Notes under the pieces: model-generated | The model's input: only the letters and a program-made list of their open reading frames with translations | Database searches by the model: none | Told to the model about the DNA's origin: nothing | Part shown: positions 1 through 64,000 of the stretch, piece by piece | Layout of the letters: each line of letters begins with the position of its first letter | Numbering within the stretch: the stretch's first letter is position 1 | From: Candidatus Obscuribacterales bacterium | GTDB taxonomy: Bacteria > Cyanobacteriota > Vampirovibrionia > Obscuribacterales > Obscuribacteraceae | Assembly (NCBI GenBank): GCA_020050685.1 | Contig: JAGVKG010000044.1 | Span: forward strand, 1 to 64,000 | DNA length: 64,000 nt | Direction: 5' to 3' | Program-made: the position numbers and the translations under genes

Positions 1-7
1 CTCCGTC

Positions 8-26
8 GCTGATGCTAAGCATCAGC
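8..26. repeat. Perfect 9-bp inverted repeat in GC-rich spacer
   Basis: GCTGATGCT, one base, then AGCATCAGC form a perfect hairpin. It lies in a GC-rich stretch (about 1-115) with repeated CTCC, CGC and GCG words, unlike the surrounding sequence. It follows the 3' end of the minus-strand glutamate dehydrogenase gene. It could be a terminator without a T-run or part of a REP-like element. No ORF is supported here. Confidence 0.5.
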
Positions 27-141
27 TCCTCCGCGCGTTAAGACGCTTCACTCCGCAACGCTCCTCGCGTCGCTGCGCTTCGCTGTAGCTCGTGGGATGT
101 CCCCTACGCGCGTCCATATGCGAGGCACACTTTTATATACA

Positions 142-1446
142 TTAGGGATATAGACCGCGGACTCGTCGGGCTTCGAGTACGCGCTCGATAGCGATGCTCA
201 TGGAGGCAGTACGTAAGGTCATCTTCTTTTCGTCAGCAACGTGAAACACGCGATCACAGGTTCTGCCTACTAGTTTTTCCAAGCGAGTGTAGACTTCATC
301 CTCTGTCCAGAAGAGGCGCATAATGCCTTGTACCCATTCAAAATAACCGGCTGTCACTCCTGCTGCATTAGCCAGAATATCTGGAAACACGACTACACCC
401 TTGTCATCAAGAATATCATCGGCTTCTGGTGTCGTCGGACCATTTGCACCTTCAACAATAATTTTACATTTCAACTTGTCAGCGTTGCTGGCAAGAATTT
501 GATCAGGCACCGCGCATGGTGCCAAGATATCGCACTTAAGTTCTAACAACTCATCGCTAGTTACCGATTGTGCTTCCGGATAATTGACTAAGCCACCGGT
601 ACTATCCACATACTCTCGCAGCTTGGCGGGATCAAGACCTTTGGCGTTATAGAGAGCACCGGAAGAATCCGAAACACCAACTACAGTGAAGCCTTGTTCG
701 TGCAAACGCCTGGCAAGCACAGAACCCACTCTTCCCATTCCTTGAATGACAATCGTGGGAGACTTATCGGCAAGTTGTGTTCTAGCTACTGCTCTCTTAG
801 CACAATAGGCTACACCGAATCCGACTGTTTCCAACAAATTAAGAGAGCCGCCAATTGACTTGGGTTTACCAGTGACAATTGATGGCACGGTGTGCCCGAG
901 GTTGACGCTATATGTATCCATGATCCAGGCCATGGTTTGTTCATTGGTATGCAAGTCCGGTCCGGGAATATCTTCGTTCGGTCCAAGTAGTTCAATAATT
1001 TCTGATGTATAACGTCGCGTAATCCGCTCGAGTTCTTTTTTACTGTAGTCATTTGTATCAAGACGAATGCCACCATGGGCGCCACCAAACGGCAAATCCA
1101 TGAGTGCGCATTTCCAGGTCATAAGCATCGCCATGGCAGCCACTTCGCCCAGATCGAGATTGGGACGGAACCTGATTCCGCCCTTGCCTGGACCAAGTGA
1201 AATATCATGATGGACACGATAAGCAGTTAGCGTCTTGAGAGTTCCATCGTCCATACGCGAAGGCACCACAACACAAAGACAACGTTTGGGATTACGCAAC
1301 GGTCTAACCGCGTGCGGATCGGCGTTCATCAGAGTGGCAACTTTATCAAGGCGTCTTTGCGCCATCAAAAAGTCCGGTGTCTCCCATTCATTGGGCATAG
1401 TCATTCCCGGTGATTCAGGTTCATTCGGCTTTGCTTTAGTTGTCAT
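142..1446 (-). CDS. gdhA: Glu/Leu/Phe/Val dehydrogenase family protein with altered catalytic lysine
   Basis: The 434-residue protein has the usual length and layout of hexameric NAD(P)-dependent glutamate dehydrogenases: an N-terminal dimerisation/substrate domain, then a Rossmann domain (IQGMGRVGS near residue 234). The substrate-site residues align one position off the Clostridium symbiosum enzyme: K88 (GKGGIRF), K112 (TWKCAL) and D164 (PGPD). The fourth, the catalytic Lys of GGxKGG, is His124 (GGAHGG; codon CAT, complement of 1075-1077). The family reaction is reversible oxidative deamination of glutamate to 2-oxoglutarate and ammonia. Whether this protein catalyses it is open. It lies 33 bp downstream of ftcD on the same strand, so the two are probably co-transcribed; FTCD releases glutamate, the expected substrate. 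Confidence 0.9.
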   Translation of the reverse strand: MTTKAKPNEPESPGMTMPNEWETPDFLMAQRRLDKVATLMNADPHAVRPLRNPKRCLCVVVPSRMDDGTLKTLTAYRVHHDISLGPGKGGIRFRPNLDLGEVAAMAMLMTWKCALMDLPFGGAHGGIRLDTNDYSKKELERITRRYTSEIIELLGPNEDIPGPDLHTNEQTMAWIMDTYSVNLGHTVPSIVTGKPKSIGGSLNLLETVGFGVAYCAKRAVARTQLADKSPTIVIQGMGRVGSVLARRLHEQGFTVVGVSDSSGALYNAKGLDPAKLREYVDSTGGLVNYPEAQSVTSDELLELKCDILAPCAVPDQILASNADKLKCKIIVEGANGPTTPEADDILDDKGVVVFPDILANAAGVTAGYFEWVQGIMRLFWTEDEVYTRLEKLVGRTCDRVFHVADEKKMTLRTASMSIAIERVLEARRVRGLYP

Positions 1447-1479
1447 TTTCCTTGATACCCACTTCGGTCTCTAAAAACT

Positions 1480-3150
1480 CTAACTGCTAATTTTATCTAG
1501 AACCATTTCGTGAAGCGCATCTGCTCGCGTCTTCACGTGATCAAAAAGACTACCAGCCTCTTTGCTCATTTGCGTGCAATAATTCTCGTCCTCAATCGAA
1601 CCCAAATTAATCAGCACATTTAAATAAGCACCTTCAGCGCAAGCGTAGGCAGACGATGCTGCCACACCAGCATCGCTGGCAGAATTAGGATTGCCGGATT
1701 CAATGGCAAGCTGAGCCAGATCAAGCGCTTGATTGGCTTTGCCCAGAACGGCAAACGGCACATTCGTTGCATGCTTACTCGCTTCAAGAATAGCTGCATC
1801 ACGAGCTTGCGAGTCTGCGGCTGTATCTTTTGGTAGACGTCTGGCTTGCAATATCAAATTGAATGCTTTGGTATCAGCATCAACAGCTTCAAGAAATTCC
1901 GATTTCAATTTTTGCGCGCGAATGGAAAGATCATCCATCAACGGCTGCGAAGCAGCAAATTCCTTTTTGCCAAATGTAAGATTGCCAACCATGGAACTCA
2001 ATCCTGCCGAAAGCGCTCCCATCAATGCAGCAACACTGCCACCACCAGGAGCAGGAGACTCGGATGATACTTCGTCGACAAAATCGGCAACCGTGAAATT
2101 CTTCAAGAGCTTGGCGCTCTCGCTTACCCGGTATTCAATAACCTTTTGTTGCGGATCGAATTTAGAAACATCGCAAAGTCCAAGTGACTTGATAGCAATG
2201 TCAATCAGTTCTTTATCCGGCACGCCAGTTGGACGATTTTGCATTTTTAAATAATGCCTGCCCGCATCGAGCAGGGGTTCCAAAGGCACCATGCCGACAA
2301 TTTCTGAGCCGGTCACACGCAAGCCTAACTTTTCTGCTTGTTTACACGCCTCATCAAAGGCATGGTGCAAAGACGTGACTTTGTAATCAACAAGATTGAT
2401 AGAGACTTGCGCTTGGTCATATTCATCGATGTACCAACCAACAGCCTTGCAAGCTTTCAGGGTGCCCGGCACCTTCACCGACTTGCCGTCTTTGTCTTTC
2501 ACAATTTCGCCAGCATCGTTACGCTTGGCGCGGCCACCCTCGCGAATTGTCATCGCAATTTCGTTAGCCAACTTTTGAGACTTGGTATTCAGATTCACAT
2601 TGTAAGCAATCAGAAACGGGCGGGCACCAATGACGGTGGCACCAGATTCAGCGTTGAATTTTGTTGGCCCAAAATCAGGCTTAAAGCCATTCTTCATTCG
2701 CTCAGCCAAACCTTCATATTCACCTTGGCGAACATCGGCTAAATTGGCTCGCTCAGGCTTTTGCGCCGCTTCTGCATATAAATAAATTGGAATTCCCAGC
2801 TCGCTACCGACGCGCGCGCCCAATTGCTTGGCAAGCTCGGCACATTCTTCCATCGTGATGCCATTTACAGGCACAAACGGGCAAACGTCAGTTGCACCAA
2901 TTCGTGGATGCGCACCTTTGTGCACTTTCATGTCGATTAAACTTTGCGCTTTAGCTATCGCTTGAAAAGCCGCCTCGGACACCGCCTCCGGCTCACCGAC
3001 AAAAGTAATCACCGTGCGATTAGTGCTCTTGCCTGGATCAACATCCAGCAAGTTAACACCCTCCACAGAGGAAATCGCCTCTGCAATCGCATCAATTACC
3101 TTTTTGCTCTGCCCTTCGGAAAAATTGGGCACACATTCAACAAGTCGCAT
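1480..3150 (-). CDS. ftcD: Bifunctional glutamate formimidoyltransferase / formimidoyltetrahydrofolate cyclodeaminase
   Basis: This is a fusion of about 556 residues. The N-terminal formiminotransferase part (about 1-310) starts RLVECVPNFSEGQ and carries the GAHPRIGATDVCPF active-site segment with the catalytic His near residue 80. The C-terminal part (about 350-556) is the helical cyclodeaminase (APGGGSVAALMGALSAGL). The enzyme transfers the formimino group from N-formiminoglutamate to tetrahydrofolate, releases glutamate, then deaminates the product to 5,10-methenyl-THF, at the end of histidine degradation. The ATG at 3150 is chosen because AGGGGTGG lies just upstream; a GTG at 3165 would overlap that ribosome site. 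It is followed closely by gdhA. The fused form is common in animals and found in some bacteria. No other hut gene is in the window. Confidence 0.92.
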   Translation of the reverse strand: MRLVECVPNFSEGQSKKVIDAIAEAISSVEGVNLLDVDPGKSTNRTVITFVGEPEAVSEAAFQAIAKAQSLIDMKVHKGAHPRIGATDVCPFVPVNGITMEECAELAKQLGARVGSELGIPIYLYAEAAQKPERANLADVRQGEYEGLAERMKNGFKPDFGPTKFNAESGATVIGARPFLIAYNVNLNTKSQKLANEIAMTIREGGRAKRNDAGEIVKDKDGKSVKVPGTLKACKAVGWYIDEYDQAQVSINLVDYKVTSLHHAFDEACKQAEKLGLRVTGSEIVGMVPLEPLLDAGRHYLKMQNRPTGVPDKELIDIAIKSLGLCDVSKFDPQQKVIEYRVSESAKLLKNFTVADFVDEVSSESPAPGGGSVAALMGALSAGLSSMVGNLTFGKKEFAASQPLMDDLSIRAQKLKSEFLEAVDADTKAFNLILQARRLPKDTAADSQARDAAILEASKHATNVPFAVLGKANQALDLAQLAIESGNPNSASDAGVAASSAYACAEGAYLNVLINLGSIEDENYCTQMSKEAGSLFDHVKTRADALHEMVLDKISS

Positions 3151-3240
3151 TTTAATATTGACCACCCCTATTGAAGGTCAATCAATTTTACAGTACGTAA
3201 GTCTAGAGCAGCAAAGGTTATATCTCATGCACAAGCAAAC

Positions 3241-5505
3241 TTATCCCCCAGAAGAATCTTTGTTCAGTGCGCGCAAATGAAAACAGCCTCTGACGATTAG
3301 AAATACCAAGGGGACCACTCCACCTAGCACAAAAATCAAATCGCCAACGATTCTCAGCCAGGTAAATCTTTGAAAGTCTACTGAATGAATGAACTCATAA
3401 GAACGCGCATACCAGAAGTCATGACCATAGCTTGCCATCATTTGCACCACTCCGGCAGGAAAAATATTGAGAATTAGCATTAACAAGAGGCCAATGTTTA
3501 AGCTCCAGAATGATATGCCTGCGAGGCGATTGCTCCAAGCCTCAGGCTTGATCAAATAACGAGAACAAAATAGCACGGCTGCTACCGCCAAATTTCCATA
3601 TACGCCCATAAGCGCGGCATGCCCATGATTCGAAGTCAGATAAGTGGCATGCTCATAGTAACTAACGATTGGCAAATTGATTAAGAATCCAAATACACCC
3701 GCGCCAAGAAAGTTCCAAAATCCAACTGCAATTAAAAACATCATTGCCCAATAATGCGAGAAGTTCTTGATCGAGCCATCGACTTTCGCTATATAGACAA
3801 ACTTCCAAGCTTCAACAGTGAGCAAAGTAAGTGGTACCACTTCAAGAGCAGAGAACATTGCCCCAAGAGCCATGTTAATCGCCGGTTGTGCCGTCCAATA
3901 ATAGTGGTGCCCAATGCCAACAATGCCACTACCGAGGTAAAGGATGATATCCAAGTAAATGACGTTCAAAGCGGAACGCGCCGAAACCATGCCCAGACTA
4001 TGGAAGAAGTAGGCAACAATAATTGTTGTATACAACTCGAAAAAGCCCTCAACCCATAGATGTACAACCCACCATCGCCAAAAATCAGCAACAACAAAAT
4101 TTGTACCTGGGTGATACATCATGCCGAAGCTAAAGAAGATCGGAATTGCCACCACGCCATAAAGCAGCATGTGAGGCAAACTGCCTCGATCATTTGTCTG
4201 AGCAAGCAAGGGTGCAATACTGCGATAAATGATGAACGCCCATAGCACCATACCTATTGTTAAAAGCAATTGCCAAAGTCTGCCAAGTTCCAGGTATTCC
4301 CAGCCCTGGTGACCAATCCAGAACCAAAGATCGCTAATGGCAGAATTGCTAAATACTTGATTGATACCCAACCATTCTCCACCGATGCTTCCAACAGCGA
4401 CTATCAACACGGCTACAAATAAAAGCTTGACTAACCAATGTTGACCTTGTGGTTCATGCTGAGACAACATCGGTGCGATGAACATACCACCAGCGAGCCA
4501 GGCAGTCGCTATCCAAAAAATTGAAAGTTGCAAGTGCCAACTGCGCGTAATGCTATATGGCAAGATTGAACGTATATCGATGCCATAAAATCCTGCTGTC
4601 TCCACTATGTAGTGAGCAGTCACCACTCCAAAAGCTGTCTGGAATAGGAACAACAAGACCACTACCAAAAGGAATGGATAAACCGACCTCTGTGCTCGCG
4701 TGGGCAAAAAACTTTTTACGTTGTCGACCAGACCATCGTCTGCCTTATCCTTACTCCAGCCAAATGTCGGGTATGCACCAAGCAAAAACTGCGCCAATCC
4801 GATGCCACCAATTAAAGAAATCAAACTGAGAGCGCTCCAGAGAAAAACATGCAGGTGTGGTCGATTACCGACTAATTCTTCCGGTGGCCAATTATTGGTA
4901 AAGGTGTAATCTTTGCCCGGACGGTTCGTAGAACAAGCCCATGCCGCCCAGCTGAAGAACCTTACCAACTGAACAGCTTCTTGTTTGTCCTTTATATAAG
5001 AGGCCGGTAATGGCAAACGCTCACCACGGCTGAAAAGATCCTCGTAGTATGGCACCAATTGTTTATAAGCTTGTTCTTGCCGGCGGGTGAATACAAGGTC
5101 CCCCGAATATCGATCATAGCGATTGATTCTCGTATCATTGGCAAATGTCAGCGCTAACTTCTTTTTATCAGTAGCATCCAATTGATTGTAAGCGCGACCA
5201 TCCACGTCCCGGGACATGGCATTAAGAGCAATTTCGGCTTCGCGATGCAAATAGTCCGCCGTAAAATCCGGTCCGGTATAAGCACCATGACCAAATATGG
5301 AGCCTACGTCCATTAGACCGTACTTCTGGAAAACACTTTGTCCGGCAAGAATATCTTTACCGGTAAAAAGCTCCCTTCCATCTTCGCTAATTACACGGCT
5401 GGGAATTGGCGGCGCCTGGGTGCTCGCCTGAATCCCCATAAACATGAGAGTGGAAAAGCCAACTATAAGAACCGCGAGAACAGCAAGTTTCCATTTCCAA
5501 GACAT
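3241..5505 (-). CDS. norB: Quinol-dependent nitric oxide reductase (qNOR), single subunit
   Basis: This membrane haem-copper-oxidase superfamily protein of about 754 residues reduces NO to N2O with quinol electrons. It has one N-terminal membrane anchor, a periplasmic cytochrome-c-like region without haem c (about 35-210), then about 12 membrane helices. All metal ligands of the NOR family are visible: SWHLQ (low-spin haem b, near 328), VHLWVEGFFE (FeB His and Glu, near 486), GHHYYW (FeB His pair, near 537) and NHGHAALMG (haem b3 and haem b His, near 631). The length fits qNOR (about 750-800), not the shorter cNOR catalytic subunit. ATG 5505 has GAGGG upstream; TTG 5523 would include that site. 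It lies directly downstream of a di-haem cytochrome c. The role is NO detoxification or respiration. Confidence 0.93.
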   Translation of the reverse strand: MSWKWKLAVLAVLIVGFSTLMFMGIQASTQAPPIPSRVISEDGRELFTGKDILAGQSVFQKYGLMDVGSIFGHGAYTGPDFTADYLHREAEIALNAMSRDVDGRAYNQLDATDKKKLALTFANDTRINRYDRYSGDLVFTRRQEQAYKQLVPYYEDLFSRGERLPLPASYIKDKQEAVQLVRFFSWAAWACSTNRPGKDYTFTNNWPPEELVGNRPHLHVFLWSALSLISLIGGIGLAQFLLGAYPTFGWSKDKADDGLVDNVKSFLPTRAQRSVYPFLLVVVLLFLFQTAFGVVTAHYIVETAGFYGIDIRSILPYSITRSWHLQLSIFWIATAWLAGGMFIAPMLSQHEPQGQHWLVKLLFVAVLIVAVGSIGGEWLGINQVFSNSAISDLWFWIGHQGWEYLELGRLWQLLLTIGMVLWAFIIYRSIAPLLAQTNDRGSLPHMLLYGVVAIPIFFSFGMMYHPGTNFVVADFWRWWVVHLWVEGFFELYTTIIVAYFFHSLGMVSARSALNVIYLDIILYLGSGIVGIGHHYYWTAQPAINMALGAMFSALEVVPLTLLTVEAWKFVYIAKVDGSIKNFSHYWAMMFLIAVGFWNFLGAGVFGFLINLPIVSYYEHATYLTSNHGHAALMGVYGNLAVAAVLFCSRYLIKPEAWSNRLAGISFWSLNIGLLLMLILNIFPAGVVQMMASYGHDFWYARSYEFIHSVDFQRFTWLRIVGDLIFVLGGVVPLVFLIVRGCFHLRALNKDSSGG

Positions 5506-5528
5506 CACGATTTCATCCCTCAACGATT

Positions 5529-6368
5529 TTACGGTTTTGGTGCATTAGCTCGATTAGGAAGGGTTTCCAAAAAACTTGCTACTTTCTCAATTTCCTGATT
5601 CGTCAAATTGAACGTAGGCATCTCGGAAACCGGTGCACCTTTTCCTTGTTTCATAGAATGTACGCCAGCATCTGTAATATGCGCAACGATATATTCGTGA
5701 TCACGTCTACCTGCTATGCCATCAAGTTTTGGTCCAATCCATCCCCCAACATCGCCAATCGAGTGGCACGCCGCGCAACCAGATTCAGAATATAGTCTTG
5801 CACCCTTTTCACTAGCGGGTGATTTCTTCTTTGGCACAAAAGACAAATTTGCCGATCCGTCACCAGCCCTGAATCTCGTAGTATGAGGAGTGACAACAAA
5901 TCCACCTTCTGGTTCTGGCAGGGTCTCCAAATAAGCAACAATTTCATCGGCTCGCGGTAAGGATATGCGAACGTGAGGCATGAGCTCGCCTGATGAATCA
6001 ACAAGCTTGGCGAATTTCTCTTGAGCCTCGGTAGTGTTAGTTATCCGAGCAGAAAGATATTCGCGGCTACGCTTGCCTCCGATACCATCAAGCATTGGGC
6101 CAAGACACCCGCCGGCACCGCGGATAGAATGACAAGCTGCACAATTAAGTGACTTAAAAGCCATCGCCCCTTCTTTGCTGAGCTGGCTTTCCGGTTTCGG
6201 GCTGTAACCGGTCACCGGAATTTTGATTAGCTGGACCTTCTCTTCTTGGCTATCACCATTGGGAGTATCCATTGGATTTTGGGCATATGTTTGACTAAGA
6301 GAAAATCCGATGGTCCAGGTGAGTACGATCCCCACAAGCACTTGGCCGAGAAAACTAAGTCTTTTCAA
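5529..6368 (-). CDS. Exported di-haem cytochrome c
   Basis: This 279-residue protein has an N-terminal signal peptide (about 1-30, ending TYAQ) and two class I cytochrome c domains. The haem-binding motifs are CAACH at residues 76-80 and again near 198-202. Each is followed by GG and downstream Met residues that could be axial ligands (ELMPHVR; SEMPTFN). The two halves look like a duplication (KSLNCAACHSI versus SESGCAACHSI). It should carry electrons on the outer face of the membrane. Its stop lies about 23 bp before the qNOR start on the same strand, which suggests a shared transcript. A c-type partner is unexpected for a quinol-type NOR, so it may serve another oxidase or deliver electrons to this one. 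Confidence 0.88.
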   Translation of the reverse strand: MKRLSFLGQVLVGIVLTWTIGFSLSQTYAQNPMDTPNGDSQEEKVQLIKIPVTGYSPKPESQLSKEGAMAFKSLNCAACHSIRGAGGCLGPMLDGIGGKRSREYLSARITNTTEAQEKFAKLVDSSGELMPHVRISLPRADEIVAYLETLPEPEGGFVVTPHTTRFRAGDGSANLSFVPKKKSPASEKGARLYSESGCAACHSIGDVGGWIGPKLDGIAGRRDHEYIVAHITDAGVHSMKQGKGAPVSEMPTFNLTNQEIEKVASFLETLPNRANAPKP

Positions 6369-6451
6369 TTTCCATGCCTCGCATTCGTGTCGATATTCCT
6401 GCTTCTAAAGTTTAATAGCTAAGTTTGAATAGAGCAACCAGCACATTTCAG

Positions 6452-7354
6452 TCAACTAAGCAACGTCTTTATCGGCGAGAGAACAGCATTAACTTTATGC
6501 GGCGGCAAAATCAAAGCACAAGCCGAATTCAAGTTACGAACAAATTCGTTTACATCATCACCAGCACATTGCCTTTCTCCAGAGACAGCTGTATCAGTTG
6601 GCACGACCAAAAGTGTATCGTTGCTCACGCTCCAGGCCTGTCGCCAAGCATCATCAACTCTTTCGACTTGATCAATGACCACTTGCAATGAGCCTTCACG
6701 AAGTCTCTTCTTTTCCATTTTGGACAATATTTCTTCAATTTCAGATTTGCGGCCCGCATAAGAAATCTCGCAAAGAAGTCCGAGCGACCAAACCATGTCC
6801 AAGAAACTCGCGATTGTCTCCTCATCATATAAACGATTGCCTATCACCAAGCGTGCTTTTGTCCACGGGTTTGTACGATCCTGGACAATCAAAAGCGGGC
6901 AGGGGCACTCAGAGCTTAACAACTCGGCCAAGCTATAGCGAGCCAAATGTTTTCGGTCGGCATCATTTGTATATGGCGTGTTGCTCCGATGTCCAACAAC
7001 CACTAAATCGCTTTGCTTTGCCCTTTTGAAAATTTCTGAAACCGTGTTACCTTCATCGATCACAAATTCGGAATCAATTTCATAACCTTCAGCACGCTCG
7101 TCATATGCTTCCTTCAGAGTCTGAGCAATCGACTTGAGGGAATTGTCTATTGCATCATGTGCAGCAATGTATGGGCCGCTACCAATGATGCCCGGCAGAT
7201 CGGGACCAATCAGCTGCCACAAGGCTTGAATATCAATTACAGTTTGTGCAGTCACTTTCGCATCGAGCATTTGAGCCATTGACCAAGCAGCTTCCGCAGC
7301 AAATAGAGATTCACGCGATCCATTTACAGCCAATAAAATAGATTTTTTACTCAT
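6452..7354 (-). CDS. Universal stress protein, tandem UspA-like domains
   Basis: The 300-residue cytoplasmic protein begins KKSILLAVNGSRESLFAAEAAW, the usual first strand and helix of a Usp domain. The first domain ends with DLVVVGHRSN and CPCPLLIV-type strands near residue 155. A second, more diverged Usp-like half follows (about 160-300, with RLVIGNRLYDEE). Usp proteins bind ATP or AMP and are induced by stress or growth arrest. The start at 7354 is chosen because AGAGGA precedes it by about 7 bases; longer versions add a non-conserved leader. It is upstream of the cytochrome c and qNOR genes on the same strand with an 83-bp gap, so a common nitrosative or oxygen-limitation response is possible. 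No clear FNR or NsrR site was found. Confidence 0.82.
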   Translation of the reverse strand: MSKKSILLAVNGSRESLFAAEAAWSMAQMLDAKVTAQTVIDIQALWQLIGPDLPGIIGSGPYIAAHDAIDNSLKSIAQTLKEAYDERAEGYEIDSEFVIDEGNTVSEIFKRAKQSDLVVVGHRSNTPYTNDADRKHLARYSLAELLSSECPCPLLIVQDRTNPWTKARLVIGNRLYDEETIASFLDMVWSLGLLCEISYAGRKSEIEEILSKMEKKRLREGSLQVVIDQVERVDDAWRQAWSVSNDTLLVVPTDTAVSGERQCAGDDVNEFVRNLNSACALILPPHKVNAVLSPIKTLLS

Positions 7355-7586
7355 CGTCATGTCCTCTTTGAAATCAGTTACCTTGCTTCGGTCAGGCATC
7401 AAATCGTCCTCACCTTCCTATGGTTGCAAACTAACTGCATCCCTGCATCAGCCAAGGTAAGTATTAGGTCCCCTGGATCATTCCAAAATCATCCTTTCAG
7501 TTGATGGCAATAGGACGGTCCCTGGTTAAGCTGAAATCATTAGGCACACCAGTGATATTCCATCAAGGCCAAAATGCGCTTTTCGA

Positions 7587-8357
7587 TCAGGCTTTCGCTT
7601 TTAGCCCATAGCAGCACTTTAGTGTACCTGCAAGCATCAGGACCGACAAAAGCGCCCAACCCAAGCTCCATATAAGCGCCGGAATGCCTGTCATATCCTG
7701 CATGTTGGTAGCATCAGAAAATGAAGCAAACGGATTCAGTCCCGTGGATATCTGTACAAGATACCATACATCAGTGATTGCGTTGAGGGCGATTTGCACA
7801 GCGAGAAATAAAACAAGTAGATGCGCCAATGCATTAGGCAATTTCACGCCGGACCAAATCAATGCCGCAGCAATGATTACTCCCCAGACTACAGAACCAA
7901 TACCTTGAAAAATCTCGCCTTGATTGAAAACTGTGCCTGGCATCAAGAAAATCGACGCATAGGCAATCACAAGTCCCATCAAAATCAGAATTGGCCTGGC
8001 GGCCTGCTTGGCTCGGCCGATGGCTATAAGCAAACAACCAAAAAATGCACTACCAAGATAACCAGCCGGTGAATAGAAAAATGGATTGCCGCCCCGACAG
8101 AAGGTCAATCCGCCGTGTCCATGATTATCCGGAACTATTGTCAATCCTGACACCGTGCCACCAGTCGCCAGGCAAACCAAAGCATGACCAAGTTCGTGAA
8201 CACAAGTCACCAATATTTTTATTGGTGAGAGGATCCAGCTGACATAAGGCATATCCCAACAAATCAAAGAAAATACCGTCAATCCAACTAACGTCCAGAG
8301 AGTCGACGGATTGGCCGGCTTTCCCTGATTCGTTGCCTTGATCGAATGAAGATCCAT
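7587..8357 (-). CDS. M50B-like membrane metallopeptidase
   Basis: This integral membrane protein of about 256 residues has 6-7 hydrophobic segments. The HELGHALVCLATGG segment (about residues 50-65) carries the HExxH zinc motif. It is followed by GGLTFCRGG and SPAGYLGSAFFG, the pattern of the M50B-like peptidase family (PF13398). Substrate and role are unknown; relatives of site-2 proteases cut inside membranes, but this subfamily is poorly studied. The start at 8357 (MDLHSIK) places a short cytoplasmic N-terminus before the first helix. An upstream ATG at 8423 would add 22 residues, and neither start has a strong ribosome site. The gene diverges from the methyltransferase gene at 8475. Confidence 0.78.
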   Translation of the reverse strand: MDLHSIKATNQGKPANPSTLWTLVGLTVFSLICWDMPYVSWILSPIKILVTCVHELGHALVCLATGGTVSGLTIVPDNHGHGGLTFCRGGNPFFYSPAGYLGSAFFGCLLIAIGRAKQAARPILILMGLVIAYASIFLMPGTVFNQGEIFQGIGSVVWGVIIAAALIWSGVKLPNALAHLLVLFLAVQIALNAITDVWYLVQISTGLNPFASFSDATNMQDMTGIPALIWSLGWALLSVLMLAGTLKCCYGLKAKA

Positions 8358-8474
8358 AGTTGCTCTTTCGATTTGTGTCTTAGCTATCGATACTCGTAGC
8401 CAACATAAGAAATTGTAGGACATCTTTTGTTTTATTTTGGGAAATGCATGTTAAATTGCTAGACAAAGCAGTTT

Positions 8475-9149
8475 TTGGTTGACAAGCCATTGTCGGGAGT
8501 GGAAATCTTGGAGAACGAACGCCAGGAGCATGATCAATATCAATGTTCCTATTTCGATGAACGCGTTGATTTTTTTGCCCAGCCAATTCCTGCGGCTATT
8601 GAAGATCGCACGAGCAAAATTGTCCGCTTGGCCAAATTAAATAGAAACAGTCGCGTCCTCGATGTTGGCACCGGCTGCGGTGTGTTAATCAATCACTTTA
8701 TCGCCTGCGGGGCGCAAGAAGAAAATGTTTTTGGAGTCGATCTCAGTGCCAAGATGTTAGAGCAAGCGCGCTTACGCTTTCCCAAAGCGCATTTTTGGCA
8801 AGGCGATATTTTGGATTTTCAGGTAAGTAACAAATCGAATGAACACGAATCCAATCAGAATAAATTTGATGCGATTTTTTTCAACGCCTGCTTCGGCAAT
8901 ATTTTCAATCAGGAAAAGGCGATTGAACAATCCAGTCAATTGCTAAATCCACTGGGCAAAATAATCATTAGCCATCCGATGGGTGCAAAGTTCGTTGTTG
9001 CCCTTCACAACCAAGAGCCTGAGCTTGTCCCCCACCTTTTGCCGGATAGTAAAACCTTGGACAGTTGGTGTGACAAATTCCATCTCAAGCTGGCAAATTT
9101 CGTTGACGAGCCACAGCTTTATGCGGCCATGCTCGTATCAGCGAGCTAA
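8475..9149 (+). CDS. Class I SAM-dependent methyltransferase
   Basis: The protein has about 224 residues and a Rossmann-like fold. SAM motif I is VLDVGTGCGVL (about residues 61-71), motif II contains VFGVDLSAKML, and the post-motif QGDILDF is followed by the acidic strand DAIFFNACFGNIF. The acceptor substrate is unknown. The start is uncertain: TTG 8475 has no ribosome site, while TTG 8508 has GGGAG 8 bases upstream and would give a protein 11 residues shorter. The stop lies 76 bp from the convergent acyltransferase gene. Confidence 0.8.
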   Translation: MVDKPLSGVEILENERQEHDQYQCSYFDERVDFFAQPIPAAIEDRTSKIVRLAKLNRNSRVLDVGTGCGVLINHFIACGAQEENVFGVDLSAKMLEQARLRFPKAHFWQGDILDFQVSNKSNEHESNQNKFDAIFFNACFGNIFNQEKAIEQSSQLLNPLGKIIISHPMGAKFVVALHNQEPELVPHLLPDSKTLDSWCDKFHLKLANFVDEPQLYAAMLVSAS

Positions 9150-9225
9150 TAATTTCAAAGACCAACCGCTAGATAAGGCCCTGCGATTTGCGTCGAAAAT
9201 GGCAAGCCCGGTTTTTAGAACCTCG

Positions 9226-10470
9226 CTAATAGCGCATTCCAAACGGTCTCGAGGCCTCAGGAGCATAGTCGCCAACAAGCATCTCCTGCAATCGCCTAGT
9301 GAGCTCCAAGGTCACCTCACCAATTTGTGCCTTCTTATCAGTCTTGTACTTTTCATAGTACATATCAAGATCAATCGGAACACCAACATCAATCAAAACC
9401 AGCTCCGGGCCCTTTTTGCTTACCTTGCCAAATATCTCTTCTTCTAAAAGATTTATTGCCTCGACTAAATGTTCCTGTCCTCGATGATCAGATACACATA
9501 TACCAGACATCGCGCTCAGACTTATTACCCGACGCGTGTCTTTAGCGTAACCTTTTAGTATTTCCTTACGGTCTTGACGGCTTTTGTCGGACAATTTTGC
9601 TCGCTTGATTTGCTTTTTGCGTTCCACTATTTCGTTTTGCAAAACGTGACATCTGTGTATGATTGACGCATCTTCCGGCAAATCAATTTGCATACTCTCT
9701 GCCACATTTTTCAGCATGGCCTCCTGCAAAATACCTATACGATCGCCGAGAGACTGACTTGGCGGAGAAGAAACTTCCTGTTCTGCCTCCCACGTGCTGA
9801 GTACAGTTTGAAATACCATCATCAGACGCTGTTCCGGTGAGGAGCGTAAGCCGATTGAAATTTCAAGCTCGGACTCCAGCTTCTCCAAACACTTCATTAG
9901 GTTGGTGCTCAAGTCTTGAAGATGCGTATATTTCACAGCCACTGGCAGAATATAAACACTATCCTTCTTGCCTTTTTGTCGCAGCTCTTCCAAGGACCAC
10001 AGGCCAATTTTTGCTGCTCCTGGCTCGAGGGAAATCAGGCGATCGTTTTGATAGGAGATTTCACCTTCCGGGAAAATCACCAGTTTTTTTTGACCTTTGA
10101 GCAACAGATTCTTGGACATGGTTACGCTTTCCACATCATGCCCGCCGCGCAAAACGGAATAGCAGCCAATCCATTGCAACCAGATTCCATCGTAACCATG
10201 GTGCCGTTCAAAAAGTTCGTTAGCAACCATGACGTTAAAATCTTCGCCAACTAAGCAAGCCAGACCTAACAAGACATCAGCATCATCCTGAGCCGAGTGA
10301 TTAGGGCAAACGATCACACGCTTGCCTTTGAGAGCCCGATATCTTTTCAAACCGTCGCCGACAATTTTCAGAGAGATGCGCTGCTTGCGCAGCTTCATCG
10401 CCAGGGGATAAAGCACGCGCGTGAGAATAATCGCTAGTTTGGAATCTTTAGGGGGCTTGAATTTGTACAT
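9226..10470 (-). CDS. PlsC-like 1-acylglycerol-3-phosphate acyltransferase family protein
   Basis: The 414-residue protein has an N-terminal acyltransferase domain (about 1-215). It shows the HX4D motif in CPNHSAQDDAD near residue 57, a GCYSVLRGG segment, and FPEGEISYQND near 135, the PlsC motif III. The family transfers acyl chains to lysophospholipids at the membrane. The C-terminal half (about 215-414) is rich in charged helices (ERKKQIKRAKLSDKSRQDRK) and resembles nothing I recognise, so the protein is much longer than typical PlsC (about 240). Substrate may be a glycerolipid or another acyl acceptor. Confidence 0.8.
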   Translation of the reverse strand: MYKFKPPKDSKLAIILTRVLYPLAMKLRKQRISLKIVGDGLKRYRALKGKRVIVCPNHSAQDDADVLLGLACLVGEDFNVMVANELFERHHGYDGIWLQWIGCYSVLRGGHDVESVTMSKNLLLKGQKKLVIFPEGEISYQNDRLISLEPGAAKIGLWSLEELRQKGKKDSVYILPVAVKYTHLQDLSTNLMKCLEKLESELEISIGLRSSPEQRLMMVFQTVLSTWEAEQEVSSPPSQSLGDRIGILQEAMLKNVAESMQIDLPEDASIIHRCHVLQNEIVERKKQIKRAKLSDKSRQDRKEILKGYAKDTRRVISLSAMSGICVSDHRGQEHLVEAINLLEEEIFGKVSKKGPELVLIDVGVPIDLDMYYEKYKTDKKAQIGEVTLELTRRLQEMLVGDYAPEASRPFGMRY

Positions 10471-10568
10471 ATTTCAATTATGAACTAGTTTGTTTCCGGT
10501 AACCCTGCCATATAGTATCCATCGGTAAAAACACTTGCTGGCAAAACTGGTTGAGTCCACTCGTTGCC

Positions 10569-10602
10569 AAGAAGCCCACCAAGGACAATCGGGCGGCTTC
10601 TT
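10569..10602. terminator. Stem-loop downstream of tRNA-Ser
   Basis: AAGAAGCC and GGCTTCTT form an 8-bp inverted repeat around 18 bases. It lies about 40 bp beyond the 3' end of the minus-strand tRNA gene and about 100 bp upstream of the acyltransferase start. It may end the tRNA transcript; the T-run is short, so this is tentative. Confidence 0.35.
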
Positions 10603-10644
10603 AACAGAATCCGGCCCGCAATTTATCTTGACATTTAAAAAATT

Positions 10645-10734
10645 CGGAGAGGGAGAGATTCGAACTCTCGGTACAGCTTTTGACCGTACAACTTCTTAGC
10701 AGGAAGCCGCTTTCGACCACTCAGCCACCTCTCC
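10645..10734 (-). tRNA. trnS-GCU: tRNA-Ser, anticodon GCU
   Basis: The minus strand folds as a class II tRNA of 90 nt. Acceptor arms are GGAGAGG and CCTCTCC with discriminator G. The D arm is GGCTGAGTGGTCGAAAGC, the anticodon loop CTGCTAA gives anticodon GCU on a GCTTC/GAAGT stem, and there is a long variable arm. The T arm is GAGAG-TTCGAAT-CTCTC. CCA is not encoded. The anticodon and long variable arm identify serine (AGC/AGU codons). Confidence 0.95.
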
Positions 10735-10750
10735 CCGTTTGGAGAATCAA

Positions 10751-10756
10751 ACTATA
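10751..10756 (-). promoter_or_regulatory. Probable -10 box of tRNA-Ser
   Basis: On the minus strand TGATATAGT forms an extended -10 (TATAGT). It lies 16 bases before the tRNA 5' end at 10734, so transcription would start about 10 bases upstream of the mature tRNA. A GGGACA 15 bases further upstream could serve as a -35. Confidence 0.4.
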
Positions 10757-10900
10757 TCATAGCTCAAGTTTTGTCCCCAGATCGCATAAAATGGCAGTTC
10801 GCTTTTTGCCCAACCTCTTGACCAGCCCGTTCCCAGTCCTATTTATACCACCGAAAAGACTTTGCAAAAGCTCATCGCCGCCAGTTAAAGGAGAAGCAAT

Positions 10901-12424
10901 TTGAATTCCGCAAAATGGCTATCACTGATCATTACAATCAACGTATTGATGAATCTTGTCCTCCCGCAAGCCACACTGGCAGATGATGCGCCCTTTGCTG
11001 ACTTTGATTCTTATGTCGAGAAGATGATGAAGCAGTCGGACACGCCGGCAATGGCTGTGGCTGTGGTTAAGGACGACAAACTGGTTTATGCCAAAGGATT
11101 TGGCGTGTGCAAATTGGGTGAGGACAAGAAGTGCGATGAGCACACAATCTTTGCCATTGGTTCTTGTTCCAAAGCAGTGACTGCGGCAATTATCGGCATG
11201 CTGGTTGATGAAAAGAAAATGCAATGGGATGGGCATTTGACCGAATACCTCAAAGGTTTTCAATTATTTGATCCGTATGTGACGCGCGAAGTGACTATTC
11301 GTGATGCTCTGTGCCATCGCACTGGACTGCCTGAAATGGAAATGCTCTGGTATGCCTCGCCACTCGCGCCTAAAGAAATTCTTGAGCGCATGCGCTACCA
11401 AAAGCCGGCGTCAAGCTTTCGCTCAAAGTGGCAATACAACAATGGCATGTACCTTGCTGCGGGTGAAAGTGCTGCTGCGGTCAGCGGAAAGAGCTGGCAA
11501 GAATTGGTCAAAGAAAGGATCTTTGTGCCACTGCACATGAGTGAATCAAACACGAGCATTACTCAATTGACTGGGCTGACCAACGTGGCCATGCCGCATA
11601 GCAAAATCAATAACGTTGTAAAATCCGTACCTTATAGATCAATTGATCCTTGCGCACCGGCCGGAGCAATCAACTCCAATGTTGGCGACATGTCGCAATG
11701 GATACGCTTGCTTTTGAGCAATGGGAAATTTGAGGGCAAACAGCTAATTTCTGCAGAATCTTTAAAAGAGACACACACACCGCAAATGGTCACGCATGTG
11801 CCTGGCAAATTTGCCCAAAAATATCCGGAGATTGCTCAAGGCGCAAGCTACGGTCTTGGTTGGGCATGCAACAACTATCATGGGCACGAAATTGCTTGGC
11901 ACGGTGGTGGCATCGACGGCATGCGCTCTTATGTTTGCATTGTCCCGGATATGCATTTAGGCATGGTCTTTCTAACAAATAGTGATGCCTGCGGTCACAG
12001 TCTTTCTGCCGGACTTTCTTTCCGAATCATCGACTCATATATGAAACAACCATTGCAAGATTGGTGCCAACGCATGCTCGATGCTTATAACGCAGATCAA
12101 GCCGAAGGCAAAAAGAAAGAAGCAGAACTAGCAGCCAAGCGCGTGCCAAACACACATCCTTCGCTTGCTGTGGAAAAATATGCCGGCAAATATTCTGATA
12201 CCGAATATGGTGACATCAATATTGCTAAGAAAGATGGCAAACTGCGGATTGACTATGGGCCGGAAAGACAAGGAACGCTCGAACACTGGAACTACGACAC
12301 TTATCAAATTGTCTGGGACGATCCAATGATCGACAAGTGCCTTGCCGGTTTTCAACTCAATCAAAACGGCGAAGCAGCGCTCGTAGAAATTTCCGATCTC
12401 GCCATTTTCAATCGCAAAAAATGA
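10901..12424 (+). CDS. Secreted serine hydrolase, class C beta-lactamase family
   Basis: The 507-residue protein has a signal peptide (about 1-27, ending ATLA). The fold belongs to the AmpC/DD-peptidase/esterase family: SxxK is S88-C-S-K91 (IGSCSKAVTA), YxN is YNN near 178, and the third motif is HGGG near 333 (AWHGGGIDGM). A separate C-terminal domain (about 400-507, with VEKYAGKYSDTEYGD) looks like the DUF3471-type extension. Activity could be esterase, peptidase or beta-lactamase; sequence alone does not decide. Start TTG 10901 is supported by AAAGGAG 7 bases upstream. Confidence 0.87.
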   Translation: MNSAKWLSLIITINVLMNLVLPQATLADDAPFADFDSYVEKMMKQSDTPAMAVAVVKDDKLVYAKGFGVCKLGEDKKCDEHTIFAIGSCSKAVTAAIIGMLVDEKKMQWDGHLTEYLKGFQLFDPYVTREVTIRDALCHRTGLPEMEMLWYASPLAPKEILERMRYQKPASSFRSKWQYNNGMYLAAGESAAAVSGKSWQELVKERIFVPLHMSESNTSITQLTGLTNVAMPHSKINNVVKSVPYRSIDPCAPAGAINSNVGDMSQWIRLLLSNGKFEGKQLISAESLKETHTPQMVTHVPGKFAQKYPEIAQGASYGLGWACNNYHGHEIAWHGGGIDGMRSYVCIVPDMHLGMVFLTNSDACGHSLSAGLSFRIIDSYMKQPLQDWCQRMLDAYNADQAEGKKKEAELAAKRVPNTHPSLAVEKYAGKYSDTEYGDINIAKKDGKLRIDYGPERQGTLEHWNYDTYQIVWDDPMIDKCLAGFQLNQNGEAALVEISDLAIFNRKK

Positions 12425-12470
12425 TCCATTGTGTAAATTTTTCACACAGGTACATTAATTAAGGTCTCTA

Positions 12471-12710
12471 TTGTACGAGCGCTTGATTAAAATCGGAGCT
12501 TGGAGGCTCTGGATTATTGAGATTGAAAGGGAGAATATAAAAGTCGAACAATCGTCAGGCAATGAAAAAGCTGACAATGCCGCTATTGATGCCGTGAAAA
12601 AATCTACGCTTCCCAAGCCCGTCTATATTGCCGGAGCCAAGCAAGATCCAGTCGACTTTCTTATGACATTTGAATATAACGTCGGCAAAGACAAGAAAAA
12701 GTCAAAATAA
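12471..12710 (+). CDS. Small hypothetical protein
   Basis: The 79-residue basic protein is not recognised. It starts TTG, with AAGG about 7 bases upstream. It has a hydrophobic start (YERLIKIGAWRLWIIEIE), a charged middle and a Lys-rich tail (GKDKKKSK). It lies 46 bp after the serine hydrolase gene and ends 23 bp before a strong terminator, so it probably closes that transcript. Confidence 0.5.
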   Translation: MYERLIKIGAWRLWIIEIERENIKVEQSSGNEKADNAAIDAVKKSTLPKPVYIAGAKQDPVDFLMTFEYNVGKDKKKSK

Positions 12711-12733
12711 CTCACTAAATTTCCAAATAACGA

Positions 12734-12763
12734 GACCAGCAAAAAAACTTTGCTGGTCTTTTT
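12734..12763 (+). terminator. Rho-independent terminator
   Basis: GACCAGCAAA and TTTGCTGGTC form a perfect 10-bp stem around AAAAC, followed by five T. It ends the transcript of the serine hydrolase and the small gene before it. Confidence 0.92.
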
Positions 12764-12880
12764 GATTCTGCATAATCTTGCTATGAGCAAGCAATGTACA
12801 ATATTTGTTGACCAAGGAAACACTAATTGAAAGACAAGAGTCGACAGCGGGCGGAGAGTGGGTATCATTGTGAATCGCGA

Positions 12881-13186
12881 TTACACATCGCACTCGGAAC
12901 CACGTTCCATGTCAGGCGGCAGTCTTCGCGTAATCAAATAGCCATTCTTATCCATGACACCCTGATCTTGCAGGTTCTGGAATGCCTGTCGAACCCGCTC
13001 GCCTGCTCTCGCTTCTTCCTGTTCAAGCAAAGCTGCACGCTCTGAAGGATCTTCCAGATTGGTGTTAGACCACGCTAAGTTTTTCGAGCTCAATTGGTGC
13101 TGAAGTTCAAGCACGTCTTCGGGAGAGAGCTGCTCAACAAGTTTTAAGACTTGTTCGAGGCTAGACTTTTTCTTTGGTTGAGTCAT
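12881..13186 (-). CDS. Small helical protein, function unknown
   Basis: The 101-residue protein is predicted mostly helical: a basic start (MTQPKKKSS), amphipathic Leu/Glu helices (EQVLKLVEQLSPEDVLELQHQL), then an Ala/Glu/Arg-rich helix, ending in MERGSECDV. GGAGGTG lies 4 bases before the ATG, a near-perfect ribosome site, which makes it a real gene. It is 105 bp downstream of vapC on the same strand. It could be a regulator or an antitoxin-like protein, but no family was recognised. Confidence 0.68.
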   Translation of the reverse strand: MTQPKKKSSLEQVLKLVEQLSPEDVLELQHQLSSKNLAWSNTNLEDPSERAALLEQEEARAGERVRQAFQNLQDQGVMDKNGYLITRRLPPDMERGSECDV

Positions 13187-13231
13187 ATTACACCTCCGAC
13201 ATCATAAGTTTAACCTATTGCAGGCTCATTT

Positions 13232-13273
13232 GTGCTAACGCCCACCCAGGAACCTACACTACTCAATTAGCAC
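13232..13273. repeat. Inverted repeat between vapC and the 101-aa gene
   Basis: GTGCTAA and TTAGCAC are perfect 7-bp arms 28 bases apart, in the 105-bp gap between vapC and the next minus-strand gene. They could be a weak hairpin or a protein site. Confidence 0.3.
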
Positions 13274-13291
13274 GCTGGATGATCGATCTAG

Positions 13292-13690
13292 CTAGGTCTT
13301 CAACAAAGTCATGCCGGCTTTGGCAGCCGTTTTGTCGAATGTCACCGTAATCTCACATCCAGCGGCTTCGGCAATTTGTTCGACCAAGTAGTCGCTGAAA
13401 TCGCCTTGCCCGCCCTCAAACAACCTAAGCGCTTTCCAGACAATCTCTGCGTCCTGCACAATCAACTGCTTGGTACTAAGGATTAGACTCAGCAATTTGA
13501 CCACATCATGCTTTGACGCTCCATAACAGGTTTCACTAACCCAAACCAATTCAGCGATAGTCACAAGTCCGATGAATCCAGGACGTTCTACCGAACATTC
13601 CTTTTCAATACACTTTGCTGCGCGAGGTGATTGAACTGAATCATCCTGCGCGATGTAACGCACAAGTACATTAGTATCAAGTCCAATCAC
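13292..13690 (-). CDS. vapC: VapC-like PIN-domain toxin ribonuclease
   Basis: The 132-residue PIN domain starts IGLDTNVLVRYIAQDD, with the first metal-binding Asp at residue 4. A central Glu lies in IAELVWV (about residue 47). The later acidic site is GDFSDYLVEQIA (about 95-100), with a final Asp in VTFDKTAAK. VapC toxins are Mg-dependent RNases that cut tRNA or rRNA loops. The ATG overlaps the vapB stop by 4 bases, the typical coupled antitoxin-toxin order. Confidence 0.9.
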   Translation of the reverse strand: MIGLDTNVLVRYIAQDDSVQSPRAAKCIEKECSVERPGFIGLVTIAELVWVSETCYGASKHDVVKLLSLILSTKQLIVQDAEIVWKALRLFEGGQGDFSDYLVEQIAEAAGCEITVTFDKTAAKAGMTLLKT

Positions 13691-13926
13691 TTGCCGGCCC
13701 CGCGACGTCTGATTGCCCCTCGCATCATTTCCGTAGACACTGGACGCGCTGGTTTTTTGAGCATGCCCTTTAATGAACTGACATCGTGCACCGCCGGCTT
13801 GATGGCAAACACGCCATCGGAAATTTCCACGAACTCAATTCTGTCGCCAGTATCAATTCCCAATCTCTGTCTTACAGAAAGAGGAATTGTAATCTGCCCT
13901 TTGCTCGTAACGCTCGCCGTTGCCAT
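13687..13926 (-). CDS. vapB: VapB-like AbrB/SpoVT-fold antitoxin
   Basis: The 79-residue protein has an N-terminal swapped-hairpin DNA-binding domain (ASVTSKGQITIPLSVRQRLG, then GDRIEFVEI) and a C-terminal tail that should wrap the toxin (VSSLKGMLKKP). It neutralises VapC and represses its own promoter. ATG 13926 has AAAGG 5 bases upstream. The upstream 19 codons of the longer frame read through the promoter and operator and are rejected. The stop overlaps the vapC start. Confidence 0.9.
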   Translation of the reverse strand: MATASVTSKGQITIPLSVRQRLGIDTGDRIEFVEISDGVFAIKPAVHDVSSLKGMLKKPARPVSTEMMRGAIRRRGAGK

Positions 13927-13950
13927 AGTCGCCTTTCCAATTGCATCTAT

Positions 13951-13983
13951 CCTTACTTTATAGTAAGGAAATCCAAATGTCAA
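13951..13983 (-). promoter_or_regulatory. vapBC promoter with overlapping palindromic operator
   Basis: On the minus strand TTGACA (13978-13983) is followed 15 bases later by TATAAA (13957-13962). The -10 lies inside the perfect palindrome CCTTACT-TTAT-AGTAAGG (13951-13968). This is the arrangement expected for VapB autorepression. The -35 almost touches the stop codon of the upstream DUF4143 gene. Confidence 0.7.
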
Positions 13984-13989
13984 GCAAAG

Positions 13990-15306
13990 CTAATTGGAAA
14001 TGGTTTTGTCGAGGAGGAATCTCCAGGCCGGCACTATGTTGATATTGCCACCAGCGACTTGCAGCACTTCTTCTTGATTGCGCGTAACGATGGTACCGGA
14101 ATTTATTTTCAGTTCCTCCATCGCTTCTCTAAGAGCCGCTACTTCTCGTTTGCGGGTATTGCTATCAAGCACAGATTCGCATACCTGAACAAGCATGCGT
14201 TCCTTATTCGCTGTTTGTATGATAAAGTCTACTTCCTTGCCTGATTTGCTCCGGTAGTAATAAATATTCGGAGTGACCCGCCTGAGGGCAAGAAAAATCA
14301 GATTCTCTAAAAGATGCCCAGAATTGATAAGAACTCCGGATGCTAGCGAGGTCACCATGGCATGGTCAATGCAGTAGATTCTTTTGGGGTTGGTATTTGT
14401 TCTAGCTATTGAGGCATCAAAAATTCTCACCGTGAACAAGAAATAGGCATCTTCAAACCATTCCAGGTATTGTGACACTGCCGATTTAGGAGTTTTGTAC
14501 CCAAGAGATTTTAGATATCCCGTAAGGCTATTAATCGAATACGTGGCAGCGGTGTTGTTGATCAGCCAATAAGCCAGATCGGTAATTGCTTTAGGATGAG
14601 ATACATCGTGTCTCTCGATCAGATCACGAAATAGTACTGCATTGAAATACTCCTGATGCGTTTTGATTCTTAAATGCTTCTTGAGTCTTAGGACTTCCGG
14701 AAATCCGCCCGTTTGCCAGTATTCAGCAAAAGCATTTTGGATCAAAAGCTTCTTCTTGCTGGACAAATTGCTGCCCACGACGATGTTCTTATAGACCAGA
14801 AATTCCAGGAAAGAAAATGGGAACATCTCCCAGGAAAGCGCTCTTCCCCGCATCTGAGTGGCTATTTCTTTGGATAACATTTGTGCCGACGAGCCGGTGA
14901 TGTACACCTCACACTTTTCCGTACGCAAAAGGCGATCAACAAAGGATTCCCAATTGGGGACGCACTGAATTTCATCGAAAAAACAGTAGATCTTTTCCGT
15001 GTTTTTCTTGTGTGGATAAATTGAATAGTACGCTTCCAGCACCTGTGCTAATCCATCGTGTTGCAAGCTGTGCAAGCGATCATCAAAGAAGTTAATATAC
15101 AGAATATTTTGGCGAGATACGCCTGAGTCAATGAGTTTTTGGATTGTTTGAAATAAAAAGGTAGATTTGCCGCTTCGGCGCACACCAATGCAAATGGTTG
15201 CCTTGCCGCGCACCGGTTCAATCTGCAAGCGGCGCACAATACCGATTTCAAGCTCCTGTTCTTGAAAATCCAGTATCAATGCTTTAAGGGTATCAATCAG
15301 TTCCAT
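13990..15306 (-). CDS. AAA-family ATPase with DUF4143 domain
   Basis: The 438-residue protein has an N-terminal AAA_14 ATPase domain with Walker A GVRRSGKST (about residue 42-50), a Walker B CFFDEIQCVPNWESF (about 108-122), and a sensor segment VYITGSSAQML. The C-terminal DUF4143 region (about 210-420) contains KSGKEVDFIIQT, which resembles a nuclease-like acidic strand (E-V-D-F). These proteins are widespread in bacteria and archaea, vary strain to strain, and have no established function. The gene lies 60 bp upstream of vapB on the same strand. Confidence 0.85.
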   Translation of the reverse strand: MELIDTLKALILDFQEQELEIGIVRRLQIEPVRGKATICIGVRRSGKSTFLFQTIQKLIDSGVSRQNILYINFFDDRLHSLQHDGLAQVLEAYYSIYPHKKNTEKIYCFFDEIQCVPNWESFVDRLLRTEKCEVYITGSSAQMLSKEIATQMRGRALSWEMFPFSFLEFLVYKNIVVGSNLSSKKKLLIQNAFAEYWQTGGFPEVLRLKKHLRIKTHQEYFNAVLFRDLIERHDVSHPKAITDLAYWLINNTAATYSINSLTGYLKSLGYKTPKSAVSQYLEWFEDAYFLFTVRIFDASIARTNTNPKRIYCIDHAMVTSLASGVLINSGHLLENLIFLALRRVTPNIYYYRSKSGKEVDFIIQTANKERMLVQVCESVLDSNTRKREVAALREAMEELKINSGTIVTRNQEEVLQVAGGNINIVPAWRFLLDKTISN

Positions 15307-15320
15307 ACAATCCGGTCTCC

Positions 15321-15358
15321 ATTCTTACCGATTTGTGCCCAAACTGGTAAGAATTATA
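15321..15358 (-). promoter_or_regulatory. DUF4143 gene promoter and 9-bp palindrome
   Basis: ATTCTTACC (15321-15329) and GGTAAGAAT (15346-15354) are perfect inverted arms around 16 bases. On the minus strand a TATAAT (15353-15358) overlaps the upstream arm, and the gene starts at 15306. This suggests a repressor site across the -10 and transcription start. A good -35 was not found. Confidence 0.5.
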
Positions 15359-15489
15359 ACCGATATACCAACAAACCGGAAATATTTTTTTCCAGTTTAA
15401 CTCCCATTCACTGTATTACCAGCCTAAATAAATCCTCAGGGAAAGCAAGGCTTAAGCGGCGAAGCTTGTTTCACAAAAAGAACTTGAGC

Positions 15490-16386
15490 CTATATAGTGC
15501 CTTGGACAAAGAGGCAGACCCAATAGTAGGAAATGGCGCCGGCGAAAATTAGGCTGTCGCCGCGGTCGAGCATGCCGCCATGTCCGGGAATAAGTATTCC
15601 GGAATCTTTCATGCCGGCATCACGCTTAAGCAGCGACTCGCAAAGATCGCCAAGTTGGGCACCGATTGAAACAAGGGCGCCCATAAGTGGTGCTTGCCAC
15701 AACTTGAAACCAAAGGGGTGAATTGGGAAAAGATAATCAGCTACCCAAATTACCAAACAGGCAAAAAAGATTGAAGCAAGTAATCCACCAACTGCACCCT
15801 CGATAGTTTTCTTGGGGCTGACTTGCGGATACAAAAGTGTTTTGCCAAAACGCTTGCCGACAACATAAGCAAATACGTCGGCTGCCCAAATAATAAATAG
15901 CGAAACCCAAACGTAGGCAAGACCTGGTTGCAACAGTGGATTGGCCGGCAGATCAACTCCAGGTGGTGTCAAATTACGCAAAAGCACAAGATGGCTCGGC
16001 ATCCAGCCTAAGTAAATGAAACCAAGAACAGTGGTGGCAATGTCGGCAATGGTTGCTGGTGGCGTCTCATGACGGAAAAGCAAACGGAAAAATGCTGTGC
16101 ATACACCAATCGTCAAAAGAAATGGGAAATGATTGATGGAAAAATTGTAGGGCAAGCTCAGTCCCGGTATGGCCGGTAGTGCCGCCAAAACAAAGAAGCA
16201 GCAAATCATGAAGCGAATAACTTTTGGCGATGGATTCATGCCTTTGGCACGTGTCATGGCAATGAATTCTTCGCCGGCGAGTAACGAAACACCAGCCAGC
16301 GCAAATGCAAATATCAAGCCACCGGCCATAATCGAGAATACGGCCACGCAAAACATCAACCAACCCCAGAAGACTCTCATCCTCAC
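15490..16386 (-). CDS. cdsA: Phosphatidate cytidylyltransferase (CDP-diglyceride synthase)
   Basis: The 298-residue membrane protein with about 8 helices makes CDP-diacylglycerol from phosphatidate and CTP. The family signature is near the C-terminus (about 250-280): LLKRDAGMKDSG, then PGHGGMLDRGDSL with the metal-binding Asp residues. Length is normal. Its ATG overlaps the end of the YibE/F gene by 4 bases, so it is translated from the ruvB-yibE/F-cdsA transcript. Confidence 0.95.
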   Translation of the reverse strand: MRMRVFWGWLMFCVAVFSIMAGGLIFAFALAGVSLLAGEEFIAMTRAKGMNPSPKVIRFMICCFFVLAALPAIPGLSLPYNFSINHFPFLLTIGVCTAFFRLLFRHETPPATIADIATTVLGFIYLGWMPSHLVLLRNLTPPGVDLPANPLLQPGLAYVWVSLFIIWAADVFAYVVGKRFGKTLLYPQVSPKKTIEGAVGGLLASIFFACLVIWVADYLFPIHPFGFKLWQAPLMGALVSIGAQLGDLCESLLKRDAGMKDSGILIPGHGGMLDRGDSLIFAGAISYYWVCLFVQGTI

Positions 16387-17672
16387 TTGATCAATTCCTT
16401 AAACTCGGGAGCAACTTTTGCAGCCGCTAGTGCAGGACTTTCGATTTCAAAATCTTCCGGCAATGGAACACCAGCAATAAACATGGTATCGGCGCTAGCG
16501 GGGCGATTTCGGCGCACTCGCGTACTTGCCATTAAGCGAGCGGCAAAAAATGCGGTGAGCGGAATCGTGCAGACAAGACCAAGACTTCCGCTCAGAGCAG
16601 CAGTAACTTCAGTTGCCACCAAATCCAAATTCAAAAGCTTGGTGGACGGCATCATTGATACCAACATCAAAAGTGGCATCGCCCCACCGGCATAAGCTAG
16701 AACAAGCGTCGTAGTCATCGTGCCCATGATGTCGCGACCAACATTCATGCCGGCATCGTATAGCGCCTTCGTAGATAGATTGCGAGCAGTTATGCTGACT
16801 TCCGAAACAGACGAGGCAACGGAAATGCCCACATCCATTATCACACCCAGAGCACCAATCAACATACCGGCAGCCAAAAGACCGCTATAAAATTCCGGCG
16901 GCTGAGAAAGAACTGATCCGCGCAGAATTTGCGCTTCTTCCGAAGTCAGTCCGGTTAATGGCGCCAGGACAATCACTGTTTGTGCGGCGATACCAGAAAC
17001 AATTACACCACCAACGGTGCCACCAATTGCTGCCAGGGCCTTTTTAGAAAAGCCGGCAACAAATAACATCGTCGAACAAGTTGCAACAACGCAAATAAGA
17101 GAAGCAACCAGAAGCGGATTTGCACCGCTCATACTTGCTGGCAACAAAACAAATGCGACTAAGGCTATGCACACAATCAAGCCAAGTAGCGACTTTAAGC
17201 CCTTTTTGCCGCCGCATACCAAGAACAGAACCAAGAACAGGCCAAGCAACCACATGATTATCGGGGCACGATGATAATCGGCAATATCAATTTCTGGCTT
17301 GCTACCTGATTGTCCAATCACAGCGATAACCAATTCACTACCTGGTTTAGGCAGTATGTTGTAAGCCGGATTGTCGGTTACTTCGTTAGGAATAACCACA
17401 GTTTTGCCAGCAAGCGGGCCTTCGGTAATTTCCACTTCTACTAATTGATGGTGGCTAACAATTCCCGTCTTCTGCATCAGACGCTCATCCAAAGAAGCGG
17501 CTGTAACGGACTTGACTTTGCCAACCACAAAAGATTCTTCAACCTTAATAGTGTTGTCACCACCTCTGGTATCAGAAGATGCAGGAGCAGCACAAGCAGG
17601 CATGACTATATTCATGACAAAGACGATCGTCAGAGCAAACGATGCAAGCAAACGCTTAATTGGACTAACCAT
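16383..17672 (-). CDS. YibE/F family membrane protein
   Basis: The 429-residue protein has a signal-like N-terminus, an extracytoplasmic domain (about 40-135) and about 8 membrane helices. The conserved blocks are [40 protein letters not shown] and [21 protein letters not shown], typical of YibE/F. These proteins are proposed multi-pass transporters or permeases with no firm substrate. It overlaps ruvB by 8 bases upstream and cdsA by 4 bases downstream, so it is the middle gene of a coupled operon. Confidence 0.85.
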
Positions 17673-18960
17673 CGGTTGCCTCTCCCACCACGTCCGTTGT
17701 TAGATCCAAAGTAAGCTGAGCCAGCGGCGCTTGTCTGCCCAAATGACGATAGGCATTTGCCGTCGCCATTCTGCCGCGCGGCGTGCGTTGAATAAATCCT
17801 TTTTGCATCAGATATGGTTCATAGACATCTTCAACAGTATTTGGATCTTCTCCCAGTGTGGCAGCAATTGTATCGACACCAACCGGACCGCCGCCATAAT
17901 TGTCAATCAAGATTTCTAAAAGTTTGCGGTCTGTCGGATCCAAACCTTGTTTATCGACTTGATAGGTTTCCAGTGCTTGTGCGGCAACTTCTGCATCAAC
18001 TACGGCGTGACCTTTGTATTGAGCAAAGTCACGCACCAGTCGCACCAATCTGTTGGCTATTCTCGGCGTACCGCGAGCACGTGCCGCGATAATTTCCACA
18101 CCTGAATCAACAGTTTCAATTGCCAAAAGTTTTGCAGTGCGTCGAACAATATGACTCAACTCGGCCAGATCGTAATATTCCAAACGCAAGACAAAGCCAA
18201 AACGATCGCGCAAAGCATTGGAAATTGCCCCAGCCTTAGTGGTGGCACCAATCAAAGTGAAGCGCGGCAACGGCAAGCGCATGCTGCGCGTTGCATGTCC
18301 TTTGCCGGTCGAAAGATCAATAACGAAATCTTCCACTGCCGGATAAAGCAATTCTTCTGCCACGCGCGACAAGCGATGAATTTCGTCAATAAACAAAACA
18401 TCGCCAGCTTCCAATTGATGCACGAGTCCAAGAATATCGCGCGGACGCTCGAGCGCCGGACCAGATGTGATGTAAATCTTCGAACCCATTTCGTTGGCGA
18501 TTACATGAGCCAGCGTGGTTTTGCCTAAACCAGGTGGACCGTAAAACAAAATGTGATCCAGTGGTTCTTCCCGCGTCTTGGTTGCCGCTATTGACATCTC
18601 CAAAAGAGACTTCAATCTCGTCTGCCCAATGTACTCAGCCAGCCTTTGCGGCCTGAGGCTCTGCTCTGTGCCCTTATCGGAAACGGATTCTTTGGCCGAC
18701 AAAAGCTCAGAGCGCGAAGCACGCGGCTTGCGAGCCGGCGCATCTTCCTCTGCCCGCGGTTCATTCACAGTCGCATTGGACTTCTGCGAGCCCGCCGTTT
18801 CCAGCGGGGTGCGCTTTGGCTTATCAACGCCCTGCCCTGCCGGGCTAGACTTGCCTGGGTTTGCCTTCTCTTGACTCAGCTTATTCTGCCCGTTCGGATA
18901 GCTAGGAATTATGGCCATTGCCATATTATTGCGCATAGTCAAGCAAAAATCTTTCACCAT
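17665..18960 (-). CDS. ruvB: Holliday junction branch migration helicase RuvB
   Basis: The conserved RuvB core begins at [12 protein letters not shown] (about residue 101). It has Walker [10 protein letters not shown] (near 140), Walker [13 protein letters not shown], sensor ATTKAG, the arginine finger region ALRDRFGF, and the C-terminal winged helix ([15 protein letters not shown]). RuvB hexamers drive branch migration with RuvA. The first 100 residues form a low-complexity, Lys/Pro/Ser-rich extension not found in ordinary 330-350-residue RuvB. Several starts are possible: ATG 18960, or ATG codons near residues 9, 13 and 15. The start is uncertain because no strong ribosome site is seen. It is the first gene of the ruvB-yibE/F-cdsA run. 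Confidence 0.95.
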
Positions 18961-19053
18961 AAATGTATAAACTCAAATATAAGATTGAACGCATATTACT
19001 GGAAAAGTCACCGCGCATGAGAAGAACTCAAGGTGTACGCCAGATGCTGAACC

Positions 19054-19059
19054 TATAAT
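19054..19059 (+). promoter_or_regulatory. -10 box close to glycosyltransferase start
   Basis: A perfect TATAAT ends 10 bases before the ATG at 19070. Transcription would begin within about 4 bases of the start codon, giving a leaderless or near-leaderless mRNA. No clear -35 was found. Confidence 0.4.
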
Positions 19060-19069
19060 TACCAGCACT

Positions 19070-20128
19070 ATGCAAACCACCACACCACAAATCAATAATT
19101 TTGCCCCTGACGCTCCTGAGGCGTTGAGTTTCGACCTCAACGGTCTACCAGAGCGCGTCGCCGAGCCGGATATTTCCGTGATTATTCCGGTTTATAACGA
19201 AGAAGACAGCCTGGGCGCACTTTTTTCCAAGATTAGCCAAGCCTTGACACCATTGAACAAAACCTGGGAAGTGGTCTTGGTAGATGATGGCTCAACCGAC
19301 CGGTCCTACGAAAAGCTAAAAATGCTGGCGGCTTTAGATCCGCGTATCAAGGTGGTTCGCTTCGTACGCAATTTTGGCCAAACTGCTGCCATGTCCGCCG
19401 GCATCGATCATGCGGCCGGCAAGATAATTGTGCCAATGGATGCAGATTTGCAGAACGACCCAGCCGACATTGAGAATTTGTTAAACAAGCTGGACGAAGG
19501 TTTTGACGTTGTCTCCGGTTGGAGAAAACAAAGACAAGACGAACTTTTCTCTCGCCTGATTCCTTCTTGGACGGCCAACAAAATTATTTCCATGATCTCC
19601 GGAGTGCGATTGCACGATTACGGATGTTCACTAAAGGCGTATCGCAAAGAAGTGATCAAAGGCATTCGCCTGTACGGTGAAATGCACCGCTTCGTGCCGA
19701 TTTATGCATCGTGGATGGGTGCACGCATTACAGAAGTGCCAGTCACGCACCATGCACGCCAATTTGGTCAGTCCAAATACGGCATCGAGCGTACGATCAA
19801 AGTGATTCTCGATTTGATGACCGTCAAATTTCTTTCCAGTTATGCCACCAAACCAATTTACATCTTTGGCTCGTTTGGCTTGTGGTCTTTCATTGCTTCG
19901 TTTGTTGGCTTAGCCTGGATGCTCGTACTCAAGTATGGCTACAACACAACCTTTATTGAAACGCCACTGCCGATTATGGTATCCATGTGCTTCATGCTTG
20001 GCGTGCAGTTTATTCTCATGGGTTTGATGGCAGAAGTTTTGATGCGCACCTATCACGAATCTCAAGATAAGCGCATATATATCGTCAAATCGGTTCTCAA
20101 TACCGAAACCGATCCCAAAAGGTCTTAG
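19070..20128 (+). CDS. Family 2 glycosyltransferase, polyprenyl-phosphate sugar transferase type
   Basis: The 352-residue protein has a GT-A domain (about 30-250): ISVIIPVYNEEDSLG, the nucleotide-binding VDDGSTDRS, and the DxD-like MDADLQNDP near 122. The acceptor segment includes FGQSKYGIERT. Two C-terminal membrane helices follow (about 262-285 and 300-325). The layout matches DPM1/GtrB/ArnC-type enzymes that transfer a sugar from a nucleotide to polyprenyl phosphate on the cytoplasmic face. The sugar is not known. Confidence 0.88.
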   Translation: MQTTTPQINNFAPDAPEALSFDLNGLPERVAEPDISVIIPVYNEEDSLGALFSKISQALTPLNKTWEVVLVDDGSTDRSYEKLKMLAALDPRIKVVRFVRNFGQTAAMSAGIDHAAGKIIVPMDADLQNDPADIENLLNKLDEGFDVVSGWRKQRQDELFSRLIPSWTANKIISMISGVRLHDYGCSLKAYRKEVIKGIRLYGEMHRFVPIYASWMGARITEVPVTHHARQFGQSKYGIERTIKVILDLMTVKFLSSYATKPIYIFGSFGLWSFIASFVGLAWMLVLKYGYNTTFIETPLPIMVSMCFMLGVQFILMGLMAEVLMRTYHESQDKRIYIVKSVLNTETDPKRS

Positions 20129-20226
20129 TTGGGTCCGGCAGTAAGCAAAATCTGGAAAGGCGCTTGGCAAAACAGCTAATTTCCGGTGCATAAACGCGGT
20201 AAGATAGTGCTAAATCCCCTTAGATT

Positions 20227-22398
20227 TTGTCAAAGGATTTAATCAAACCTATGGACCCCCTGGTACAAGACAGGGTAAAAGAAGTCAGAACACACAGGCA
20301 TCCGGGACAGCCAACCCACCTTATTCCCTGGTTGGCAGTCGTGATTTCTGCCTATGTCGCGCTGATCCTGGCGCTTGGAGCACCGCATCTTTTCGGCTCC
20401 GATTTGAGACCAGGCAGTGTCGCCCGGCGCGATTATTATGCGACACAATCCGCCTATATTATTGATGAAACAGAAACTCATGCGCTGCGCGACATAGCAC
20501 GACAAAAAGTACTGCCGATTTTTAAGAAAATTGACGACAGCGAGAATCAAAGAATCCTGAAGAAGTTGGATGTCTTGCTGGCGCGGGTCAGTGTTATACA
20601 ATCCAGTAGCGTGCAAGATGCGCTTGTAGAAAAGCATGTACAGGAAATTTTGCAAGGGCCGACCGATGTTGATCCGGAACTTGCATATTTGGCGCGCAAC
20701 TTGACACCACAAAAATGGCAAGAAGTCAGTCGGGCTGCCAGGCAAGCAACGGACCGCAATTTGCAAATTGCGGTACTTCTGCCGGGCGACGACAAGTCCA
20801 AGTGGCAATCATTAGTTTTGGAATTCTTGCCAGACACATGGGATCAGCACGTTCGCGAGTCCATGTCCAAGGTAATCGTTTCTATCTTAGAACCGAACGT
20901 GGTGATTGATACACACGAAACCAAGATTGTCCAAGAAGCAGCTGCATCACAAGTTACACCCGTGTTTCGCCGCGTCAACAGCGGTGATTTGCTAGTCTCA
21001 AAGGGCAGTGTGATTTCACCGGAAGTGCATGAAACGCTGGAGTCGATGGGTTTGACCAGCAATATCAATTTACCGACACTTATTAGTTTGTGCTTGTCCC
21101 TGCTTGCCGCTTTTGCCTTCGTCGGACTGTTTTTGCACAACTACGAACCGGAATTTCTCTATTCGCCCAACGATATTGGTTTGCTCGCGCTGGTTTCTGT
21201 AGTGACTACCGGTATTGCGGCCTTTGCCGGACAAGACTATCCTCAATTCATTCCTGTGCCGGCTGCGGCTTTGGTATTAACCATTTTCCTTGGTCCACGC
21301 GTGGCGACAGTGATCACTGTCCTGATTATGATTTTCTTGCGCGTTGACGGATTGATTGACGTCAGCGACTTGATTGCTCTGGGCACTGGCTCTGTTGTCG
21401 CCATTGGTATACATATAAAGGATAGAAAGGAACTGATGATTCGTGGTGCTTTAGTTGGCGCCATGCAAGCCGTCGGTTATTTGGTTGTCGTCTTAATTAC
21501 TCATTCGTCCAATCCGTCGTCGGTTGGATCATTTTCTGCCATTGGGCAACAACTGATTTTGCACTTGCTTGGTGGACTTTCCTCCTGCATTGTTGCCATC
21601 GGCAGCTTGCCATTTTTAGAAAACATTTTTGGCATGATAACGCCATTTAGAATTGCCGAACTTACCGATCCCGATCAGCCATTGCTGAGACAATTGGAAG
21701 AAAAAGCACCGGGAACCTATCAACATAGTTTGGCTGTAGCAAATTTGGCAGAAGCTGGTGCCAAAGCAATTGGTGCAGACGTAAATTTAGCCCGCGCCGG
21801 ATCGCTCTATCACGATATCGGCAAAATGGTGCAGCCAGCTAATTTCATTGAAAACCAATTGGGTGGCACCAATCCTCACGACTCTTTGACGCCGGAAGAA
21901 AGCCGCAGCCGCGTGTTGGCTCACGTGACAAACGGCATCGAGCTTGCACAAAAATACGGCTTGCCACCAGCCGTAGAAGATTTTGTTCCCCAACACCAAG
22001 GCACTACTTTGATGGCTTACTTCTATCACAAAGCCTGTTTGCGCGATGGCATAGACAAGGTCGATCCACAAGCGTTTCGTTACCCTGGACCGAAACCACA
22101 ATCGCGTGAGGCTGCCATTGTCATGCTAGCCGACGTATCAGAAGCCGTGACACATGCAATGAAAGATCCTTCGCAAGAAGAAGTGGAACAAGGCATCGGC
22201 TCCGTGTTCAAAGCACGTTGGGATGATGGACAATTTAACGAGTCCACACTGACACCGGAAGAACTCAAGCTTGTGCAAAATGCCTTTGTGCGCGTTTGGC
22301 GTACCTTGCATCACGAACGCTTGAAATATCCATCAACCACCTCAGGCATAATGCCGGTGCCACCAGATCCGTCTCGCATTGCCGGGCCTGGGGTATAG
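20227..22398 (+). CDS. pgpH: 7TM-HD domain phosphohydrolase (PgpH/YqfF-like)
   Basis: The 723-residue protein has one N-terminal helix (about 33-52), a large extracytoplasmic 7TMR-HDED domain (about 55-285), seven membrane helices (about 290-480) and a cytoplasmic HD domain. The HD domain shows QHSLAVANLAEAGA (near 500), LYHDIGKM (near 527), HVTNG and PQHQGTT. In Listeria, PgpH hydrolyses cyclic di-AMP, so this protein is a candidate c-di-AMP phosphodiesterase. The start may be TTG 20227 or ATG 20251, the latter preceded by AAAGGA. Confidence 0.92.
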   Translation: MSKDLIKPMDPLVQDRVKEVRTHRHPGQPTHLIPWLAVVISAYVALILALGAPHLFGSDLRPGSVARRDYYATQSAYIIDETETHALRDIARQKVLPIFKKIDDSENQRILKKLDVLLARVSVIQSSSVQDALVEKHVQEILQGPTDVDPELAYLARNLTPQKWQEVSRAARQATDRNLQIAVLLPGDDKSKWQSLVLEFLPDTWDQHVRESMSKVIVSILEPNVVIDTHETKIVQEAAASQVTPVFRRVNSGDLLVSKGSVISPEVHETLESMGLTSNINLPTLISLCLSLLAAFAFVGLFLHNYEPEFLYSPNDIGLLALVSVVTTGIAAFAGQDYPQFIPVPAAALVLTIFLGPRVATVITVLIMIFLRVDGLIDVSDLIALGTGSVVAIGIHIKDRKELMIRGALVGAMQAVGYLVVVLITHSSNPSSVGSFSAIGQQLILHLLGGLSSCIVAIGSLPFLENIFGMITPFRIAELTDPDQPLLRQLEEKAPGTYQHSLAVANLAEAGAKAIGADVNLARAGSLYHDIGKMVQPANFIENQLGGTNPHDSLTPEESRSRVLAHVTNGIELAQKYGLPPAVEDFVPQHQGTTLMAYFYHKACLRDGIDKVDPQAFRYPGPKPQSREAAIVMLADVSEAVTHAMKDPSQEEVEQGIGSVFKARWDDGQFNESTLTPEELKLVQNAFVRVWRTLHHERLKYPSTTSGIMPVPPDPSRIAGPGV

Positions 22399-22429
22399 GA
22401 AAAATTACAAGTGTGATTTTGAACTGCGC

Positions 22430-22978
22430 TCAATCGTTTTCTGCGTATCCGTAGAAAGAAATCGCGGTTTGTCCGTATTCACGATAGTCAGTTCGCACCA
22501 AATTGTGACCTTTTTCCGCCAATTGATTTTCGCGCGCATGCTCGATAGCCAACACGCCATTTGCCGCCAGGAGCTGAAATTTATCAACATCAGCGAGCAC
22601 CAGCTTGGGATAAGTGCTTCTGTAAGGTGGGTCGGCAAAAATAATGTCGAAACTAGAAGGTTCTAAGGTTCGCAAGAATTCGCGCACATCAGCACAAACC
22701 ACCTTGCCGGGCAGCCCCAGCTTTTGATAATTGCCTTCAATAGCTTTAACCTGGAGCTTGGTCTGCTCAACCACCAACAAAGAAGCCGCGCCCCGGCTGG
22801 CAGCCTCCAAACCCATCAAGCCCGAACCTGCAAAGAGATCCAAAAACCGGCAGTCTGGGACTTTGTAAGCAAGAATGTTAAAGAAAGCCTGACGAATTTT
22901 AGAGGCGGTTGGGCGCACATCCAGCCCCTCTGGGCAGGAAATTAGCCGTCCTCTAGCTGTACCACCGGTGATTCGCAT
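22430..22978 (-). CDS. rsmD: 16S rRNA (guanine-966 N2)-methyltransferase RsmD
   Basis: The 182-residue protein starts RITGGTARGRL, exactly as in the family, so ATG 22978 is chosen over the longer frame to 23044. It contains VRPTASKIRQAFFNIL, SAM motif FLDLFAGSGLMGLEA, and the catalytic DPPY (ADPPYRSTYP). RsmD methylates G966 in the small-subunit head. It converges with the pgpH-like gene (32-bp gap). Confidence 0.93.
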   Translation of the reverse strand: MRITGGTARGRLISCPEGLDVRPTASKIRQAFFNILAYKVPDCRFLDLFAGSGLMGLEAASRGAASLLVVEQTKLQVKAIEGNYQKLGLPGKVVCADVREFLRTLEPSSFDIIFADPPYRSTYPKLVLADVDKFQLLAANGVLAIEHARENQLAEKGHNLVRTDYREYGQTAISFYGYAEND

Positions 22979-23090
22979 GCCTTGACCAGCCCTCGTCCAG
23001 TGGGGATAAGCCCACGCCAGACCAATTATTCCGTAGCTGTCCATGGTAACATGAGCAAATATCTTTAGTTATTCAATTATGTGAGTATTT

Positions 23091-23876
23091 ATGAGTGCAC
23101 GCAGCATCGCGCGAGAGCTGGCAGTAATTGTTCTCCCCCAATTGCCGAAAGACAAGGCAAAGCTCGACAAAGTTGAGCTGAAAACACTAATTGCCAAAAG
23201 TGTTTCCTTACTGGTCGATAACGCCAAGCAAAATTTGGCTGATGCCAATGCGCTTTTGCTTAAGGCGGCCGGGGAAATTAGCGACACCGAAGTTGAGCAT
23301 CCGGATAATCAAGACAAAATTGAGGAATTGCAACCGGTCAATGTGACCACGCAGCAGTTACGCAATCAGGTTGAGTTGATTGAGCGCGCTCTGCAATTAA
23401 CAGCGGAAGCTTTAGACATTCCGGAAATTATTTTGCTGACTGGTGGCAAGTCAATTGCTGTTCCTTGCAAAAAGTGTAAAACAACAAGCACGATTCATAT
23501 TGCTCGCGATGAAGAAACAGAAATCATGCAATTTTTCATGCTCTTGATTGAAACACTTAACGAGCACAAAGAAGAGATTGATAATTTCCTCCAGCAAGCC
23601 AAGGCAAAGTGGCGCGTGGAAAGAATGGTATCAATCGATCGCGACATATTGCGTCTTGCTTGTGCTGAAGCACTTTATCTGCATGATGTGCCAATCAATG
23701 TTTGCATTAGCGAAGCTGTAGAACTAAGCCATCGCTTTGCTGATGAACGAGCAGCTAAGTTCATCAACGGCGTGCTTGGTGATTTATCCGCGACCGCCTC
23801 GCATTTCCGCCGCACGGGAGAATTTAAATCGCTTGAGGAAATTGAGCCGGCTACCGAGGCTGAGGCAACACTCTAA
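23091..23876 (+). CDS. nusB: Transcription antitermination factor NusB, long form
   Basis: The 261-residue protein has the NusB domain in its C-terminal half (about 150-245): KWRVERMVSIDRDILRLACAEALY, then INVCISEAVELSHRFADERAAKFINGVLG. This is the usual RNA- and NusE-binding helical bundle. The N-terminal start SARSIARELAVIVLPQLP also fits NusB helix 1, with an insertion of about 100 residues in between. E. coli NusB has 139 residues; long forms are known in cyanobacteria. It ends 2 bp before ftsY and is co-transcribed with it. The pair nusB-ftsY also occurs in cyanobacteria. Confidence 0.92.
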   Translation: MSARSIARELAVIVLPQLPKDKAKLDKVELKTLIAKSVSLLVDNAKQNLADANALLLKAAGEISDTEVEHPDNQDKIEELQPVNVTTQQLRNQVELIERALQLTAEALDIPEIILLTGGKSIAVPCKKCKTTSTIHIARDEETEIMQFFMLLIETLNEHKEEIDNFLQQAKAKWRVERMVSIDRDILRLACAEALYLHDVPINVCISEAVELSHRFADERAAKFINGVLGDLSATASHFRRTGEFKSLEEIEPATEAEATL

Positions 23877-23878
23877 TC

Positions 23879-25021
23879 ATGGCGATGGATCAAGAGCAAG
23901 AGCAAAAGCAGAAATCTGGATTTTGGGGAAGCACGCTTTCCAAACTAAAGTCCGCACTTTCACGTACGAAAGAAGCACTTGTTGATCCAGTAATTGATCA
24001 TGATGAAGATCAAAGTCCCGCAGCAGACGTTGCCGGGAACGAAGCAGCACAAAGTCAATCTACAGAGACTACTTCATACAGTGCGCCGTCAGCTCCGACG
24101 AACGATTGGGCAGCCGGCGATCATGTTCAAGTGAACAACCAAACAGCGACAGTGCCGCAAGCAACTCCAGCTCAGGCACCAAAGATTGCTCATCCAGCCC
24201 GTCCGATTGACGATGACTTTTTGGAAGAACTGGAAGAAAAACTGATTCGCGCCGATCTTGGTTTGTCAGTTGCAGAGTCTTTAGTCAGCCATTTGCGCAA
24301 AGAAGCAAAGCAAAGAAATCTCAACTCCCATGATGTCGAGCCATTCTTAAAAGAAGAATTCCGCACCACGTTAAATGCAACCGCCAGTACGAAAATCAAC
24401 ATTCAGCCAGGAAAGCTCAACATCATTTTGGTTGTTGGCGTAAATGGCACAGGCAAGACAACATCTATCGGTAAACTTTGCTGGCGCTTTAAACAAGAAG
24501 GCAAGAAAGTCTTGATGGCTGCCGGCGATACCTTCCGGGCAGCAGCCGAGTCACAATTGGAAATTTGGTCTCAACGAGCTGGTGTAGATATAGTTCGCTT
24601 AGCAGATGGTTCCGATCCGGGAGCCGTTGTTTATCAGGCAGTGCAAAAGGCTAAAGCCGACTCGTACGACATTTTGATCGTCGATACTGCCGGACGCTTG
24701 CACAACAAAGCCAATTTAATGGCCGAGTTGAAGAAAGTTCGTTCGGTAATTGATAAAAATGCTTCCGACTGCCCACTCGAATCCCTTTTAGTAATTGACG
24801 CAACAACCGGACAAAACGGCTTACAACAAGCCAAAGTATTCGGCGAGATTTGTCCGCTCACCGGAGTAATTTTGACCAAGCTTGATGGCACAGCCAAGGG
24901 CGGCATCGTCTTTTCCATCGCCAAAGAACATAAGATTCCCGTCAAGCTGATTGGTCTGGGCGAACAAATCGACGACCTGCGCGACTTCGAGCCCGAGCTC
25001 TTTGTTGAAGCCTTGTTCTAA
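23879..25021 (+). CDS. ftsY: Signal recognition particle receptor FtsY
   Basis: The 380-residue protein has an acidic, low-complexity A domain (about 1-100) and an SRP-type NG GTPase. The G domain has GVNGTGKTTSIGKL (G1, near 187), DTFRAAAESQL, DTAGRLHNKANLM (G3, near 268), TKLDGTAKGG (G4) and GLGEQIDDLRDFEPELF (G5 and end). FtsY docks ribosome-SRP complexes at the membrane. ATG 23879 or 23885 may be used. It lies directly after nusB. Confidence 0.97.
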   Translation: MAMDQEQEQKQKSGFWGSTLSKLKSALSRTKEALVDPVIDHDEDQSPAADVAGNEAAQSQSTETTSYSAPSAPTNDWAAGDHVQVNNQTATVPQATPAQAPKIAHPARPIDDDFLEELEEKLIRADLGLSVAESLVSHLRKEAKQRNLNSHDVEPFLKEEFRTTLNATASTKINIQPGKLNIILVVGVNGTGKTTSIGKLCWRFKQEGKKVLMAAGDTFRAAAESQLEIWSQRAGVDIVRLADGSDPGAVVYQAVQKAKADSYDILIVDTAGRLHNKANLMAELKKVRSVIDKNASDCPLESLLVIDATTGQNGLQQAKVFGEICPLTGVILTKLDGTAKGGIVFSIAKEHKIPVKLIGLGEQIDDLRDFEPELFVEALF

Positions 25022-25066
25022 CCTCTCATGTGAGCAATTGGTCAATAATTGGCCTAAAATAGCAAC

Positions 25067-28000
25067 ATGCCGGTAGATTCATCCCACAAAACGCAAGAGA
25101 GCTTTGCGCCTACTTCCCTTAGTTGGGCGCATCCACTTGTGCAGGAATGGTTTGTCGGCAAATTTGGCACACCTACGGAACCACAAGAACAAGGTTGGCC
25201 GCACATACTTGCCGGCAAGACAACCTTGATTTCTGCTCCGACCGGATCAGGAAAAACACTGGCTGCATTTCTTGCTTGTATCGACAAACTTGTGTGTCAA
25301 GCTGTCGAAAACAAGCTTGGTGATAAAACTGAAGTCCTTTACGTCTCGCCTTTAAAAGCCTTGAGCAATGACGTGCAGAAAAATTTGGAAGTCCCACTTG
25401 CCGAAATTTCCGCGCTAGCAAAATCGCACGGCATCGAGATGGCCGAAATTCGTACGGCTGTGCGAACCGGTGACACGCTGATGCAAGAGCGGCTATCTAT
25501 GCTTAAGCGCCCACCACATATTTTGGTCACCACTCCCGAATCACTCTACATTTTAGTAACTGCCGGCAAGAGTCGCCAAATGCTTGCCAGTGTGCAAACG
25601 GTAATTGTGGATGAAATTCACGCCGTTGCCGATGATAAACGTGGCGCACACTTATCATTGTCTCTCGAACGATTGACCGCCCTTGTGCATCATCCGCTGA
25701 CTCGCATCGGATTATCAGCAACGCAAAAACCAATCGAACTGGTTGCAGAATTTCTGCGCGGCAGTTCAGAAGAACCGGCAATTGTACAAATTGGCCACAA
25801 GCGCAAAATGGATATTCAAATTGAAGTGCCACCAAGCCCATTGGGTGCAGTTGCAACGAATGAAATGTGGGATGAGATTTACGATCGCATTGCCGCACTA
25901 GCGCTTGAACACAAATCTACTCTTGTCTTTGTTAATACTAGACGTTTGGCGGAACGATTGGCGCTTCATCTTGCAGAACGATTGGGAGAAGATCAAGTGG
26001 CATGCCACCACGGCAGTTTGTCACGCAAGCTTCGTCATTCAGCGGAACACAAGCTGAAAACAGGTGAATTGCGACTTCTTGTTGCCACAGCATCACTTGA
26101 ACTCGGTATTGATATTGGTGATGTGGAATTGGTTTGTCAAATCGGCTCCCCGCGAGCAATTGCAGTTGCCTTGCAACGCATCGGCCGATCCGGACACTGG
26201 CGCGGAGCCATACCTAAAGGGCGTCTCTTTGCCACGACAAGAGATGAAGTTATTGAGTGTGCCGCTTGCGTGCACGCCATTAAGCAAGGCGAGCTGGATA
26301 AAATCATCATGCCGGAAGCACCGCTTGATGTTCTAGCGCAGCAGATAGTTGCCTGTTCTGCCACCAACGAATGGCAAGAAGACGAATTATTCAGGCTTGT
26401 AACCAGCGCTCACCCGTATCGCCAATTACATCGGCAATCATTTGATGCCATATTGCAAATGCTTACCGATGGGTTTCAAGGACGCAAGGTCCAATTTGGC
26501 TCTTATCTGCATCGCGATCGAATTAATTCGCGCGTCAAAGGAAAACGCGGTGCGGCGCTGGCAGCCATCACCAATGGTGGCGCGATTCCGGAAACTGCCT
26601 TATTTGCCGTGGTCGTCGAGCCAGATGGAAAAAATATCGGCACGCTGGATGAGGACTTTGCGATTGAAAGCAATCGCGGCGATATCTTTTTATTAGGCAA
26701 TACATCCTGGCGAATTAAAAGGGTGGAAAGTTTTTCCGGTCGCGTGTTAGTTGAAGATGCTCATGGTGCGCCACCAACTGTGCCATTCTGGCGGGGCGAA
26801 GCACCCTCGCGCACAAGTGAACTTTCCAACTATGTGGCCCGTGTTCGCGAGCACGTAAGTAATATGCTTGTCGAAATTAGCCTAATTGAAATGTGGCAAG
26901 ATTTGCCGGAAGTCAAACGCGCTGTCAATTGGCTACAAGAAGAATGTGGTCTGTCCGAAAGCGCTGGTGAGCAGGTTATCGAATACATTCTTGCAGGCCG
27001 GGCAATTCTTGGTGATGTACCCACACAAAAGACGATCATTGCTGAGCGATTCTTTGATGAAAGTGGTGGCATGCAATTGGTTATTCATGCACCATTCGGT
27101 GGAAGAATAAACAAAGCTTGGGGACTGGCACTAAGAAAAAGATTTTGCGTTGGCTTCAATTTGGAATTGCAAGCAGCCGCTACCGATGATGGTATCAATA
27201 TTGCTCTTTCCGATCAGCATAGCTTTCCTTTGGCTGATGTTTTCCTCTTTCTCAATCAAGCAACCGTCAAAGAAGTATTAGAACAAGCGGCGCTGGTTTC
27301 ACCAATTTTTACTTCCCGCTGGCGCTGGGATACTACACGCTCGCTTTCCATTTTGCGCTTTAGTGGTGGCAAAAAAGTACCACCGCAAATTCAACGCATG
27401 CGAGCTGAGGATTTATTAGCTTGTGTATTTCCTCAAGCTGCCGCCTGTCAGGACAATATCGAAGGCGACATAGAAATTCCCAGCCATCCGCTAGTTGATG
27501 AAGTTATGAAAGATGTCTTTCAAGAAGCAATGGATCTGGAAGGTCTAAAGAGCGTTTTGAATGATATTGCTACAGGCGCTATCAAAATAATTGCCATTGA
27601 TACACCAACGCCTTCCGTGTTTTCTCAAGAAATTCTCAATGCCAATCCATATGCATTTTTAGATGATGCTCCTTTAGAAGAACGTCGAGCTCGGGCTGTA
27701 GAAATGCGCCGAATGCTGCCACAAAATATTCTGGAAGAGTTTGGTCAATTAGATCCTGATGCAATTGACCAAGTTATTTCCGAAGCTTTTCCAGACATTC
27801 GCGATACTGATGAATTGCATGATTTACTCTCGACTCTGATTGCCATGCCAACAGATCTTACTGATTTCTCGATTGGCAATTTCGGCAGTTGGCACCAACT
27901 GATACAAGGCAATTGGAATGACTTGTTTGCCAAATTGAAAACAGCCGGTCGTGTTGCCCAAGCCACTATCAATGACCATAACTATTGGCTTACCGCTGAG

Positions 28001-29488
28001 ACAAACAAAGCATTTTCAACAATTTTTCCTGGTGCAAGTTTTGATAGCATCATTCCTGATTTTGCCTCACCGTTTGCTTCCAGAGAAGAAGCAGTTTCCG
28101 CAATGCTCAAAGGTTGGTTAATGCACCTTGGTCCGGTTACTGCCAATGAACTAGCTTTGCTTCTTAGCTTACCGCTTGCCGACGTAGAACTTGGTTTGTT
28201 GAAATTAGAATCAGCCGGGACAATTTTGCGCGGACAGTTCCGCTTTCAACGAGCCAACCGAGTTGCAAGAGCAACAAACGAAAGCCAAGTAGAATCAGGC
28301 AGTGAATCAAATATAGAGTGGTGTGAGCGGCGGCTTTTGGCCCGCATTCACAAACTGACGGTTGGCACACTGCGGCGATCAATTGAGCCTGTGACCGCAG
28401 CCCAGTTTTTTGTCTGGCTGACACAGTGGCAACATGTGGCAAAAAACACGCAAGTAAACCAAGAGCGCGGGCTGCTCGAAGTGATCAAACAATTACAAGG
28501 CTTTGAAGCACCGGCAAATGCCTGGGAGCAAAGCATTCTCAAACACCGCGTATCGTCTTATAGCCGATTCGATTTGGACAGGCTCAGTCTCACTGGTGCA
28601 ATTGGTTGGGGCAGACTCTCCCCCCATCCTGCGACGATAAAACAAACGATTGCCGATCAGACCAAGAACGACACGAGGAACAACTTCAGGATCGAACAGC
28701 TCGATACGGTGCCAGATAAGCGCCGCAGAGTAATACCATCGAGCAATGCACCAATTGCATTTTTTGTACGCGATGATTGCCACTGGATGGTTCACAAAAA
28801 GAGACAAGACGAATTAGAAAACATCGATAGCATTTCTCATGCAGCAAAATTGATTTTCAAATTCATCAAGAAGCATGGTGCCTCATTTTTCCCGGACATC
28901 GTTCGGGCAACGAAATTGTTGAAAGCGGAAATTGAAAATGGTCTATGGGAATTGGTTGCAGCTGGTGCCGTGACTGCCGATGATTTTGACAATTTGCGAT
29001 CTCTTATTGATTCTAAAAGGCGTTACGGACTCGGACCGCGGCACAGTGGCGGACGATGGTCGTTGATTTTTTGCCACGAGGAAGAAGAAGCTGCAAATCG
29101 CTGGCAAGTTGCAGAAGCTGCCTCGTGGATGTTACTCAACAGATATGGTGTCGTATTCCGCGATCTCTTAGCACGCGAAACATGTGTTCCTAGTTGGCGC
29201 GAATTACTCACCGCCTTCCGTCGGCTGGAAGCACAAGGACAAGTGCGCGGTGGCAGATTTGTCGATGGATTTCTTGGAGAACAATTTGCTCTGCCATTTG
29301 CGGTTGAATCACTACGCTCAATGCGGAATAATCCCACCGTTGCGCAAGCAGCAAGTCAGGAAACAATCACAATTTCCGCAGCAGATCCGCTCAATCTAGT
29401 TGGCATACTAATTCCTGGCGAACGCATCTCACCATTGTCATCCAAATCAATCACCATCACCGGCGGCACAGTCGTCACTCATTTTTGA
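25067..29488 (+). CDS. lhr: Lhr-type DEAD/DEAH helicase
   Basis: The 1473-residue protein matches the length of long Lhr proteins (about 1500). It has Walker A SAPTGSGKTLAAF (near 56-64), motif II VDEIHAVADDKRGAHL (near 181), motif VI LQRIGRSGHWRG (near 370), the Lhr winged-helix and DEAD/H-associated core (to about 880), and a long C-terminal Lhr-CTD (about 900-1470). Lhr is a 3'-5' single-strand DNA translocase and helicase involved in DNA repair. It starts 45 bp after ftsY. Nothing in it looks broken. Confidence 0.92.
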   Translation: MPVDSSHKTQESFAPTSLSWAHPLVQEWFVGKFGTPTEPQEQGWPHILAGKTTLISAPTGSGKTLAAFLACIDKLVCQAVENKLGDKTEVLYVSPLKALSNDVQKNLEVPLAEISALAKSHGIEMAEIRTAVRTGDTLMQERLSMLKRPPHILVTTPESLYILVTAGKSRQMLASVQTVIVDEIHAVADDKRGAHLSLSLERLTALVHHPLTRIGLSATQKPIELVAEFLRGSSEEPAIVQIGHKRKMDIQIEVPPSPLGAVATNEMWDEIYDRIAALALEHKSTLVFVNTRRLAERLALHLAERLGEDQVACHHGSLSRKLRHSAEHKLKTGELRLLVATASLELGIDIGDVELVCQIGSPRAIAVALQRIGRSGHWRGAIPKGRLFATTRDEVIECAACVHAIKQGELDKIIMPEAPLDVLAQQIVACSATNEWQEDELFRLVTSAHPYRQLHRQSFDAILQMLTDGFQGRKVQFGSYLHRDRINSRVKGKRGAALAAITNGGAIPETALFAVVVEPDGKNIGTLDEDFAIESNRGDIFLLGNTSWRIKRVESFSGRVLVEDAHGAPPTVPFWRGEAPSRTSELSNYVARVREHVSNMLVEISLIEMWQDLPEVKRAVNWLQEECGLSESAGEQVIEYILAGRAILGDVPTQKTIIAERFFDESGGMQLVIHAPFGGRINKAWGLALRKRFCVGFNLELQAAATDDGINIALSDQHSFPLADVFLFLNQATVKEVLEQAALVSPIFTSRWRWDTTRSLSILRFSGGKKVPPQIQRMRAEDLLACVFPQAAACQDNIEGDIEIPSHPLVDEVMKDVFQEAMDLEGLKSVLNDIATGAIKIIAIDTPTPSVFSQEILNANPYAFLDDAPLEERRARAVEMRRMLPQNILEEFGQLDPDAIDQVISEAFPDIRDTDELHDLLSTLIAMPTDLTDFSIGNFGSWHQLIQGNWNDLFAKLKTAGRVAQATINDHNYWLTAETNKAFSTIFPGASFDSIIPDFASPFASREEAVSAMLKGWLMHLGPVTANELALLLSLPLADVELGLLKLESAGTILRGQFRFQRANRVARATNESQVESGSESNIEWCERRLLARIHKLTVGTLRRSIEPVTAAQFFVWLTQWQHVAKNTQVNQERGLLEVIKQLQGFEAPANAWEQSILKHRVSSYSRFDLDRLSLTGAIGWGRLSPHPATIKQTIADQTKNDTRNNFRIEQLDTVPDKRRRVIPSSNAPIAFFVRDDCHWMVHKKRQDELENIDSISHAAKLIFKFIKKHGASFFPDIVRATKLLKAEIENGLWELVAAGAVTADDFDNLRSLIDSKRRYGLGPRHSGGRWSLIFCHEEEEAANRWQVAEAASWMLLNRYGVVFRDLLARETCVPSWRELLTAFRRLEAQGQVRGGRFVDGFLGEQFALPFAVESLRSMRNNPTVAQAASQETITISAADPLNLVGILIPGERISPLSSKSITITGGTVVTHF

Positions 29489-29543
29489 ATCTTTGCCGGA
29501 AAGATCTGTGAGAATAATTGAGCGGAAGTCAGCGACTAGCGCG

Positions 29544-29569
29544 GGAACGAAGCAGTTCCTGGGTATAAT
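29544..29569 (+). promoter_or_regulatory. Promoter and palindrome upstream of giant gene 1
   Basis: A perfect TATAAT lies at 29564-29569, giving a start near 29576 and a leader of about 125 bases. The palindrome GGAAC-N6-GTTCC (29544-29559) sits where a -35 would be, and no good -35 hexamer is seen. This suggests activator- or repressor-controlled expression. Confidence 0.45.
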
Positions 29570-29597
29570 GGCTGAAGGCGCAGGGGAAACTGAACAA

Positions 29598-29646
29598 GCA
29601 GGAAGATCGGGCTAATTTATCCCGATTTGGGCGTTTCTGCATTTTT
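29598..29646 (+). terminator. Two-part stem-loop with T-run in the leader
   Basis: GCAGGAA/TTTCTGC (outer, one G-T pair) encloses ATCGGG/CCCGAT (inner). The structure is followed by ATTTTT. It could terminate the lhr transcript or act as an attenuator in the leader of the giant gene, since it lies after the TATAAT and before the GTG. Confidence 0.5.
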
Positions 29647-29700
29647 AGTTATCAATCGTCCAGATTAATTGCCTTTTGGCGTAGGGATAGGCACATACAG

Positions 29701-32700
29701 GTGAATATTATGCATTCAAGCGGTCTAGTCGGACTCTCGTCGATGACGCGGAGATTCTTGTCGGTAGTACTGATAATCTCTTGTGTCTTGATGACAAATT
29801 ATTTCCCGCTTGCCGCCCAAGCGGGTGAATTCGCCAACCGAGACCGTGGCTCGGGAGCAATCCCCTCAGGTCAATCGCCTGCTGCCGGTGGTGGCTGGAA
29901 CGCTAGAACCGAAGCTAATGTGCCGCAAAGCACTCAGTCCACATTTAATGTTCTCGATTTCAGCACCAGACCGAACATGCGCGTGCCAAACAATTTGTTA
30001 AATCAGGGAACGCTTTATCTTATATCGACCAATCCGGAAATCAGCAATGCAACACTTATTGCTCGCAACATTCTTAACAAAACGGGTGCGACAATTACCA
30101 GCATTTTGCCTGCGGGAGGTCTGGAAGGCTATAGCAATGCGATCGACAATCTCAGCATTACGCTTGTCGCCCTGGGAAATGTGGTAAACAACGGCACAAT
30201 TTCCAGCGCAGGCTCTCTCACAGTTCTGGCTGGCGGCTCAATCACTAATGCTTTGCCTACCGGTGCGACTGCAGCGTCATCACCAACAATGCAAGCGGCA
30301 AACAATCTTAACTTGCTTGCCTCATCGATAAACAATCAAGGGACGTTGTCTGCAACAAACGGCAACGTAAATCTTGCCAATCCGGCCATGTACTCTTCTA
30401 TGTACACTAGCGCATACTCGGCATTTCTTTCCACTTTGGTTGCATCCGAATCTGCTAATTGGACGCTAGCAAGTAATTTGCAGAATGTCGTAAGTATCAA
30501 TAACCTTTTTGGTTCGATTGAAGCCTTAAACGGATCGGTGAACATTGGTGGCGAAGAGTTTGGCTCAGATGCATTGCTATCCGTTTTGGGTGGTCACGTC
30601 AACGCTCGCGAGATAAATCTGAACGGTGGCAGCGGCTTGGTGCAAGGCATGCTAGATGGCGCTACAGGACTGCTAAACGTTTCGGCCGGTTCTGCCCACT
30701 TCGGTACAGCATCGGGCGTCTTGAATTTAGGCAATCTCAAACTAGATGGCGATCCAACATTTTTCAATAACCTTGGCGATATTAGCATCCAGGGCAACAT
30801 AACTGTTGCAGAGAATTTAGCCATTCTGGCAAGCGGTAATATCACAGCCAATGGCACATACTTAATTTCTGCACGAGACGGTACCGGACAAGGACGTAAC
30901 ATTTACTTGGTTGCCGGCGCAACACTTCTTCCCAGTGCCGGTGCCCAGCCTGTGAATTCATTCAATCCGCTTGGCCCGTCGATCACCGGCAACCAGACAG
31001 TTAAAGTTGCCGGCCCGTCACTTACTGGTGGCAGTATTTCACTAAACGACACGACGTTAGATTCTAGTGCTGCCAATAACAAATCTGGTGGCACAGTCAC
31101 TTTGGTGGCATTCGGCGGGCTTGGTACTGGTGGCATTGAGAAGGTGATTATTCAAACTGCGGGAAACGGCACTGGTGCAAATGGTGCAGTAAATGTAATT
31201 GCCGGCGGCACCCTGGCAGCAATTAATCCGATGGTCGATCCAAATACTGCTATAAATTCGGTCAGCATCAGCGCAGTTGGCGGAGGCAGCACTTCTGTCT
31301 ATGCGCCCGTAAATGTATCTGCAGCCACGCCGGGAAACACGGTAGTCACCTTTAGTAGCACTGGCACGGCCACAGGTTCGTTTTCCGTAGGCGCACCGAC
31401 AACCCGAGACATTTTAGTCAATTCTCCGATTTGGACGGAAAGTGGCGATATTGGCATTTTAACTAATGGTATGGTTTCTAGTACACAGATGATCAATTCA
31501 GGTGGCTTCAGCCCCGGACGCGACGGTGGCAACATCACCGTAATTGCCAAAACTATAGTCATAGGCGCACTAGTCGAAGCCAGCGGCACCAATGGAGCAA
31601 ATGGCGCGGGTAGTATTGCTCCAACGGCTGGCGGCAAAGGACAAAATGGTGGCTCTGGTGGCATGGTATCACTTTCTGGCAGCGATGGAATTACGATTAA
31701 TGCAAACGTTTTGGCCAATGGTGCCAATGGTGGTAATGGTGGCACTGGCGGGGGCGGTGCCCCTCAGAAAGTCGGTGCCGCTGGTGGGCTTGGTGGCAAC
31801 GGTGGCATGGCTGGGTCCATTTCACTTGAAACAAAAGATTTCTTCATAACCCAAGATGCCTTCACAATGTCTGCCAATGGCGGATCAGCTGGCAACGGTG
31901 GAAATGGTGGCACTGGCGGCTCGGGTAACAATGGTGGCGCCGGTGGTGCCGGTGGAATTGCAGGTTCCGCCGGTGGTGGCGGCATGATCATGACAAAATC
32001 CGGCAATGGCGCACTGACACTCAATGGATCTTTAATGGTCAATGGTGGCAATGGTGCAAATGGTGGCGCCGGCGGTGATGGCGGTGATGGCATGCTCCTG
32101 AATGGCGGAGATGGCGGACCAAGCGGCTTTTCATCCGGTGGTGGCTCGGGCGGCCTAATTAATTTGAGTACTGGCGCTGGGAACATTATATTGAACGCTC
32201 TCAGTTCAATTGGTGGAAACGGTGGACAATCAGGTAAAGGTGGCGACGGTGGATTAGGTGCTGCCGCCGGAGACGGAGGACGTGTCTCGAATGCAGGCCG
32301 TGGTGGTGACGGCGGTCGTATCACAATTGATTCTTTGACCGGCACACTGACATTTAATTCCGGTGTGGACCTGACTGGTGGCTTTGGTGCAGACCAAGTC
32401 GCCGTTTCCGGAACAGGTGGTGGTGGCACCACAGCCGGTGGCGATGCGGGCGCAGTTTTTGATGCAGGTTCCGGTGGTTCAGGCGGCGATATATCAGCCA
32501 TGGTCGGAGGAGCAATTACAGTCAACACCAGTATTAATGTCTTTGGTGGCACGGGTGGAGACATGACCTCAATTGCCGGCAATGGTGGACTTGGTGCCAA
32601 AGGTGGCATTGGTGGTTCTATAGGCAATGCCGGCGATGGTGGCAGAGGGGGTAGCATCTCGCTAACAAGCAAAAACGCAGCAGTCTCTGTGACAATTGCG

Positions 32701-35700
32701 CTTGATGCATCCGGTGGTGCAGGCGGCAATGTATCCGGAATTGGTGGCGAGGGGGGCTTTGGCTCAGCCAATGCTGGTGGCGCCGGTGGTGGCACTGGCT
32801 CAGGTGGAGATGGTGGCGATGGTGGCAGCATCAAACTTGAATCGGCTGCCGCACTATCTGTTACCAATAATCTTTCCGCCTATGGTGGCGCCGGTGGATC
32901 AGTTAGCGCGACGGCCGGCAATGGCGGAAATGGTTCCGGCAATTCCAAAGGTGGAGTTGGTGGCAGTCTAAACATTGCAGGCAGTGGTGGCTCAGGTGGT
33001 TCAGTCACGCTTATTGCCAAGGCAAACGTCGGTGTGTCGAACATCGACGCATCAGGTGGAGTTGGTGGTAACTTAACAGGTACGGCTGGCAATGGCGGCT
33101 TTGGTGCGATTGGTGCTGTGGGCGGCTCGCTAGGATTTGGCGTGAGTGGTGCTGGTGGCAAAGGCGGCATGCTGACAATTAAGACAACTCAGCTAGCACC
33201 AGGTCCAGGCACACTCACATTTGATGATTGCATCATCACTGTCGCTGGTGGTGACAATGGAGAATATTCTGCCACAGCCGGTGATGGTGGCGACGGTAGT
33301 AACGGTATTGGTGGCACGGGCGGTGCAGCCGGCAATCAGGGAGCCGGTGGTGACGGAGGCAAAGTCTTTTTAACCGGGTTGGATTTGACTGTCTCGCCAA
33401 CCGCATCTATTAGTGCTGCCGGCGGACATTCCATAGGCTTCTATGCAGTAGCCGGCAATGGTGGCAATGGTGGTGGCAACAATGGCGGTGGTGGTGATGG
33501 TGGCTCAGTCGGTTTTGCCGGTAATGGTGGCGGCGGCGGCATGATTCAAATGAGTATCGATAACACAGTCTTTATAGATAGCACCGGCGACGATTCAATT
33601 ACAGCCCGAGGCGGAGATGTCGGCAGTTATTTCTTTGTCACTCTGGTTAATGCAGCAATCAGTGGCACAGGTGGCAGTGGTTCCGGCAGCGGGCGCGGTG
33701 GTAATGGTGGCAACATTGGCAACAACGGTAGTGCCGGAGGCGGAGGATCAATTACCATAACCGGAAATGTCGGCAATATGACAGGCTTAGGCGTGCTTGT
33801 GGTGGCAGGTGGTCAAGTAAATGAAGTAAGCGCAAGTACGGGAGCAGGAGGTGCAGGTGGCACCACTGGCAATGGTGGCTTAAGCGGCAATATGGCCAAC
33901 AACGGCAATGGTGGCAAGGGTGGCAGCATCAAACTTTCCACCAGTTCCGGCAACATACTTCTAAGTACATTGATTGCACCGGGCGGCGATGTTTTTGGCA
34001 TCTTCAAACCGACCACCGGAGATGGTGGCGCAGGCGGTAGCGCAAAAGGCAATGGTGGTGCCAGCGGCAATATCGGCAACAACGGTATTGGCGGTGACGG
34101 CGGCCTGATTTCATTGATCAGTAAATTTGGCAATCTTGGACCAGTAGGTGTAGGTAACAGCGTAACTTACGTCGCTGCTGCCGGTATCGTTAAAGGCATG
34201 GCAGCCGAAACCGGCGCAGGCGGTAATGCAACCGGTACTTTGGCATTCGACGCCAATGGTGGCGCCAGCGGATCTATCGGAACCAATGGTGCAGGCGGCA
34301 ATGGTGGCAGTGTGATCATGAGCACGCAGCTCGGCAACATTCTCACCCCACGAGGCGGCATAATTTTAGCTGGTGGAGATGGTGGCATTGCAGGATCAAT
34401 TACTGGCGATGGCGGCTCCACAGATCATGGTAATGGTGGCATGAGTGGTTCGATCAAAAACAATTCCAGTGGTGGCAATGCCGGCAAGGCAGAATTGAAA
34501 TCACTCTCCGGCATGTTGACGATTCAGGGTGTAATTATTTTACGTGGCGGCTGGGCTTTGGGTAACCAAAATGAGACAGGCAATGGCGGATCATCCGCCG
34601 ATGGTAACGGCGGAAATAGTGGTTCAATATTAGCCGGTGGCAGTGGTGGCAAAGGTGGCACGCTTGTGATTGAAACCGGTCTGGATATTATGGGATCAGA
34701 AGCAATTACTGCCGACGGTGGTCATGCAGGAGCACAAGGTATCTGGGGACTCGATGGACTAATATCCACTGTTCCATTCCCATATGCACCGACAACCGGT
34801 AATGGTGGCGACGGATCATCTGATGGCACCGGAGGAAACACAGGCTCAATTGGTGAGGTTGGAAAAGGTGGTTTGGGTGGATCTGTTGAATTAACTTCTA
34901 AATTAGGCACCATAACTCCAGATCATATTTTTGCCAGTGGTGGCAGGGCCGGATCACTAGCGTTCACGACTGTACCGCCACTGCCAGTCGTTCTCATCCC
35001 GGCAGCATCCGGCAAGCAAGAAGGAGTGACCGGCGATGGTGGCACGGGCGGTTTGAAGGGCGGCAATGCTGGAAAAGTTGGCGACGGTGTCGTCGGTGGT
35101 GAAGGTGGAAAAATCACCTTGAAGGCAGGAACATCAATATTGCAATCGGTGGAGTACGATGCAAATGGTGGTCTTGGCGGCGAACAAGGCGGCATTGGTG
35201 GCACAGGTGGAAGCGCTGCAAATGGCACGGCAGGATTTGGCGGCTCAGTCGGCTCGGGTGGCAATGGTGGAAAAGCCGGGACCATTTCACTTGGTGCCGT
35301 AACTGGTGCTAACACGATCAAAGAACTATTTGCCTTTGGTGGCGATGGTGGAAAAAATTCAGGCGTTGGTGGCGCAGGAGGCATTGGCAAAATTGTCGGT
35401 GGTGCCGGCGGATCTATTGGCAGCTCCGGTACTGGTGGCAAAGGTGGCTTACTGCTTATTTCCATAGCCTTGGACAGTGGAAGTATGAGCACCGTCGGCA
35501 ACATGGGTAACCTTTTGCATGGTGGCAATGGTGGAGACATAACCGGAATGGGCGGCGCAGGCGGTAGCGTCAGCGGCGGATCAGCCATTGATGGTGTCGG
35601 TGGCGCTGGTGGTTCATGCGGTGCAGCCGGTGGCGGCGGAGATGGTGGTACAATTAAAGTTACCATGAACGGCGGCATTCTCACGCTAGGCGATAACATG

Positions 35701-37881
35701 AATGCCAATGGTGGCGACAGCGGCGCATACTTGGCCACAGGTGGTGCTGGTGCAGCTGGAACCAAAAACAAGCCAGGCGGAAAAGGTGGTGACGTAGGCA
35801 TTCAAGGTAGTGGTGGCGCCGGCGGTATCGTCTACATGGGCGTGGGCAGCTTGGTAGTTTCGCCCGGAATGTTATTAACTGCCGATGGTGGCTCGGCCAC
35901 AAATTATGAAGGCACCGGTGGCATTGGTGGCGCAGGTGGCGGCAAAGGCGGAGATGGTGGCAGTTCCGACATCTCAGGTGGTGGCGGTATCGGCGGAACT
36001 ATTACGGTTGAATCCGCAAATACTATTGGAGTCGAAGGCGGCATAACTGCCAATGGCGGTCATCGCAATGCGATTTTTGCTACCGCAGGAAAAGGAGGCA
36101 ACGCAGGCACCAATGGTGGCGGCGGCGGTGCCGGTGGTGGTATTGCTAAGGCCGGCACCGGAGGCCAAGGTGGTACGATAAAACTTACGAGCTTCTTTAG
36201 CGACGTTTCCGGCGCAGGAACAATTGGTGCTTTAGGCGGGAACGCAACCGCCAGCACAATGACCAGCGGTGCAGGTGGAAATGCCAACATCAAAGGTGAT
36301 GGCGGCACAGGCGGGACCATAGCTGGTGGCGCTGGTGGCGGCGATGGTGGCACAATTACAGTTAGCGTGCTGACAAACGTTTCAGGTCTGACATTTTCGC
36401 TTTTCGGCGGATCGGTTATAGGTACATTTACTGCTACAAGCGGTAAAGGTGGTAACGCCGGAGCTTCAGGCGGTGCCGGAGGCAAGGGCGGGTTAATTGC
36501 CGATAACGGATCAGCCGGTGGTGGCGGGGGTCTTGAACTGAAAAGTACGTCCGGCACAATTGAACCTGCCGCCATAATCGCATTTGGTGGCAATGTTGGC
36601 TCGATGACTGGAACCGGTGGCAACGGTGGCAATCAACCCGGCGGGCAAGGAGCTGGTGGCATGGGTGGTGCCGCCGGAAGCAATGGCAATGGTGGCATAG
36701 GCGGTACTATCTCAATAAAAACTGATGGCCCAGTAAATTCCACAGGCGATTGGGACGTCAGTGGAGGTTCAGTTGATGGCTACGGCGCCACGGGTGGCAA
36801 TGGTGGCACCGGTGGAGGAACTGGTCCTAGTTCCGGCGTTGGTGGAATGGGCGGCAAATTAGGCAACAATGGCAAAGCCGGCGACGGTGGCAACATCACT
36901 GTAATGGGCAAAAATGGAGCCCTAACTTTTGCTGGAGCTTTGCTTGCTGATGGTGGTGCTGTGCTTGCAGATTATACGGGCACATCCGGTAATGGTGCTA
37001 ATGCACCATTTGCTGCAGGTGATGCTGGAGATACCGGTAACAATGGAAGCGCAGGTGATGGTGGCATTATTAAACTCAGCGCTAAGGGTGGAACGATTAC
37101 AACCGACAAAATTTCTGCAATTGGTGGCGCGACATCCGATCAGAAAGGACATGGCGGAATTGGCGGTGAAGGCGGCGATCATGGTGGCATGGGCGGCACA
37201 GTTGCCGAAGGCACCGCCGGTGGTTCCGGTGGCACAATCAACCTTACCACTGGCAGTGGAGACATAACAATCAATGGTGACATTCTCGCGACCGGCAGCA
37301 CCGGAGGCGCTAATCATGGTATCGGTGGTGCAGGTGGTAACGGTGGCAGAAAGGGATTAGATGGTGGCACTGTAGCACCTGCGGGTAACGGTGGCGCTGG
37401 CGCTGCGGGCACCATAGGTCTTGACGCAAAGGGCGGCACAATTACAACCAGTGGACTGATTTCTGCCGATGGCGGAGCCGGAGGCGCTCAACATGGCATT
37501 GGTGGCGCCGGTGGCAACGGTGGTCCAACCAATTCTATTGGCGGTAATGGTGGCAATATCCGCCAGTCCGGAAACGGTGGTGCCGGCGGCACAGTCGTTC
37601 TGGATGCAGCTACTGATCTGCAAATAGTTTTAGCTAATGAGCCGACAGTCTTAGGCGGAGCCTTTGGTCTACAAGCAGGCGTTATCGGCGCGGCCGGATT
37701 CGGAAATCCGACAATGGGTAACCCTGGTGAGCCTGGCGCTAACGGTATACCAGGTATGGCCGGCAAAGTAATCAAAAACGGAGTGGTGCAAATTTCCTTA
37801 CCAGGAGATGCGAGCTATGAGTCGGAAGCCCAAGCAATTGTAGACACCGGAGAATATTTAGACGACTCAACAAATATCTAG
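29701..37881 (+). CDS. Giant secreted glycine-rich repeat protein (PGRS-like), 2726 aa
   Basis: It starts GTG 29701 with AGGGATAGG 9 bases upstream. A signal peptide (about 15-41, ending AAQA) directs export. Residues about 90-600 form a beta-helix-like module rich in N, S, T and short hydrophobic strands (INNQGTL, GNVNLAN, GDPTFFN), like the non-repetitive part of filamentous haemagglutinins. From about 630 to 2690 I count about 34 repeats of about 60 residues. Each has a strand pair of type GGxIxLxS...GxIxxxGGxx plus a Gly-rich linker such as GGNGGxGG. The end (ESEAQAIVDTGEYLDDSTNI) is acidic, with no LPxTG and no autotransporter barrel. The function is probably surface or matrix structure. 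It resembles PE-PGRS proteins in composition only. A paralogue lies at 54587-62737. Confidence 0.9.
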   Translation: MNIMHSSGLVGLSSMTRRFLSVVLIISCVLMTNYFPLAAQAGEFANRDRGSGAIPSGQSPAAGGGWNARTEANVPQSTQSTFNVLDFSTRPNMRVPNNLLNQGTLYLISTNPEISNATLIARNILNKTGATITSILPAGGLEGYSNAIDNLSITLVALGNVVNNGTISSAGSLTVLAGGSITNALPTGATAASSPTMQAANNLNLLASSINNQGTLSATNGNVNLANPAMYSSMYTSAYSAFLSTLVASESANWTLASNLQNVVSINNLFGSIEALNGSVNIGGEEFGSDALLSVLGGHVNAREINLNGGSGLVQGMLDGATGLLNVSAGSAHFGTASGVLNLGNLKLDGDPTFFNNLGDISIQGNITVAENLAILASGNITANGTYLISARDGTGQGRNIYLVAGATLLPSAGAQPVNSFNPLGPSITGNQTVKVAGPSLTGGSISLNDTTLDSSAANNKSGGTVTLVAFGGLGTGGIEKVIIQTAGNGTGANGAVNVIAGGTLAAINPMVDPNTAINSVSISAVGGGSTSVYAPVNVSAATPGNTVVTFSSTGTATGSFSVGAPTTRDILVNSPIWTESGDIGILTNGMVSSTQMINSGGFSPGRDGGNITVIAKTIVIGALVEASGTNGANGAGSIAPTAGGKGQNGGSGGMVSLSGSDGITINANVLANGANGGNGGTGGGGAPQKVGAAGGLGGNGGMAGSISLETKDFFITQDAFTMSANGGSAGNGGNGGTGGSGNNGGAGGAGGIAGSAGGGGMIMTKSGNGALTLNGSLMVNGGNGANGGAGGDGGDGMLLNGGDGGPSGFSSGGGSGGLINLSTGAGNIILNALSSIGGNGGQSGKGGDGGLGAAAGDGGRVSNAGRGGDGGRITIDSLTGTLTFNSGVDLTGGFGADQVAVSGTGGGGTTAGGDAGAVFDAGSGGSGGDISAMVGGAITVNTSINVFGGTGGDMTSIAGNGGLGAKGGIGGSIGNAGDGGRGGSISLTSKNAAVSVTIALDASGGAGGNVSGIGGEGGFGSANAGGAGGGTGSGGDGGDGGSIKLESAAALSVTNNLSAYGGAGGSVSATAGNGGNGSGNSKGGVGGSLNIAGSGGSGGSVTLIAKANVGVSNIDASGGVGGNLTGTAGNGGFGAIGAVGGSLGFGVSGAGGKGGMLTIKTTQLAPGPGTLTFDDCIITVAGGDNGEYSATAGDGGDGSNGIGGTGGAAGNQGAGGDGGKVFLTGLDLTVSPTASISAAGGHSIGFYAVAGNGGNGGGNNGGGGDGGSVGFAGNGGGGGMIQMSIDNTVFIDSTGDDSITARGGDVGSYFFVTLVNAAISGTGGSGSGSGRGGNGGNIGNNGSAGGGGSITITGNVGNMTGLGVLVVAGGQVNEVSASTGAGGAGGTTGNGGLSGNMANNGNGGKGGSIKLSTSSGNILLSTLIAPGGDVFGIFKPTTGDGGAGGSAKGNGGASGNIGNNGIGGDGGLISLISKFGNLGPVGVGNSVTYVAAAGIVKGMAAETGAGGNATGTLAFDANGGASGSIGTNGAGGNGGSVIMSTQLGNILTPRGGIILAGGDGGIAGSITGDGGSTDHGNGGMSGSIKNNSSGGNAGKAELKSLSGMLTIQGVIILRGGWALGNQNETGNGGSSADGNGGNSGSILAGGSGGKGGTLVIETGLDIMGSEAITADGGHAGAQGIWGLDGLISTVPFPYAPTTGNGGDGSSDGTGGNTGSIGEVGKGGLGGSVELTSKLGTITPDHIFASGGRAGSLAFTTVPPLPVVLIPAASGKQEGVTGDGGTGGLKGGNAGKVGDGVVGGEGGKITLKAGTSILQSVEYDANGGLGGEQGGIGGTGGSAANGTAGFGGSVGSGGNGGKAGTISLGAVTGANTIKELFAFGGDGGKNSGVGGAGGIGKIVGGAGGSIGSSGTGGKGGLLLISIALDSGSMSTVGNMGNLLHGGNGGDITGMGGAGGSVSGGSAIDGVGGAGGSCGAAGGGGDGGTIKVTMNGGILTLGDNMNANGGDSGAYLATGGAGAAGTKNKPGGKGGDVGIQGSGGAGGIVYMGVGSLVVSPGMLLTADGGSATNYEGTGGIGGAGGGKGGDGGSSDISGGGGIGGTITVESANTIGVEGGITANGGHRNAIFATAGKGGNAGTNGGGGGAGGGIAKAGTGGQGGTIKLTSFFSDVSGAGTIGALGGNATASTMTSGAGGNANIKGDGGTGGTIAGGAGGGDGGTITVSVLTNVSGLTFSLFGGSVIGTFTATSGKGGNAGASGGAGGKGGLIADNGSAGGGGGLELKSTSGTIEPAAIIAFGGNVGSMTGTGGNGGNQPGGQGAGGMGGAAGSNGNGGIGGTISIKTDGPVNSTGDWDVSGGSVDGYGATGGNGGTGGGTGPSSGVGGMGGKLGNNGKAGDGGNITVMGKNGALTFAGALLADGGAVLADYTGTSGNGANAPFAAGDAGDTGNNGSAGDGGIIKLSAKGGTITTDKISAIGGATSDQKGHGGIGGEGGDHGGMGGTVAEGTAGGSGGTINLTTGSGDITINGDILATGSTGGANHGIGGAGGNGGRKGLDGGTVAPAGNGGAGAAGTIGLDAKGGTITTSGLISADGGAGGAQHGIGGAGGNGGPTNSIGGNGGNIRQSGNGGAGGTVVLDAATDLQIVLANEPTVLGGAFGLQAGVIGAAGFGNPTMGNPGEPGANGIPGMAGKVIKNGVVQISLPGDASYESEAQAIVDTGEYLDDSTNI

Positions 37882-37904
37882 CAGGTCTTGAAGGAACAAG
37901 TGGA

Positions 37905-38036
37905 ATGGCACTAGAACCAACCTTTGATATTTGGCATGTTGGCTTTCCTGTTTCCAATCTGACCGTTTCGGTTCAATTTTACTGCAACCAACTTGGATTT
38001 AAACTGGTGGGTCAGGTATGGAAGAAGAAACTATAG
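37905..38036 (+). pseudogene. 5' fragment of a VOC/glyoxalase-family gene
   Basis: The 43-codon frame reads ALEPTFDIWHVGFPVSNL, then SVQFYCNQLGFKLVGQ, which is the first beta-alpha-beta unit of a vicinal-oxygen-chelate domain including the metal-side His. It then turns into VWKKKL and stops, while a normal VOC protein has 120 or more residues. AAGGAAC lies before the ATG. The break (about 38012-38030) falls where the minus-strand zorD gene ends, so the rest of the gene was probably lost when the island arrived. Confidence 0.72.
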
Positions 38037-41000
38037 ATGTTTGAATATGACTTCGGGAGTCATGCCCTGTTGTCCAGAAATGATCAACCTGTGGCCGGCA
38101 GCACTCATCCATTGTTGATCATTTGACGAAAGCTTACTAGCATTTGTTATGCCGATCTTCCAGACATTGCCCGCGCAGCTATAACTTGTTGTAGCGCGTT
38201 CTAGGTCGGCACTAATTTCCGGTGCTTTGCTTGAAGTGCTTACATGTTTGCATTGAACTACAGCAGTTATGAGTCCTTCTATAGTTTCGATTATCATATC
38301 CGCACCACCATCCCAAGAGGCGGGTGTAGAACGTACGCGATAACCAAAAGATGAGCCAAGCTTTGCAAGCTTGTGAAGAACGTGCTCTTCAAATTGTGTT
38401 CCGCTAAACAGATAACTGTCAGCTAGAGTCCAGCTTGTAGATGAGCCAACATTGAGTCCTTTTTGGATCAGCTCATCGGCTATATCATCAGTTTCTGGGA
38501 GAGCGATAAGGGTCTTATCTCTCAACTTTCGCTTATTTTCCAGGACGTTATGTAGAAGAACGTCAAAACATTGTTCGGGAAGATCCGGATGAATAGCAAG
38601 CGGATAATGAATGAAGACCGGGCGATGCTGTCCGATGCGATAAATTCTGTCGGTTGCTTGATCCTCAACGGCTGGGTTCCACCATCTGGTCAGGTGAATA
38701 ACGTGGTTGGCAGCTGTCAATGTAAGTCCAACACCTCCGGCCTTTGGTGAAATTAGCATGACGTCAAATTTGCCGGTTTCCTGCTGGAATGCGTCAACTC
38801 TCTTTTGTCGGGCAGAAGTACCGATCTGCCCATTGATTACCAGTGGCAAGGAGTCAAGAGAATAACGGCGCCGAAGTATTGCTGGCAGGAAGTCGGGTCT
38901 GTGCCAATCGTTGTATTCGATAAAAATGAGAGCCTTTTCCTGCCTTTTGTGAATCTCATCCAGAATACTAAAGCAAGCTCTTAAGCGCGCCGAAGCATTA
39001 ATGAAATCACTGTCACGCCATTGTTTGTTTTCTCGTTTGTAGTCAGGGTGAAGAGAACAGGCGCGGAGTTTCTGCAGTGCCTGCAACATCGCTCCCCGTT
39101 GTTTTTCAGTGTTGCTTGTGACACTTTCGATAATATTCTTGTATATGGCCGCCTGCTCTGAGAGCATAAATTCTTTGTGGACCTTCAAATGCTTTTCTGG
39201 CAGTCCTGGAAGTTGTTCGTGCTTCAATCTCCGAAGCATGAAAGCTGGCCCAGAAGTGGGATGGATCAGTCCTTCCTGTAAGTCCAGCATACGTTGTTGT
39301 GCGCTCTCTTTACCATCAAGGATAGCCTTTTCATATTTATTGCTAAATTCCTTTATGGTTCCGAGCATTCCTGGCTGAAGAACGTCCGTGATTGACCATA
39401 GGTCAGCTAGTCTATTTTCAATCGGTGTTCCGGTCATGCCAATCCAGAAATCCGCATTGACGCCGCTAGCTGCTCCATAGTTCTGGGTACCAGGATTTTT
39501 TAACTTCTGTGTTTCATCGAACACTACTGCCGCAAACGTTACAGTGTTGAAACTGGTTTGATAGCGAGTCAAGGTTTCATATGTGGTGAGCACAAGTCCG
39601 GCCCTGTTCAAGCGAGTTGTATTTAAGTTTGATCCGGTCTGGAGAGCTCTTAGGTCAGATCCATATACGCGCACAAGTTGTCCTAGATCATTTGTTAAAT
39701 GGCGCTCAATTTCTGCTTCCCAGTTTTTAAGAAGACCGGTTGGTGCAACGATTAGGAGTGGTTTCTCTGTAATTTCAGCGTTCTCCATCCCTTCACGCAG
39801 CCATGAGAGGAACATCAAAGATTGATACGTTTTTCCTAGACCCATGTCGTCAGCCAATAGTAGTCCACGCGATCCGGTGCGGTAGTGATCGCACAACCAA
39901 TGATAGGCTTCAATTTGGTGAGGTTTGGGATTGGTGCGCAGGCGATCCGGGAGTCCTGTATTGGAAGGGATGTTGGATCGGTTGGTGCGAGGAACAAAAA
40001 ATTCTAGAGTATCAAGGTTTTCCTTGACAAGCATAACGGGTCGTGGAGTGGCTGGTTGACGCTTAGGTGAAGATGGAGATTGATAATTATCTGGCTTGAT
40101 CGGAATGTCGCGAAAGACTTCACCAATAGCTCCGAGCGTGTCAGAGGTGGCTGGAACAGTATGACCAGAGTGTGTGACAGTGGGATTACCCTGAGATATA
40201 GCTGACTGAACTTTTTTAATTAGCTCCTTTGCACCTTGTGTAGAGAGGGAGATCTTCTCGTTGTCGATACAAATCCCACGCTTTGCTTCAGGCAACTTTC
40301 CGTTGGGCAACCATTCCTGGGGTCGCATTTGGATCCAAGGAATTACCTTAGATTGCCATTCGCCTATTCCTATAACACGGTCAGAAAAGACATTATTCAG
40401 TTCGTCTTCATCTAGCATTCCATCCAGGTAAGCTGAGAATGCTGCTTTTGGATTCTTTAAGAAAGCACTTCTGGCTGAAGCATTGGCATGTTGTATCCTA
40501 TGAACATATTCTAGAGTTCGATTTAGCTTGTCGCTCAAAATTAAGTATTTGCCAACACCGATGCTGTAATGAGGAAGAAGTGTGGTGCTGTCGGAGAAGT
40601 ATTTTGCATATCTTTCTTGTTCAGCGGGCGGGAGTACGTTTTCAAATACTCGACTGTCGTTGTTATCATTCTCTAAGCGTTGCCTTAGAAGTATTGGGCG
40701 AATGGTGAAGCTTTCATCATCTGGAACGGCTTCAAGACGGAACGAATCAGCATAATACAACTTCAGACTAGCCAGATCTGAAGACTGTCGGATCCGCCTT
40801 TGCTCTTCCGAAGGGAGCATAGACAGGAGTCGTTGAAATTCGGCTAGTTGGGTCAGTCTCTCAGAGAACTGGTTTTCTTTATCCAGTGCCTCTTTGAGGT
40901 CGTCCAGATGATTGGCCATTTGATATGCATGATTTGGCAGCCAAAATCGGCGATTACCTACAAGTAATATTGCGCCTCTCCGCTCTGCTTGAACCGGGCG

Positions 41001-41414
41001 AGTTCCGCTCAACCAATTGTAGGTGAGTCGAAATGAATTGCTATGCAATAGCCCGTGGCCTTTTATTTCCAAGCCACCTTCGAAAAGACGTGGCAGCTCA
41101 AGGATGCGATGTAAGTAGTTCTCTTGTCCTTCAAAGAGCGTCATCAGATAGTACATTGAGAATTGGACTGAGTTGTTGTTCTTGTTGATCACGCCTTCAG
41201 TTTCTGGTGACTCGTTTGCTAGATCTATCAGCCATGAAGCACCTTCATGATTCTGACCGGTCCACTCGGAAAGAGGCAGAACTGTTTCATTAGCATCCAG
41301 AAGGGCGAATGAGAGAAACCATTGGTTGTCGACTCGTACTTCCTGAACCTGTAGGCTTGATTGTGTCTTTGTTGTTAGAGTAACACTAGGAGTTTCTTTA
41401 GATGCGATAATCAC
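38031..41414 (-). CDS. zorD: Zorya type I protein ZorD: SNF2-family helicase with Mrr-like nuclease domain
   Basis: The 1127-residue protein has an N-terminal region without recognised motifs (about 1-490). An SNF2 ATPase follows with DDMGLGKT (near 525), DETQ box FDETQKLKNPG (near 634), MTGTPIENR, and motifs V-VI SPKAGGVGLTLT and DRIYRIGQHRP (near 925). The C-terminal domain (about 1010-1127) has GTQFEEHVLHKLAKLG, WDGGADMII and VVQCKH (near 1054), the D-x-QxK pattern of Mrr-type PD-(D/E)xK nucleases. In Zorya, ZorD is the DNA-processing effector. The GTG at 41414 overlaps zorC by 17 bases and has GAGGA upstream. Confidence 0.88.
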   Translation of the reverse strand: MIIASKETPSVTLTTKTQSSLQVQEVRVDNQWFLSFALLDANETVLPLSEWTGQNHEGASWLIDLANESPETEGVINKNNNSVQFSMYYLMTLFEGQENYLHRILELPRLFEGGLEIKGHGLLHSNSFRLTYNWLSGTRPVQAERRGAILLVGNRRFWLPNHAYQMANHLDDLKEALDKENQFSERLTQLAEFQRLLSMLPSEEQRRIRQSSDLASLKLYYADSFRLEAVPDDESFTIRPILLRQRLENDNNDSRVFENVLPPAEQERYAKYFSDSTTLLPHYSIGVGKYLILSDKLNRTLEYVHRIQHANASARSAFLKNPKAAFSAYLDGMLDEDELNNVFSDRVIGIGEWQSKVIPWIQMRPQEWLPNGKLPEAKRGICIDNEKISLSTQGAKELIKKVQSAISQGNPTVTHSGHTVPATSDTLGAIGEVFRDIPIKPDNYQSPSSPKRQPATPRPVMLVKENLDTLEFFVPRTNRSNIPSNTGLPDRLRTNPKPHQIEAYHWLCDHYRTGSRGLLLADDMGLGKTYQSLMFLSWLREGMENAEITEKPLLIVAPTGLLKNWEAEIERHLTNDLGQLVRVYGSDLRALQTGSNLNTTRLNRAGLVLTTYETLTRYQTSFNTVTFAAVVFDETQKLKNPGTQNYGAASGVNADFWIGMTGTPIENRLADLWSITDVLQPGMLGTIKEFSNKYEKAILDGKESAQQRMLDLQEGLIHPTSGPAFMLRRLKHEQLPGLPEKHLKVHKEFMLSEQAAIYKNIIESVTSNTEKQRGAMLQALQKLRACSLHPDYKRENKQWRDSDFINASARLRACFSILDEIHKRQEKALIFIEYNDWHRPDFLPAILRRRYSLDSLPLVINGQIGTSARQKRVDAFQQETGKFDVMLISPKAGGVGLTLTAANHVIHLTRWWNPAVEDQATDRIYRIGQHRPVFIHYPLAIHPDLPEQCFDVLLHNVLENKRKLRDKTLIALPETDDIADELIQKGLNVGSSTSWTLADSYLFSGTQFEEHVLHKLAKLGSSFGYRVRSTPASWDGGADMIIETIEGLITAVVQCKHVSTSSKAPEISADLERATTSYSCAGNVWKIGITNASKLSSNDQQWMSAAGHRLIISGQQGMTPEVIFKHL

Positions 41415-42825
41415 GTTCTTGTATCCTCACTCCAGTTTCGTTGTATATAAAAGTTGACAATTGGTTTTGCCACCAATAAGTATCGCTAGACTGGTGGCTT
41501 ATGCCGTCTTGCTGATGATGTTCGACAATGTGTATTGATTTTCTTACGAGGTCACTGCGAGTGTAGCTGAGTTCGTACAATTTGGGAGCATTCTTGTTCC
41601 CATCTTTCCATGCTCGGCACTTGCCTTGATGACTCCATTCGGCAACAATAAGATCCCCAATTCTCATTAAAAGAACGCTCTGCTCGTCCGTCGCACCATC
41701 AAGTTGTGCAGCTGTAAGTTTTCCGGAAAATGCCCTGCGTGCAAAACGTGATGCTGCCGGTCCGAGGGCTACCCAAGCATCACTCAATAGTTCCTTGTCA
41801 TAGTAAGCCTTCCAAAATGCCTTGCGATATTCCCATTGGCGCTCCAATGCTAATTCATCTATGATGGAGAAAAATTGGTTTAGCGTTTCGCCAGTAAGCC
41901 ACCGATAGACCACCCGTAATTCTCTATCACCAACTCCTCTCCAACCATCGTTGCGATGTTTTGGCAGTCGAGGATCGCCAAAGCGTTTCAATAGCCACGA
42001 TTGAACATCAAGTTTTGTACTTGTTGGTGGTGAGTCCTTGCCTGTAAGCCAGGGTGCCAGATGGAACTGTATCAATTGTACGCGCTGGTTTGGAAACCGT
42101 AGGTTCCCGTCGTCCGTAAGATGATAAGAACGAACGGATTCGATGACGTTGTCCTGAGCAAATTGATTGGTATGAAACATTTCAAAGCCAACAGCTTCGG
42201 CGTAACCAACTTGGGATAATTCACCCTGTAGACCCGTCATATCGGCAAAGTGCTTCCGATTAGATTGGGCTTTATAGAAGTAGGCGGAGACCGCCTTGTG
42301 CGTTGAGAACTGCTCTGAAAAGAGGTCAAAGGATTCATCGCGCTTTCTCCAGCCCTGGAGGCGGTGTGCGAGCAACTCATCCTGAAAGGCACCCCTTATT
42401 GCACGTGAGAGTTTCTTGTATACATGTCTGCAATCGCTGTGATGATTGAAACCACGAAGATAGACAAAGATTAAGTGCCGCCAGTTGGATGCGAGCGGAT
42501 TGGCGTTTAGCCAGTTCAGATATTTATCAACGAAAAGTTCTTCATTGGGCAGGGGCTGTTTAGACCAAAACAGATATGGTGCCCATTTCCAGTCACGCTG
42601 AGTGATATCCTGCCAGTCATTGCTGGCAATAGCATCACGAAATTTGTGATCAATTACCTGCAAATCAAAGTGAGCGGGCTCCTTGGACGGTGCTGCAAGC
42701 TTAGAAGCGATTTGCTCTGCGACAGCAGCAATGTTCGGAACGTGTCTAAGCTTGGGTTTCACCTTTCGAAGGTGAAACTGTCCAATACGATCTTTTAGTA
42801 GCGCGGTTCTATGATGCTGCTGCAT
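41398..42825 (-). CDS. zorC: Zorya type I protein ZorC (EH-signature family)
   Basis: The 475-residue soluble protein has no catalytic motif I can name. It is rich in Trp, His and Arg (HLIFVYLRGFNHHSDCRH; WRGVGDRELRVVYRWLTG). Its place between MotB-like zorB and SNF2-type zorD, with 17-base overlaps on both sides, and its size identify it as ZorC. ZorC is required in type I Zorya and thought to work with DNA near the motor complex. The identification rests on context more than on residues. Confidence 0.8.
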   Translation of the reverse strand: MQQHHRTALLKDRIGQFHLRKVKPKLRHVPNIAAVAEQIASKLAAPSKEPAHFDLQVIDHKFRDAIASNDWQDITQRDWKWAPYLFWSKQPLPNEELFVDKYLNWLNANPLASNWRHLIFVYLRGFNHHSDCRHVYKKLSRAIRGAFQDELLAHRLQGWRKRDESFDLFSEQFSTHKAVSAYFYKAQSNRKHFADMTGLQGELSQVGYAEAVGFEMFHTNQFAQDNVIESVRSYHLTDDGNLRFPNQRVQLIQFHLAPWLTGKDSPPTSTKLDVQSWLLKRFGDPRLPKHRNDGWRGVGDRELRVVYRWLTGETLNQFFSIIDELALERQWEYRKAFWKAYYDKELLSDAWVALGPAASRFARRAFSGKLTAAQLDGATDEQSVLLMRIGDLIVAEWSHQGKCRAWKDGNKNAPKLYELSYTRSDLVRKSIHIVEHHQQDGISHQSSDTYWWQNQLSTFIYNETGVRIQERDYRI

Positions 42826-43555
42826 GTTTGATACGAGTGACGTCCTCCGGAGCTGGTGAACGCATAATAAAACGCAAATCGATTCTGCGATTTTGCCTCA
42901 GATTTGTATCGCTAACTGGTCTGCGGGATTCATAACCACTGACACCAAGTACGGGCACATTCTGGCTGTTCATGATTCCCCGATCTAGTACAGGTCTGGT
43001 GGCAATAAGTTCGCGAAATACCGTAATGGCACGGCGAGCTGACAGTCCCCAATTGTCATAACCGGTATCACTACCTATATGATCCGTGTGTCCTTCAATA
43101 AGAACAGCTTCGAGGTTCCCTTTGCTCTTAAGGTGCAGGCAATCGCACTTGGTCTGAAGTTGCTTATCTGCAATTCCAAGACAAGGTAAATAACTGGCTA
43201 GCACGTGAGCCAATTTTTGCAAAGCTATCTTCCCCTGCGAATTAACTTGGTCACTTCCGAGATCGAATAGGATGCTCTCCGGCAGCCGCAAAATGCCCTG
43301 TTCAAGATCGAGCTCGACTTGGACTCCTGATTCTTTAAGTGACCTGCTCATTTCTTGAAGGACAGCATTTCTGGACTCGATCATCTTTGTAATAGACTCC
43401 GTGGCTTGACGGCTTTGATTCTGCTGGCTTTGAAAATTTGTTGCTACCAAAACAAGCAAAATGATGAAAATGAAGAGTATCCCAACAAGCATGTCAGTAA
43501 ACGAGGCAAAGTAGCTGTCATCCTGAGTGTCTACTAGTGAAGAATTACTTATCAT
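42809..43555 (-). CDS. zorB: Zorya protein ZorB: MotB-like, OmpA/peptidoglycan-binding domain
   Basis: The 248-residue protein has a short cytoplasmic start and one membrane helix with the channel Asp: SFTDMLVGILFIFIILLVLV (D21), the residue equivalent to the MotB ion-pathway Asp. A periplasmic OmpA-like domain follows: FDLGSDQVNSQGK, VLIEGHTDHIGSD, LSARRAITVFREL and RQNRRIDLRF. This anchors the complex to peptidoglycan. The start lies 4 bp after the zorA stop. Confidence 0.92.
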   Translation of the reverse strand: MISNSSLVDTQDDSYFASFTDMLVGILFIFIILLVLVATNFQSQQNQSRQATESITKMIESRNAVLQEMSRSLKESGVQVELDLEQGILRLPESILFDLGSDQVNSQGKIALQKLAHVLASYLPCLGIADKQLQTKCDCLHLKSKGNLEAVLIEGHTDHIGSDTGYDNWGLSARRAITVFRELIATRPVLDRGIMNSQNVPVLGVSGYESRRPVSDTNLRQNRRIDLRFIMRSPAPEDVTRIKHAAAS

Positions 43556-43559
43556 CTAA

Positions 43560-45455
43560 CTATCTCACATTTGCCAATTGCGGTCCCGGGTGGAAGCTCT
43601 GCTCGCGCTCCTCAGTCAGTTCCTGAATGGCGCCGCTTAAACCCTGTAAGGCCTGCGTGAATTTATCGTCTATTCCCTCAACGAACGTTTTGACGCTTGA
43701 CTGGAATGCTTCTGTTTGCACAGTTAGCTCATTGAAGGCCTTAGCTAAGTCTCCATCCACTTGGCGGAAACGACCTTCATACTGTGACCAAAGACCAGGA
43801 ATCAACACTGAAAACTTCTCCAGCTCGACTAATATAGTTTTGAGTTCTTGTTGATTCTGCTGAATTCTCATTTCTGTCTCGTGAAGTTGTTGTAGAGCTT
43901 GGCTTACTCCAGTGGACGCTTCGCCCAGTGGGATCGCAACAGCGCTTACTTGACCCGAGGCTCGCTCTAATGTGTTGACCGTGCTTGAGATTCCATCAGC
44001 TACTTTTTCAAACACTTGCACTTTTTGATGGATTCGGTCTGAAGCTTGTTCAATGGATTCAGATGAGACTCGGAAACCCTGAGCTGCAGATGAAATCGAA
44101 TGTCCAGCCGATTGTAATTGTTCTGCCGTACCGGACATCTTTGCGAGAGCCTCTGACATCTGCAGCATAACTGTCTGCAATGGTGCTATTTGACCAGAAA
44201 TGTCTCCCACAGTACCGGCCAGCTTGGACATGCTTTCATGACTTAAGTCAGCGGCACCGCTTATGTTTCCACTTGCGTGGTCTATTTTTAACGCTAGTGA
44301 TTCAAGTGACGAAAGCGTAGAGCCAAAGTGCGTGAGGCCTTGCTGTACAGGCACAAATGACGCAGAGAAGTTCTCCATGGCGCTGGTGAGACGTGCTGAA
44401 GATGAACGTGTTTCTTCTCCAAAATTTTCACCCATGGAACGCATCTTCTCGACTAGCTGATCGAGCGACGACTTAAGAGTTTGCATACTGCTCATAAGTC
44501 CGTCCATATCGTCACCAGTACTCTTACGCATTTGTCCAAGAAATTCTTGCAACACATTTTGTAAGGCATCTTCGTTTGTGCTGCTAAATTTCTGGGCAAG
44601 ACTGCGGATCTCTACCGCCAGAGGTTCCAGAGCAGTGGCTACGCTAGCAGGCAGTTGATTGCTTAGGACACTGCCAATGCCTGTTGCTATGTTCGTGGCC
44701 ATATCATTGAGAGCGACTGTATGCCGTCTTTGTTCTTCATTGCTCTCAAAGAGAAGCTGGGCAGTGGATTTGTACTGGGTACAAGACTCCAAAACTTCGC
44801 AGAATCGCTCTAATTGTATTTGGAAAGCTCTTAGTTTTCTTCGTTGCAAAACGGACAAGACCAAACTGAGAAAGATGCCAGAGAGAGAGCTGATGAACTT
44901 TGTAGACGCAACGGCAAGCAAATGTTGCATTGCTAGCTGACCACCATCTTGAGCAGATAAGCCTGCCTGGGCGACTTGCAGGGCTGCGGCAATTCCGACA
45001 AATGTAAAGAACAAACCCATCCCAATTAAATAGTTGGGGAAGGCAAGAAATTGTGACAAGTTTATGGTGGTACTGAGGACAGCATCTCTATAAAAGTAAT
45101 GTGCTGGGCGGTGCGAGACATAAACCATGTGCTCTCCGTCAGGCGAATAAGTACTCTCAACAAACTCATGCCAGGCATGACTGAGACTTTTTATGTTACC
45201 TATGTCCGCAGACAGTGCCTCAAAGTGCTCATAGAATTCTTCTTGCTGCTTAGAACGATTTTGCTCTGTGGTTAGGTCCGCATTCGCATAGTCCGGTATC
45301 AGAGCGGTTGCTTCCTTTATATCCTTGTTGATTTTGTCAATATTAGGGAAGTAGGTCTTAAAGCAGTACAGCCATACGAATGCAAGAGCAAGAACGAAAA
45401 GAAGCCACACGTAGGGCAGGCTGAGTCCCTGGGCTAACAAATACATAGGGTCCAC
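43560..45455 (-). CDS. zorA: Zorya protein ZorA: MotA-like motor subunit with long cytoplasmic tail
   Basis: The 631-residue protein has membrane segments at about 13-32, 138-160 (LIGMGLFFTFVGIAAAL) and 183-207 (FISSLSGIFLSLVLSVL), in the MotA/ExbB arrangement. The remaining 420 residues form a long helical coiled-coil tail rich in Ser, Gln and Leu. In known Zorya, ZorA5-ZorB2 is a proton-driven motor whose tail reaches into the cytoplasm and senses or signals phage DNA entry. GTG 45455 has GAGGTG 8 bases upstream. It is the first gene of the zorABCD operon. Confidence 0.92.
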   Translation of the reverse strand: MDPMYLLAQGLSLPYVWLLFVLALAFVWLYCFKTYFPNIDKINKDIKEATALIPDYANADLTTEQNRSKQQEEFYEHFEALSADIGNIKSLSHAWHEFVESTYSPDGEHMVYVSHRPAHYFYRDAVLSTTINLSQFLAFPNYLIGMGLFFTFVGIAAALQVAQAGLSAQDGGQLAMQHLLAVASTKFISSLSGIFLSLVLSVLQRRKLRAFQIQLERFCEVLESCTQYKSTAQLLFESNEEQRRHTVALNDMATNIATGIGSVLSNQLPASVATALEPLAVEIRSLAQKFSSTNEDALQNVLQEFLGQMRKSTGDDMDGLMSSMQTLKSSLDQLVEKMRSMGENFGEETRSSSARLTSAMENFSASFVPVQQGLTHFGSTLSSLESLALKIDHASGNISGAADLSHESMSKLAGTVGDISGQIAPLQTVMLQMSEALAKMSGTAEQLQSAGHSISSAAQGFRVSSESIEQASDRIHQKVQVFEKVADGISSTVNTLERASGQVSAVAIPLGEASTGVSQALQQLHETEMRIQQNQQELKTILVELEKFSVLIPGLWSQYEGRFRQVDGDLAKAFNELTVQTEAFQSSVKTFVEGIDDKFTQALQGLSGAIQELTEEREQSFHPGPQLANVR

Positions 45456-45979
45456 TTTTCTTACACCTCGTCAGTCCGGTTTGAAACGGGGATTCCACGA
45501 AAATCGCACATAATCAAAGCAAATCGAACCTGATACTCCTGGCGTGCTTCGTCGGTATGCAGACATCTACTGTGTTGGGCAAGCCGTTTCAGCGGCTTAG
45601 AGAATTAGTCGTAGGTGTATATCTGTGGATAATCCGAAAGCCTGTTTGATGCCGCCATTCGCACTGCGATTGAAGTAGCCTAATAATGCCAAGGTCACAT
45701 GTTACCAAGAAGCGTTAAGTCGTCTGTTTAATTAGTTTTAAAATGTTGTCAAGCCTCCTCCTCAGCGTTCAGACTTGCGTGCGTGGACGATGCGTTAGCC
45801 AATAAATTTCTGTGAGTTAGATTTTTTTGAGTTTTCATAACTAAGGTGCACAAATGACCTCCCGTGGCTGGTGGGGCCTACATGCTGATGCAGACTGTTT
45901 GCTTCTTACTGTCCAGCCACTCAAGAGAAGATGGTGCCTCCTTAATAACGGGAATGAGCTGCGGATGGGGATTGAATAG
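45456..45979. other. Non-coding stretch upstream of zorA
   Basis: No gene is supported. The first 15 bases hold the zorA ribosome site. The rest is probably the zorABCD promoter region plus decayed element DNA. Part of it (about 45853-45976) is open in the same frame as the IS66 fragment that follows but ends in a TAG. No convincing -35/-10 pair or terminal inverted repeats were found. Confidence 0.5.
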
Positions 45980-46117
45980 GTCTGTGGGAAGCGAATGGCG
46001 TACACAGAGATCAGCACCGTGGAAATATGGCTCAGCAATGGAAATATCATTCGAGCCGGCGCAATGAGCCCGACTGCAATTGCAGAATTAGTGAAGATCC
46101 TTGATGCCACGTGTTGA
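45980..46117 (+). pseudogene. Fragment of IS66-family accessory protein TnpA
   Basis: The 45 codons after a TAG read ...ISTVEIWLSNGNIIRAGAMSP, then IAELVKILDATC and stop. This is the C-terminal pattern of IS66 OrfA (VEIxLxNGxxIRV... LxxLIxxLE). The stop overlaps the next fragment's GTG by 7 bases, as in intact IS66 elements. No intact N-terminus is present. Confidence 0.58.
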
Positions 46118-46176
46118 ACTTCCCTGCGTCAGTGCGTGTATTTTTCTGTGTGCTGGCGAACGATTGCACGCCCCGA
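46111..46176 (+). pseudogene. Fragment of IS66-family TnpB
   Basis: From GTG 46111 the frame reads LNFPASVRVFFCVLANDC, very close to the start of IS66 OrfB (MLxLPxSVRIFLCTxPTDMRKSFDGL). It loses similarity right after, where DMRKSF would be expected. The element is decayed, and the transposase gene TnpC is absent. Confidence 0.65.
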
Positions 46177-46280
46177 TTAATTGACATCACATCCATTAAT
46201 TTGACTGCTGAGGGATCGGTGCTATACAATTGTATGTGCAGATCCGATCCGACCATTGTCGGGGTAGGACCTGCAATTTT

Positions 46281-46997
46281 TTATCTAATGATTCCATACG
46301 GGTCATTTGGATGCGCTTTCTTGTAACAGATCGGCTCCAACAATTCAAATGCTTTATCAAGTCCATATGCTTGTTTCGATGCAATTGGTCTCTCTTTTTG
46401 CATCAAGGCATAGGCACAGAAATCGGCCAGCTGAATAAAATATGACGAAGCGGAATTTCGAAAAAATGGATCATCAATCAACTTTCTCAATGGAATGTTT
46501 TTTCCTGGCTGACCGCTGTCCAACCAAAAACCATATTTGCTGGGAATGAAATTATATAGCCGCATCCGACGCACCATGCGGGTAATTGCCACTTCGTCTC
46601 CTTCGTCAAAGACCAAAACCGCATGACTAGACAGTTCCTGCATAGTTCGATTGATTCGATTGAGCAAACGCTCTAGCGCCCAATCCTGGCGATCAACGAC
46701 CGAATTAAACAACATAGTCTCAGGCAAATCTGCCGCAATCTGCAGTAGCTCCTTGAAGATCTGGCAGCGCCGCCCTTTCGTGACAATCTTGGGGCCCGGT
46801 TGACCACGGCCGGAGGTGAATTTCCATGCGTGGAGTTCTTTGCGCACATAGATCTCATCTTTTTCACGAAGCTCGCGCCTAAACTTCAATAGATTTTCGT
46901 AAACGGTAGTCCATGCTTGAGAATGAATTACCAAGGCTGAAAATATGAAGGTTCGCGAAGGTATGTCCTTAGATTCATCAATGTACGCAATATGCAT
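46281..46997 (-). CDS. DUF3800 domain protein
   Basis: The 238-residue protein starts HIAYIDESKDIPSRTFIFSALVI, the typical DUF3800 start with an acidic pair (D-E-S) as in RNase H-like folds. A second acidic motif is VLVFDEGDE (about 130-140), and the end carries YFIQLADFCAYAL. The predicted activity is nuclease-like, unproven. DUF3800 genes are frequent near mobile elements and defence genes. ATG 46997 has GAGGA 9 bases upstream and is preferred over 47036. It lies 45 bp after the acyl-CoA synthetase stop on the same strand. Confidence 0.85.
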   Translation of the reverse strand: MHIAYIDESKDIPSRTFIFSALVIHSQAWTTVYENLLKFRRELREKDEIYVRKELHAWKFTSGRGQPGPKIVTKGRRCQIFKELLQIAADLPETMLFNSVVDRQDWALERLLNRINRTMQELSSHAVLVFDEGDEVAITRMVRRMRLYNFIPSKYGFWLDSGQPGKNIPLRKLIDDPFFRNSASSYFIQLADFCAYALMQKERPIASKQAYGLDKAFELLEPICYKKAHPNDPYGIIR

Positions 46998-47041
46998 GTG
47001 AAGTATCCTCGAAAAACAATTAGCTTGACTCACCAATATTG

Positions 47042-49039
47042 TCAGTTAAGCAACTTGGCGATTTCTTCCAAAGCTTGCGGGTTTTCGATACTCGATGTAT
47101 CTATTTTGGTTTCACCCAAATAACGTTTGCGAATTGCACCACGCACAATTTTGCCTGAACGAGTTTTTGGCAACGTTGGCACAAAGTGAACTTTCTCCGG
47201 TTTAAGTGGACCACCAAGTCTGGCTGCCACCATGGCGAGCAATTGTTTGGCTAGTTCATCATTGGTCTCAGTGCCAGGTACGGCAACAACGAAACAAACT
47301 ATGCCTTCACCTTTTATTTCATGCGGTACACCAATGACTGCTGCTTCAGCAATTTGCGGATGCTCAATCAAAATTGATTCCACTTCACCTGGTCCGACGC
47401 GCTTGCCAGCTACCTTCAAGGTATCGTCAGATCGACCATAAAGGAACCAAAAACCATCTTTGTCTTTCTTCGCCCAATCGCCGTGATACCAAACACCCGG
47501 GAAGCGGCTGAAGTACGTTTCGATGTAACGATCCGGATCGTTGAGAAAACCTTTGGTCATCGATGGTGCCGGTTTTTTACAGACCAAATGTCCAATTGTA
47601 TCGACAATACTTGAACCTTGCTCATCAAACACATCTGCATCCATGCCCAAAGCATTTACACCAAGCGAGCATGGTTTAAGTGGCACCACAGGTAGTGGCT
47701 GCAAGTGACAACCAATAATTTCCGTACCGCCGGATATGTTTATGATCGGACAACGCTTCTGTCCAACCTTATTGAAAAACCACATGTAACTGTCATCGTC
47801 CCAAGCCTCACCTGTAGATCCCAGCATGCGCAAACTGGAAAGGCTGTGCTTGTCCACCCATCCATCCCCGGATGGTCGCAAGACGCGCACAACTGTTGGG
47901 CTGATACCAAGCTGGGTTACTTTATGACGAGCAATTATTTCCCATAGACGATCGGGCTCTGGATAATTAGGTGCACCTTCGAATATCACCATGGTGCCAC
48001 CCCAGAAAGTCACACCAATCATTTCCCAAGGTCCCATCATCCAACCAATGTCCGTTACCCAGAAGAAAACATCATTTGGCTGAACATCAAAAGCAAAACC
48101 AAGCTCCTTGGCAATTTGCGCCAGAGCACCGGCATGCGTGTGCACAGTGCCCTTCGGTTTGCCAGTCGTACCCGATGTATACAAGTAGATACTAGGAGCT
48201 TCCGCAGGCAAGGCAAGCGTTTGCACATTTGTATCTGCCTTGTCGACCACATCTTCCCAGTGCAAATCACGTCCAGCTTGCCAATTGATTTTGGCTTTAC
48301 CCTGACTATGATCCAAAACAACAACATGTTTGAGCGCAGGCAATTTTGTGCAAGCATCATCAACGTCCGTCTTTAAAGGCACGGCCTTGCCACGACGAAA
48401 TCCGGCATCGGCGCAGAATAAAACTTTTGCACCAGCGTCTTGCAAGCGGGTTTGCAAAGCCTCAGGTCCATAGCCACTAAAAATTGGCACCGCCACCGCG
48501 CCAACTTTCAAACAACCAAATAACACGGCAACAACTTCTGGCACCATCGGCATATACAAGCCAACAGCATCGCCTGGCTTTACATCAAGCGACAACAAGC
48601 ACGACGCCACCTTGGAACTTAATTGATTGAGTTCGCCGTAAGTCAGTTTGCGCGATGAGCCGTCGTCCCCTTCCCAAATAATTGCCGGGTGATTTGCACC
48701 AACACGCTTGCGGTTGTCAGCGGAAGATTGGCTTTTGCCAGAGGGTCCGTCTTGCAAATGCCAATCAAGACAATTGGCCGCGATATTTATTTCACCGCCA
48801 ACAAACCACTTCGCCCAGGCAAATCCTTCCTTGGTATCCAACAATTTTTCATATGGCTTGAACCACTCTACCTGCATATACTCAAGCGCTTCTCGCCAAA
48901 ACCATTCGGTGTCCTTGGCAGAACGGGCAACCAATTCACGCCAGTCGGAAATGTCTTGCTTCGCCATGAAGTCCGCCACGCGCGAGCGCAAATATTGCCC
49001 GGTCGGTTGCCAAATGTATTCGGTGAGTGTTTTGCTCAT
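47042..49039 (-). CDS. AMP-forming acyl-CoA synthetase, acetyl-CoA synthetase-like
   Basis: The 665-residue enzyme has an N-terminal ACAS domain (EWFWREALEYMQVEWFKPYEKL), AMP-binding motif YTSGTTGKPKGTVHTH (near 288), the hinge GRSDDTLKVAGKRVGP and the catalytic Lys in KTRSGKIVRG near the end. It activates a carboxylate with ATP and CoA. At the position where acetate enzymes have DTWWQTE, this protein has ISGGTEIIG (near 435), so the acetate-pocket Trp is missing and the substrate may be larger (acetoacetate, propionate or other). ATG 49039 has AGGA 7 bases upstream, which is better than 49066. Confidence 0.88.
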   Translation of the reverse strand: MSKTLTEYIWQPTGQYLRSRVADFMAKQDISDWRELVARSAKDTEWFWREALEYMQVEWFKPYEKLLDTKEGFAWAKWFVGGEINIAANCLDWHLQDGPSGKSQSSADNRKRVGANHPAIIWEGDDGSSRKLTYGELNQLSSKVASCLLSLDVKPGDAVGLYMPMVPEVVAVLFGCLKVGAVAVPIFSGYGPEALQTRLQDAGAKVLFCADAGFRRGKAVPLKTDVDDACTKLPALKHVVVLDHSQGKAKINWQAGRDLHWEDVVDKADTNVQTLALPAEAPSIYLYTSGTTGKPKGTVHTHAGALAQIAKELGFAFDVQPNDVFFWVTDIGWMMGPWEMIGVTFWGGTMVIFEGAPNYPEPDRLWEIIARHKVTQLGISPTVVRVLRPSGDGWVDKHSLSSLRMLGSTGEAWDDDSYMWFFNKVGQKRCPIINISGGTEIIGCHLQPLPVVPLKPCSLGVNALGMDADVFDEQGSSIVDTIGHLVCKKPAPSMTKGFLNDPDRYIETYFSRFPGVWYHGDWAKKDKDGFWFLYGRSDDTLKVAGKRVGPGEVESILIEHPQIAEAAVIGVPHEIKGEGIVCFVVAVPGTETNDELAKQLLAMVAARLGGPLKPEKVHFVPTLPKTRSGKIVRGAIRKRYLGETKIDTSSIENPQALEEIAKLLN

Positions 49040-49091
49040 TTTCTTGTCCTGCTGTGAGGATGCCATGTGTGATCTGAGATTGGTGCTAGAA

Positions 49092-49120
49092 ATTGATACC
49101 AGGAATTGATAGAGATTGAT
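49092..49120. repeat. Three ATTGAT repeats in intergenic DNA
   Basis: ATTGAT occurs at 49092, 49105 and 49115 (spacing 13 and 10 bases). It lies in the 290-bp divergent space between the acyl-CoA synthetase and the permease. It may be a regulator site or chance. Nothing else is seen in this spacer. Confidence 0.25.
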
Positions 49121-49329
49121 GTCAGGAGCGCAAGGCGCTTAGCGATTTGCTCTAAACAAATTCCGCCAGATTTCCTGTGCATTTGCTGCACTAGTGAAGC
49201 TATACTTAGGCGAGTTACAGGAAGTTAAATTGTTGTAGAAATACAAGTAAGCGACACCAGTAAACTATACCAAACCAAGCCCAGATCAAACTAACCGATC
49301 AAGCTAACAAATATCGACTGACGAAGTTC

Positions 49330-50733
49330 ATGCTAGTAGGAATTGCCTGTTTTCTTATCTTCATTTTGATGGCGGCGCTAATGTACACGCGCCATCTTTC
49401 GACGCTTTTGGCATTGCCCCTGATGGCGTTTCTGATTGCTTGCGTTGGTGGCATTCCGACGCAAGATATTTTGTCAGAAGTAATTGGCAAGGGTGCCTTG
49501 AAATACAACGAAGCATTTACAACGGCGATGTTTGGTGCAGTGTTGGCGGAGTTGGTAAATAAACAATCAATCGCTAAATCGATGATTCGCTACGTGGCTG
49601 AGTTTGGTGGCGACAATCCATTTGTTTTGGGAATTTTGCTCACGCTAGTCACGGCACTTCTCTTTTCTACATTAGGTGGACTGGGTGCCGTGATCATGGC
49701 TGGCACGATTGTCTTGCCTGTCATGCTTTCACTTGCCATACCGGCAGTAACTGCAGGCGGTCTTTTCTTGTTTGGTATTGCCATGGGCGGCATGCTGAAT
49801 TTGACCAATTGGACGCTTTACATGAATGTATTGGGATTGACTCGGCAAGAAATCATTTCTTTTATCGTGCCTTTTTCGGCAATTGTTGCCGCATCCGTTT
49901 TAATTTTTCTTTTAATTGAATTGAGATCGTGGAAGAACATCAAAGCCGCTTTTGTCGCTTTGATAATTCTTGCGCTGGGATATGGCGCGCTTTATATGCG
50001 TCTGCACGGTGAGCCACAGCAGGGTCCTGTGACACCATCGGACATTTCAATCCAAATTGCCACGGTCGTATTCTTTTTGCTGATTGCCCATGCACTTTTC
50101 CGCCATTTCAAAAAAATTACGACAACTCCTGGCTTTGCTGTATTGACGCCAGTCATACCACTTATTTTAGTCTTGGGTGGACAATGGCAAATTATTCCTG
50201 CCTTTGTTGCCGGCATAACTTTTGGTGTACTGAGTTGCTGGCAACGCACGTCTATCAATACTTTGACTCGCTCGATTATTGAGGGAATCTCCGCATCAGT
50301 TCCTGCAGTGGTTCTAATTATTGGACTGGGCATGCTGGTGATTTCCGTTATGCACCCCAATGTTTCTACTGCCATGGCACCACTTTTGAAAATGGTTGTG
50401 CCAACTCATGCGCTTCCCTACATCATTACCTTCACACTCATTGCACCGCTGGCTTTATATCGCGGTCCACTCAATGTTTGGGGCATGGGCTCCGGCTTAG
50501 TCAAATTGATTCAGTCAGCAACCACTCTCGGCTCCAAGGCGATTCTCGCCATGCTCTGGTCGGTCGGACAGATTCAAGGCATTTGCGATCCGGCGAACAC
50601 GCAAAATCTTTGGGTAGCAACTTATCTCGGTGTCGATACGCAAGCCTTAATGGTGCGTACACTTCCATATGCATGGACTTTGGCATTCCTCGGGCTTTGT
50701 CTGGCTGTATCTTTTGGCTACGTTCCTTGGTGA
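49330..50733 (+). CDS. Ion-transporter superfamily permease (GntP/citrate-transporter-like)
   Basis: The 467-residue membrane protein has about 12 hydrophobic helices. Two parts show gly-rich re-entrant-like stretches: STLGGLGAVIMAGTIVLPVML and the GIAMGGMLNLTNW region in the first half. The family identity is approximate; it may carry an organic anion with Na or H. It is 18 bp upstream of a HyuA-type gene on the same strand, so it may import that enzyme's substrate or export its product. Confidence 0.7.
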   Translation: MLVGIACFLIFILMAALMYTRHLSTLLALPLMAFLIACVGGIPTQDILSEVIGKGALKYNEAFTTAMFGAVLAELVNKQSIAKSMIRYVAEFGGDNPFVLGILLTLVTALLFSTLGGLGAVIMAGTIVLPVMLSLAIPAVTAGGLFLFGIAMGGMLNLTNWTLYMNVLGLTRQEIISFIVPFSAIVAASVLIFLLIELRSWKNIKAAFVALIILALGYGALYMRLHGEPQQGPVTPSDISIQIATVVFFLLIAHALFRHFKKITTTPGFAVLTPVIPLILVLGGQWQIIPAFVAGITFGVLSCWQRTSINTLTRSIIEGISASVPAVVLIIGLGMLVISVMHPNVSTAMAPLLKMVVPTHALPYIITFTLIAPLALYRGPLNVWGMGSGLVKLIQSATTLGSKAILAMLWSVGQIQGICDPANTQNLWVATYLGVDTQALMVRTLPYAWTLAFLGLCLAVSFGYVPW

Positions 50734-50751
50734 TGGTGAGTTGATTTTTAA

Positions 50752-52893
50752 ATGAGCAGTTTTGTCAGAATTGGAATTGATGTCGGCGGCACGTTTACAC
50801 ATGCCGTAGCACTGGATGGCACAACGCTGGAAATAATTGGCAAATCAAAAGTGCCAACCACTCATCGCTCTGCGCAAGGTGTCGCACAAGGAATTATTGA
50901 ATCGCTCGCCCAACTTTTGCAGGAAGCAAAGATTTCACCTGAATCTGTCCGTTTCATTGCCCATAGCACCACGCAAGCAACCAACGCTCTTTTAGAAGGT
51001 GACGTAGCACCGGTCGGCATCATCGGCATGGGAACCGGTTGGCTGGCTAAGAGTGCCACCAATATCAGGGGACTTGAGCTTGCACCAGGGAAAGTGCTGA
51101 AAACCTATCATCGCTTCATCGAGACAAAAACACAACCATCACTTGATCAAATTAAGAGCGCCGTGGATGGTCTGATTGCCGATGGTGCGAAAGCCTTTGC
51201 AGTTTCCGAAGCCTTTGCCGTCGACTCGCCGGAAAACGAACAGCGCGTTTTGCAATACATACGCGAACAAAAATTGCCGGCCACTGCGGGAGCAGAAATT
51301 AGCCAATTATATGGCTTGAAAGTTCGCACGCGCACGGCAGTAATCAACGCGTCCATGCTGCCAAAAATGATTGAAAGCGCTGACATGACAGAAAGCAGTG
51401 TGCGGCAAGCCGGAATCAAAGCCCCAATTATGATCATGCGCTCAGATGGTGGTGTGATGGACATCAACGCCATGCGCCAGCGTCCAATCTTGACCATGCT
51501 TTCCGGTCCAGCGGCTGGTGTGGCTGCAGCCATGATGTACCTGTGCATTTCTGACGGTATCTTCATGGAAGTTGGCGGTACATCCACCGATATTTCTGCC
51601 ATTCGCAATGGCAAGGCCCTGGTTAAATCAGCCGAAATCGGCGGGCATAGAATTTACTTGCACACTTTAGATGTACGCACCGTTGGCGTTGCCGGCGGCT
51701 CGATGATCAGACTGAAAGGAAATTCTTTGGTCGATACCGGTCCACGCTCGGCTCACATTGCCGGACTTTCTTACGTAGCATTTAATGGACGTCTCGAGAG
51801 CCCGCAAGTGCATGTGATAACACCATGCGAAGGCGACCCCAACGATTATGTTGCTTTATCCGCAAGCGGAGAAACAAAACCAAGTGTTTGCTTGACCACA
51901 ACTTGTGCAGCAAATTTATTAGGATTTGTACCAGAAGGCGATTGTGCCAAAGGCAACGTTGAGCCCGTGAAAACTGCCTTCACCGCGCTGGCAGACAAAG
52001 TTGGCAAATCCGCAGAAGATACAGCCAAAGATGTGCTTTTATTGGCAGACAAGAAATGCGAACCAATAGTTTCGGCGCTTATAAAAGACTACAAGCTGGA
52101 TAAAGATCTAGTTACGTTAGTCGGAGGAGGGGGCGGTGCAGCAGCAATTGTGCCTTTCTGCGCCAAACAAATGGGCTTGCGTTTCAGCCTGGCAGAAAAT
52201 GCTGATGTGATTTCAGCAATTGGTGTGGCTCTGGCTTTGGTACGCGAAACCGTCGAACGACAAATTATTCATCCGACCAGTGATGACATTTTGCGTGTTC
52301 GCCAAGAGGCTTTCACATCCGTGCAAAAAATGGGGGCAGAACCTTCGACAATTGAAGTGCATGTGGAAGTAGATTCCCGCGCGAATGTTGTACGGGCAAC
52401 TGCTTACGGTGCCACTGCTACGGATCAAGGTGGAAAGACAAAACGCAAATTATCAGAAGACGAGCAAATTGCCTCGGTGGCCGAATCAATGCGCGTTGAT
52501 AAAAGTGTCGTGAAGCTTGTCTGTCAAACAAAGAACTTCCATGTCTTTGGCGCTAGCTCCGTTCGCAAGCGTCTCGGTGGACTAATGAGACAGAACATTC
52601 ATCAATTGCGAACGCTCGATCATGGTGGCACGATTCGCTTGCAAACGATCAACGGTGTAGCCGTCTCAACAAAATGCAACTTGGCGGAAAAAACTATTTA
52701 TGAAATTGCCGAAGAGCACGCCCAATATGGTGATGCCGGCAAAGTGATTCCCAAAATGATGTTGTTGGCCGGTTCTAAGATTGTCGATTTGTCCGGACTT
52801 TTGGACACACAGCAAGTGGTTGCCTTAGCAAAGATCGAATTAGAAAACCTTCCCAAAGATGAAGATGTAATTGTCGTAGCGGATTTTTCCTAA
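50752..52893 (+). CDS. hyuA: Hydantoinase/oxoprolinase family protein (HyuA-like)
   Basis: The 713-residue protein begins RIGIDVGGTFTHAVALDG, the ATP-binding phosphate-1 loop of the ASKHA fold in HyuA. It also has the MEVGGTSTDIS motif (near 273) and VGGGGGAAAIVPFCAKQMGL. The family hydrolyses hydantoins or 5-oxoproline with ATP, usually with a HyuB partner; no hyuB is next to it. The preceding permease gene and this gene likely form an operon. Substrate is unknown. Confidence 0.87.
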   Translation: MSSFVRIGIDVGGTFTHAVALDGTTLEIIGKSKVPTTHRSAQGVAQGIIESLAQLLQEAKISPESVRFIAHSTTQATNALLEGDVAPVGIIGMGTGWLAKSATNIRGLELAPGKVLKTYHRFIETKTQPSLDQIKSAVDGLIADGAKAFAVSEAFAVDSPENEQRVLQYIREQKLPATAGAEISQLYGLKVRTRTAVINASMLPKMIESADMTESSVRQAGIKAPIMIMRSDGGVMDINAMRQRPILTMLSGPAAGVAAAMMYLCISDGIFMEVGGTSTDISAIRNGKALVKSAEIGGHRIYLHTLDVRTVGVAGGSMIRLKGNSLVDTGPRSAHIAGLSYVAFNGRLESPQVHVITPCEGDPNDYVALSASGETKPSVCLTTTCAANLLGFVPEGDCAKGNVEPVKTAFTALADKVGKSAEDTAKDVLLLADKKCEPIVSALIKDYKLDKDLVTLVGGGGGAAAIVPFCAKQMGLRFSLAENADVISAIGVALALVRETVERQIIHPTSDDILRVRQEAFTSVQKMGAEPSTIEVHVEVDSRANVVRATAYGATATDQGGKTKRKLSEDEQIASVAESMRVDKSVVKLVCQTKNFHVFGASSVRKRLGGLMRQNIHQLRTLDHGGTIRLQTINGVAVSTKCNLAEKTIYEIAEEHAQYGDAGKVIPKMMLLAGSKIVDLSGLLDTQQVVALAKIELENLPKDEDVIVVADFS

Positions 52894-52910
52894 CTGTCGA
52901 GAGGGAGCAA

Positions 52911-54212
52911 ATGTTTCATAAGCTTTCAAGTCTGTCTAAAAAAATTGCTTGTCTTTTGCTTTCGACAGCGGCTCTGGCAAATTTTTCAGCCCCAAGTTTT
53001 GCCGGCAACACAAGAGCACTGACACTGCAAAGCCAAAGATATCTGGCCCAATCAGATTTTCCGAAAGTCTTACTTGCACCAGAACAACAAGGAATTATCG
53101 CCGGCAACAATAACTTTGCCCTCAAATTGTTTGGCACACTTATCGACAGTAATCCAAGCAAGAATGTAGTTATCTCCCCGGTATGCATAGTCGGTGCCCT
53201 GGAAATGATTTTGAATGCTGCCAATGGAGAAACATACAAACTGCTTGCTTCCACGCTTGGTGTTCTCAATCACACTTTGCATACAGTGAATGAGATTCAC
53301 TCAGCGCAGCTCAAGGCACTACTAGATACAGACCTAAAAGTAAAACTGATTATCGCCAATGCCATGTTTGCCAATCGCGAGATTTATTTCAAACAAACCT
53401 ATTTAAATACGTGCAAGCAATACTACAATGCCAAACTGAAGGTAACTGATTTCAGCCGTCCTGACACAATTGCGGACATGAACGATTGGATAAGCAAAAC
53501 TACTGACGGCAAGATTGTCACCATTTGTGATCAGCTTGATATGCACGATATCTTTGTGCTTATGAATGCAACCTATTTCAAAGGCCCTTGGCTTACGGCC
53601 TTCAACACAGATAAAACTATGATGGCCGATTTCCACAAACAAGATGGCGCAATCGACAAAGTACCGCTCATGCAACGATCTGGTTCGTTCAATCACTTGA
53701 GCACACAAGACTTTGAAGCCGTCAGCATTCCCTATGCGATTCGCCTGCCTTATGATCCGAATCGTTTGACGATGTATGTTTTCCTGCCAAATCAAAATTC
53801 CAACTTAACCAGCTTTCTCAAGAATCTCAATTCGACCCAATTAGACACTTGGTTCCATCAATTCACACCGGCCACCGGCTCCGTCTCGTTACCCAAAATG
53901 GATGCCACATCCGAATTTGACTTGTCTGACAGCTTGAAAAAACTTGGACTGACACGAATCTTCGACAGAAACTTTCCCAATTTCGGCGAAATGTGTTTTA
54001 TTAATGTTCCAAATTGTTTAGGACAAACAAAACACAAAGTGCTGCTGGTGATCGATGAAGAGGGCAGCCCAGTCAAAAAAGGACAATCATCCGAGTCGAC
54101 CACGGGTGGCTTTAATCTTGTGGTTGATCGCCCATTTTTCTTTGCCGTGCGAGACAATAGAACTCAAACGCTACTCTTCGTCGGTGCAATATACGATCCA
54201 CATGGAGTATAA
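52911..54212 (+). CDS. Secreted serpin-family protein
   Basis: The 433-residue protein has a signal peptide (about 1-32, ending PSFA) and a full serpin fold: NVVISPVCIVGALEMILNAANGETY, NATYFKGPW, and the C-terminal DRPFFFAVRDNRTQTLLFVGAIYDP. The reactive loop starts at EEG (near 382), then SPVKKGQSSESTTGG. The hinge lacks the Ala/Thr-rich pattern of inhibitory serpins and is two residues shorter than in alpha-1-antitrypsin. It may be a protease inhibitor with unusual loop or a non-inhibitory member. GAGGGAG lies 4-5 bases before the ATG. It ends 3 bp before an Hpt gene. Confidence 0.92.
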   Translation: MFHKLSSLSKKIACLLLSTAALANFSAPSFAGNTRALTLQSQRYLAQSDFPKVLLAPEQQGIIAGNNNFALKLFGTLIDSNPSKNVVISPVCIVGALEMILNAANGETYKLLASTLGVLNHTLHTVNEIHSAQLKALLDTDLKVKLIIANAMFANREIYFKQTYLNTCKQYYNAKLKVTDFSRPDTIADMNDWISKTTDGKIVTICDQLDMHDIFVLMNATYFKGPWLTAFNTDKTMMADFHKQDGAIDKVPLMQRSGSFNHLSTQDFEAVSIPYAIRLPYDPNRLTMYVFLPNQNSNLTSFLKNLNSTQLDTWFHQFTPATGSVSLPKMDATSEFDLSDSLKKLGLTRIFDRNFPNFGEMCFINVPNCLGQTKHKVLLVIDEEGSPVKKGQSSESTTGGFNLVVDRPFFFAVRDNRTQTLLFVGAIYDPHGV

Positions 54213-54215
54213 GAT

Positions 54216-54578
54216 TTGACAGACTCTGATGAATTTGATGTTTTGTTTGCGGAGTTAAAAGCTGCATATGCAGCTAAACTCCCAGGCAAGTTCAATACGC
54301 TGGCAGAGGCTATAGATCTGGCGCGCGCCAATCCGGACCGCAAGCTGATCAAGAACGCGGCAAATGAAGCACACAAAATCAAAGGCACTGCGGGCTCACA
54401 CGGATTTACTGATATTAGCAAGCACGCGGAAATTCTAGAAGACATACTTGAATCGATGTTCACGGAACTTTCGTCTAAAAAAACAATTGAACAAACTGAC
54501 TCCCGGTGGCAAGAGATTGATACCAATCTGGCAAAAGGCAAGATGCTGGCAGAGCATGTAGCTGCGCAAGCCAAATGA
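54216..54578 (+). CDS. Hpt-domain phosphotransfer protein
   Basis: The 120-residue helical protein has the Hpt motif AHKIKGTAGSHGF with phospho-acceptor His53. It carries phosphate between a hybrid histidine kinase and a response regulator; neither is in the window. TTG 54216 has GGAG 8 bases upstream, overlapping the serpin's last codons, so the two are translationally linked. The stop converges with the giant gene 2 end. Confidence 0.86.
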   Translation: MTDSDEFDVLFAELKAAYAAKLPGKFNTLAEAIDLARANPDRKLIKNAANEAHKIKGTAGSHGFTDISKHAEILEDILESMFTELSSKKTIEQTDSRWQEIDTNLAKGKMLAEHVAAQAK

Positions 54579-54586
54579 AGTAGGAC

Positions 54587-57500
54587 TTAAATACCAGTCC
54601 GGCGATATGGCCCATGGTCAGAAGTCACCATCATTAAACAGGCTCCTGTCCTCATGACCTTACTGGCAATTATCTTGTGGTAGTCGTGCCCGCTCTGCAT
54701 CACTTTGTTAAGCAGCCCTACATCTGCAACTAACGACACTAAAGATACTTCCGCTGTCTGAGCTTTCCATCTCTCAAGTTCTAAGTTCTGGACCAGCCGA
54801 CGACCAACACCATCATTTATCTGATCGAAACTGCCATGACCTAGAAGCAATTCCTGCCCAGGGCAAACAATGAGCTTCCTGCCGTCAACGATACAAGATA
54901 AGGACTGGCTACCCGAGTCATGCAAATTTCGAATCTTAAGTATGCCATTGGCTTTTGACACAAGGGCAATCGTGTCCGGTTCCATCAAGATGCGACAACC
55001 GTCGAATTCCAAGGAAGTTTGATCATATGCAGTTACCAGCATCTCACCGGTAGCCAAACTGATACCACCATGACAGTTCTGAGAAACATTTGCAGTATGA
55101 CAATATTCCACAACGGCTGTAGCTGTTTGCAAAGTGACAACACCTGGCACGAGGTTCAATGGGCTATAACTTACCAAGACTGTGCCATTAGCTAATTGGC
55201 CGCTTTCATTTTTACGGGCGCGAAAACCAGAAACCGGCGTCTTACTCGAAGCAATTCTATTTCCCTTCAAGATTGACAGAGGGATCTTGGTCTTAAATTT
55301 GGTAGTGATACCACGATTGGGCGAGGTGTCCAGACCAGTAAAACTTGTCGTTCCACCATTGAAAGAATTGCTCGCCGGCGTAAGGTTAACCGGGGGATCG
55401 GCTGTTATGCTAACGCCACCATTCATGGTAATACTGTTACCACCATTTGGTGCATTAAAAACAACGTTGGCGCCAATTGCATTGATTGTATTAGTCGGGC
55501 CGGTTGTAACAAAATTTGCGGAGTTGAAATAAACTTGCCCGCCATTCAGATTATTGGCCACCGTGTTTGGAGGCGCAGTGCCAACCGACGGACTGACAGG
55601 AATGGTTGGTATGGCAACATTGACATTGCCAGCAGTGGCTTTGGTGCGAGTAAATGCAACGATACGCGAATTTGCTTCAAGGACAATGACACCGGAATTG
55701 CTATCCAGGTTAACCAAATTGACATTACCATTGTTGGCAAACAAGGTTTTGCCGCTGTTTAAGGTGATGGAAAACTGTGTTGTCCCAGATTGCTGCTCGT
55801 TGCGCAGATAAAGCGTCCCTTCCTTGGCCATAATGTCATCGACAAGAAGATTGCCGCTTGCGACCGTCAAACTGTAGGCACCACTAGCAAAGCCGGAAAC
55901 AGAGCCGCTGATGGAATTCATCGGTGCACTTATACCACCACCGGTGGAAACAAATACGATCCTATTGCCGACAATATTCGATTGATTACCCAAAGTGCCG
56001 GTGCCCAAGCCGGTGAGTTGGCCATTGCAATTGCTATTGCCGTTACCAACGTCTGCACAACCACCGGCCGCAGCACCACCAAGAGCAATTGAATATTGCC
56101 CGCCGGTACCCGCCGCCGCACCAGTAATGATAGACACGTCATTATTTGCTGCAGAGCTATTACCCTGTGAAAGGATGTTGCCGGTCGTAGCCGCGGCACC
56201 AAACGGAGCGGACAAATAAATTCGACCAGCCGTAAAGCCGGCGCCGGAAGCAGATGCATTCAGATCGCCCGTACCCCTAATTGTATTGGTGGCAGACGAA
56301 AGTGTGTACAGCAGAATATTGCCACCAGAGCCCGCGCCATTTGACGTATTAACAGAGACAAAAGAAATGACGCCACCGGCTAAAACTGAAAACGACTGTC
56401 CAACACCACCAACAGTACCAAGAGCAACAGTGCCCGGCGTAACAGCTAAAGGCAGAGTAGACAAGCCAAAGCCGGAAAGAGTCAAAATAGCCGTATTGGA
56501 AAATGACAATAGTCCTCCACCAGGCAAGATATCCGGACTAATAGCAAAATTGGCAGTTATGGACAAGCTCTTTGGCAAGACCGCTTTGTTCGTATCTGTC
56601 GTTGCACCCCCGCCGCCAGTAATAGTGGCACCACCAGATGTGTACATGGAAGCAGAACCAGCAATTGAACCAGAGACATTGAACGATGCGACCGTTATTG
56701 TTCCGGATGGATTGGCTGAGCTGCTCAACGTAACTCCGGTAGCAGAGGGATCAGGTTGAGCTGTTGTAATTAATATCGTACCGCCGCTGGCACTAAGTCC
56801 AGAGGCGTTTAATGCGCCAGTTGCCAGATCATCCACGGAAGAAACATAGATGCCACCACCAAGCCCTGAGGTAGTCGCTTGGGCATTTATATCCAACAGA
56901 GTCAGAGTGCCTCCCGATACTGCGGCAATTGCTCCGCCCCCAGCTGAGCCAGTAGCGGACAAAGTTGTGGTTGACGAAATTGCACCGGAGCCAAAATTAG
57001 CAACAAAAATTGTCCCTCCTTGTCCGCTCGAAGCATTGGCAGAAATTGCCGTCAGCTCATCAAGCATGACATCGCCCGCAAAAGTTGCATTGATGATAAT
57101 TGATCCGCCGGCCGTTGCCCCGTTGGTGTTGAAACTTGCCGAAACAATGCCACCACAACACTCGGATGAATCGAGCGTTGAGCTAACTCCCATTGCACCA
57201 ATCAAAAATATTTGGCCACCAGCTGCCGACGTGGATGACACATCAATATTTGAACTGAATGCCCCGGCATCACCGCCGCCGTTGTCCCAGTGCAATTGAT
57301 AAAGCGTTACAGTGTCGTTATAGGAAGAAAGCTGCACGGAACCACCGGGACCTGTCGTGGCATTAGCCAAGAAGCTGGTTTCATAAGAAATCACCGGCCC
57401 AATCGCACTGACATCAATCAAGCCACCGCCGATTGTTCCAGCAACACTAACGAAATTGTCAGTTTGATTGCCTGGCAAACTAAACTGAACATCCAAAGGT

Positions 57501-60500
57501 GCCGCAACTCTAATTGTGCCACCATAACCATTCGATCCGGAGGCATCGAGATTGCCACCATCCCAAAGGAAATATTCAGCACCAAGAATTTGAATCGTGC
57601 CACCATATGCGCCGGTAACGCTGAGGGTATTGGTATCGACCAGACCGGCCGTACTCATACTAATCAAGCCACCAATGCTGTCATTTACCTGGGTGGCATT
57701 AGCATTCAGGGCGGCAGCACCAAAAGTGCTGATGGCAAAAAATGGCGACTCAATGACTATCGTGCCGCCAGCCACACCACCATTGGCATTGACCGTCGCT
57801 GTATTTGTGCCACCTACGGTTTGAGAGCCGTCGCGCAAAATATTTACGGCTTGCGGCCCACTAATGAAAATTGACCCGCCAAATGACGAAACCGATGAGA
57901 CATCGATATCGGCATTGAAATTACTTGAACCGAACCATTCGTTATATATCTCGACATAAGCAGCTAAAGATCGAATGGCCAGACTGCCACCGCTTCCTGT
58001 TGTCCCTTGAGCCAAAAGGCTAACTTCAAAGTCACTTAGCTCTGCACCGGATGCCAGATATATACTACCGCCAGTTTGTCCGGAGGCATTGATGCTGTTG
58101 CCCGTCTGATTATCAGCAGAGCCCAATACGATAGTAGCACCTGGTGCGTACAACATTACCGAGCCACCGGCGCCGACATTGCCCACTGAATTGGCCAAAA
58201 TTGATGCGCCGTTAGGCAAAGTGATACCAGCGGCAGCAAGAATTTGAATTGTTCCACCCTGTACCGTACCGGAGACATCAACGTCCATGAGGGAAGCAGA
58301 ACCAGCGGTAGTTTCAATAATTGCCACGCCACCGGAACCACTGGCGCTGTTTGAGGTAATAGCACCGTTGAAAGTCATGTCCCCTGATCCTAAAAGCACC
58401 AAGTTCGTCGGTTTATTGCTGGTTTGTGCACCGACCAATCCGCCAAGGAAAATATCTCCGCCGCGAGCAGTCACCGGCACAAGCAATTGAGTGTCCCCGA
58501 CAGCATCAATCGTCAATACTCCAGCAGGAGCGTTGATCGAATCAAAACCACCCGGCTTAAAACCGGTCACGGAGCCTGGCGTGAATGAAAGTGTTGTGGT
58601 TGTCGTAATTGAATTTTGAATTGAGGTTGGCGTGCCGCTAAATATTGCTCCAGCCGTTCCTCCAGTTAAATTCGTTGTACCACGATTTACAGTCACACCG
58701 GCATTAACAACACAATAAAGATTGCCACCCTTATTGTTGACACCACCTGTGGTGGCTCGTAGATTAATAGTGCCAATAGTAATTCCAGTGCCGGTAGTGG
58801 CTCCGGACGAGACAAACAAATCACCGGCCAAAGATGTGGTGCTGGCACCATCGCTATTGGCATTTGCTACAACATTTCCCATGCTAACCGTACCAGATGC
58901 CACTACACCAATGCTTCCAGCAATACCATTCAAGCCGGTTGCGGAAGTGGTCAAGGTCGACAAGGAAATATTACCGGATGCACCAGCATTACCAATGATC
59001 ACATCTCCACCGAACGTAATGCCTGTAGTGTTAATAGCACCGACCGATAAGGTGCCAGTTTGAGCTGGGGCGGAAGGTGTACCAGTAGTACCTGCCATTA
59101 CCACAAGATTGCCGCCCTGGGCACCAGATGAGGCAGTCGTTACTGAGCCAAGGCTAACTTGCCCTGGAGCAGTGACGTTGATGCTGCCACCACTTCCGGT
59201 TGAACCATTGCCTGTCGATGATACTATCAGCGCCGATACTGTTCCTGTTCCACCGGTGCCACCAGACAAGAAAATGTTGCCACCACTGCCGGAGGTGGTG
59301 CCACCATTGGCAGTGATATTGCGCGCACTGATATTGCCTGTAGCGGCAATATTGACGGAACCGGCTGAACCGGATGTACCAAGGTTCGTGGTTGTGATAT
59401 TTGCCTGATTGAGGGCGGTAAACGAGCTGCCAAAAAATGTCACACTTCCAGCACTAGCTCCTGAGCTGCTACTTGTCGTAATTGCCCCAGTTACAGAGAT
59501 TGCCCCACCATTAGTCGATAAAAGTATGTTTCCTGATGCGTTGCCGGCACCAACCCCGGAGGTAACTATACCGTTACCAGTTATAGTGATCGAATCTCCC
59601 AAATCCGATTGCAAGAATACATTGCCGCCACCCTGGAAAGTGCTAGACGTTTGAATGCCATTCACGGAGATACTTTGAAAAGCTTCAAGATTGACCACAC
59701 CACTAACAATTACTCTGCCAGCAACAATTGTTGATCCGCTGAGCGCCTGAAAACCACCAAAGGAATTGGGTGCCAGTGTGCCGGTAGCAGTGACAGTACC
59801 AAGCTGAATGGAACCGGCAGCTAGTGGATTATTGATTGTAATTGATCCAGGAGAGCCTGAACTTGTCCCGGACGAGGCATTGATATTGCCTGTTTGCACA
59901 CTAGTTTTGGCAAACAAATAAATATCGCCACCATTGCCATTTTGACCGGCGACAGTAACGATATTATTAGTAGTCAGTGTATTGCCAACCAGATTACCAG
60001 CAATCAAAGCGACAAACCCACCATTGCCGGAAGTGGCACCACCAGCTGATTGTATGGCACTAGTAGAAATGTTGCCTTGAGGTGTGCTTATCCAAATTGA
60101 GCCACCATTGCCAACGGCACCAGTAGTAGTTGTAACTGCCTGAGTAGATACATTGCCGGCTGACGAAGTTATCGTTATCACTCCAGAATTTCCGGCATTG
60201 CTACCGCCCGTTGTGGTCACGTTGCCGCTTATGGTTATGTCCAAATCGGCCGAGAGATCAATATTGCCACCGGTGCCGGACGAACCAGCCGTGGTATTTA
60301 TCTGATTAGTATCAATCGTACTATTGGTGGATACAAGTTGCACATTGCCACTGTCACCTCGTAAACCACCACCAAATGTTTGAATGTTTCCATTAAGCGC
60401 CAAGGACTGATCTGCCGAAATTGTCACATTGCCACCAGATCCGACACCGGAGCCACTCTGGGCAGCCCGTGCTGTAATTGCGGCAGTCGAGACCGAGCTA

Positions 60501-62737
60501 TTTGTTGAAGTTATCTCAACATTGCCCGAGTTTCCCGTGGTCGAACTACCCGATGCCGTAATTGCGCCACCAATATCTACTGCTAGATCAGCTTGAACAA
60601 ATACATTGCCACCATTGCCCGTATGTCCTTGGGAAGCTGCGTTCAGGGCCTGCGTCGTTATGCTGCCGGCGGAAATTAGTGTAATGTCACCACTGTTGCC
60701 AGTCGCTGTACCACCCCGGGTAAATATAGTGCCGCCAATTGTCATCGCTAATCCTGAGGTTAACGACACACTGCCGCCATTAGCGTTACTTCCCGGTCTA
60801 GCATCAATTTGATCTGTGGCCACAAGTGTGCCACCAGCATTCATGACAATACTGCCGGCATTTACTCCATTAGCAGAGTTGACATTAATAGAGTGATTAA
60901 CAGCAATATTTCCGCCGGCAATTATGTTGGCCAGAGTACCCGGTCTTAAATTGTTGTTCAGCGTGATGCCGGCATTTTCCAAAGTGACGTCGGGAGCAAA
61001 ATCATTGCCGGAAGAAATGGTACCATCGGAGGCAAACGTCATACTAGTGCCACTGGTAAAGACTGGCTGAGCGGTGGTCAGATTAATCGTACCACCACCA
61101 CCAGAAGAGGAATTGGCTTGAACTATTCCGAGGGTAATTGCAGTTCCACCGGTGGCACCAGCTATCACATTGATGTTTCCATTGACGCCGGAACCAGATC
61201 CGGACGTATCAAGCAGGCTGTCACTCGGCAAATTGATCATACCGCCTGCACCACCATCAGAGGCAAATGCCACCAAAGTAATATTGCCACCATTGCCATT
61301 GCCGCTTGCCCCTCTGGCGTTCAAAGTCGCATTAGCCGAACCGGTAAAAGTTATGTTGCCACCCACCGGCGTCAAGGAACTAATGGTCACATCGCCGGTA
61401 GCCGGGCTTCCCGGCGGAATCGAACCGGAGTCCGAACCGGAGGAGGATGTAATGTTGGCACCAGCAACCAGGGCAATGTTGGCACCATTGGCACCGCCGT
61501 CTGTGGCGCGAATTGTGGAGTTGCCTGTGAAAGTAATGTTGTCCCTGGCGATGATTGCCACTGCCTGGGAAACAGTCAAGTTGCCTGTGATGTTGATACC
61601 GGCGGCCGTATTGAAAAATGTCGGATCGCCTGTAACCGAAACGTTGCCGAGGTTGAGCATATCTGCCTGGGCAGTCAAATGCGCTTCGTGGCTTGTCACA
61701 TTTACAGTACCTGAGGCGTTGCCGATATTGGCATTAACAATGCCTCGCCCAGAAAACAGATTTAATTCTTTGGATAAATAGTCACCGCCCTGGAGCGTGA
61801 GGTCCGCCTTATTCATGAAGGCACCATCACGCATGTTAATCGCTCCAGCATAGGCTTGCAAGACACCACCAAGATTATTGACCAACATGCTTTGATTAAG
61901 GGTTGATGCCAGGTTAACATTGCCAGACAGGGCAGAAATTATTCCCGAGTTGGTAAATTGGCCCGAGCCGGCATACAGGTTGACATTGCCTGCCGCCTGC
62001 AAAACTGGCACCTGCGGAACAGCAGAATTTAGATTGACAATCGAGCCTCCCGCCATAAGCCCTAAATTTCCAGAGCTGGAAATTGTTCCAGCATTAACAA
62101 TATCCCCGGCGGAAATGAGCCTGAGGTTGAGACTGGACTGTCCGGCGAGGTCGGCGGGCAGGAAGGATGTGATAATCCCGGTTGCGCCATTAAAAATATT
62201 AGCGGCTGAAATAGTAGCAGTGTTTACGCGCGGGCTTGTGGAGAATGCCACCAATTTACCTTGATTCACGAGGTTGCCAGTCAATGTGAAATTGGCAGCT
62301 TGGCCAAAGTTTTGGTACAGCTTGACTCCCTCAGGAATCACCAGGCTACCGATAGAGCTAATCAAACCTGGGCTAAGGGAAAAACGACCGCGGGTTGCCT
62401 GTCCTTCCGCCCCTAGAACCAAAGTCTGAGTGCCTGAGGTGATCATCTGTGATGCAGCCAAGAACTCAGCCGGTGTCAGCAGATCGGATGGATTGACCGC
62501 TCGCGTTACGCCCCCAACTTGAATATTGATTGCTCCTGTTAGGCCGGCAATAGACATCGTACGCTCAACAGAGGACAAATCAAGCTCAACCATACCCGGA
62601 ACACCAGGCATGACAGATTGTGCCTGCGCCCGCGCGTCAGCACGCTCCCGGAAGCTAGGTGCAGCCAGAAGTGATGATGGCAAGGTCGCCAAGATTAGCG
62701 CCATAGACATTGCCCAAGCAATCAACGCTCGCTTCAC
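54587..62737 (-). CDS. Giant secreted adhesin-like protein 2 with FecR-like C-terminal region, 2716 aa
   Basis: GTG 62737 is chosen because GGAGGG lies 8 bases upstream and a signal peptide follows (KRALIAWAMSMALILATLP, ending LLAA). The frame is open to 62947. Residues about 80-560 match the N-terminal module of the other giant in order: LVNQGKL/LLNQGTL, GDPTFFN in both, ITLVAF/VTLVAF and NVIAGAT/NVIAGGT. The middle (about 560-2450) has many S/T/N-rich beta repeats (GNGGxIxI, TTSSGxxGN) with far less Gly-Gly than the first. About 2525-2632 looks like a FecR-type domain: GGISLATGEMLVTAYDQTSLEF, RILMEPDTIALV. No anchor or barrel is seen. It is probably a surface beta-helix; its partner for export is not here. 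Confidence 0.88.
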   Translation of the reverse strand: MKRALIAWAMSMALILATLPSSLLAAPSFRERADARAQAQSVMPGVPGMVELDLSSVERTMSIAGLTGAINIQVGGVTRAVNPSDLLTPAEFLAASQMITSGTQTLVLGAEGQATRGRFSLSPGLISSIGSLVIPEGVKLYQNFGQAANFTLTGNLVNQGKLVAFSTSPRVNTATISAANIFNGATGIITSFLPADLAGQSSLNLRLISAGDIVNAGTISSSGNLGLMAGGSIVNLNSAVPQVPVLQAAGNVNLYAGSGQFTNSGIISALSGNVNLASTLNQSMLVNNLGGVLQAYAGAINMRDGAFMNKADLTLQGGDYLSKELNLFSGRGIVNANIGNASGTVNVTSHEAHLTAQADMLNLGNVSVTGDPTFFNTAAGINITGNLTVSQAVAIIARDNITFTGNSTIRATDGGANGANIALVAGANITSSSGSDSGSIPPGSPATGDVTISSLTPVGGNITFTGSANATLNARGASGNGNGGNITLVAFASDGGAGGMINLPSDSLLDTSGSGSGVNGNINVIAGATGGTAITLGIVQANSSSGGGGTINLTTAQPVFTSGTSMTFASDGTISSGNDFAPDVTLENAGITLNNNLRPGTLANIIAGGNIAVNHSINVNSANGVNAGSIVMNAGGTLVATDQIDARPGSNANGGSVSLTSGLAMTIGGTIFTRGGTATGNSGDITLISAGSITTQALNAASQGHTGNGGNVFVQADLAVDIGGAITASGSSTTGNSGNVEITSTNSSVSTAAITARAAQSGSGVGSGGNVTISADQSLALNGNIQTFGGGLRGDSGNVQLVSTNSTIDTNQINTTAGSSGTGGNIDLSADLDITISGNVTTTGGSNAGNSGVITITSSAGNVSTQAVTTTTGAVGNGGSIWISTPQGNISTSAIQSAGGATSGNGGFVALIAGNLVGNTLTTNNIVTVAGQNGNGGDIYLFAKTSVQTGNINASSGTSSGSPGSITINNPLAAGSIQLGTVTATGTLAPNSFGGFQALSGSTIVAGRVIVSGVVNLEAFQSISVNGIQTSSTFQGGGNVFLQSDLGDSITITGNGIVTSGVGAGNASGNILLSTNGGAISVTGAITTSSSSGASAGSVTFFGSSFTALNQANITTTNLGTSGSAGSVNIAATGNISARNITANGGTTSGSGGNIFLSGGTGGTGTVSALIVSSTGNGSTGSGGSINVTAPGQVSLGSVTTASSGAQGGNLVVMAGTTGTPSAPAQTGTLSVGAINTTGITFGGDVIIGNAGASGNISLSTLTTSATGLNGIAGSIGVVASGTVSMGNVVANANSDGASTTSLAGDLFVSSGATTGTGITIGTINLRATTGGVNNKGGNLYCVVNAGVTVNRGTTNLTGGTAGAIFSGTPTSIQNSITTTTTLSFTPGSVTGFKPGGFDSINAPAGVLTIDAVGDTQLLVPVTARGGDIFLGGLVGAQTSNKPTNLVLLGSGDMTFNGAITSNSASGSGGVAIIETTAGSASLMDVDVSGTVQGGTIQILAAAGITLPNGASILANSVGNVGAGGSVMLYAPGATIVLGSADNQTGNSINASGQTGGSIYLASGAELSDFEVSLLAQGTTGSGGSLAIRSLAAYVEIYNEWFGSSNFNADIDVSSVSSFGGSIFISGPQAVNILRDGSQTVGGTNTATVNANGGVAGGTIVIESPFFAISTFGAAALNANATQVNDSIGGLISMSTAGLVDTNTLSVTGAYGGTIQILGAEYFLWDGGNLDASGSNGYGGTIRVAAPLDVQFSLPGNQTDNFVSVAGTIGGGLIDVSAIGPVISYETSFLANATTGPGGSVQLSSYNDTVTLYQLHWDNGGGDAGAFSSNIDVSSTSAAGGQIFLIGAMGVSSTLDSSECCGGIVSASFNTNGATAGGSIIINATFAGDVMLDELTAISANASSGQGGTIFVANFGSGAISSTTTLSATGSAGGGAIAAVSGGTLTLLDINAQATTSGLGGGIYVSSVDDLATGALNASGLSASGGTILITTAQPDPSATGVTLSSSANPSGTITVASFNVSGSIAGSASMYTSGGATITGGGGATTDTNKAVLPKSLSITANFAISPDILPGGGLLSFSNTAILTLSGFGLSTLPLAVTPGTVALGTVGGVGQSFSVLAGGVISFVSVNTSNGAGSGGNILLYTLSSATNTIRGTGDLNASASGAGFTAGRIYLSAPFGAAATTGNILSQGNSSAANNDVSIITGAAAGTGGQYSIALGGAAAGGCADVGNGNSNCNGQLTGLGTGTLGNQSNIVGNRIVFVSTGGGISAPMNSISGSVSGFASGAYSLTVASGNLLVDDIMAKEGTLYLRNEQQSGTTQFSITLNSGKTLFANNGNVNLVNLDSNSGVIVLEANSRIVAFTRTKATAGNVNVAIPTIPVSPSVGTAPPNTVANNLNGGQVYFNSANFVTTGPTNTINAIGANVVFNAPNGGNSITMNGGVSITADPPVNLTPASNSFNGGTTSFTGLDTSPNRGITTKFKTKIPLSILKGNRIASSKTPVSGFRARKNESGQLANGTVLVSYSPLNLVPGVVTLQTATAVVEYCHTANVSQNCHGGISLATGEMLVTAYDQTSLEFDGCRILMEPDTIALVSKANGILKIRNLHDSGSQSLSCIVDGRKLIVCPGQELLLGHGSFDQINDGVGRRLVQNLELERWKAQTAEVSLVSLVADVGLLNKVMQSGHDYHKIIASKVMRTGACLMMVTSDHGPYRRTGI

Positions 62738-62855
62738 AACAAATTCCCTCCGCCAACCCATATAACAAAAGGCTTGCCAAATCCAAGTTGGCATCGCCCA
62801 GCCAGTTTTTTGATTCCCAAACATTGTTAAAAATACTAATACTAAGGCCCCACTA

Positions 62856-62867
62856 ATTATAGTTATA
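62856..62867 (-). promoter_or_regulatory. Possible -10 boxes of giant gene 2
   Basis: On the minus strand an extended -10 TGCTATAAC is followed at once by TATAAT. Both lie about 120 bases upstream of GTG 62737. They suggest a leader of about 110 bases. No matching -35 was found. Confidence 0.4.
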
Positions 62868-62960
62868 GCAAAGATGAGGGTTGTCCGGGAATTTGAAATC
62901 TTGTTGAAATAAAATCTGAGAGCAAAGCAGGAAATTTTGCCAACCACATGAGATCATTGA

Positions 62961-62976
62961 TTGACAAATGTGTCAA
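62961..62976. promoter_or_regulatory. Palindrome TTGACA-N4-TGTCAA between divergent genes
   Basis: This perfect 6-bp inverted repeat, AATG in the centre, lies between giant gene 2 and the ACT gene, 39 bp before the latter's start. Each arm is itself a consensus -35. It could be an operator for both genes. No -10 stands at 17 bases on the plus strand. Confidence 0.45.
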
Positions 62977-63014
62977 CTGCCTGAAACGGCATGACAATTC
63001 ATGGAGGGCTGTAC

Positions 63015-63560
63015 GTGCCAAAAACTGTAGTTCTAACAGGCGTTGGACATGATCAAGTGGGAATTGTCGCAGAAGTAACCCAAAAGCTTTTTGATTTTGG
63101 TTGCAACCTTCTCGATTCCAGCATGACCTTGCTGCGCGGTGAGTTTGCCATTATTCTCATGCTTGAACTAGCTGAGAATCAGTCGATGGAAGATTTACGG
63201 TCGCGCTTAAAAGATGTGGAACAAAAGATGGGACTGACCATCATGCTGAGAGAACTTTCGGCAAACGAAATTGCCGAGCAGACGGATTCTGGCACACCAC
63301 ACATGATTTCTGTCTATGGTGGCGATAAGCCTGGTATCGTCTGTGGTATCACGCAACAATTAGCTAAACTCGGTGTGAACATCACCGACGTTGAAACAAA
63401 GGCGTCAAGAGAAGGAAGCGAGACAATATTCGTCATGATTCTGGAAGTCTCAGTCCCGAAGGCAATGAGTACCCAAGATTTAGAAAAGGGACTGTCTGAT
63501 GTTTCCAAAACACTCAAGGTTGACGTCACAGTCCAATCCGTAGAAGTTCTTGAGCTATAA
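63015..63560 (+). CDS. Tandem ACT-domain regulatory protein, GcvR-like
   Basis: The 181-residue protein has two ACT domains: PKTVVLTGVGHDQVGIVAEVTQKL (from residue 2) and HMISVYGGDKPGIVCGITQQLAKLGVNI (about 95-122). This is the GcvR-like arrangement, which binds amino acids or partner proteins rather than DNA. GTG 63015 has GGAGGG 6 bases upstream; the longer frame from 62991 would cover that site. It is 20 bp before peptide deformylase and probably co-transcribed. Confidence 0.85.
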   Translation: MPKTVVLTGVGHDQVGIVAEVTQKLFDFGCNLLDSSMTLLRGEFAIILMLELAENQSMEDLRSRLKDVEQKMGLTIMLRELSANEIAEQTDSGTPHMISVYGGDKPGIVCGITQQLAKLGVNITDVETKASREGSETIFVMILEVSVPKAMSTQDLEKGLSDVSKTLKVDVTVQSVEVLEL

Positions 63561-63580
63561 AGCGGAGCCTTTCAGTTTAT

Positions 63581-64000
63581 ATGGCACTATTGGAAATCCT
63601 CACTTACCCAAATCCATTGCTCAAATCCAAATCTGAGCCGGTCCACGATTTGGATCAAGAGACACTGAAATTTATTGATGACCTGTGCGAAACAATGTAC
63701 GCAAGCCCAGGTTGCGTCGGTGTTGCAGCACCACAAACAGGTGTTCTAAAAAGAATCATCGTTGTTGATGCATCACGCAACGCTAAATGCGAACTACAAC
63801 ACGGCAAGATGATCTTGATTAATCCGGTTATCGAATGGCAACAAGGCGACGTCATGGCTCGTGAAGGCTGTCTCAGCGTGCCGCATTTCACCGGCAATGT
63901 AAAACGCGCCAAAGACATTCGCTTTCGCGCCCAAACATTAGACGGCAAAGAAATTCAAATGGAAACAAGCGACTTTGAAGCCCGAGTTATTTTGCACGAA
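63581..64000 (+). CDS. def: Peptide deformylase, 3' end cut by window edge
   Basis: The first 140 codons are present with no stop. Seen are ALLEILTYPNPLLK at the start, motif 1 CVGVAAPQTG, motif 2 EGCLSVP (metal-binding Cys), and motif 3 beginning VILHE, which is cut after the Glu of HExxH. The enzyme removes the formyl group from new proteins' N-terminal Met. ATG 63581 follows the ACT gene by 20 bp. Confidence 0.95.
   Translation, partial: MALLEILTYPNPLLKSKSEPVHDLDQETLKFIDDLCETMYASPGCVGVAAPQTGVLKRIIVVDASRNAKCELQHGKMILINPVIEWQQGDVMAREGCLSVPHFTGNVKRAKDIRFRAQTLDGKEIQMETSDFEARVILHE

Follow-up and report, generated by a model that had tools for sequence, protein, structure and literature searches.

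The window analysed here is a stretch of 64,000 nt from a Candidatus Obscuribacterales genome (4.2 Mb, 70 contigs, 98.7% complete), probably that of a cyanobacterial relative without photosynthesis. Close to its start, three genes follow one another on the minus strand: a universal stress protein (USP) gene, a gene for a di-haem class I cytochrome c and a gene for a quinol-type NO reductase (qNOR), with gaps of 83 bp and 23 bp, respectively (Table 1). A first-pass annotation of this DNA had placed an exported di-haem cytochrome c gene about 23 bp upstream of the NOR and a USP gene before both; the open reading frames (ORFs), their strand and the spacer are as it described. The likely start of the NOR is the ATG at 5505, which has a GAGGG, likely its ribosome-binding site, 11 nt upstream. 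As judged from sequence, the USP, cytochrome and NOR genes probably form one co-directional transcription unit. Neither a clear promoter (6 promoter-like sites against 8.6 expected) nor a clear terminator (8 terminator-like sites against 5.3 expected, sd 2.4) marks it. The tetranucleotide make-up of positions 20001-40000 of the window is unlike that of both flanks (correlation 0.82 and 0.89, flank against flank 0.93).

Table 1. Genes, motifs and residues of the qNOR locus, and a NirK-like gene elsewhere in the same genome. gsNOR, numbering of the Geobacillus stearothermophilus enzyme.
Feature	Position	Strand	Remarks
Glutamate dehydrogenase	142-1446	(-)	after formiminotransferase-cyclodeaminase
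Formiminotransferase-cyclodeaminase	1480-3165	(-)	after qNOR
qNOR (norB/norZ type)	3241..5505	(-)	754 aa from ATG 5505; ORF open to TTG 5523
Quinol-site Asp722 (gsNOR D746)	3340..3342	(-)	by alignment
Active-site Glu555 (gsNOR E581)	3841..3843	(-)	by alignment
FeB ligands His533-His534 (gsNOR H559, H560)	3904..3909	(-)	by alignment
FeB ligand His482 and Glu486 (gsNOR H508, E512), HLWVE motif	4048..4062	(-)	by alignment
Quinol-site His298 and Glu302 (gsNOR H328, E332)	4600..4614	(-)	by alignment
Spacer, cytochrome stop to NOR ATG	5506..5528	(-)	23 bp; contains GAGGG 5517-5521
Di-haem class I cytochrome c	5529..6368	(-)	279 aa, TTG start; Sec-type signal by eye
Candidate sixth ligand Met250 (haem site 2)	5619-5621	(-)	Met in 62/77 family members
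Haem c site 2, CAACH, residues 198-202	5763..5777	(-)	both Cys and His in 77/77 family members
Candidate sixth ligand Met130 (haem site 1)	5979-5981	(-)	Met in 57/77 family members
Haem c site 1, CAACH, residues 76-80	6129..6143	(-)	both Cys and His in 77/77 family members
USP ORF	6452..7402	(-)	Pfam Usp, 1e-9
Two-domain multicopper oxidase, NirK-like	L266:10804-11844		overlaps USP ORF by 4 bp

The window NOR matched solved NO reductases over nearly its full length, namely 3ayf (E 3.4e-182), 28pn (E 2.1e-172) and 6fwf (E 2.9e-156), and the 3ayf alignment spans residues 16-752 of 760. Pfam found NorB_cytochrome_c-like (PF22085) and COX1 (PF00115). No CxxCH occurs in the first 280 residues of any of the 122 rows of our qNOR/Nod set, which includes the window NOR and a few duplicate or cut rows. 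The full qNOR architecture without a haem c of its own, as noted at first pass, is thus confirmed. Residues were numbered by alignment to 3ayf (gsNOR), in which H508 and E512 fall within HLWVE and the GHQG histidine is 425; all eight residues tested (H328, E332, H508, E512, H559, H560, E581 and D746) are present. Like 3AYF of Geobacillus stearothermophilus and other solved NO reductases, the window enzyme is a single chain with a haem-less cytochrome-c-like soluble domain; it shares with 3AYF the three FeB histidines, E512/E581 and H328/E332/D746, and differs in its gene neighbours only. Among the 29 window-type rows longer than 690 aa, 28 have an intact quinol site, and the remaining one is cut off by a contig end before D746. 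In another genome (G007), a qNOR at L091:525-2816 has Ala in the GHQG histidine column, which may be an alignment slip. From its residues, the window NOR is predicted to be an ordinary quinol-oxidising NO reductase, which would convert NO to N2O.

Two other NOR types were considered and rejected. As in cNOR (NorBC), a c-type cytochrome gene adjoins the NOR gene, but NorC is a mono-haem membrane subunit, whereas in the window a long, quinol-type NOR stands beside a cytochrome with two CxxCH motifs and a Sec-type signal. For qCuANOR, a Pfam scan of the nine proteins of 142-12424 found no CuA subunit.

Inspected by eye, the cytochrome sequence shows two CxxCH motifs and, at its N-terminus, a Sec-type signal; a lipobox cysteine is absent. 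Pfam gave two class I domains, with Cytochrom_C and Cytochrome_CBB3 the only matches. An alignment and tree of its family were built from the 77 members in the fetched loci that have at least two CxxCH, and a candidate Met ligand is common in each domain (Table 1). Such ligands in both domains are the pattern of electron carriers, and the protein is probably a soluble periplasmic di-haem electron carrier with His/Met ligation. Its domain 2 shows a weak likeness to NorC (3o0r_C, E 5.8e-4), other class I cytochromes being about as good. SoxX was tried and rejected: TIGR04485 scored 67.6 bits, above its cut-off of 61, yet this score comes from two segments of a protein with two haem motifs, where SoxX is mono-haem, and there was no SoxA partner among the nine proteins scanned around the gene. 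The cytochrome's family is multi-copy in its lineage.

The pairing was followed in relatives at 30 places with a window-type qNOR (at least 70% identity), found in 28 of 50 family genomes. At four of these a related di-haem cytochrome gene lies within 450 bp and is co-directional: the window, G025, G022 and G067. G025 has the order of the window, with the cytochrome upstream and 22 bp between the two ORFs. In G022 and G067, which belong to one genus, the cytochrome is downstream of the qNOR, and a 78-aa ORF lies between them in G067. G069 has a mono-haem relative of the cytochrome near the qNOR, beyond a USP gene. The other 26 places have no cytochrome neighbour; some pairs may be hidden, since at 8 of these 26 the contig ends less than 1.5 kb away on one side. 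None of 24 other NOR- or Nod-type places was paired with a related di-haem cytochrome. The adjacency test covered 78 of 84 cytochrome rows; the six weakest, whose contigs carry no listed NOR of the genome concerned, were omitted.

Uniform random placement with a 1.5-kb reach expects 0.036 pairs for 30 places, against the four seen. Because the window was chosen for its pairing, it was left out of the fair estimate; with G022 and G067 counted once, the probability of two or more pairs at the same expectation is 6e-4, a value that is optimistic because the model ignores functional clustering. The pairing is commoner than random placement predicts, given the full domain matches and its recurrence at 3 of 29 other orthologous places, but this does not imply that the cytochrome feeds the NOR. 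A comparison of qNOR neighbourhoods had been proposed at first pass, and it shows the two genes together in three genomes besides that of the window; the case that would have spoken against a link, separate loci in every relative, is therefore not what is seen.

On the 77-row tree the paired cytochromes are split among three separate clades, and the paired NORs take three changes on a 32-row tree. For the cytochrome tree, changes were counted solely against labelled rows; 48 rows belonged to no group. The paired label showed no strong clustering, with shuffles as low in 69 of 500 (cytochrome tree) and 41 of 500 (NOR tree). The pairing may have arisen repeatedly, or once with two later losses. 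No alignment column holds a residue private to the four paired NORs, in a weak test where random sets of four average 0.06 such columns. Furthermore, in G008, which has a qNOR, the cytochrome family gave no match at E<=0.001, and three same-order f2 genomes all have a qNOR, with no cytochrome-family match in two and a single weak one in the third.

The surroundings of the qNOR in relatives are those of an NO response. Of 33 qNOR loci, several truncated by contig ends, 15 have an Rrf2-family regulator within 5 kb, 13 a ScdA/hemerythrin-type protein and 9 a globin, labelled with profiles seeded with by-eye sequences (one Rrf2, one ScdA-type protein and one globin were confirmed by Pfam). None of the three was found at the window locus within 3.2 kb and 5 kb on its two sides. 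The genome itself gave no Rrf2 match, compared with 13 of 14 control genomes that gave one, so the window locus is not shown to belong to the regulon seen in relatives. A palindrome, ATCTTGATCAAGAT, is found in eight relative loci (L070, L073, L074, L106, L110, L111, L112 and L113) close to the qNOR/globin module, with 0-1 mismatch, and two more loci have it elsewhere; it is a possible Rrf2-type operator. It is absent from the window locus, where the nearest match (8527-8540) has three mismatches; the whole window holds six such matches against 3.7 expected. Among 80 regions upstream of qNOR operons, consensus sites with at most one substitution numbered two for FNR, one for CRP and none for NsrR; a six-base motif gave 139 matches there and was uninformative.

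USP genes lie within two genes of 26 of the 77 two-haem cytochromes and within 3 kb of 33, leaving 51 without a USP within two genes, while 15 of 394 other ORFs in qNOR loci have one that close. This tie belongs to USP-rich regions more than to the cytochrome gene, because 145 of 626 other ORFs inside the cytochrome loci also have a USP within two genes.

With moderate confidence, we read the NOR as a quinol-fed, NO-removing enzyme and the cytochrome as a co-expressed periplasmic carrier that is not its donor, the USP, cytochrome and NOR forming a low-oxygen/N-oxide stress cassette. Quinol would reduce the NOR through its intact quinol site, and the NOR would turn NO into N2O. The cytochrome most probably takes electrons from a b6-like cytochrome complex and passes them to a cbb3-looking haem-copper oxidase of its own genome or to a putative nitrite reductase. 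Contig C47 of this genome encodes a COX1-family oxidase subunit and a cytochrome b (COX1 and Cytochrome_B matches), of cbb3 type by eye, and nine ORFs of the genome have Cytochrome_CBB3 matches (11 matches). In Neisseria, a di-haem cytochrome c5 is described as needed for NirK (PMC3475470). Like the window protein, c5 is a di-haem carrier in an NO-handling organism; the likeness is by description only, and no NirK was confirmed in the window's genome.

That the cytochrome and the NOR have no functional link, and are neighbours through coincidence or a general grouping of respiratory and stress genes, appears unlikely. Most orthologous places are unpaired, USPs and cytochromes share USP-rich regions, which raises chance adjacency, and neither tree shows strong clustering of the paired label. 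Against this stand the excess of pairs over the random expectation, which holds for the two further lineages alone, and the common direction of all four pairs.

The first-pass annotation suggested that the cytochrome may give the NOR a second electron input or link it to another oxidase; in the former case the cytochrome would be a docking donor beside quinol. Dual quinol/cytochrome c input has a precedent in the qCuANOR/sNOR of Bacillus azotoformans, as described in PMC3475470, and the close co-directional spacing here and in G025, the three separate lineages and the weak NorC likeness of domain 2, no better than that to other class I cytochromes, are in keeping with it. However, the Bacillus enzyme has a CuA subunit of the kind missing among the nine scanned window neighbours, the window NOR keeps its quinol site and has no haem c, and the paired cytochromes are not one NOR-dedicated clade. 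A second input was set aside as the main reading because there is no residue signal and most orthologous places lack a cytochrome neighbour, a qNOR standing even in G008 where the cytochrome family was not matched; we regard it as improbable. A periplasmic protein that binds NO or senses NO or redox state, and is not a carrier, would suit the stress role of the USP and NOR neighbours, but it is very improbable in view of the common Met ligands and the purely Cytochrom_C and Cytochrome_CBB3 matches.

A second qNOR-like gene of the same genome lies on another contig, C26 (G000:C26:13730-16051; L088:8230-10554), and its product is 45% identical to that of the window gene. It has E332 replaced by Gly, H560 by Asn, E581 by Gln and D746 by Gly, keeps H328 and H508, and has Asn at the GHQG histidine (gsNOR 425). 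The signs of an NO dismutase (Nod) are described as Asn at the FeB histidine His560, Gln at a nearby Glu and loss of the quinol site (PMC3413370, PMC10286720). Like Nod, the C26 protein has the His560 and Glu581 replacements and has lost E332 and D746; it differs in keeping His328 and in its Asn at the GHQG histidine. Nod-type proteins keep H508 in the alignment columns (gsNOR numbering). By its residues, the C26 gene encodes a putative NO dismutase (2 NO -> N2 + O2), an enzyme type proposed to form oxygen from NO.

The Nod-type group in the family comprises six places by identity (45-46%), with residues read in four. Among named sequences, the C26 gene is matched best by JADZFV010000051.1 (a Candidatus Melainabacteria MAG), followed by a Candidatus Obscuribacterales MAG. 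The best 80 of 226 confirmed relative stretches include Planctomycetota, Bacteroidota, Rhodocyclales and a Muricauda MAG, and from these 80 the Asn and Gln signature was read in 78 of 78 rows from named-relative contigs. In a phylum sample of 386 genomes, only the genome studied here had a match at E<=1e-200. We found no paper on Nod in the Melainabacteria lineage, and the term 'nitric oxide dismutase' was absent among the papers listed by a wider search. On one contig of G032 (L083; G032:C51:9000-21521), a Nod-type gene and a window-type qNOR lie about 6.4 kb apart. In G015, a 577-aa multi-haem cytochrome with eight CxxCH (L089:5466-7199) lies upstream of the Nod-type gene.

C26 also carries narG and narH above their cut-offs, together with NarJ- and NarI-family proteins (narGHJI), and a di-haem cytochrome adjoins narG. 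Its N-oxide/stress island (L104, L088, L265 and L266) further includes NnrS, a ScdA-type protein, several USPs and HypF. In tetranucleotide make-up C26 agrees with the window's contig (correlation 0.92-0.97 with window positions 1-20000), a comparison in which family relatives also reach 0.86-0.91. No clear nitrite reductase was found in the genome by comparison with NirS-type and NirK profiles. The NirS matches were partial and weak, one passing the cut-off only together with its neighbours in a 6972-aa frame. The NirK candidate on C26, a two-domain multicopper oxidase, reached only 70.7 bits where the cut-off is 296.3, and it has HPQ at the position where its best solved relative has HCH. 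A cbb3-type oxidase and nitrate respiration are described for Obscuribacter (PMC4040986), and both qNOR and cNOR are reported from the related Sericytochromatia (PMC6349859).

A wider reading, which we hold only tentatively and think rather unlikely, is that this non-photosynthetic cyanobacterial lineage runs a dark oxygen-making denitrification with NarGHJI, a putative nitrite reductase and Nod. The qNOR would then handle NO overflow and detoxification, and the cytochrome would serve an oxidase that burns the oxygen made by Nod.

For the window itself, the lesson is caution against inferring electron flow from gene order, and the qNOR with its di-haem cytochrome c offers a small, testable case of recurrent pairing. 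The Nod-type gene beyond the window, on a contig with narGHJI, is the larger by-product of this work. If true, Nod-type genes together with nitrate reductase in an Obscuribacterales-type genome would represent a light-independent oxygen-forming pathway inside Cyanobacteriota.

Follow-up and report, generated by a model that had tools for sequence, protein, structure and literature searches.

A giant glycine-rich repeat protein of Candidatus Obscuribacterales, probably a surface beta-solenoid, and its family of predicted exported siblings

We analysed the gene of a giant repetitive protein and its surroundings on a stretch of 64,000 nucleotides (hereafter the window; positions 1 to 64,000 of contig JAGVKG010000044.1, assembly GCA_020050685.1). 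The host genome is a 4.2 Mb draft of 70 contigs with 98.7% completeness, and the host is a non-photosynthetic member of the cyanobacterial phylum, Candidatus Obscuribacterales. The features of the window considered here were the following:

25067-29488, forward strand: Lhr-type large helicase, just upstream of the giant gene
29701-37881, forward strand: giant protein gene, one uninterrupted reading frame of 2,726 aa
29743-29823, forward strand: Sec-type signal peptide by sequence, MTRRFLSVVLIISCVLMTNYFPLAAQA followed by GEF (residues 15-41)
29941-31590, forward strand: N-terminal solenoid region (about residues 81-630), common to paralogs and overlapping the first array unit
31516-37767, forward strand: array of 34-35 units of about 59 aa each (residues 606-2689), delimited by periodicity and unit profile
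35635-37059, forward strand: eight-unit stretch used for structure modelling (residues 1979-2453)
37768-37878, forward strand: C-terminal end with the acidic tail IVDTGEYLDDSTNI (residues 2690-2726), the motif running from 37837
37905-38036, forward strand: 43-residue N-terminal glyoxalase/VOC fragment (PF00903, E=8.9e-5), between the stop of the giant and the end of zorD
38031-41414, reverse strand: ZorD
41398-42825, reverse strand: ZorC
42809-43555, reverse strand: ZorB
43560-45455, reverse strand: ZorA
52911-54212, forward strand: serpin (PF00079, E=2e-88), between the Zorya system and the second giant
54587-62947, reverse strand: second giant family member of 2,786 aa, with the same N-terminal solenoid, a coil period of 27-29 and the C-terminus HGPYRRTGI

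The giant gene is listed with a GTG start, and the ATG at 29743 (residue 15) is a more natural start for the signal peptide. The protein had no match among the Pfam, NCBIfam and PHROGs models searched, sequence searches of the PDB returned nothing usable and the plasmid search gave no match. Three antisense proline-rich ORFs (31764-32867, 34923-35801 and 36060-36632, reverse strand) are shadows of the GGN-rich coding strand and no genes. The context of the gene is not conserved, its neighbourhood differing from that of the relatives examined. Directly downstream lies a complete type I Zorya defence system (38031-45455, reverse strand), and the adjoining glyoxalase/VOC fragment, as read from the sequence, suggests a rearrangement breakpoint at a defence-island site. 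The upstream helicase scored 1,362 bits against the PADLOC model for DpdJ, a match that is probably strong because both are Lhr-like.

Periodicity was assessed over residues 630-2690, where the first-pass annotation had described about 34 repeats of about 60 residues. The FFT peaked at 58.9 aa, and BLOSUM autocorrelation had its maxima at lags 59 and 57 (z of about 10 against shuffles), the sole lag above these being lag 3, i.e. the GGX triplet. A profile of the unit, whose consensus is GGKGGTITLSSKTGTITVAGAITAAGGAVGAYTGTGGAGGNGGGTGAGGAGGSIGNNGSGGD, placed contiguous units over residues 606-2689, 35 of them at a loose cut-off and 34 at a domain E<0.01, so that both the number and the period of the repeats were confirmed. 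Glycine makes up 34% of residues 630-2690. This content and the GGX triplets, together with the polyglycine-II packing that is probable here and has been proposed for the sandwiches of PGRS proteins (PMC9436101, PMC10216338), would agree with a glycine-rich protein of the PGRS type, akin to mycobacterial PE_PGRS, and the protein had indeed been called PGRS-like. The label did not survive, as no Pfam or NCBIfam family was matched, a Sec-type signal stands in place of the PE domain, regular beta-strand units lie between the glycine stretches and the host belongs to the unrelated cyanobacterial phylum; we hold kinship with PE_PGRS to be extremely improbable.

Between units, mean identity was 44% at the protein level and 51% at the DNA level. 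At conserved four-fold codons, third positions agreed between units in 39% of cases, against 31% by chance and composition; the units are near saturation at synonymous sites, and the divergence formerly reported at the DNA level is thus borne out. A full-length ortholog occurs in another Obscuribacterales genus (G028:C74), with 47% identity to residues 8-2707. Units 9-24 or so of the window protein, i.e. most of the array middle, find their best-matching ortholog units in the same order, and the two arrays appear largely or partly collinear on this basis. Given an ortholog at 47% and partial collinearity despite near-saturated synonymous sites, we infer that the array arose before these genera diverged and was retained, in line with the earlier view of it as old and maintained. 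Long arrays of the glycine-spaced unit also occur elsewhere in the order (genomes G026, G028 and G034, and contig JAIELX010000074).

The ortholog comparison also bears on non-functional low-complexity drift, in which a glycine-rich frame would simply be kept open by composition. The high glycine content, a strong GC skew across the gene and the proline-rich antisense ORFs found as shadows would all be compatible with drift, but a full-length ortholog with partly collinear units at near-saturated synonymous sites refutes it, and a confidently predicted fold as well as conserved signal peptide and tail argue in the same direction, leaving this explanation a negligible probability.

The eight-unit stretch was modelled with AlphaFold2 from a 31-row alignment (A1), in which stretches of this and related proteins recur out of register; this could bias the model towards regular stacking. 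Secondary structure was predicted with high confidence, the model having a pLDDT of 96.2 and a pTM of 0.90. The stacking of strands supposed in the first-pass annotation was recovered, but each unit has three to four short beta-strands, not a single pair. The model also contains long stretches without regular DSSP assignment, whose pLDDT is yet mostly above 90, the glycine linkers being as confident as the strands. As disorder would score low, and as polyglycine-II presents itself to DSSP in just this way, these linkers are read as polyglycine-II-like and not as disordered, and polyglycine-II packing is plausible.

When the model was compared with solved structures using Foldseek, the top two matches were springtail antifreeze chains, the first being the polyproline-II-type bundle 7jjv (E=1.2e-3, probability 0.60, TMq 0.08, i.e. 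a weak match), and the snow flea antifreeze protein was also among the matches. The next ranks were occupied by right-handed beta-helix proteins, including adhesins (e.g. alginate lyases, PfbA and antigen 43), and a search of BFVD gave weak beta-helix and collagen-like matches. Since no E-value lay below 0.001 and TM-scores were low, assignment of the fold class depends chiefly on AlphaFold2. The earlier proposal of polyglycine-II-like linkers accordingly holds as far as their confident placement and the polyproline-II type of the best solved match go, the match itself being weak, and a beta-solenoid with polyglycine-II fins is what confident local structure and weak neighbours together would suggest.

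The antifreeze matches bring up an ice-binding protein or ice adhesin with polyglycine-II faces. In their case the resemblance probably reflects polyglycine-II geometry only, and there is neither a demonstrated flat, regular face for binding ice nor any link of the organism to cold, which makes this alternative very unlikely. With regard to dimensions, 34 units at 0.48 nm per solenoid coil would extend over about 16-33 nm, to which the N-terminal head is to be added; on the model, the array is probably a rod, and the long fibre previously envisaged is probably overstated.

The N-terminal solenoid of about 530 residues is shared by about 36 ORFs of this genome (profile A2). After removal of one duplicated entry, the family sums to about 137,000 residues and about 410 kb, i.e. 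about 10% of the 4.2-Mb genome. Its largest member reaches 14,495 aa (G000:C34:129561-173045), and another one, which runs off its contig, has at least 14,113 aa (G000:C1:86693-129031); both are very large for bacterial ORFs. The window protein has the traits by which the family is defined here, i.e. the N-terminal solenoid, a Sec-type signal and one of two C-terminal classes, and it is the only member found in this genome with 59-residue glycine-spaced units. The coil period is 28-31 residues in many siblings versus 57-59 in the window protein; the latter being about twice the former, the unit may correspond either to a single coil into which a glycine hairpin is inserted or to a pair of coils of which one is glycine-rich. 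In the search of relatives, the N-terminal family was present in 24 of 60 genomes (this one included), all from the same family or order, and a phylum-wide sample of 291 further genomes gave matches, all weak, in only 4.

Export and anchoring had both been left unexplained. For export, a Sec-type signal peptide is present, and a similar N-terminus was seen in 36 of the 37 family ORF entries by a hydropathy scan, which is no dedicated predictor. By eye, an [FW]xxR-type motif follows the signal peptide in many siblings (e.g. AQFRERR and AGPFRDSR, with GEFANRDRG in the window protein) and seldom in other genera. The corresponding automated count, based on a crude placement of the cleavage site, was weak (11/35 in this genome versus 3/31 in relatives), and the motif is no more than a lead.

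The N-terminal model (AlphaFold2, residues 41-705) had a pLDDT of 83, mostly above 85 in the solenoid region, and a pTM of 0.83, and its best structural neighbours, all weak, were two-partner-secretion (TPS) exoproteins, i.e. hemopexin-binding protein (E=0.18) and the secretion domain of EtpA (E=0.61). These neighbours, and a long beta-helix behind a Sec-type signal, would fit a TPS exoprotein of the filamentous-hemagglutinin type, exported by Sec and then through a TpsB pore of the Omp85 family, dedicated to it and recognising it by its N-terminal domain. The likeness to the TPS (haemagglutination activity) domain is however structural alone and weak, the N-terminal region having no Pfam match to it at E<0.1. 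Neither POTRA_2 over the cut-off nor an Omp85 domain was found in this genome; ShlB was also without a match here, in a search whose control gave no match either. Within this family and order, POTRA_2 matches once per genome, and in the genomes compared that match falls inside a BamA-like POTRA run, so that no dedicated TpsB is seen even where giants are abundant. Neither genus nor family thus yielded a TpsB-type candidate for the outer-membrane step, this genome being a draft that also lacks BamA, probably through a gap, and the TPS explanation appears rather unlikely. Nor was there a Pfam match to the C-terminal 12-strand beta-barrel of a classical autotransporter (type Va), the protein ending after the array in its acidic tail.

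BamA and LpxC were not detected in this draft, although they are present in 23 of 25 and 19 of 21 genomes of the respective searches. In several relatives, about 3 kb separates the two genes. A loss of the outer membrane was considered and not adopted, because one assembly gap could explain both absences and fabZ-lpxA is present in this genome (L145:8015-9365); the missing BamA and LpxC are probably due to such a gap.

The C-terminus revealed a conserved feature that the first-pass annotation had missed. The acidic tail (I/V)(V/I)DTG(D/E), termed class B, terminates the window protein and about 22 other ORFs. Searched as a DNA pattern, the motif matched this genome 18 times and the reversed pattern did so once, and all motif matches examined sit at ORF ends. 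A looser form, searched in 2.2 Mb of the genome, lay at most 35 residues from an ORF end in 25 of 28 cases (23 distinct ones without overlaps). One occurrence is a 96-residue ORF just downstream of another family member. No VDTG tail was found in the family ORFs from other genera, most of which are incomplete, and the tail had no match to a known sorting signal.

Seven siblings in this genome, including the second giant of the window, carry instead a class A C-terminus, in which a region that is FecR-like by eye, with no Pfam match, precedes a conserved helical-looking end with HG(P/A/V)(Y/F) or a variant of it. Of the family ORFs obtained from other genomes, 11 come to an end within their locus; class A was also found in 7 of these, and the remaining four, all short, may be fragments. 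The ortholog and other relatives end in a conserved C-terminal region of about 160 residues, and the window protein and its closest ortholog thus combine one kind of array with two different C-terminal modules. Truncation of the window protein, i.e. loss of this region, was rejected, as most siblings end in the same VDTG tail, and so was the DTG of the tail as an aspartic-protease active site, there being no room for a protease domain. We tentatively put forward the (I/V)(V/I)DTG(D/E) tail as a candidate for a new lineage C-terminal sorting or assembly signal, possible but doubtful, which would serve an outer-membrane translocation or anchoring machine; such a machine would handle proteins of up to 14,500 residues that Sec has exported, no dedicated TpsB being involved. 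A companion motif after the signal peptide may exist.

The giant is probably a repetitive surface beta-solenoid, with the conserved acidic tail as the chief new lead. We favour, with a probability of roughly 0.6, a Sec-exported rigid surface stalk or adhesin, made of a beta-solenoid with a glycine fin and belonging to about 36 siblings. The Sec signal would carry the protein across the inner membrane, and the N-terminal 530 residues or so, predicted to fold as an irregular beta-helix, would be the common head of the family. The 34 or so units, predicted with high confidence, would be stacked turns, with groups of three to four short strands separated by glycine-rich stretches, and the latter may pack as short polyglycine-II-like helices, resulting in a rigid rod with a glycine fin. 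A stiff stalk or adhesin at the surface is suggested by an exported rigid rod with a variable array and about 36 paralogs of very different lengths, which would have diversified in length and composition; no known adhesin or ligand-binding domain was recognised in the giant. More speculatively, the acidic tail probably marks the proteins for envelope retention, processing or assembly.

If the predicted fold is right, this repeat type has beta-solenoid turns that regularly alternate with polyglycine-II-like helices, and its unit, simple and to all appearances very stable, would lend itself to building protein fibres. Of greater weight is the wider finding: about a tenth of the genome of an uncultured, non-photosynthetic branch of the cyanobacterial phylum is devoted to a single family of about 36 predicted exported giants of up to 14,495 residues. 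How such chains cross the envelope and are attached to it is a concrete question, for which the shared tail provides a testable handle.

No paper on Obscuribacterales and glycine-rich proteins was found in the literature searched, most subscription journals lying outside its coverage, and the text of a survey of huge proteins (PMC11573180) mentions neither cyanobacteria nor Obscuribacter. Among known systems, TPS exoproteins (HxuA, EtpA) share with the giant a Sec signal, a long beta-helix and a size typical of surface or secreted adhesin-like proteins, and are the best, though weak, neighbours of its N-terminal region. The giant differs from them by having no N-terminal Pfam match and no TpsB detected in its genus or family, and its glycine-spaced units and VDTG tail are not known in TPS exoproteins.

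PE_PGRS proteins resemble the giant in GGX triplets predicted to adopt polyglycine-II packing and in forming a large paralog family (PMC9436101, PMC10216338); PE and PPE genes together occupy about 10% of the M. tuberculosis genome (PMC9436101). As regards the polyglycine-II sandwich typical of PE_PGRS, the linkers of the giant are confidently placed and polyproline-II bundles are their nearest (weak) neighbours, but they are interleaved with beta-strands. The giant further departs from PE_PGRS by the lack of a PE domain, Sec export, strand units alternating with glycine and an unrelated phylum. The springtail and snow flea antifreeze proteins (PDB 7jjv and 3bog), which gave the best, weak, solved matches to the unit model, likewise have glycine-rich helices in bundles, but they are small and purely helical, whereas the giant would alternate glycine stretches with beta-strands in a solenoid.

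In scale and layout, a good analogue is provided by Giant1-5 of Apilactobacillus kunkeei, extracellular proteins of 3,000-8,000 aa with a signal peptide that account for 6% of the genome (PMC12863079). Giant1-4 have an N-terminal beta-solenoid, and the proteins have long internal repeats and a conserved C-terminal segment (PMC12863079). They differ from the Obscuribacterales family in belonging to a lactic acid bacterium, in their mostly alpha-helical repeats (Giant1-3), in having no glycine fins and in being encoded by five to six genes against about 36.
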